From positions 1-20,532 of the IMG/VR virus record IMGVR_UViG_3300020430_000117: DNA of 20,532 nt; one strand, given 5' to 3'. Of the stretch, positions 1 through 20,532 are shown one piece after another. The first letter of the stretch is position 1. Each line of letters opens with the position of its first letter. Position numbers and translations under genes: made by a program. Under the pieces are notes generated by a model that was given only the letters and a program-made list of their open reading frames with translations, ran no database searches and was not told the DNA's origin. The DNA comes from a virus.

Positions 1-111
1 ACATCTTACCTCAAAAGCAATGCGCTTGAGGTCTATGATGTCATAGTTCTCAATCTTGTTGATGATGGTGCGACGGATTTGAGCGTCGATGGTGCGGAAG
101 GTGGCATTCAT
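1..111 (-). CDS. Hypothetical protein, N-terminal 37 residues only (runs off the left edge)
   Basis: This reading frame starts at an ATG at 111-109 and stays open to base 1, so only the first 37 residues are present. They begin MNATFRTIDAQIRR and look like an amphipathic helix rich in Ile and Arg, with no recognisable motif. The start is supported by an ATGA overlap with the stop of the gene immediately upstream (stop 110-108), which suggests translational coupling. I do not recognise the protein, and its function cannot be judged from this fragment. Confidence 0.6.
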   Translation of the reverse strand, partial: MNATFRTIDAQIRRTIINKIENYDIIDLKRIAFEVRC

Positions 112-341
112 GATACTGACCAGTGCTTAACGGCAACATCCTGTGGCACACGCGATACAGTAAGACGACGGAACTGATAATCACGCCATTGATCGCAGGA
201 CTCATTGACCATACGATTGTGCTGGCGATCCATACCCTTCGCAGTCTTACACTTGCGGCACTTGCGGAAGTAGATGATCGGGTGCTGAGGTGACTCGGGG
301 AAGTCAACTTCAACCTTGTAGTAGGAATGAGTGGTTGCCAT
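108..341 (-). CDS. Small basic protein with a CxxC knuckle, unknown function
   Basis: This 77-residue protein begins MATTHSYYKVEVDFP. I chose the ATG at 341 because it overlaps the upstream stop codon (TGATG); the longer frame to 374 would need a GTG start inside the upstream gene. The N-terminal part looks like a beta strand followed by a CRKCKTAKG segment at about residues 28-36. That is half of a zinc-knuckle pattern, with one further Cys near residue 49. The rest is basic. It could be a small nucleic-acid-binding protein, but that is inference. It lies in a chain of tightly overlapping small genes. Confidence 0.6.
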   Translation of the reverse strand: MATTHSYYKVEVDFPESPQHPIIYFRKCRKCKTAKGMDRQHNRMVNESCDQWRDYQFRRLTVSRVPQDVAVKHWSVS

Positions 342-586
342 CAGACTGCCATCGGAACTTCTGTATAGTACCACCCCAGTGCCTGGTTTGCAAGAATCAA
401 TTGCTCCAGTACCCTGTTCGTGATCTCACGATCCTTCTCGTCTTCACCAAGCATTGCCATGTGATCGACTTCAGTCCAGTCTTCGGTCTCAAGTCCGCCA
501 CCGACCATGAGTGGAGAATAGAACAATGTACCTTCAGCATCGATGCTGTAAGCACAACCGTGTTCTTCACAAGTGATGATGATCAT
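341..586 (-). CDS. Hypothetical protein, 81 aa
   Basis: This acidic 81-residue protein begins MIIITCEEHGCAYSIDAEG. A short beta-rich N-terminus with two Cys residues (C6 and C11) precedes a predicted helical C-terminus ending GWYYTEVPMAV. The start overlaps the stop of the upstream membrane mini-gene by ATGA, and its stop overlaps the next start, so all three are probably cotranslated. I do not recognise the family. Codon use and the overlaps support a real gene. Confidence 0.65.
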   Translation of the reverse strand: MIIITCEEHGCAYSIDAEGTLFYSPLMVGGGLETEDWTEVDHMAMLGEDEKDREITNRVLEQLILANQALGWYYTEVPMAV

Positions 587-735
587 TTGATGAATCCAGC
601 GTTTTTGAGCACCGTCATCAGGTGCATGTCATTATGATAGTACCCAAACACGATAATGGATACCCCGAATAATAAAGATAATCCGAAGGGTATGAGACCA
701 GCACCGTTCTTGGGTTCTGGGAGTCTAATTCCCAT
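583..735 (-). CDS. Small single-pass membrane protein, 50 aa
   Basis: This frame encodes 50 residues beginning MGIRLPEPKNGAGLIPFG. Residues 14-33 form one hydrophobic segment (LIPFGLSLLFGVSIIVFGYY), long enough to span a membrane. A short polar tail, NDMHLMTVLKNAGFIK, follows. The ATG at 735 lies inside the end of the upstream gene (11-base overlap), and the TGA forms an ATGA overlap with the downstream start. The overlaps at both ends and the clear membrane segment support it. It may act in the host inner membrane, but its role is unknown. Confidence 0.6.
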   Translation of the reverse strand: MGIRLPEPKNGAGLIPFGLSLLFGVSIIVFGYYHNDMHLMTVLKNAGFIK

Positions 736-943
736 AGTACGCTTTGTAGTACGCTACAATGCCGTCTGTTCGCTTGTTACCCTGTGACACCCAATCATGA
801 ATACATTCATAGATGCTTTGGGTTGAATAGCGCGGTGAACCATCAGAACACAGCTCAGATCCAAACTTCTTTAGTAGAATGTTCAGTCCCTGTGTTCTAA
901 CGTCCATGCGCTCTTCACTGTAGCGCCAATCTTCAGAAGTCAT
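725..943 (-). CDS. Hypothetical protein, 72 aa
   Basis: This 72-residue protein begins MTSEDWRYSEERMDVRTQG. The codon before this ATG is TTG, so the ATG at 943 is the better start. It overlaps the end of the upstream 42-residue gene by 11 bases. The sequence reads as two or three helices with aromatic-rich stretches and a C-terminal AYYKAYYGN. No known motif is visible. It belongs to the same compact chain as its neighbours. Confidence 0.6.
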   Translation of the reverse strand: MTSEDWRYSEERMDVRTQGLNILLKKFGSELCSDGSPRYSTQSIYECIHDWVSQGNKRTDGIVAYYKAYYGN

Positions 944-1061
944 CAAGCAGATCCGTGGGAAGTTCAGTCTCTTGGGGATACTCTTCGTTCAGAAGAGACT
1001 CCAGATCAAGATCATCCATGTTCATCATGTTTTGGAGTTGGAACTCGTTGTAGTCGTCCAT
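933..1061 (-). CDS. Very acidic mini-protein, 42 aa
   Basis: This frame encodes 42 residues beginning MDDYNEFQLQNMMNMDDLD and ending TDLLDDF. About a third of the residues are Asp or Glu and there are almost no basic residues. Small acidic phage proteins often bind a host protein or mimic DNA, but nothing here proves that. The ATG at 1061 is preceded by a weak purine stretch (AAGG about 12 bases upstream), and the stop overlaps the start of the next gene by 11 bases. A hairpin just upstream separates it from the preceding gene. Confidence 0.55.
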   Translation of the reverse strand: MDDYNEFQLQNMMNMDDLDLESLLNEEYPQETELPTDLLDDF

Positions 1062-1092
1062 GAGGTGAATTGCCTTACTTGTACATAATATG

Positions 1093-1115
1093 CGCTTCTA
1101 AGACCCCTAGAAGCG
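1093..1115 (-). terminator. Hairpin between genes, possible weak terminator
   Basis: An 8-bp perfect inverted repeat (1093-1100 pairing with 1108-1115) encloses a 7-base loop. It lies 25 bases after the stop of the 1140-1346 gene and 32 bases before the next start. On the minus strand it is followed by CATATTATG, which is AT-rich but has no run of T, so it would be a weak terminator. It could equally be a processing or stability element for the downstream mRNA. Confidence 0.45.
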
Positions 1116-1139
1116 TCTGTGTGCCACTTATTCAACTGG

Positions 1140-1346
1140 TTAGGATAGTTCTTCCAATTCTTCAGCAATTTGGAATAATTCCTTCGCTGTCTTCAAATTC
1201 ATGCTAGGACACTCATCCACCAGGGCGCGGACAAATCCACCTAATGATCGCACACCAATTTTTGACTTCTTATCGTGTGTTGTTTTTAGCAGAGCGTGCA
1301 TCTGCTTCAGATACTCAGTTTCTAACCTTTTTGCTCTATCAGACAT
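1140..1346 (-). CDS. Helical hypothetical protein, 68 aa
   Basis: This 68-residue protein begins MSDRAKRLETEYLKQMHAL. It is basic at the N-terminus, helical throughout and acidic at the C-terminus (ELFQIAEELEELS). The ATG overlaps the stop of the fucosyltransferase-like gene (TAATG), so the two are probably coupled. It is the last gene before a hairpin and so probably ends a transcription unit. The family is not recognised. Confidence 0.65.
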   Translation of the reverse strand: MSDRAKRLETEYLKQMHALLKTTHDKKSKIGVRSLGGFVRALVDECPSMNLKTAKELFQIAEELEELS

Positions 1347-2464
1347 TAGTTTACGACCTCAAACGAACGTGGATCAGGATTCTCAACAGGTATATAGTTG
1401 TTCTTAATAAAACATCCAGCAAGTTGCTTTGTTTGATTAAAACCATTGAGATCCGTTTTAATCAGTGCATGACCATCTTCTGGGTGTCCTTGCATCCAAT
1501 ACATTGGATAAATCACTTTTTTAGGATTACCAAGCACAGATGCCCACAGTCCATAAGAACTGTTTGCCATAATCATGTAATCACACATAGTCATCAAACA
1601 CAAATCATATGCTGCACTGTAATGCAACCCTTTGATTTTACTCTTATATGTTGGATGCAACTGTTTTGAGATCTGTACCACTTGACGTTTTAGTTCTGAT
1701 ACAGTGAATGGAGTAGATCCTGTTATCTCCATCATATCAGAAGCCTTCTTTAACTGGTTTTGAGCCAATTTAATAAGACCATGCTTATAATTGAACTTAG
1801 AGTAACGTCCGTCATTATCAATCAATCGATCTAATTCTTGACCATCGTCACAATCGATCAATTCATTATCATTGTATAAGTCGGTAATGAACGTAAATCG
1901 CTCTGGATTATTTGCAATCAATTCATGATCAAGAATTACATTATCCTTGTCATTTGAGAAGATCAATACAGGTAGATCTGGTGGTAGTTCATCCAATGCC
2001 TTACGATAGTAATCAGCACCACAGACAAACATACCACTGCTCAGGTCAAAGAAATCACCTCTGCGAACGTGCATGGCAATAACTTCACCCTTAAACTTGT
2101 CCCTGAACTCGTGACACTTCTCTTGAATGTGCTCCTTAAATGTCAAACTACTGGCAATACTATCAGTATGTTCACAATTAAGATTGTAAGGAGTTGGATA
2201 CACATACAGCTCACTATTATCAGTAAGCATCTCTTTAATCTTATTATATCCTACTTCATCTTCAATCTCAAGTGCTTTATACTCTCCACCATCACTAATT
2301 GTAAGATCAAGATCAAATGTGCTTCTCAGGAGATGAAGATCTTCTTTACCAATTACCCATTCAAGTCCACTGTCTTTTGCTAGTGCAGTCATCATCGCAT
2401 ATGCGGAAATCTGACAACCTAGACCACTACCACTTCCAGTGTATTCTTGTTTGTATTTGATCAT
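1346..2464 (-). CDS. GT11-type alpha-1,2-fucosyltransferase-like glycosyltransferase
   Basis: This 372-residue protein resembles glycosyltransferase family 11, which transfers fucose from GDP-fucose to a sugar hydroxyl. The N-terminal Gly-rich segment at residues 10-22 (GSGSGLGCQISAY) fits the family's GxGNQxFQYA start. HVRRGDF at 132-138 is the HxRRGD donor-binding motif. IFSNDKD at 168-174 and ANSSYGLWASVLGN at 300-313 match the later motifs. A region of about 80 residues (200-285) is longer than in typical bacterial members. No GDP-fucose synthesis genes are seen here, so the donor would come from the host. Likely roles are modifying host surface glycan or decorating the virion (inference). 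It overlaps both neighbours by ATGA/TAATG. Confidence 0.8.
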   Translation of the reverse strand: MIKYKQEYTGSGSGLGCQISAYAMMTALAKDSGLEWVIGKEDLHLLRSTFDLDLTISDGGEYKALEIEDEVGYNKIKEMLTDNSELYVYPTPYNLNCEHTDSIASSLTFKEHIQEKCHEFRDKFKGEVIAMHVRRGDFFDLSSGMFVCGADYYRKALDELPPDLPVLIFSNDKDNVILDHELIANNPERFTFITDLYNDNELIDCDDGQELDRLIDNDGRYSKFNYKHGLIKLAQNQLKKASDMMEITGSTPFTVSELKRQVVQISKQLHPTYKSKIKGLHYSAAYDLCLMTMCDYMIMANSSYGLWASVLGNPKKVIYPMYWMQGHPEDGHALIKTDLNGFNQTKQLAGCFIKNNYIPVENPDPRSFEVVN

Positions 2465-2697
2465 TCTTCTCTCCTGTTCTTCACATATTTAAGTTGATGC
2501 CAGTCTTGAGGATAGCATACCACTAAACAATGATACTTTTTGTGCAATGGGCAGTCTTTGATGTTCTCATCATCCTTACACTTTACCCCAATCTCTATTG
2601 TTATGTAATTGGTGTCTACAAAATAAACCCAACCCTCTAAAGGGTTGGGGTAAGTGTCCCAGATTACATAATCATCGCGACACGGTTTATAGGGCAT
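2461..2697 (-). CDS. Cys-rich small protein, cyanophage-type hypothetical
   Basis: This 78-residue protein begins MPYKPCRDDYVIWDTYPNP. It has a beta-rich middle part (GWVYFVDTNYITIEIGVKC), followed by Cys and His residues (C40, C49, H52, H56, C57, C61), which could form a metal site. From memory, similar small proteins with a KCKDDENIKDCPLHKKYHC-like stretch occur in other cyanomyoviruses; I cannot confirm this here. The stop overlaps the fucosyltransferase start (ATGA). Codons for the NPLEGWVYF segment form a terminator-like hairpin. Confidence 0.7.
   Translation of the reverse strand: MPYKPCRDDYVIWDTYPNPLEGWVYFVDTNYITIEIGVKCKDDENIKDCPLHKKYHCLVVCYPQDWHQLKYVKNRREE
2620..2649 (-). terminator. 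Terminator-like hairpin inside a coding region
   Basis: On the minus strand a perfect 9-bp stem, CCCAACCCT with AGGGTTGGG, closes a 4-base TTAG loop and is followed directly by TTTATTTT. The stem is at 2628-2636 and 2641-2649 and the T tract at 2620-2627. This is the form of a Rho-independent terminator, but it lies inside the 2461-2697 gene. It would cut transcription before the fucosyltransferase gene unless ribosomes or a phage factor suppress it. Confidence 0.5.
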
Positions 2698-2875
2698 CGG
2701 TCATATCAGGCAAGAAGAGATATTCATCAGGTTCATGACCATCAATCACAAACTCTTCAAAGATACAATCGGCATCATTGAAGCGATTGTCCTCTACCAG
2801 AACATTGAGTCGTCGCATGTAGAACTCCTCAATCTCTAGCATCGATTCATCATGCTTTGGGTCTGTCGAATTCAT
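2687..2875 (-). CDS. Acidic hypothetical protein, 62 aa
   Basis: This acidic 62-residue protein begins MNSTDPKHDESMLEIEEFY and ends with EYLFLPDMTDAL. The middle is a likely helix (LEIEEFYMRRLNVLVEDNRF). It overlaps its upstream neighbour by 26 bases and its downstream neighbour by 11, so it is part of the same polycistronic chain. No known motif is visible. Confidence 0.65.
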   Translation of the reverse strand: MNSTDPKHDESMLEIEEFYMRRLNVLVEDNRFNDADCIFEEFVIDGHEPDEYLFLPDMTDAL

Positions 2876-2993
2876 TTAGAAACTCCTGAATGTTTTTCAT
2901 CTCACTGACAATCTTCTCAAGTTGTGATTGAAGATGTGCCATGCGATCTTTTTGTGATTTGACAAATTGGGGATCGAGAGTAGTGATGTTCAT
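2850..2993 (-). CDS. Small coiled-coil protein, 47 aa
   Basis: This frame encodes 47 residues beginning MNITTLDPQFVKSQKDRM. Residues 12-42 (from VKSQKD to LNEF) form a heptad-like helix, so a short coiled coil is likely. The ATG at 2993 overlaps the stop of the upstream gene by ATGA, and the 3' end overlaps the downstream gene by 26 bases in another frame. It fills what would otherwise be a gap. Its role is unknown; it may bind or oligomerise with a partner. Confidence 0.6.
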   Translation of the reverse strand: MNITTLDPQFVKSQKDRMAHLQSQLEKIVSEMKNIQEFLNEFDRPKA

Positions 2994-3235
2994 GTGGTGA
3001 ATTCTTCTACAATACCAGAGACAACGTTGGATTCGTCAAGTTTGTAAACTTGTGCGTTTGTGATGTTCTCACGGAGATCACCATAATACTGCACATTAAA
3101 ATCACCACTATCGGCAGCAGTGATCAGGTCAAAACACTCTTCATCATTCTCGGCAATGACATTCCAGATGCCACCGTATTCAGACTGTGGGAATGGAACG
3201 TAGTGCTCGATGATGTAAAGATACTTAGATGCCAT
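2990..3235 (-). CDS. Conserved-looking cyanophage hypothetical protein, 81 aa
   Basis: This 81-residue protein begins MASKYLYIIEHYVPFPQSE. It shows an alternating strand and helix pattern: strand YLYIIEHY, then WNVIAENDEECFDLITAAD, then YYGDLRENITNAQVYKLDE. This looks like a small compact alpha/beta domain. From memory, similar proteins with a PFPQSEYGG segment are common in marine cyanophages. It begins a run of overlapping genes, and a late-type promoter candidate sits 28 bases upstream. No function is assigned. Confidence 0.7.
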   Translation of the reverse strand: MASKYLYIIEHYVPFPQSEYGGIWNVIAENDEECFDLITAADSGDFNVQYYGDLRENITNAQVYKLDESNVVSGIVEEFTT

Positions 3236-3262
3236 TGCTCGGTGATCGGACTCCTTGATTGT

Positions 3263-3270
3263 AATTTATA
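3263..3270 (-). promoter_or_regulatory. Possible T4-late-type promoter (TATAAATT)
   Basis: The minus strand reads TATAAATT, 7 of 8 matches to the T4 late consensus TATAAATA, placed 28 bases upstream of the ATG at 3235. It lies in the short gap after the stop of the 3290-3433 gene. AT-rich octamers arise by chance, so this rests on position as much as sequence. Confidence 0.35.
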
Positions 3271-3289
3271 AAGGTCAGAGTGTCAATGC

Positions 3290-3433
3290 TTACTCTGACA
3301 GTGGATTGCCATCACGCCAGGGTTTGACAACATTCTGATGAATGTACTCATTGTACTCATCAGGTACGCTAAGGTCGATCATCTCTTCCTCAGCATCATC
3401 ATTGACACTATGGTTGACTTGATCTCCAGACAT
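3290..3433 (-). CDS. Acidic hypothetical protein, 47 aa
   Basis: This 47-residue acidic protein begins MSGDQVNHSVNDDAEEEMI and ends HQNVVKPWRDGNPLSE. The frame is open upstream to a GTG at 3529, but the ATG at 3433 has a perfect AAAGGAG site 7 bases before it, which decides the start. A 145-base leader with a nested hairpin precedes it. I do not recognise the family. Confidence 0.65.
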   Translation of the reverse strand: MSGDQVNHSVNDDAEEEMIDLSVPDEYNEYIHQNVVKPWRDGNPLSE

Positions 3434-3440
3434 GATGGTT

Positions 3441-3447
3441 CTCCTTT
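3441..3447 (-). promoter_or_regulatory. Strong ribosome binding site (AAAGGAG)
   Basis: AAAGGAG is complementary to the 3' end of 16S rRNA and stands 7 bases before the ATG at 3433. It is one of the strongest Shine-Dalgarno sites in the window, where most genes rely on stop/start overlap instead. It fixes the start of the 47-residue gene. Confidence 0.7.
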
Positions 3448-3456
3448 GTGTTGGTT

Positions 3457-3500
3457 GAGAGGCGGTTCTGCGGATGAGAACACATTTTAGTTTACCTCTC
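3457..3500 (-). other. Nested hairpin in a long mRNA leader
   Basis: An outer 6-bp stem (3457-3462 with 3495-3500) encloses an inner 5-bp stem (3465-3469 with 3477-3481) with a 7-base loop. It sits 10 bases upstream of the AAAGGAG site of the 3290-3433 gene, in one of the few non-coding stretches of the window. It may control translation or RNA stability, but this is inference and the stems are short. Confidence 0.35.
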
Positions 3501-3535
3501 GTGATAGTTGTGTCGGGTCTCCCCTCCACATATCA

Positions 3536-3564
3536 AGTATACATGGTATGGTCACCGCGGCCAA
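3536..3564 (-). promoter_or_regulatory. Possible sigma-70 promoter (TTGGCC-N17-TATACT)
   Basis: The -10 candidate TATACT matches 5 of 6 consensus bases and TTGGCC matches 4 of 6 at the ideal 17-base spacing. It lies in the gap between the metallopeptidase gene and the 47-residue gene and would give a leader of roughly 95 bases containing the nested hairpin. The -35 match is weak, so confidence is low. Confidence 0.3.
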
Positions 3565-3577
3565 GTGTTTGTTACAC

Positions 3578-4009
3578 TTATAAACCTGTCCATACCCTGC
3601 CGCTGTCACACATAAACTTGAGAAGATGATCCCTCTCACCCTCATATGCTTCAACTTCATGTGGTTCAGTCATCTCAGGACCAACCACAATTCCCCTATA
3701 ACAGAGTGATCCCTTCTTCAGGGTAAGATCACCATCAATCCACTGTCCCACATGAATAAGTTCATGCACCAATGTCTCTGCATAAGTTCTCTTATCCAGA
3801 TTGGATTGGATCTCAATCAAAAATGTGCGTGGTCTACGCTCATTCTCCATGATGTCACACCATCCATAAACACCTTCGCGCTTCAAACCGCGATGGTTTA
3901 CAGTGATGTCTATCTTGTGTCTTGGGTAGAAGGACTTGGCAAACCAACAAAGTATATCTTCACAGAGATACTTTGGGAATCCATATCCATTCATCTCATA
4001 GTAGAGCAT
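3578..4009 (-). CDS. Putative zinc metallopeptidase (HExxH)
   Basis: This 143-residue protein carries HELIHVGQW at residues 82-90. HExxH is the zinc-binding and catalytic signature of gluzincin and SprT-like peptidases. A Glu-rich stretch, PHEVEAYEGE at 116-125, could supply the third zinc ligand. Upstream, FLIEIQSNLDKRTYAETLVHE resembles the strand and helix before the active site in SprT-like domains. It has no signal peptide, so it probably acts in the cytoplasm. The target is unknown; candidates are virion processing or a DNA-protein crosslink substrate (inference). The start at 4009 overlaps the upstream mini-gene by 14 bases; the ATG at 3994, one base after that gene's stop, is an equally possible start. 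Confidence 0.7.
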   Translation of the reverse strand: MLYYEMNGYGFPKYLCEDILCWFAKSFYPRHKIDITVNHRGLKREGVYGWCDIMENERRPRTFLIEIQSNLDKRTYAETLVHELIHVGQWIDGDLTLKKGSLCYRGIVVGPEMTEPHEVEAYEGERDHLLKFMCDSGRVWTGL

Positions 4010-4094
4010 TGATGGCCACCGTGGTAACTCTGGTTCCCCATTGTAGCATCCATATGAATGATGCTACAAAGATTAGTTTGTGTGTAGTAGTCAT
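3996..4094 (-). CDS. Small hydrophobic protein, 32 aa
   Basis: This frame encodes 32 residues beginning MTTTHKLIFVASFIWMLQ. Residues 7-19 are hydrophobic, and a second apolar stretch ends the protein (TVAINALL), so it may be membrane-associated. Its ATG at 4094 overlaps the stop of the upstream mini-gene (ATGA). It is the third of three consecutive small hydrophobic frames that fill a 347-base stretch without longer genes. It could be spurious, but the overlaps argue for it. Confidence 0.45.
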   Translation of the reverse strand: MTTTHKLIFVASFIWMLQWGTRVTTVAINALL

Positions 4095-4186
4095 CCTCCA
4101 GCAGCAAATGTCCAAAGAATTAGAACTGACATCAGCATTGCTGGCAGCAGGAGCAGCACCAGCATTTGCAGATCAGGAATACTCAT
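4091..4186 (-). CDS. Single-pass membrane mini-protein, 31 aa
   Basis: This frame encodes 31 residues beginning MSIPDLQMLVLLLLPAML. Nearly the whole protein after residue 5 is hydrophobic, enough for one membrane span. It overlaps the upstream and downstream mini-genes by ATGA at both ends, like the other genes in this operon. Function is unknown. Very short hydrophobic phage proteins can act in lysis, superinfection exclusion or as subunits of host membrane complexes; nothing here selects one. Confidence 0.5.
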   Translation of the reverse strand: MSIPDLQMLVLLLLPAMLMSVLILWTFAAGG

Positions 4187-4353
4187 CGTGCGAAGAAGAG
4201 GAAGAATGGGAATGAGATAAGACCAAGGATAGCACCAAAGGCGATGGGTGCTGGTGCCAATGCTACCAGATAGAGAATAGCAGAGACAGCAGGTAGGATC
4301 AGAGCGACACCCAAGGAATACTTGAGTGCCCTGCGGATTCTAGACTTTTTCAT
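4183..4353 (-). CDS. Two-pass membrane mini-protein, 56 aa
   Basis: This frame encodes 56 residues beginning MKKSRIRRALKYSLGVALIL. A strongly basic N-terminus (residues 2-11) is followed by two hydrophobic segments, about residues 13-33 and 37-55, separated by a proline turn (APAP). This fits a small inner-membrane protein with its N-terminus in the cytoplasm. The ATG follows the stop of the 4357-4830 gene by 3 bases and its stop overlaps the next gene (ATGA). A signal-peptide reading is possible, but no mature domain follows. Confidence 0.6.
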   Translation of the reverse strand: MKKSRIRRALKYSLGVALILPAVSAILYLVALAPAPIAFGAILGLISFPFFLFFAR

Positions 4354-4356
4354 GAT

Positions 4357-4830
4357 TCAGCGGATATAGAGATAAGCACCTGCCCAGTCGCAGTTGTTGA
4401 AGCACGCTTCACGGGATTCAATCAACAGCAGGTTAAACCTTGCAATCTTAGCAGGTGCTTTGTAAGATGCAGGTTTGAAGACCTCACCAGTCTTCTTATT
4501 GATGAAGGCATGACATGAACGGGACTCACCTCCAAGACGACCTGGGGTGGCTTTAATTACTTCCCAGATCTTGTGGTACTTACGACCAGAAGAGTCCAGT
4601 ACAAATTCATAGTCAGACTCACCACGCTCCAGTCGCTCCAACTTTGCTTGGTGATAAGGACTGATCTCAGAACCCTCAACAGCAGCGCACTTGCTGATCA
4701 ACTTCTTAGAGTACTCAATGTAGTTCTCTTGAAGTTTGTCGCACAGTGTCCAGCAATGCTTAGTGATGTTCAGTTCGATCTCATTGCGAGCATCTTGTGA
4801 AGCAACGAAGTCTGCGAATTCAGTGGTCAT
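4357..4830 (-). CDS. Hypothetical protein of a family with C-terminal CDWxGxYL motif
   Basis: This 157-residue protein begins MTTEFADFVASQDARNE. Residues 70-128 read as a beta-rich domain containing KYHKIWEVI and CHAFINKKTGEVFKPAS, and the end is NCDWAGAYLYIR. The protein from 7953-8354 has the same order of features, with KYFKISMI, THAFVDFTT and LCDWRGYYL, so the two look like diverged paralogs. The family has no known function that I recognise. The gene lies just downstream of a strong terminator, so it probably starts a new unit or needs read-through. No clear ribosome binding site is seen. Confidence 0.7.
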   Translation of the reverse strand: MTTEFADFVASQDARNEIELNITKHCWTLCDKLQENYIEYSKKLISKCAAVEGSEISPYHQAKLERLERGESDYEFVLDSSGRKYHKIWEVIKATPGRLGGESRSCHAFINKKTGEVFKPASYKAPAKIARFNLLLIESREACFNNCDWAGAYLYIR

Positions 4831-4846
4831 GGTGGATGTCTGAACT

Positions 4847-4885
4847 GATTTAATAATAAGGGGTTACCAGTCTCCTGGCAACCCC
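4847..4885 (-). terminator. Strong Rho-independent terminator
   Basis: On the minus strand an 11-bp stem (GGGGTTGCCAG with CTGGTAACCCC, one G-U pair) closes a GAGA tetraloop and is followed by TTATTATTA. The stem arms are 4860-4870 and 4875-4885. It stands 14 bases after the stop of the 4900-5070 gene. The GNRA loop, GC-rich stem and T-rich tail make this the clearest terminator in the window. Confidence 0.8.
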
Positions 4886-4899
4886 CCTGTGACAGTTAT

Positions 4900-5070
4900 T
4901 CAGTTGTAACCCATCCCTGTCAGGATGGCACGGCGAGCACCCATTGCAACGAATTGATTGGGGAACGTGCCGATCTTGATCCAGTCTTCCTTCCAGTAGA
5001 GTGCCCAGTTGGTGCTGCCCAACACTTGCTTAACGGCGATGGGATTGTCGATGCCAAGGGGATAAGACAT
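4900..5070 (-). CDS. Small Trp-rich protein, 56 aa
   Basis: This frame encodes 56 residues beginning MSYPLGIDNPIAVKQVLGS. The middle reads NWALYWKEDWIKIGTFPNQ, an amphipathic strand pattern with three Trp, and the end is a helix, AMGARRAILTGMGYN. It lies between an upstream extended -10 candidate and a strong terminator, so it may form a one-gene transcription unit. The family is not recognised; a small beta-domain that binds nucleic acid or protein is possible but unproven. Confidence 0.65.
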   Translation of the reverse strand: MSYPLGIDNPIAVKQVLGSTNWALYWKEDWIKIGTFPNQFVAMGARRAILTGMGYN

Positions 5071-5093
5071 GGTGTCGTGTGCGTTACCCCCAA

Positions 5094-5102
5094 ATCATAG
5101 CA
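5094..5102 (-). promoter_or_regulatory. Possible extended -10 promoter (TGCTATGAT)
   Basis: TGCTATGAT fits the extended -10 pattern TGnTATAAT with one mismatch and lies 24 bases upstream of the ATG at 5070, just after the preceding stop. No convincing -35 is seen. The same TGnTA motif stands before several other genes in the window, which raises its credibility. Confidence 0.45.
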
Positions 5103-5104
5103 GA

Positions 5105-5431
5105 TCAGTAGCGTGATGGGATGCGGTGACGATCAAACTTAAGAACTCCTTCATCTGCTGACGCACTGTATGCAATACCATCAACAATATTGACATCTTC
5201 CTCTACAGAACCATAGTATCCCATCTTGAAGAGGAGATCTCTGCACTTCTCCCAATGCTTCTTATAGTATGCTGCATCACCTTTGATTGAGTTAATCAGG
5301 TCATCATATGTCTGCTGTGCATCAACATTACCATCAGAGAGATAATCAAACATTGCATCATCAAGACGCTCTTTGCGTTGATCAGCGTATGATGGTGTAG
5401 TCATTTGTTCAGAAGAAGAATCATAATTCAT
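5105..5431 (-). CDS. Helical hypothetical protein, 108 aa
   Basis: This 108-residue acidic protein begins MNYDSSSEQMTTPSYADQR. Residues 18-68 (RKERLDDAM to LLFKMGYYG) are mostly helix, and the end is a basic DRHRIPSRY. The start at 5431 overlaps the stop of the zinc mini-gene by ATGA; the ATG at 5404 (MTTPSYADQRKERL) is an alternative. From memory, proteins with a TPSYADQRKERL-like start occur in other marine cyanophages. No function is known. Confidence 0.65.
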   Translation of the reverse strand: MNYDSSSEQMTTPSYADQRKERLDDAMFDYLSDGNVDAQQTYDDLINSIKGDAAYYKKHWEKCRDLLFKMGYYGSVEEDVNIVDGIAYSASADEGVLKFDRHRIPSRY

Positions 5432-5502
5432 GGTTTTTTATAGCAATATGGGCAGATTTTACCACCACACTTGGTGCATGTCTTGTAATTGTTGTTATTC
5501 AT
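5428..5502 (-). CDS. Zinc-ribbon mini-protein, 24 aa
   Basis: This frame encodes only 24 residues, beginning MNNNNYKTCTKCGGKI. Two CxxC pairs (C9 and C12, C17 and C20) fit a complete four-Cys zinc site in a minimal ribbon. The start overlaps the upstream stop as TAATG and the stop overlaps the downstream start as ATGA. The overlaps and the full Cys set make a chance frame unlikely. It sits next to a second Cys-rich protein, so the two may work together. Confidence 0.55.
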   Translation of the reverse strand: MNNNNYKTCTKCGGKICPYCYKKP

Positions 5503-5678
5503 TACACTAATTCTCCAAATCTCTTACATTTTGGGCATTCTTTGCCATAACTTGGGTTGGGTGTGTTACTGTGAGGATAGAATTCCTCAGCATATTTGTT
5601 ACACTCCCAACCATTATGGCATTTATCACATCCTTTACCCCCACAACGAGGACAAATTACATGAACTTCATCGGACAT
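5502..5678 (-). CDS. Zinc-finger-like protein with CxxCxGxG motif, 58 aa
   Basis: This 58-residue protein begins MSDEVHVICPRCGGKGCDK. CPRCGGKGCDKC at residues 9-20 resembles one repeat of the DnaJ Cys-rich domain. CPKCKRFG near the C-terminus gives a second CxxC pair and C25 is also available. The ATG at 5678 was chosen because the upstream frame extends only to a TTG. It overlaps the end of gnd by 11 bases. DnaJ-type fingers bind unfolded proteins or zinc, so a chaperone-adaptor or nucleic-acid role is possible, but it is unproven. Confidence 0.65.
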   Translation of the reverse strand: MSDEVHVICPRCGGKGCDKCHNGWECNKYAEEFYPHSNTPNPSYGKECPKCKRFGELV

Positions 5679-6735
5679 CGTGACCGCCAAACATTGCTCT
5701 CATGCCATTCAGAACCTTGGCAGTGAAAGCACCCAGACGGCGCGACTCAAAGCGTGCCCAAAGCGCACTGCTGATGACAGGAGCGGGTACGCCAAGATCC
5801 ACAGCAGAGTGAACCGTCCAACGACCCTCACCACTGTCTGATACTCCCCCATCGAACTTGCTAAGCTCTCTATCGCTGCGTAGAACATCAGCGGTAAGGT
5901 CAAGCAACCAACTGCCAACCACGCTACCACGACGCCATAACTCAGCAACTTTAGCAACGTTAATGTCGTACTGATAATCGGCAGGGTTGTCCATTGGGGC
6001 GACCTCTGCGTCTCCTGCTTTGACGTACTTGGAACCTGCATTTGCTTCGTGTAGAATGTTGAATCCTTCAGCATATGCCTGCATGATACCATACTCGATA
6101 CCATTATGAACCATCTTTACAAAGTGACCTGCTCCTGGATCGCCACAATGCATCCATCCATATTCTTCTGGATACCAAGTAAAGTTGTCTCTGTCACTGG
6201 TCCTAGGCGCTCCGCCGATACCTGGTGCGAGTGCGTCAAAGAGTGGACGGCAGACATCGACTGCAGACTTTCCGCCACCAACCATGAGACAGTATCCACG
6301 CTCCAGACCGTACACACCACCACTAGTACCACAGTCAAGATACGCGATGCCAAGTTTTGCAAGACGCTCTGCCCGCCTCCTACTGTCCTTAAAATTGCTA
6401 TTGCCATGATCAATAATAATATCTCCCTCACTACAAAACTGTAATAACTCATTGATAGTGTCCTCTACTGTTTCTGCTGGGACTACCATCATGAATACCC
6501 CAGGTTGTGGGAATCTCACAGTCTCTCCAGACTTCTCTCCATACAATTCTTTTGTTTTAACTACTTGAACAAGACCTTCCAAAGTAGTGGTACATCCACT
6601 GATATAACCCGCTTCAAATTGCTCTTCAGCTTTTTTATAGTTGTTGCGATACCCATGTACTTCGTGTCCTGCTGCGATAAGACGGCGGGACATACCCTCT
6701 CCCATCCGTCCAAGTCCGATCATTCCTACCTTCAT
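5668..6735 (-). CDS. gnd: 6-phosphogluconate dehydrogenase, decarboxylating
   Basis: This 355-residue protein should convert 6-phosphogluconate to ribulose 5-phosphate and CO2 while reducing NAD(P)+, in the cytoplasm. The N-terminal Rossmann motif is GLGRMGEGM at residues 7-15. GNSNFKDS at 111-118 and the substrate-binding GTSGGVYGLERGY at 136-148 are present. KMVHNGIEYG at 207-216 holds the catalytic Lys207 and Glu214 pair at the family spacing. It is shorter than the 470-residue enterobacterial enzyme and resembles the short class. In cyanophages gnd is a known auxiliary metabolic gene, and here it would act with the talC gene at 12979-13653 to feed NADPH and pentose supply. It has its own extended -10 promoter. 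Confidence 0.93.
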   Translation of the reverse strand: MKVGMIGLGRMGEGMSRRLIAAGHEVHGYRNNYKKAEEQFEAGYISGCTTTLEGLVQVVKTKELYGEKSGETVRFPQPGVFMMVVPAETVEDTINELLQFCSEGDIIIDHGNSNFKDSRRRAERLAKLGIAYLDCGTSGGVYGLERGYCLMVGGGKSAVDVCRPLFDALAPGIGGAPRTSDRDNFTWYPEEYGWMHCGDPGAGHFVKMVHNGIEYGIMQAYAEGFNILHEANAGSKYVKAGDAEVAPMDNPADYQYDINVAKVAELWRRGSVVGSWLLDLTADVLRSDRELSKFDGGVSDSGEGRWTVHSAVDLGVPAPVISSALWARFESRRLGAFTAKVLNGMRAMFGGHDVR

Positions 6736-6761
6736 AGTGTCAATCTAAGATCAATGTATGT

Positions 6762-6770
6762 ATTATAGCA
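6762..6770 (-). promoter_or_regulatory. Extended -10 promoter for gnd (TGCTATAAT)
   Basis: TGCTATAAT is a perfect extended -10 element on the minus strand, 26 bases upstream of the gnd ATG. No good -35 box lies at 16 to 18 bases, which is normal for extended -10 promoters. Host sigma-70 holoenzyme should recognise it, pointing to early or middle expression of gnd. Confidence 0.65.
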
Positions 6771-6801
6771 GAATCAATAATGATGAGTATTTGTCACCAT
6801 A

Positions 6802-7023
6802 TCAATACATGCCATTTGAAGTAAGTCCTCTTGAGTCACTAGACCAAAAGTCTTCCCAATCGTCTTCTGTTGCTTCAGTAATATTGCTCATGCCATTCTC
6901 AATGGCAATGATCATGTCAGAATATTCTTGATACCATTTAGTGCCACACATCTCATGTCCACGACGCTCACGGAGAGCACGGAGGATAAGTCCCCACTGA
7001 TGTTTGTCAAACTCTGGATTCAT
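6802..7023 (-). CDS. Hypothetical protein, 73 aa
   Basis: This 73-residue protein begins MNPEFDKHQWGLILRALRE. A helical N-terminal half (WGLILRALRERRGH and KWYQEYSDMIIAIENG) is followed by an acidic Trp-rich tail (EDDWEDFWSSD). AAGGAA lies 9 bases before the ATG. An extended -10 candidate lies just upstream. The family is unknown; the two-helix part could be a small dimerisation domain. Confidence 0.65.
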   Translation of the reverse strand: MNPEFDKHQWGLILRALRERRGHEMCGTKWYQEYSDMIIAIENGMSNITEATEDDWEDFWSSDSRGLTSNGMY

Positions 7024-7049
7024 CTGATTAGTTCCTTCTCAGCGATTCA

Positions 7050-7077
7050 ATTCTATCATATGTATCATGATGAGCAA
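7050..7077 (-). promoter_or_regulatory. Possible sigma-70 promoter (TTGCTC-N16-TAGAAT)
   Basis: TGATAGAAT fits the extended -10 pattern, with TTGCTC at a 16-base spacing as a weak -35. It stands 26 bases before the ATG at 7023, in a gap of about 54 bases. The match is moderate, but the position and the similarity to other motifs in the window support it. Confidence 0.4.
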
Positions 7078-7266
7078 CTACATCTCATCGATCTTCATCT
7101 TTGCTATAGATCCTACCGTCTCCTTCTGCTTAAGGAACAGTTTGACGTAAGACTTTGCTACATTACGCAGGGTGTCAACGTCCTTAATTGTATCAATCTC
7201 CCGAGCAAGTTTCTCATACTCAAAAGATCTATTCATAGTGTCCAATGTTATGTCATCTGGGTTCAT
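7078..7266 (-). CDS. Small helical protein, 62 aa
   Basis: This 62-residue protein begins MNPDDITLDTMNRSFEYEK. The frame opens four codons earlier, but the ATG at 7266 overlaps the upstream stop (ATGA) and is preferred. Two helices are likely, about residues 15-28 and 33-58 (LRNVAKSYVKLFLKQKE). Length and helix layout recall NblA, the phycobilisome-degradation adaptor carried by some cyanophages. The characteristic NblA residues are not clearly present, so I do not call it NblA. Confidence 0.65.
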   Translation of the reverse strand: MNPDDITLDTMNRSFEYEKLAREIDTIKDVDTLRNVAKSYVKLFLKQKETVGSIAKMKIDEM

Positions 7267-7514
7267 GATCCATACCAATAATCTAGGTCTACATTACCAG
7301 TGAGATCAAGCTGTGCCCTCATTGCTTCATATCGATGCTCTGCCAAATTATACTCACGTTCCTTTTCCTTATCAGTTTTAGTTTTGGCAAAAGGATCATT
7401 CTCGTAGTATGATTCCCATTCAGCAGGTCTCCAAGAGTTTACATCCTTACGAATGTCTTCAATCTTTTCCTCAATTTCATTGAGTTTTCGTTCGATGCGT
7501 TCCCAGGGTTGCAT
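7263..7514 (-). CDS. Coiled-coil hypothetical protein, 83 aa
   Basis: This highly charged 83-residue protein begins MQPWERIERKLNEIEEKIE. Residues 5-28 form a heptad-like coiled coil, and a second charged helix (KTDKEKEREYNLAEHRYEAMRA) covers about residues 46-67. The end is DLDYWYGS. A good sigma-70 promoter lies just upstream and overlaps a hairpin. The gene is coupled to the next one by ATGA. Function is unknown; oligomerisation is likely. Confidence 0.65.
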   Translation of the reverse strand: MQPWERIERKLNEIEEKIEDIRKDVNSWRPAEWESYYENDPFAKTKTDKEKEREYNLAEHRYEAMRAQLDLTGNVDLDYWYGS

Positions 7515-7538
7515 GTTTACTCACATGGTGTACGTCCT

Positions 7539-7567
7539 AGTATAAAACCCTCTCAACCAAAAGTCAA
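7539..7567 (-). promoter_or_regulatory. Sigma-70 promoter (TTGACT-N17-TATACT)
   Basis: TTGACT and TATACT each match 5 of 6 consensus bases at the ideal 17-base spacing. The -10 box is 25 bases upstream of the ATG at 7514. The spacer lies within a hairpin that probably terminates the upstream gene, so the promoter and the terminator share the same DNA. Confidence 0.6.
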
Positions 7568-7575
7568 GAGGTTTT
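7544..7575 (-). terminator. Hairpin overlapping a promoter, probable terminator
   Basis: On the minus strand an A-rich 5' arm (7563-7575) pairs with a T-rich 3' arm (7544-7557) over 13 bp. It has one bulged G, two G-U pairs and a 5-base loop. The arm ends in TTTT and directly follows the stop of the 7578-7949 gene. This is the usual shape of an intrinsic terminator whose T tract pairs with an upstream A tract. Confidence 0.55.
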
Positions 7576-7577
7576 AT

Positions 7578-7949
7578 TCAAGCATAACTCTTTATGTGTG
7601 TCACCACTTCTAAGATCCCATCACGGAATAATAGACTGCATTTTGGATATGGGGCATAGTATGCGTCCCACTTCTCTGGAGCGACCAATATCTTACCAGA
7701 GTATAAAAATGGCGAACATTTACCATGTTTACCATTCGGAATCCATTTAAATTGATTTGATCCACCACTCTCATAAAAATCATGAGTCCCTTCACAAGTA
7801 ATCTGCCACAACTTTGCAGCAGGATCTAAGAAGAATACTCTCATTGATGGTGATCCGTTGATAAACTTCACCGATAACGGTTTTCTCCACCACCCAGGAC
7901 CAATATCATAGTAATTCAGGATTGTATCGTACAATAAATTTTCGGTCAT
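7578..7949 (-). CDS. Hypothetical beta-rich protein, 123 aa
   Basis: This 123-residue protein begins MTENLLYDTILNYYDIGPG. It is rich in aromatic residues and beta-prone stretches (LSVKFINGSPSMRVFFLD, KLWQITCEG), with a KW-rich middle and a C-terminal LLFRDGILEVVTHIKSYA. No catalytic motif is evident. It starts 3 bases after the stop of the CDWxGxYL-family gene and is followed by a hairpin. The family is not recognised. Confidence 0.65.
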   Translation of the reverse strand: MTENLLYDTILNYYDIGPGWWRKPLSVKFINGSPSMRVFFLDPAAKLWQITCEGTHDFYESGGSNQFKWIPNGKHGKCSPFLYSGKILVAPEKWDAYYAPYPKCSLLFRDGILEVVTHIKSYA

Positions 7950-7952
7950 CGC

Positions 7953-8354
7953 TCATTCAGGATCTTTATTAAGGTAATACCCTCTCCAATCACATAATCT
8001 TATGCACTCTTCAAGGTCCCAGTGTACAGTTTTATCGGCAGTTTTACCCTTCACCCGATGTACCCTGGATGTAGTAAAATCGACAAAAGCATGGGTCGTT
8101 AATTCAAGATCCTCATTGATCATACTGATTTTGAAGTACTTCTTGTTGCGTTTTTCGCAATCAATAACAAATAGACCAATATCTAAGTTGTTATCAAGTT
8201 CTCTACGCTTAAACTTAGTGTCGAGAGTGACACCTTCAGTTGCCTCAATTCTATCAATACGCCAGTAATTCTCTTTTCGATAGTCATGAGTAAGGGCGAG
8301 GCATAATAACCCCACCCTGTTCAATATATTTCTTTTGCGAGCATCCCACTCCAT
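7953..8354 (-). CDS. Second member of the CDWxGxYL protein family, 133 aa
   Basis: This 133-residue protein begins MEWDARKRNILNRVGLLCL. Its features line up with the 4357-4830 product. An N-terminal LC-containing helix comes first, then an EG segment, KYFKISMI against KYHKIWEVI, THAFVD against CHAFIN, and LCDWRGYYL against NCDWAGAYL at the C-terminus. It therefore looks like a diverged paralog, shorter by about 24 residues. No known function. TATAAATC, a late-promoter-like octamer, lies only 2 bases before the ATG, too close to drive this gene. Confidence 0.7.
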   Translation of the reverse strand: MEWDARKRNILNRVGLLCLALTHDYRKENYWRIDRIEATEGVTLDTKFKRRELDNNLDIGLFVIDCEKRNKKYFKISMINEDLELTTHAFVDFTTSRVHRVKGKTADKTVHWDLEECIRLCDWRGYYLNKDPE

Positions 8355-8378
8355 AGATTTATATCATAGGTATATTAT

Positions 8379-8591
8379 CTATGCAGACTCTTCCCATACT
8401 TCTTTGTATTTGAATCTCTCCTTCAAGTCAAAGTACATGCGGTAAGTCTCTGTTTGAACATAGTAACCAGTCAGATCTTTGCCATCATCAGTCCAACCGT
8501 AACTAATGACACGCTCATCAATGTCTTGCAGATCTAGTTTTTTGGGTGTGTGCAGATAGTGATTGAACTTCTGATGCAAATTGACTGGCAT
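8379..8591 (-). CDS. Hypothetical protein, 70 aa
   Basis: This 70-residue protein begins MPVNLHQKFNHYLHTPKKL. The frame extends two codons upstream to a TTG; the ATG at 8591 has AGAGG ten bases before it and is preferred. The middle is beta-rich (ERVISYGWTDDGKDLTGYY) and the end is charged (KERFKYKEVWEESA). A TGTTAGAAT extended -10 candidate lies upstream. No known motif is visible. Confidence 0.65.
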   Translation of the reverse strand: MPVNLHQKFNHYLHTPKKLDLQDIDERVISYGWTDDGKDLTGYYVQTETYRMYFDLKERFKYKEVWEESA

Positions 8592-8618
8592 GGGCAAAGA
8601 CCTCTTAACTATGTTGAC

Positions 8619-8627
8619 ATTCTAACA
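8619..8627 (-). promoter_or_regulatory. Possible extended -10 promoter (TGTTAGAAT)
   Basis: TGTTAGAAT fits TGnTAnAAT and is 28 bases before the ATG at 8591. No good -35 is seen. The 11-base string GCATAGATAAT overlaps its upstream side and recurs near 8374-8384, before the next gene downstream. Confidence 0.35.
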
Positions 8628-8667
8628 TTATCTATGCGAAGTTAATGATTCCTTTGGGATCACTTAA

Positions 8668-8898
8668 TCATTCACCCAGATCAGTCAACGGACCCCAGCG
8701 ACCAGAGTCACCATCTTTACGATTGTCCAACTTATCAAAGATGTCATCAATAGTTTGCATTGTCTCAATGCTAGCGATCATCTCAGCAATAGTCTTACAT
8801 ACATGTGGTTTCTCACCACGAGCAGCAAATGCTAGTGCATTGCGAAGATTAGCTTCTGCCTCTTTTAGAGAGTCTTTAACTGATTCAGATAGTGCCAT
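8668..8898 (-). CDS. Helical hypothetical protein, 76 aa
   Basis: This 76-residue protein begins MALSESVKDSLKEAEANLR. It looks like an all-helical bundle (residues 3-27, 33-47 and 48-60) with a glycine-rich tail, GDSGRWGPLTDLGE. GGAG lies 5 bases before the ATG, and a well-formed sigma-70 promoter lies just upstream. It is therefore probably made early and independently of the oxygenase gene upstream. The family is not recognised. Confidence 0.7.
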   Translation of the reverse strand: MALSESVKDSLKEAEANLRNALAFAARGEKPHVCKTIAEMIASIETMQTIDDIFDKLDNRKDGDSGRWGPLTDLGE

Positions 8899-8918
8899 TA
8901 AAACTCCACGTTTTTACT

Positions 8919-8947
8919 ATTATAGCATCAAGTAAACCAAGTGACAA
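8919..8947 (-). promoter_or_regulatory. Sigma-70 promoter (TTGTCA-N17-TATAAT with TGC extension)
   Basis: TTGTCA matches 5 of 6 bases of the -35 box, and TGCTATAAT is a perfect extended -10, at the ideal 17-base spacing. The -35 box lies in the last codons of the oxygenase gene. The -10 is 20 bases upstream of the ATG at 8898. This is the best host-type promoter in the window. Confidence 0.75.
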
Positions 8948-10070
8948 TAGAATATCTTGTTCCTTTGATAACATCCATAATCTCATGCGGATACATGAAA
9001 TTAGCAGGGAATAGTATTACACTACCTGCTGCTGCACCAATTTGAACTTCCCGATTGAAGAATGCCATGTTGCCACCTTCATAATCATCGTTTAAATTTA
9101 TAGACATAGCAACAGTTCTTGGTTGTTCTTGAAAACTATCAGTGTGTTGTCTATAATATCCACCAGTCTCATATCTCAGCAGATCATATCCACTATCAGA
9201 CTTTAAGAAGCATGCAGGGAAGTCTTTGATATACTGTTGTGCAGCATCATTTGCCTTCTTGAAGATCATAGTATCAATCTTGCTGCGAATATCTTTATTC
9301 TTATTGATTATCTGTGGGGTAGATGTAGATATTATGTCACAGTTACGAACACTAGGGTTTTGAACGTTGTTAGAACTAACACCTGCTGGTGTCCAGTGCT
9401 CACAGTCCCGATATTCATCAAGAATCATCTTACATTCTTCTGATGTGAAGACATTATCGTAGACCTTGACATAATCTAGCAACTTATTCTCACCAGAGAT
9501 TGTTGTAGTGGTCTTCACCACATCCTCCTTATATCTTTGACCCTTATCAAAGTAGTATTGGAAGCAAGGACCATGCAGTCTAACATAATGCAAGAATACT
9601 TGTGAGCATGACTGTCCCTTAAAAGCATCTCTACCATGCTCACCAACCATACCTAGGTATAGCATAGCATCACCTGGACTCAAATCAATACACTTCTTCT
9701 CACCTGAAGGTGTGTAAATCCAAATAGTCCATGCTTCATCACACTCTAAGTTAATAGTGAGTGAGATCTCACACTGTGCTTTATCAACATGCCCTGGAAG
9801 AACATTACCATTCTTATACTCTCTGGCATAAGAATATGTCGGCAAAACAGATTCTCCAACCAGATCAGACACCTCTTGGTTCTTTGCAACCAAAAGTTCA
9901 ATGAATGGTTTGAATTCATACTTTGCATTACTTCCTGGAACCTGTGGGTCATCAGAAAGTTCATGAGTATTACAGTATTCTTTAAACTGTTTTGCTAATA
10001 TCTCTGCTCTAAATGGTTCTATAAAATTTGGTACAATAATATAATTATTGTCAATCAGTTGTTGGTTCAT
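8928..10070 (-). CDS. Two-domain 2OG-Fe(II) oxygenase, prolyl-4-hydroxylase-like
   Basis: This 380-residue protein contains two double-stranded beta-helix (cupin-like) domains. The C-terminal one resembles prolyl 4-hydroxylases. H309 and D311 (YYRQHTDSF), H362 (MYPHEIMDV) and R372 (KGTRYSIVTWF) form the expected Fe and 2-oxoglutarate binding set. The N-terminal domain also keeps a possible HxD, H94 and D96 (LPGHVDK), and a distal H145 (GEHGRDAF). Such enzymes hydroxylate protein, nucleic acid or sugar substrates using O2 and 2-oxoglutarate; the substrate here is unknown. Two intact-looking sites in one chain are unusual. It starts inside the end of the coiled-coil acidic protein gene (20-base overlap), near tail-fibre genes. 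Confidence 0.8.
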   Translation of the reverse strand: MNQQLIDNNYIIVPNFIEPFRAEILAKQFKEYCNTHELSDDPQVPGSNAKYEFKPFIELLVAKNQEVSDLVGESVLPTYSYAREYKNGNVLPGHVDKAQCEISLTINLECDEAWTIWIYTPSGEKKCIDLSPGDAMLYLGMVGEHGRDAFKGQSCSQVFLHYVRLHGPCFQYYFDKGQRYKEDVVKTTTTISGENKLLDYVKVYDNVFTSEECKMILDEYRDCEHWTPAGVSSNNVQNPSVRNCDIISTSTPQIINKNKDIRSKIDTMIFKKANDAAQQYIKDFPACFLKSDSGYDLLRYETGGYYRQHTDSFQEQPRTVAMSINLNDDYEGGNMAFFNREVQIGAAAGSVILFPANFMYPHEIMDVIKGTRYSIVTWFT

Positions 10071-11001
10071 TATCAGGGATTTCAGCGTCAGGAGTATCGG
10101 AATCGTCTTCTGAGATCATTTTCTCAATGTCATTGACGACTTGCTCCGTACTGTCTTCCTCAAATAATAACTCAAGACTGAACTCACTGTCAAGTACATC
10201 CATATCAATGTCACCAATTTGTTCATCAATGCCGATAATCTGATCACTGATGACACCACCATCTATCTGATCAAGAACATCATCAGTGTCAATATCCTCA
10301 GGTTTTACAATCTCTGCTTCTTCAACCTCAAAGAATGAATCATCTACAGCATCATCAAATAGGGATGGATCTACATTACCATCAAATACAGTCAGATTCT
10401 CATATCCAGCTTCAAACTGGAAGTTCTTCTCACTCTCGCTAATATTGTCCTGAATCTTCTCCTCACCATAGAAGAATTCCTCATGTGCTTGTGCAATGCG
10501 TTCATGAGTTCTATGAATATCTTCTTGAGATTGTGATATGATTTTACGCTCAATACCACTCATCTCATCCATTTGTTTGAAATGTTCCTGCTCTAACTTA
10601 GCCATCTGTGAGTCATGATCAGATGCTACAGCGCGAAGATTAGAATCATGCCTCTTCTGCATCTCCTCCATTTGACCTTCTAACTCTGCCATCGCCTCTT
10701 GCCAGGACAAAGATTCTGCTCTCGCTGCTTCTTCTGCCTTGCGCTGCTCTTCTTCTTGACGATCCTTCTCTTTATTAAAATGATCAACATAACGTTCGAT
10801 CATTGCACGAGTTGCAGGTGTATTAGGAACGGGAGAGTCATACTCTACCTCACCAGTTCCATCTTCAGTACCATTATCCTTCCACTGGATTGCCCACAGA
10901 TGTTCAATATCAGCAAAAGGCCAGTTATCTTCAGTAAAGAAGATACCTGTGCTATCAATTCTGATATACTTATCCGCCTCAATTAAGGTAAATTGTTTCA
11001 T
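10051..11001 (-). CDS. Coiled-coil protein with acidic C-terminus, tail-region type
   Basis: This 316-residue protein begins MKQFTLIEADKYIRIDSTG. The N-terminal 75 residues look like a compact domain, with FTEDNWPFADIEHLWAIQW. Residues 76-195 form a long charged coiled coil (RQEEEQRKAEEAARAES and onward). Residues 205-316 are extremely acidic and low in complexity, with repeated DxxDxxD patterns. From memory, proteins with this N-terminus occur in other cyanomyoviruses near tail-fibre genes. It overlaps the Cys-containing protein upstream by ATGA. A chaperone or fibre-assembly role is plausible but unproven. Confidence 0.7.
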   Translation of the reverse strand: MKQFTLIEADKYIRIDSTGIFFTEDNWPFADIEHLWAIQWKDNGTEDGTGEVEYDSPVPNTPATRAMIERYVDHFNKEKDRQEEEQRKAEEAARAESLSWQEAMAELEGQMEEMQKRHDSNLRAVASDHDSQMAKLEQEHFKQMDEMSGIERKIISQSQEDIHRTHERIAQAHEEFFYGEEKIQDNISESEKNFQFEAGYENLTVFDGNVDPSLFDDAVDDSFFEVEEAEIVKPEDIDTDDVLDQIDGGVISDQIIGIDEQIGDIDMDVLDSEFSLELLFEEDSTEQVVNDIEKMISEDDSDTPDAEIPDNEPTTD

Positions 11002-11330
11002 TCGTCCACCTCTTTTACATCTGCAGGAATTACTTTTTGGTCTCTTGCCTGATGCAGCATTTGTGCTGCTGCAGATAAGACATCGATATTACTTGAGTTT
11101 GCCTTCACCATCTCATTCCTAAATGACTCCACACCAGCACTTGTTGAACGCTGTTGTTGAGAGTTTTCGATAAGTAACATGGGCATCCATGTAACTGCAC
11201 ATCCCCATTCATCTACTGGTTGTCCAGTGTTAGGATTAGTTCCCCTAATTTGAGTGTACCAAGAACATTCAAGTCCGATACAATCTTTACCAATTAATGG
11301 ACAAAAATTACCAGGTTTAATCTGTGCCAT
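10998..11330 (-). CDS. Conserved Cys-containing phage protein, 110 aa
   Basis: This 110-residue protein begins MAQIKPGNFCPLIGKDCIG. Four Cys (C10, C17, C22 and C44) within the first 45 residues could bind zinc or an iron-sulphur cluster. The pattern is CPLIGKDCIGLECSWYTQIRG, followed later by GCAVTWMPMLLIEN. The remaining 60 residues are helical and polar. From memory it is a widespread hypothetical family of cyanomyoviruses beside tail-fibre genes. It is coupled by ATGA to the next gene. Function is unknown. Confidence 0.75.
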   Translation of the reverse strand: MAQIKPGNFCPLIGKDCIGLECSWYTQIRGTNPNTGQPVDEWGCAVTWMPMLLIENSQQQRSTSAGVESFRNEMVKANSSNIDVLSAAAQMLHQARDQKVIPADVKEVDE

Positions 11331-11351
11331 AACAAATCAAGTATACCGTAT

Positions 11352-11930
11352 TTAGTTCAATGTACAGATTATAACATCCACATAATTTACCGCCATATTA
11401 ACTCCATCACTAAATGTTGTGGTAATTTGAGAAGTTCCGCTAAATGGGTGTCCGTGAGAACCACCACCGCCAGCAGGAACCATGGTGCCAGTTGATGTAC
11501 TTCCACTCACTGTACGAGCACCAGTATTACTAAATGGTGTTGCACCAGAACCTCCAGTGGGTCCAAGACCTGATGGGTGACTGTGCTCTGGCAATTGTGA
11601 TAATGCTAATGTATGATTACCAATCATTGTACCTTGTCCTGGTACAACATTCACTACCATTTGTGTACTAATACCGACAGTAACATTACCACTACTAGAA
11701 GATAGGACTGAAGAGAACGCTGTGGTTCCACCCTGTCCTCCACCATTTCCATTCACAACTCTCAGTGCTTTATCTCCACCCATTGACGTATCTTGAGACC
11801 ATCCTGTAGGTGCTGCTGCTTGGTAAAAGAACTTCTTAGTACCAGCAGGATACATCCAATAAAATGAATCTATCTTATTATTTGGATCAACTAAGTCAAA
11901 TAAGATCCCTGTCCCTGTTAAACGTGCCAT
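11352..11930 (-). CDS. Tail-collar / short tail fibre-type protein, copy B
   Basis: This 192-residue protein begins MARLTGTGILFDLVDPNNK. FYQAAAPTGW at residues 35-44 and HTLALSQLPEHSH at about 105-117 are typical of phage tail-collar domains, as in the receptor-binding end of T4 gp12. A Gly/Ser/Thr-rich stretch follows, then GGGGSHGHPFSG, and the end is VNYVDVIICTLN. The two HxH pairs are the residues that coordinate metal in gp12-like trimers. It should be a virion surface component involved in host binding. It is a paralog of the protein encoded just upstream, about 1 base away, so this is a tandem duplication. Confidence 0.8.
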   Translation of the reverse strand: MARLTGTGILFDLVDPNNKIDSFYWMYPAGTKKFFYQAAAPTGWSQDTSMGGDKALRVVNGNGGGQGGTTAFSSVLSSSSGNVTVGISTQMVVNVVPGQGTMIGNHTLALSQLPEHSHPSGLGPTGGSGATPFSNTGARTVSGSTSTGTMVPAGGGGSHGHPFSGTSQITTTFSDGVNMAVNYVDVIICTLN

Positions 11931-11931
11931 A

Positions 11932-12495
11932 TCAGGAGAACGAGCAGATGATTACATCAACATATTGAATTCTTAAATCAATACTACCAGAACCAGTGGC
12001 ATTTAGGGTTACTTGACCAGAGAACGGGTGATTGTGTGCCTGACCAATACCTTGAGGAGAGTTTACACCACCAGTTTGATTACTACCTGGTGTTCTAAAA
12101 CTACTACCACCAGAGGATGCATTTGCAGTTCCCCCAAGACCAGAGTTATGAGTATGATCTGGAATTTCAGCAGTTGTTAAAGTATGACCGCCAACAGTAC
12201 CACTTACAGGTGCTGTTGCACTAAAGCTGACCGCAAGAGTAGATGTAGATGCTGGGAATACAGTACTAAAGTTACTACCACCAGCACCTGAGGTGTTACC
12301 ATAACCAAATCCACCACCTGCACCATTAACCAAACGCAGTGCTTTATCATTGTGTGCAGTATTTTTTACCCATCCAGTGGGTGCTGCTGCCTGATAAAAT
12401 ACACTTTGTGTTCCTTGGTCCAGAACAGAATACTTAGAAGATAATGATGTACCGTCACTAAAAGTAACCCCAGTGGCGGTTAATTGTGCTGCCAT
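11932..12495 (-). CDS. Tail-collar / short tail fibre-type protein, copy A
   Basis: This 187-residue protein begins MAAQLTATGVTFSDGTSLS. It shares FYQAAAPTGW, DKALR(L/V)VNG, HTLTTAEIPDHTH, an HNHPFSG pair and a C-terminal YVDVIICSFS with the downstream copy. That is the layout of a phage tail-collar domain. The central Gly/Ser/Asn-rich part differs most between the copies and probably carries variable receptor-binding loops. A late-type promoter lies 28 bases upstream, and GGAAG lies about 13 bases before the ATG, consistent with late expression of a structural gene. Confidence 0.8.
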   Translation of the reverse strand: MAAQLTATGVTFSDGTSLSSKYSVLDQGTQSVFYQAAAPTGWVKNTAHNDKALRLVNGAGGGFGYGNTSGAGGSNFSTVFPASTSTLAVSFSATAPVSGTVGGHTLTTAEIPDHTHNSGLGGTANASSGGSSFRTPGSNQTGGVNSPQGIGQAHNHPFSGQVTLNATGSGSIDLRIQYVDVIICSFS

Positions 12496-12522
12496 CTTAC
12501 AACCATACTTCCTTTATTTACT

Positions 12523-12530
12523 TATTTATC
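12523..12530 (-). promoter_or_regulatory. T4-late-type promoter (GATAAATA)
   Basis: GATAAATA matches 7 of 8 bases of the T4 late consensus and lies 28 bases upstream of the first tail-collar gene. Its first bases overlap the stop codon of the upstream gene. The position before structural genes agrees with late, gp55/gp33-dependent transcription as known for T4-like phages, including cyanophages. Confidence 0.55.
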
Positions 12531-12804
12531 AACTACATTTAATCCAGAATCCATCACCAGTAAACTCCCAACCATCATCAAGAACTGCTTGGTAGTTCTC
12601 ATATTTATCTTTGAACCCATCAGGTACATAAGGTGGCCACTGTTCTCTGTAGAATTGCTGTGTCCATCCATCATTGTATGGGGATGTTGCCTGCACTTGA
12701 TTCATGAGATCAGGGTAGATCTGACGACGTGGTTCATCACTACCCACCTCACGAACATAAACTGTCTTGCCACCATCAGGTGACTCATAGATTTTAGCGG
12801 TCAT
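12529..12804 (-). CDS. Hypothetical protein, 91 aa
   Basis: This 91-residue protein begins MTAKIYESPDGGKTVYVRE. The first 25 residues look like a beta hairpin (KIYESPDGGKTVYVREVG). A proline- and aromatic-rich middle follows (WTQQFYREQWPPYVPDGF), then a C-terminal WEFTGDGFWIKCS. A KIYESPDGGKTVY-like start is familiar from small cyanophage proteins. It overlaps the upstream gene by 11 bases. No function is known. Confidence 0.7.
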   Translation of the reverse strand: MTAKIYESPDGGKTVYVREVGSDEPRRQIYPDLMNQVQATSPYNDGWTQQFYREQWPPYVPDGFKDKYENYQAVLDDGWEFTGDGFWIKCS

Positions 12805-12976
12805 TGTTTTTGTTAAACTGTTTACGACACTTTTTGAGTTCCTTCATCTCATCTTTGATCATCTGATAGGCATCCTCAGGATCGAGTCTACCACCAAGTT
12901 CCAAAGCGCAGACAACTTCGACTCTAGTTCCAAAGTGTTTGAGTGCTTCTTCAAAACAATTTAGTTCTTCATACAT
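12794..12976 (-). CDS. Small helical protein downstream of talC, 60 aa
   Basis: This 60-residue protein begins MYEELNCFEEALKHFGTRV. It is helical throughout, with two charged ends (DEMKELKKCRKQFNKNNDR). It starts 2 bases after the talC stop, so both are on one transcript. From memory, similar small proteins occur in other cyanomyoviruses. It lacks the C-terminal Cys pair of CP12, so it should not be mistaken for that regulator. Confidence 0.7.
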   Translation of the reverse strand: MYEELNCFEEALKHFGTRVEVVCALELGGRLDPEDAYQMIKDEMKELKKCRKQFNKNNDR

Positions 12977-12978
12977 AA

Positions 12979-13653
12979 TCAGAATACAGTTACTTCAGGT
13001 GTATTAAGTGCCTCAAGAGATGCTTCATAATCACGTTGGAAGATAGCAAGTCCCTCACGAGTCAACACACTGTCATACATTGCATTGAATACTTTAGATG
13101 GCATCGTAACAATGTCAGCGCCATATGTGAAGCAACGGGAGACATGATGTGCATCACGCAGAGATGCAGCAAGCACTTCAGTCTTCATGCCATGGACAGA
13201 ACGACAGGTTGCGATAGCACGAACCAATTCAACACCACTGAAGGAGTTATCATTACAACGTCCAACAAAAGGAGACAGATAGGTTGCACCTGCCTTCATT
13301 GCCATCACTGCTTGTGCAACAGAGAAGACAAGAGTTACGTTGGTTTTGATCCCCAGTTTGGTCAAATCTTTGCAGACCATAAGACCATCAGGAGTGCATG
13401 GGAGTTTGATAGTGGCAGGAGCACCAAACTTCTCAGCAAGGCGAACACCATCTTCATACATCTCACCTACGGTGCCAACAACTTCCATGCTGACATCAGT
13501 CACACCAATATCAATCATCTCCTGATATACTTCCTCAGGATCACGACCTGCCTTACGAATCAGGGAGGGGTTAGTAGTAACTCCGTCAACGAGTCCAGAT
13601 GCAAAGTATTTACGGACTTCGTTAGTATCTGCAGTATCAAGGAAGATCTTCAT
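12979..13653 (-). CDS. talC: Transaldolase, FSA/TalC type
   Basis: This 224-residue protein should exchange a dihydroxyacetone unit between fructose 6-phosphate and an aldose phosphate in the non-oxidative pentose phosphate pathway. Asp6 lies in MKIFLDTAD, GVTTNPSLI is at residues 24-32, and the Schiff-base Lys83 sits in TIKLPCTPDG. SPFVGRCND and LAASLRDAHH are further family motifs. At 224 residues it matches the short TalC/FSA subfamily rather than the 315-residue TalA/B class. TalC is one of the most common auxiliary metabolic genes of T4-like cyanophages. It would work with gnd (5668-6735) to feed nucleotide synthesis during infection. It overlaps the upstream coiled-coil mini-gene by ATGA. 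Confidence 0.95.
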   Translation of the reverse strand: MKIFLDTADTNEVRKYFASGLVDGVTTNPSLIRKAGRDPEEVYQEMIDIGVTDVSMEVVGTVGEMYEDGVRLAEKFGAPATIKLPCTPDGLMVCKDLTKLGIKTNVTLVFSVAQAVMAMKAGATYLSPFVGRCNDNSFSGVELVRAIATCRSVHGMKTEVLAASLRDAHHVSRCFTYGADIVTMPSKVFNAMYDSVLTREGLAIFQRDYEASLEALNTPEVTVF

Positions 13654-13796
13654 TTGTCACCAAGGGAATAGTTATCAAGAGAATTATATTTTGTAACTGA
13701 CAATTTGTCAATGATTTTTTCGAGTTCTCGCACACGAGACTCCAATTCAGCGATACGCTCATCAAGCGTAGTAAATTCAAAGTCGTAGTTTGTCAT
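13650..13796 (-). CDS. Coiled-coil mini-protein upstream of talC, 48 aa
   Basis: This frame encodes 48 residues beginning MTNYDFEFTTLDERIAEL. Residues 11-32 form regular heptads (LDERIAELESRVRELEKIIDKL), so a parallel coiled-coil dimer is likely. The ATG overlaps the stop of the 26-residue frame upstream and the TGA overlaps the talC start, so it is coupled to talC on both sides. It resembles SlyX-like short coiled coils in general form, but I do not assign it. Confidence 0.6.
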   Translation of the reverse strand: MTNYDFEFTTLDERIAELESRVRELEKIIDKLSVTKYNSLDNYSLGDK

Positions 13797-13873
13797 TTGT
13801 AGATAAAGGGATCTCTGTTTCTGTTCCTGAATCTCTGTATATAGTCTCTGATCTTGTTGATCAATTTTCTCAT
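13793..13873 (-). CDS. Very basic mini-protein, 26 aa
   Basis: This frame encodes 26 residues beginning MRKLINKIRDYIQRFRNR. It contains nine Arg or Lys residues and forms one amphipathic helix. ATGA overlaps at both ends link it to its neighbours, which is the main support. A helix of this kind could bind RNA, DNA or a membrane surface. It may also be only a translational relay between the genes on each side. Confidence 0.4.
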   Translation of the reverse strand: MRKLINKIRDYIQRFRNRNRDPFIYK

Positions 13874-14178
13874 AGTTTGACTCCAGCGGTCACATTTGCT
13901 CTACGAGTATAGTTTTGAAGAGTGCCTTCCTGTAAGCACTTAAGATGCCAACGGGTTACCTTCAAGCACCCTTCATACTCTAGAGCAGTAATGAAGTTAG
14001 CACCAAGGGGTTCTTTAAGAACACTAGTATGCAAGCCAAATCTAGTTTTTTTAATGTAAAACGCATCATCAATCCATTCAACATCTTCTGGAATGTTTTG
14101 CTCAATCGTGGGATTAGATCCCAAAGAATCCTGTAAAGTTGGAATTCTCTCAGTGATCTTCGTCTGTTGTTCCGTCAT
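13870..14178 (-). CDS. Hypothetical protein, 102 aa
   Basis: This 102-residue protein begins MTEQQTKITERIPTLQDSL. The frame extends further upstream, but the ATG at 14178 limits the overlap with the upstream gene to 29 bases and gives a normal N-terminus. The second half is beta-rich (FYIKKTRFGLHTSVLKEP, then FITALEYEGCLKVTRWHLK) and ends QNYTRRANVTAGVKL. From memory, similar FGLHTSV-containing proteins occur in other marine cyanophages. Function is unknown. Confidence 0.65.
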   Translation of the reverse strand: MTEQQTKITERIPTLQDSLGSNPTIEQNIPEDVEWIDDAFYIKKTRFGLHTSVLKEPLGANFITALEYEGCLKVTRWHLKCLQEGTLQNYTRRANVTAGVKL

Positions 14179-14383
14179 CTTTTTTATTGAATCCAAATGG
14201 TGCTGATTGTTCTTCCTTCTCTGCACGGAGTTTATGTGCAAGAGCACAGACAGTCTCCATCACTTTAAGAGTGTCCTCAGTAGTAGAACCCTCTGGCATG
14301 TTACGGAGAACAATATCAAATAGAGGGAAGAACTGATTAGATGCTTCTAATACTTCTTCAGGAGTCAGAGGTGCTTTGTTCAT
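14150..14383 (-). CDS. Conserved-looking helical protein, 77 aa
   Basis: This 77-residue protein begins MNKAPLTPEEVLEASNQFF. It is a helical protein (PEEVLEASNQFFPLFDIVL and DTLKVMETVCALAHKLRAE) with an acidic flexible tail. From memory, homologs with the FFPLFDIVL and DTLKVME strings are common in cyanomyoviruses. It overlaps the genes on both sides by 26 and 29 bases. No activity is known. Confidence 0.7.
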   Translation of the reverse strand: MNKAPLTPEEVLEASNQFFPLFDIVLRNMPEGSTTEDTLKVMETVCALAHKLRAEKEEQSAPFGFNKKDDGTTDEDH

Positions 14384-14519
14384 TCTTAAATGGGTGTGGT
14401 TTGTTCAATTTGGTGGCGACTGATGAGATATGAAGTTGCTTGAGTGCTGCAACAACCTCAGGAGTTTCTTCCCACTCCCAAGTCTCACCACCTCTACCAG
14501 TAAAAGTTCGTTTAGTCAT
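14358..14519 (-). CDS. Small protein, 53 aa
   Basis: This 53-residue protein begins MTKRTFTGRGGETWEWEET. The frame opens ten codons earlier, but the ATG at 14519 has AGGAG 5 bases before it, which decides the start. A beta-like N-terminus (TFTGRGGETWEWEE) is followed by a helix (EVVAALKQLHISSVATKL). It is the first gene after the modification cassette on this strand. The family is familiar from cyanophages but has no known function. Confidence 0.7.
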   Translation of the reverse strand: MTKRTFTGRGGETWEWEETPEVVAALKQLHISSVATKLNKPHPFKNEQSTSDS

Positions 14520-14524
14520 ATACT

Positions 14525-14529
14525 CTCCT
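14525..14529 (-). promoter_or_regulatory. Ribosome binding site (AGGAG) fixing the start at 14519
   Basis: AGGAG, 5 bases before the ATG at 14519, is a strong Shine-Dalgarno site. It shows that the start is the internal ATG rather than the earlier ATG at 14549. It also marks the point where the cassette's chain of overlapping genes ends. Confidence 0.6.
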
Positions 14530-14545
14530 GACTGTCTGGATTTTA

Positions 14546-15259
14546 TCACATATCTATGGATTGTGCAATCTGTTTTGCAATTATTTCATTAGTCACAACT
14601 CCAGAGTGAACAAGGTCTCTGGACTTATCCACCTGCTTAATGTAATCACAATCTATTGCCTTCCTATTTGCAGCATACAGTGTAAAGTCATAGTATTTTG
14701 TATTACTCCACATCATCTGTGCAGTCAATCTTGTCATTCTTAAATGTTCTTCATTGTGATGATCAAATCTCCTCCATGATTTACCAAGTCCACCAATATC
14801 CTCTGTCCATTGACCACAATGAACTACAGCATTATTCAAATATAGTGGACATCTTTGAGATGAAGACCATGAGAACACCACTGCAAGTGGTTCAGGATAC
14901 AATGCCTTCAACTTGGCAGAGTTATGTAGAGCAAACATGGGAGATGATCCAGGTGCTCCCATGTTTATCACTGGACGACCAGTTATTCCACTCAATTTTG
15001 CAGCAATAGTTCCACTTAACTCACAACCAATACCAAACACATAAGAGCATCCAAATAGAACAATGCTTTTATGCCATGGTATGCGATCAAACTCCTGAGT
15101 TCTATATCCCATAGAGTTTAATTTATATGTCACACCAACATTTCTATATCGCCAATCAGATGGTTGTGACTTAAGATTCTTCTTGAATAATTCTCTACTA
15201 TCCTGATCAAACCAAGCACCACCTTGTTCAGGTCTATCTTCAAGTTCGTAGATCTTCAT
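14546..15259 (-). CDS. SGNH/GDSL-like hydrolase
   Basis: This 237-residue protein begins MKIYELEDRPEQGGAWFDQ. VLFGCSYVFGIG at residues 67-78 fits block I of SGNH hydrolases, with Ser72 as the nucleophile. The Gly of block II may be G101 (INMGAPGSS). DLVH at 215-218 near the C-terminus fits the Asp-x-x-His of block V. These enzymes remove acyl groups from sugars or lipids, and some transfer acyl groups. It has no signal peptide. The gene follows the carbamoyltransferase by an ATGA overlap, so it may trim or modify the same product (inference). The block III Asn is not obvious, so the call is moderate. Confidence 0.65.
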   Translation of the reverse strand: MKIYELEDRPEQGGAWFDQDSRELFKKNLKSQPSDWRYRNVGVTYKLNSMGYRTQEFDRIPWHKSIVLFGCSYVFGIGCELSGTIAAKLSGITGRPVINMGAPGSSPMFALHNSAKLKALYPEPLAVVFSWSSSQRCPLYLNNAVVHCGQWTEDIGGLGKSWRRFDHHNEEHLRMTRLTAQMMWSNTKYYDFTLYAANRKAIDCDYIKQVDKSRDLVHSGVVTNEIIAKQIAQSIDM

Positions 15260-16680
15260 GAGAATACCTTGACACCATGTTTACTGGACCAACGATTAGC
15301 ATCAGTCTCATCATTTACTATCGGTTCACCTTTAATATTCAAACTAGTATTCAATAAAACTGGTACACCAGTCTCTTTACCCCAACGCATCAAAAGATCA
15401 TGCAATCTTGGTGCATCAGACTTCTTCACTGTCTGTACTCTACTAGTTCCATCAACATGAATTACACCACTCAATAAGTTTGGTGCCTTACACTTAACTG
15501 CATACTGCATGAATGGACTCTCCACCATATCATTGTGCATGTCAAAGTATTTTGAAGCATATTCTAATGGCACCACTGGTGAGAATGGTCTGAATTCTTG
15601 ACGCTTCTTTATCTCATTTACTCTGTCTTTAATACCTGGACTTGTAGGATCTGCTAATAAACTTCTAGCACCCAGTGCCCTTGGTCCAAATTCTGCTCTT
15701 CCTCTTGCAAGTCCACATATTTTATGATCTTTTAGATAATCAACAATAGAATTATTTGAATGATGATGTAGGATCTTATATCCCAGGTATGGTGAGAATT
15801 TAATCTTCTTCTTTTTATGAGCTAAAACTGCACCAATAGCAGAACCAGCATCACCAGGGGCAGGCATAATCCAGACATTTTTAAAATAATCATATGCCAA
15901 ACCATTTGCAGCACAATTCAATGCACATCCACCCATGAAGACTAAATTATCAGAACCAGTCAAAGTCTTTGCCTTCCTCAATACTTCACTGAATAATACC
16001 TCATATACATGTTGAGTTGCTGCAGCAATATCTACATCAGTTGCATCTGGTTGCCAGTCCATGCAACCGCGATGAAGATTACGCTTTGATATAAAGTCAA
16101 TACCAATCAATTCATTTAGTATCTTTGAAGTAAGTTTGTCTCTATCTCCAAAAGAGGACAATGCCATCAAGATATATTCTTCTTCATTTGGTTTTAACCC
16201 AATTCTCTGGGTCATGGCAGAATACCACAAACCAATACTATTGGGATACTTCAGTTCATACAACAAATAGATGCGATTACCTATCGCCTTCCAAATACTA
16301 AGGGTTTGAAACTCACCAATAGCATCAATAACAAGGATTGCACAATTATTGAATTTACTTGTGTAATACCCAGCACAAGCATGACTGTAGTGATGATCAA
16401 TAAATTTATGCTTACAATTAAAATACTTTGTGAAGTTATCAATGAATGGTCCTTGACCTGCTTTTATCTGCCTCCACCTCTTACGAAGAGGATTCTCATA
16501 CCAGCAAATTAAGTCTGGTTTACCCCACTTCAAACCATGAGATATTAGATCATCGTTGAGAACAGGATCATTCTTTACTCTACTAAACCTCTCACTCTCA
16601 CTAGCAAACATAAGGGAGTCATTAGAAAATACTGCAAGAGCAGCATTATGACTATTTGATGATATCCCCCATGTTATCAT
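15256..16680 (-). CDS. Carbamoyltransferase, NodU/CmcH/TobZ family
   Basis: This 474-residue protein should transfer a carbamoyl group from carbamoyl phosphate, through carbamoyl-AMP, to a hydroxyl of a substrate. SHNAALAVF starts at about residue 10. DHHYSHACAGY at 95-105 holds the metal-binding His pair in the N-terminal Kae1-like domain. MGGCALNCAANG at 249-260 and PAPGDAGSAIGA at 273-284 follow. ARGRAEFGPRALGARSLLADP at 325-345, EFRPFSP and the end motif GEPIVN are family signatures of the C-terminal domain. Known relatives act on Nod-factor sugars and antibiotics. Cyanophages carry such genes with unknown targets. It overlaps the radical SAM gene by 29 bases. Confidence 0.88.
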   Translation of the reverse strand: MITWGISSNSHNAALAVFSNDSLMFASESERFSRVKNDPVLNDDLISHGLKWGKPDLICWYENPLRKRWRQIKAGQGPFIDNFTKYFNCKHKFIDHHYSHACAGYYTSKFNNCAILVIDAIGEFQTLSIWKAIGNRIYLLYELKYPNSIGLWYSAMTQRIGLKPNEEEYILMALSSFGDRDKLTSKILNELIGIDFISKRNLHRGCMDWQPDATDVDIAAATQHVYEVLFSEVLRKAKTLTGSDNLVFMGGCALNCAANGLAYDYFKNVWIMPAPGDAGSAIGAVLAHKKKKIKFSPYLGYKILHHHSNNSIVDYLKDHKICGLARGRAEFGPRALGARSLLADPTSPGIKDRVNEIKKRQEFRPFSPVVPLEYASKYFDMHNDMVESPFMQYAVKCKAPNLLSGVIHVDGTSRVQTVKKSDAPRLHDLLMRWGKETGVPVLLNTSLNIKGEPIVNDETDANRWSSKHGVKVFS

Positions 16681-17503
16681 ACCGATTCTCCCAATAACTG
16701 ACAGGTAATGTTGGATCTTGTTTAATGTAAGGTTCAGTCTTGTTAGCTGGACACATAGAACAGAACGACTCGTCCTCTCTATTCAAAAATTCATTTAATT
16801 CTTCGTCAGTACAATCTGGTCTCAATGGTTTATATTCTAAGTAAGGATCCCATTTTTGACTCAGATTATACTTGTTTGCTTGCATAGGAAGATATGCTAG
16901 TGCAGGGCACTTCCATAGGTTCCCTTCATGTATCTGAAGAGCGTGTTTTGATACGCACTTCTCCCAACTTAATCTAGGATTATTATCCTCATATGGCATA
17001 ATTTGATTGCCATACCCTTTATATTGTGGTATCCAATAAGTATTTGTAAAGTCCCAGAATTCTACATGAACTCCTAGGTCATGCTTCCAGGATTTTGCTA
17101 ATTCATACCCTCTCTTAAACTTCCTTACATATCCTTTATGTTTTGTGCTGTGAATAGATATTGCTAAGTTTGTTTTTGTTGCTAGTAATGCTTTAGGAAG
17201 TCCAGGATGATTATGCAAAAAACTGGCATTTGATACCAGATCTATTTTAACTGCTGGGTCTGGATACATCATCCTGACCAGATACACAATCTCCGTTAAT
17301 TCTTTGTTTAGTGTTGGTTCTCCACCTAAAATTACAAATGTATCAGGAACAACTCTCTGACTCCATTTATATAGCCAATCTCTAGCAGTATTATACGATA
17401 AGTTACCAGAGTGTCCGTGATTAGAGTAATGTGAACAACCCTCACATGTAAAATTACATGCGTGAGTTACATGTAGTTCTATCTGCTTAGTGCTAAATTG
17501 CAT
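16652..17503 (-). CDS. Radical SAM protein with a second Cys cluster
   Basis: This 283-residue protein has CNFTCEGC at residues 16-23, the CxxxCxxC site for the 4Fe-4S cluster that cleaves S-adenosylmethionine. GGEPTLN at 60-66 is the SAM-binding GGE motif. Cys at 183, 199, 231, 248 and 251 in the C-terminal part could bind an auxiliary cluster of SPASM or twitch type. Such enzymes commonly modify peptides or make cofactors by radical chemistry. The substrate is unknown. It overlaps the carbamoyltransferase start by 29 bases and the upstream oxygenase by 11, so the three are probably made together. Confidence 0.82.
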   Translation of the reverse strand: MQFSTKQIELHVTHACNFTCEGCSHYSNHGHSGNLSYNTARDWLYKWSQRVVPDTFVILGGEPTLNKELTEIVYLVRMMYPDPAVKIDLVSNASFLHNHPGLPKALLATKTNLAISIHSTKHKGYVRKFKRGYELAKSWKHDLGVHVEFWDFTNTYWIPQYKGYGNQIMPYEDNNPRLSWEKCVSKHALQIHEGNLWKCPALAYLPMQANKYNLSQKWDPYLEYKPLRPDCTDEELNEFLNREDESFCSMCPANKTEPYIKQDPTLPVSYWENRYDNMGDIIK

Positions 17504-18014
17504 AATAGTTGAAATTGATAACTATTCTCCTATAGTCATCTGTACATGATGTTCCAGTGTGCATCAAGGTGGCAGGGAATTTGACAAATCTATTTGCCAC
17601 ACTCTCTACCTTAGTTCCGTCTTCAAACAGAGTGTATCCATCATTAGTATTTACATAGTATATACCAGTCATCATATCATCTGCATGAGGACCAAAGTCA
17701 CAATGAAATGCCCAGTCAAATACAACTAGTTCTTCAGTCTGAGTAATTGCATTTGCTTTTATTCTAACAATCGCACTCATATCCTCCTTATCAACTATTG
17801 GTTCTATAAGATTATACGCATTACTAATAATATGATGCTTTGAGTAAATTAGATGAATATACTGAGAATGACCATCTCCAGGATAATTTATGCCAGCATT
17901 AAATATCCATGCACATGAGTTAGCAATATCACCTTGATCATAATTACCTGTCCAGTAATTATATAATCGATCATGTACCTCTGCGTCTAAGTAATCATCA
18001 ATAATCTCAATCAT
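17493..18014 (-). CDS. 2OG-Fe(II) oxygenase-like protein, copy B
   Basis: This 173-residue protein begins MIEIIDDYLDAEVHDRLYN. FHCDF at 103-107 gives the H104-x-D106 pair. H152 (LMHTGTS) supplies the distal His, and R162 or R163 (YRRIVINFNY) binds 2-oxoglutarate. The strand MTGIYYVNTNDGYTLFEDG lies between them. This is the standard Fe-binding set of small phage 2OG oxygenases. It is a close paralog of the gene immediately upstream, sharing MTGIYY(V/I)NTNDGYTLFEDG, SVANRFV and RR(I/L)(V/L)INFN. The copies overlap by ATGA. Likely a hydroxylase; the substrate is unknown. Confidence 0.8.
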   Translation of the reverse strand: MIEIIDDYLDAEVHDRLYNYWTGNYDQGDIANSCAWIFNAGINYPGDGHSQYIHLIYSKHHIISNAYNLIEPIVDKEDMSAIVRIKANAITQTEELVVFDWAFHCDFGPHADDMMTGIYYVNTNDGYTLFEDGTKVESVANRFVKFPATLMHTGTSCTDDYRRIVINFNYYAI

Positions 18015-18535
18015 AAGTATTCGCAGGTGGTAAAGTTAAAGTTGATCAACAACCTACGTCTGGTGTCTGTACAGGTAGTTGCCGTATGCTTTGTTGTACA
18101 AGGAAACACAACAAACCTATTTGCAACACTATCACACTTTTGTCCATCTTCAAACAGAGTGTATCCATCATTTGTATTGATGTAGTATATACCTGTCATC
18201 AAATCTTTAGGGAAATCCGTATGAAATCCATCCTTGAATACCATCAATTCAGGAGTCTGTAGCATACAATTTGTTTTGATTCTGGCAATTGATGTCATCC
18301 CCGCCTTATCAATCAAAGGTTGAAGTAAATGAAATGCTTTTGGAACCAAAATATAATTTGCAGCAAATACTAGGGATGTAAAGTGGAAGTGTCCATCATT
18401 TTTTAGAGTGCATCCATCAGAATATAACCAGACACAAGAACCCTCCAAAGTTCCATCATCCATCTCACTATTGTAAAATGCACGAATGACTTCATAATCT
18501 TCTGGACTCAAAAAGTCATCATAAACTCTAATCAT
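18011..18535 (-). CDS. 2OG-Fe(II) oxygenase-like protein, copy A
   Basis: This 174-residue protein begins MIRVYDDFLSPEDYEVIRA. FHTDF at 104-108 gives H105 and D107. The distal H150 lies in TKHTATT, and R160 or R161 follow in RRRLLINFNF. The core strand and loop are nearly identical to copy B, while the first 100 residues have diverged. That suggests duplication followed by change in substrate recognition. It overlaps the unknown protein upstream by 8 bases. Small oxygenases of this kind are frequent in T4-like cyanophages, where their targets have not been defined. Confidence 0.8.
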   Translation of the reverse strand: MIRVYDDFLSPEDYEVIRAFYNSEMDDGTLEGSCVWLYSDGCTLKNDGHFHFTSLVFAANYILVPKAFHLLQPLIDKAGMTSIARIKTNCMLQTPELMVFKDGFHTDFPKDLMTGIYYINTNDGYTLFEDGQKCDSVANRFVVFPCTTKHTATTCTDTRRRLLINFNFTTCEYL

Positions 18536-19061
18536 CGATATAATCAGTAGATTTGAGCATCTCTACAGCTTCAGCAAATGTCTTTGAGGGAATATGTAGA
18601 GATAAGCATCTTCGATTAACTATACCTGGTTTTGTAGGAATAATCGCGTATGGTTTAGACGTATCAAGGAGATATGCATCCCCAGGTTTTGCCATGAATC
18701 GACGACCCTTCTTCAAATATCCATCATAAAATACGGCACCTTCAGATTCAGTGTTATCTTGAATGGGATAATAGAATTGGGTAATACATTGATCAGTAGC
18801 GATATAAAAATCAATCACTACTTCACCCTCACCATAACTGTGTGCAGGGATTTCATGATTTACTTCCATTAGAGAGAATTTACATTCATCTCTATAGTTC
18901 CTTGGAATTACCTGAAGTAAATCCTCATCATTTGTAGTATGCACATCCCAATACTGCATACCTTTGAATCCTATGGGACTATCCATCCCATATTCAATTT
19001 GTTTATTCTTTTTGTTGTAATAATCAATTACAAACTTCTCATTCAATTTATGAAAAAACAT
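18528..19061 (-). CDS. Unknown protein, possibly cupin-fold, 177 aa
   Basis: This 177-residue protein begins MFFHKLNEKFVIDYYNKKN. The ATG at 19061 has AGGA 6 bases before it and is preferred; an earlier ATG at 19094 lies inside the HNH gene. The middle reads as beta strands: EIPAHSYGEGEVVIDFYIAT, then ITQFYYPIQDN, then MAKPGDAYLLDT and RRCLSLHIPS. That order resembles a double-stranded beta-helix, and its neighbours are oxygenases of that fold. However, the full Fe-binding HxD...H set is not evident, so it may be an inactive or non-iron relative. The function is unknown. Confidence 0.6.
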   Translation of the reverse strand: MFFHKLNEKFVIDYYNKKNKQIEYGMDSPIGFKGMQYWDVHTTNDEDLLQVIPRNYRDECKFSLMEVNHEIPAHSYGEGEVVIDFYIATDQCITQFYYPIQDNTESEGAVFYDGYLKKGRRFMAKPGDAYLLDTSKPYAIIPTKPGIVNRRCLSLHIPSKTFAEAVEMLKSTDYIDD

Positions 19062-19067
19062 ACCAAT

Positions 19068-19071
19068 TCCT
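19068..19071 (-). promoter_or_regulatory. Ribosome binding site (AGGA) favouring the start at 19061
   Basis: AGGA, 6 bases before the ATG at 19061, supports that start over the in-frame ATG at 19094, which has no such site. The site overlaps the stop of the HNH gene, consistent with coupled translation. Confidence 0.45.
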
Positions 19072-19546
19072 AAATGTAACTGTATTCCCTCCATTCAGGG
19101 ACATTAGATTCTGCTAGATCGATTGCAACTGTGTTGTATGGTGCTCTTGGTTGCTTCCTAAGTTTTAGTTTAGTCTGCTCAAGTAATTTATCACTCTTCT
19201 TGACATTACATGAAGAACATGCTACAACCAGATTTTCCCATGTATCTTGCCCACCCTTGCTCCTTGGGATTACATGGTCAATAGTGAGTTTAGTTGTTGC
19301 CCCACAATATTGACAAGAATTCTTATCTCTCTTATAAATCTGACTCCTAGTTGGACGGTTGTTCATAATACTCCTAACAGGTATTCTAATGTAATTCAAC
19401 AATCTAACAACCCTTCCAGATAAAACCTGAACCTTATCCTTTAGAACTAAAATTACCGCCCTCTTCCAATTTGTAAAGTTGATTGGTTCATAACTTGAAT
19501 TAAGAACTAATATTGTCTGATTTGGTTGTATCTTAAGATGTTCCAT
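19070..19546 (-). CDS. HNH endonuclease
   Basis: This 158-residue protein begins MEHLKIQPNQTILVLNSSY. CQYCG at residues 78-82 and CSSC at 110-113 form the zinc site. TIDHVIPRSKGGQDTWENL at 88-106 holds the catalytic Asp90/His91 and Asn105, and NVKKSDK follows. The N-terminal 60 residues (VLNSSYEPINFTNWKRAV) match the cyanobacterial and phage-type HNH proteins, not a classical group I intron enzyme. It probably cleaves DNA, as a homing or DNA-processing nuclease. It has its own sigma-70 promoter and starts the run of cassette genes downstream. Confidence 0.85.
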   Translation of the reverse strand: MEHLKIQPNQTILVLNSSYEPINFTNWKRAVILVLKDKVQVLSGRVVRLLNYIRIPVRSIMNNRPTRSQIYKRDKNSCQYCGATTKLTIDHVIPRSKGGQDTWENLVVACSSCNVKKSDKLLEQTKLKLRKQPRAPYNTVAIDLAESNVPEWREYSYI

Positions 19547-19567
19547 ACTGGCAAGGGTATTGTGGAC

Positions 19568-19597
19568 ATTATATCACCGATACATTCTATCTGACAA
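19568..19597 (-). promoter_or_regulatory. Sigma-70 promoter for the HNH gene (TTGTCA-N18-TATAAT, TGA extension)
   Basis: TGATATAAT is a perfect extended -10, in which the TGA is also the stop codon of the 19574-19807 gene. TTGTCA lies 18 bases further upstream. The -10 is 22 bases before the ATG at 19546. It resembles the promoter at 8919-8947, which uses the same -35 hexamer, and may drive the nuclease and oxygenase genes early. Confidence 0.65.
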
Positions 19598-19807
19598 GTC
19601 TAAAGAAAACAGGATCTCTTCTATAGTACCGTGAATACCATCTGATTTTTGCAAAATTTCCTCTTTTTTTCTTGATAGATTCATATCTCGCAAAATATGT
19701 GGATTCTCTTGCAACCAGGAGTATTCGTCTGGTTGAATGTCACTTAACTGACCGCTGTTTATCTTTGATACTATACTAAAGTATTTAATCCTGTCAGAAG
19801 CTCTCAT
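19574..19807 (-). CDS. Hypothetical protein, 77 aa
   Basis: This 77-residue protein begins MRASDRIKYFSIVSKINSG. It is mostly helical, with QPDEYSWLQENPHILRDM in the middle and a charged segment (LSRKKEEILQK) before an acidic C-terminus ending DLSDRMYR. Its start overlaps the stop of the upstream oxygenase-like gene by ATGA. No motif is recognised. It lies between two enzyme genes of the cassette. Confidence 0.65.
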   Translation of the reverse strand: MRASDRIKYFSIVSKINSGQLSDIQPDEYSWLQENPHILRDMNLSRKKEEILQKSDGIHGTIEEILFSLDLSDRMYR

Positions 19808-20532
19808 TTTTTTGATGGGTCCATAAAATCAACAACAATAACACACCTATAATACTTATTCGCGATCACTTTTGGTGGCATAACTGGTTGATGATTGATA
19901 TGCGAATGATGAATAAGTAAAGAATTCTCATCACCTGGAAGAATAATCTCCCTGTCCTCATTCTCAATTAGTGTACCATACATCCTTGACGGATTATTAA
20001 GATAATATATCATTCCCAAGTCAAAGTTATCATGACTATGACTGTTCCTGTAAGTTATATCCAACTCATTTCTATAATCCTCTGAATTGGTTCCCTTCAT
20101 CCGTTTTGCCCAGTATGACTGAACCTGATAATTCTTTATGTTTGGATTATTTGTAATCTCTGCATAATTGTGCAAATGCTTTTTTACCATACTAAAAAAC
20201 ACATACCAACTTGTATAGTGCCTCAACTTCCTATGTGGTAATTCATTTGTTGCCTCTACAGATCTATCCCATTTATTTTTACTGACCCTAAACTCATCAT
20301 CAATGTCATCCAAAAGATTATCCATGTGATGACGACTGATCATATTGTATGCTCTGTAGATTGTATTACCACAGAAGTCAAAACTCTCTACATTCCTATT
20401 GTCATGCCAATAGGGATCAATAGAAGACTCCTGAGGTACTACTCTTGTTATTCTATAGTATTCATCTTTTATAATCTCATCTAATCTTTCGGAGGGACTT
20501 ACACCTGCTCTATTTGCAAGATTTTCCAGAAG
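19804..20532 (-). CDS. 2OG-Fe(II) oxygenase-like protein, 5' end missing (window edge)
   Basis: The frame stays open from its stop at 19804 to the right edge, giving 242 residues with no stop. The coding-like stretch upstream of the first internal ATG (20343) shows that the true start lies outside the window. Counted from the edge, HSHDNFDLGMIYYLNN (about 165-180), ILPGDENSLLIHHSHINH (197-214) and YYRCVIVVDF (227-236) form a beta-helix pattern with His, a distal His cluster and Arg. This matches small phage 2OG oxygenases in outline. The exact Fe ligands are uncertain (H165 or H167/D168, one of H208-H214, R229). The N-terminal part is helical and polar. Confidence 0.6.
   Translation of the reverse strand, partial: LLENLANRAGVSPSERLDEIIKDEYYRITRVVPQESSIDPYWHDNRNVESFDFCGNTIYRAYNMISRHHMDNLLDDIDDEFRVSKNKWDRSVEATNELPHRKLRHYTSWYVFFSMVKKHLHNYAEITNNPNIKNYQVQSYWAKRMKGTNSEDYRNELDITYRNSHSHDNFDLGMIYYLNNPSRMYGTLIENEDREIILPGDENSLLIHHSHINHQPVMPPKVIANKYYRCVIVVDFMDPSKK

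Follow-up and report, generated by a model that had tools for sequence, protein, structure and literature searches.

A conserved tailoring operon of a T4-like cyanophage pairs a short carbamoyltransferase with a putative SGNH protein

What could a cyanophage make with a packed run of oxygenases, a radical SAM enzyme, a carbamoyltransferase and an SGNH-like protein? The question is raised by a 20,532-bp IMG/VR virus fragment (the window, meaning the whole stretch of DNA analysed), on which nine co-directional minus-strand genes form a single packed run at 14546-20532 (Table 1). In the order of transcription they are oxC, a 77-aa ORF, HNH, P0006, oxA, oxB, radical SAM, CarT and SGNH. Counted from the 14546 side, neighbouring genes overlap by 4, 29, 11, 4, 8 and 25 bp, are then separated by the sole gap in the run (27 bp, between HNH and the small ORF), and overlap again by 4 bp. 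A sequence-only reading had described a co-oriented overlapping enzyme run here, and all the genes it named are indeed present on the minus strand, with overlaps of 4-29 bp. Beyond that reading, the run contains the HNH gene, the small ORF and a third, degenerate DSBH protein (P0006). CarT, radical SAM and HNH have strong domain support, oxA and oxB moderate support; the family search gave no match for SGNH, P0006 and oxC.

Table 1. Genes of the cassette in the window and the support for their assignment.
Feature	Coordinates	Strand	Support
SGNH hydrolase/transferase-like, P0001, 237 aa, DUF6071-like lineage, CarT partner	14546..15259	-	AlphaFold, Foldseek, invariant residues, profile
Short NodU/CmcH-type carbamoyltransferase CarT, P0002, 474 aa	15256..16680	-	PF16861, PF02543, PHROG 1601, motifs
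Twitch-type radical SAM enzyme rSAM1, P0003, 283 aa	16652..17503	-	PF04055, seven invariant Cys
2OG-Fe(II) oxygenase family oxB, P0004, HCD..H..R	17493..18014	-	PHROG 274 9e-39; weak PF13640
2OG-Fe(II) oxygenase family oxA, P0005, HTD..H..R	18011..18535	-	PHROG 274 1.5e-37; weak PF13759/PF13640
DSBH/cupin-fold protein P0006, apparently degenerate 2OG oxygenase	18528..19094	-	AlphaFold, Foldseek
HNH endonuclease P0007	19070..19546	-	PF01844 2.1e-17
Small conserved ORF, 77 aa	19574..19807	-	conserved in 26 loci
oxC, P0008, cut by window edge	19804..20532	-	56-86% identity in 28 loci

The gene order of the cassette is kept across 34 IMG/VR loci (L002-L035, some of them near-duplicates). The dN/dS ratio is 0.03-0.18 for the cassette genes and about 0.3 for the small ORF, which indicates purifying selection. 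Taken with the kept gene order, this excludes chance, and the cassette recurs as a set that looks like a co-transcribed tailoring run, as had been supposed. It turned out that CarT is not constant. It is missing in 10 of the 34 loci (L024-L033), where radical SAM is directly followed by SGNH; these loci retain the radical SAM, oxygenase and SGNH genes, and no CarT copy was found elsewhere on their fragments, which are short. The number of oxygenase copies varies from 1 to 3. The HNH gene comes and goes, with no match between oxC and rSAM in L018-L033, and is probably a mobile passenger. The stable core is therefore radical SAM, oxC and SGNH, and CarT is dispensable in one clade. Thus, of the co-occurrence expected in relatives, the common order held and the constant presence of CarT did not; the genes are present and absent independently in part. 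In the relatives, the run starts upstream of oxC with two more oxygenases of the 2OG type and another twitch radical SAM enzyme. This second radical SAM gene overlaps oxC, and its product is about 52% identical to rSAM1. This indicates that the operon reaches past the edge of the window.

One relative lies on a 119-kb contig (G001) that carries psbA (Pfam-confirmed) and psbD-, zwf-, gnd- and talC-like frames. This photosynthesis and pentose-phosphate gene content points to a T4-like cyanophage; a Gp23 search for phage typing gave no match anywhere. The window itself carries gnd (5668-6735) and talC (12979-13653), the usual cyanophage pentose-phosphate genes, and talC borders the cassette region. 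Two paralogous tail-collar-like proteins are encoded at 11352-12495 and lie near the cassette in nearly all loci. The cassette itself lacks a glycosyltransferase gene, and the closest one in the window, of the GT11 type (fucosyltransferase-like), lies about 12 kb away at 1346-2464. One locus binned in a Rhodobacteraceae MAG (L055, PAHT02000089.1) holds the whole cassette; since it also has talC and tail genes, it is a phage contig, either misbinned or integrated. In L005, NPPY-type N6-adenine methyltransferase-like genes and a helicase lie just upstream of the cassette (2-3894). Among isolated phages, no relative was found for SGNH, P0006 or oxC. The cassette is thus a real conserved tailoring operon of known families. 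The earlier statement that this exact set has no described pathway agrees with the open-licence PMC literature, where we found none.

By family and motif criteria, CarT is a NodU/CmcH-type carbamoyltransferase, as had been proposed. It matches PF16861 (4.7e-52) and PF02543 (3.1e-36) far above the cut-offs (Carbam_trans_N 125.9 and Carbam_trans_C 176.4 bits against curated values of 24 and 27), and it also matches PHROG 1601. The Kae1-like metal ligands, HHxxH (H96, H100) and D277, are invariant or nearly so. The C-terminal EFGPRALGxRS is kept, with E330 and G332-R339 conserved and mapped to TobZ by motif. CarT shares both Pfam halves, the metal-ligand and GPRALG motifs and the expected reaction with the NodU/CmcH/TobZ O-carbamoyltransferases and with WapO of the Pseudomonas LPS core, but it is short (474 aa compared to about 550-700) and has a dedicated SGNH partner. 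It is about 45% identical to the nearest bacterial enzyme; its nearest plasmid-borne relatives in bacteria are those of Mesorhizobium (45%) and Streptomyces (43%), and it is at most about 35% identical to the long cyanophage 'Nol' enzymes. On the 119-kb contig of L005, three more carbamoyltransferase-family genes were seen besides the cassette CarT (L176, L177); one consists of an N-terminal half alone, and a full-length one stands by sugar-nucleotide-type genes. In L053 (7549-9795), CarT is encoded by two ORFs with its halves exchanged, the C-half before the N-half, and the radical SAM gene that comes next overlaps them.

The AlphaFold model of P0001 (pLDDT 93) predicts an SGNH fold. At E<=0.001, Foldseek returned 32 PDB chains, for the most part SGNH/GDSL enzymes, with moderate TM-scores of 0.30-0.58; TesA, CE2 acetyl esterases and the crocagin hydrolase CgnD were matched at probability 1.0. 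The SGNH-like blocks I and V noticed earlier are borne out, because S72 (block I) and D215-x-x-H218 (block V) are invariant in 34/34 sequences. The Asn of the block III GxND is absent; the region reads WSSSQR, of the W(S/T)xxxR type, as in DUF6071 relatives. P0001 falls below the Pfam cut-off for DUF6071 (PF19547), and the link was made by profile-profile comparison, in which its profile matched DUF6071 proteins with 96.7% probability over 78 columns. P0001 and DUF6071 share the GCS block I, the PG(S/G)S block and the W(S/T)xxxR block, and both adjoin a short CarT.

We also assessed this pairing outside the cassette. A search seeded with CarT in place of radical SAM gave 61 loci, which form 23 groups when clustered at 85% identity. 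About 13 of the 23 groups have SGNH-like proteins, from several clusters, near CarT, and about 14 have radical SAM (counted by motif and adjusted by eye for L006, L054 and L120, with the zinc-finger false positives L102 and L109 dropped). The SGNH-CarT pair is repeated in several phage lineages. In the SAG virus AG-345-D19, one contig reads SGNH-SGNH-CarT-radical SAM, and another carries a split CarT followed by radical SAM. In one clade, CarT stands alone between apparent primase and helicase genes. The Mesorhizobium and Streptomyces plasmid CarTs directly adjoin a DUF6071 protein. Among 399 evenly drawn Pseudomonadota genomes, three carry DUF6071, and the short CarT (E<=1e-110) occurs in exactly the same three, adjoining DUF6071 in 3/3. 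Were the two genes independent, an overlap of this kind would have a chance of about 1e-7 (1 in C(399,3)), but since two of these loci resemble one another the number of independent events is below three. Concordantly, neither gene was found in 378 Hyphomicrobiales genomes; the Cyanobacteriota sample had no DUF6071. Two bacterial SGNH-CarT pairs flank a polyketide synthase, and a third (L202) stands with a DegT/StrS aminotransferase and WbsX glycosyltransferases. Bacterial relatives of rSAM were dropped as a pointer to CarT, since 0/12 genomes that carry them had a match at the short-CarT level (best 1.4e-80, to long-type enzymes). This indicates that rSAM and short CarT are uncoupled in those bacteria. 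That the short CarT goes together with an SGNH protein from the DUF6071 lineage is newly seen here. CarT with its esterase-like partner, a pair also present in soil bacteria, is the best-supported working part of the cassette.

It had been proposed that the oxygenases create a hydroxyl that CarT caps. As an obligate pathway this is unsupported, because CarT is absent in 10/34 loci that keep the oxygenases and outside the cassette it is strictly partnered by the SGNH protein rather than by an oxygenase. The radical SAM site and the two HxD...H...R oxygenases of the same proposal were recovered. rSAM1 matches PF04055 (1.6e-8), and its CxxxCxxC cysteines (C16/C20/C23) and C183, C199, C248 and C251 are invariant in 25 sequences. 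Judged from this pattern, in which CxxxCxxC is joined by the four Cys expected of one auxiliary cluster, rSAM1 belongs to the twitch subgroup; its closest PDB relative is 7wzv. The oxA and oxB proteins match 2OG oxygenase Pfam models only below the cut-offs and PHROG 274 at about 1e-38, and HxD..H..R was found by inspection in the window copies and in their relatives. PHROG 274 and several cyanophage records label this family, with relatives in 245 phage records, 'DNA endonuclease V/denV'. Given the HxD..H..R motifs, this label is probably a spread error. P0006 is modelled as a double-stranded beta helix (pLDDT 84.5) with Foldseek matches to NO66, MINA53 and proline 3-hydroxylase. In the window copy, HTD is changed to HSY and H149 to Y, while HTD and H are kept in 19/21; dN/dS is 0.17-0.18 between this copy and its relatives, compared to 0.05 among those relatives. 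The lost iron ligands and the raised dN/dS suggest that P0006 is here probably inactive or repurposed. oxC has no family match and only an oxygenase-like HxH with a later H as conserved motif; as a candidate 2OG oxygenase it was put to profile-profile comparison with the oxygenases, which gave no match. At 8928-10070, the window also encodes a double 2OG/prolyl-4-hydroxylase-like protein, for which the PHROGs label 'ferrochelatase' (phrog_3531) looks wrong; we take PHROG 3531 to be a mis-annotated oxygenase family.

What, then, is tailored? The cassette probably adds a decoration to a sugar, another surface molecule or a small molecule. We favour, without regarding it as established, an operon that builds or edits a glycan decoration, and we give this a little less than an even chance. 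The target would be a host outer-membrane sugar changed during infection or a virion-borne sugar. The 2OG oxygenases would hydroxylate the acceptor, and the two twitch radical SAM enzymes would oxidise or epimerise an unactivated carbon. The SGNH-CarT pair would carbamoylate the glycan, with SGNH as the dedicated partner of CarT on the same acceptor, where it may remove or move an acyl group or present the acceptor. The data themselves show the gene content, its conservation, the SGNH-CarT pairing and the recurring radical SAM company; that the substrate is a glycan, in what order the reactions run and what they serve is inferred from genomic company and precedent. The closest radical SAM protein of an isolate, in S-SCSM2R (43%), has glycosyltransferases, a sugar epimerase, a DegT-type aminotransferase and an annotated inosamine amidinotransferase as neighbours. 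S-CAM1 and S-CAM3 have a CarT neighbourhood of the kind seen at the full-length copy on the 119-kb contig; its genes are annotated there as ADP-heptose genes and lie next to tail fibres. LPS heptose is carbamoylated by wapO (PMC8005017), and in pelagimyophages the regions for host recognition acquire cassettes with radical SAM genes next to glycosyltransferases (PMC7029224). Like the LPS and host-recognition islands of cyanophages and pelagiphages (S-SCSM2R, S-CAM1/3, P-SSM2, pelagimyophages), the cassette lies by tail-fibre genes, and those islands likewise mix radical SAM, 2OG, CarT and sugar genes in varying proportions; no description was found of its particular gene set and order or of the SGNH-CarT pairing. 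The order kept in 34 loci, the independent recurrence in AG-345-D19, the SGNH and radical SAM company in the CarT groups, the co-occurrence of CarT with DUF6071 and the L202 locus also count for this reading. The lack of a glycosyltransferase inside the cassette, the dispensability of CarT in a sub-lineage, the lone CarT among replication-type genes and the polyketide synthase neighbours count against it.

A serious rival, which we nevertheless consider rather unlikely, is tailoring of a peptide or virion protein by a RiPP-like logic: radical SAM and 2OG enzymes would act on a phage peptide or on the neighbouring tail proteins, CarT would carbamoylate a side chain, and SGNH would cleave or edit the product. 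The P0001 model matches CgnD, the hydrolase that releases the peptide core in crocagin biosynthesis, a pathway that also has a carbamoyltransferase and a dioxygenase (PMC10070186), and the NodU-like CarT StdF acts on a peptide lysine (PMC13174530). The clustering of a dioxygenase, an SGNH-fold hydrolase and a carbamoyltransferase (CgnC, CgnD, CgnI) is indeed similar, and the two tail-collar-like genes adjoin the cassette in nearly all loci. However, the radical SAM relatives sit with glycosyltransferases, no precursor peptide was recognised in the cassette, and it differs from the crocagin cluster in its radical SAM genes. The two conserved small ORFs do not look like RiPP precursors: they are conserved over their full length and lack a variable Cys/Ser/Thr-rich core. 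A multi-step viral pathway to a new carbamoylated natural-product-like molecule, or to a new virion or host-surface modification, is slightly more doubtful still; its gene set would be two radical SAM enzymes, at least four 2OG oxygenases and the SGNH(DUF6071-like)-CarT pair as an undescribed two-subunit or two-step carbamoylation unit.

It is quite improbable that the run is a collection of independent morons, accumulated in a hypervariable region by tail-fibre genes and serving no single pathway. The loss of CarT in 10/34 loci, the 1-3 oxygenases, the variable HNH gene and the lone CarT of another clade fit such a collection, but the overlapping frames, the strict order, the strict SGNH-CarT pairing in bacteria and phages and the recurrent radical SAM company do not. 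Phage DNA, another of the substrates named by the sequence-only reading, is by far the least probable. Oxygenases or other enzymes would make hydroxymethyl bases for CarT to cap, and a 5hmC carbamoyltransferase does exist in phage-like contigs (PMC8670742). CarT belongs to the same superfamily, but the two share 25% identity, and the GPRALGARS of CarT is GPRALCNTT in the 5hmC enzyme; the equivalents of TobZ 421/423, placed by counting within the motif, are G and R as in other CarTs and C and T in the 5hmC enzyme. In addition, no hydroxymethylase partner was found: PF00303 (thymidylate synthase/dCMP hydroxymethylase) was detected in 0/8 related contigs of 51-160 kb, which are possibly incomplete. 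DNA modification is therefore disfavoured.

Carbamoyltransferases and oxygenases are frequent yet unexplained accessory genes of cyanophages, and one paper files the cyanophage CarT under pyrimidine synthesis (PMC9146016). Given the perfect pairing in the genome sample and the twitch radical SAM company in unrelated phages, the short CarT with SGNH offers a defined pair of genes for expression and assay and a first clue to what DUF6071 proteins may do. A surface decoration, should that be the product, would matter for superinfection exclusion and host range in marine Synechococcus. Two further marine phage islands (L041 and L043, at about 6000-17000) hold at least four radical SAM genes and an SGNH-like protein, together with amidinotransferase-like, TauD-like and AMP-ligase-like genes.
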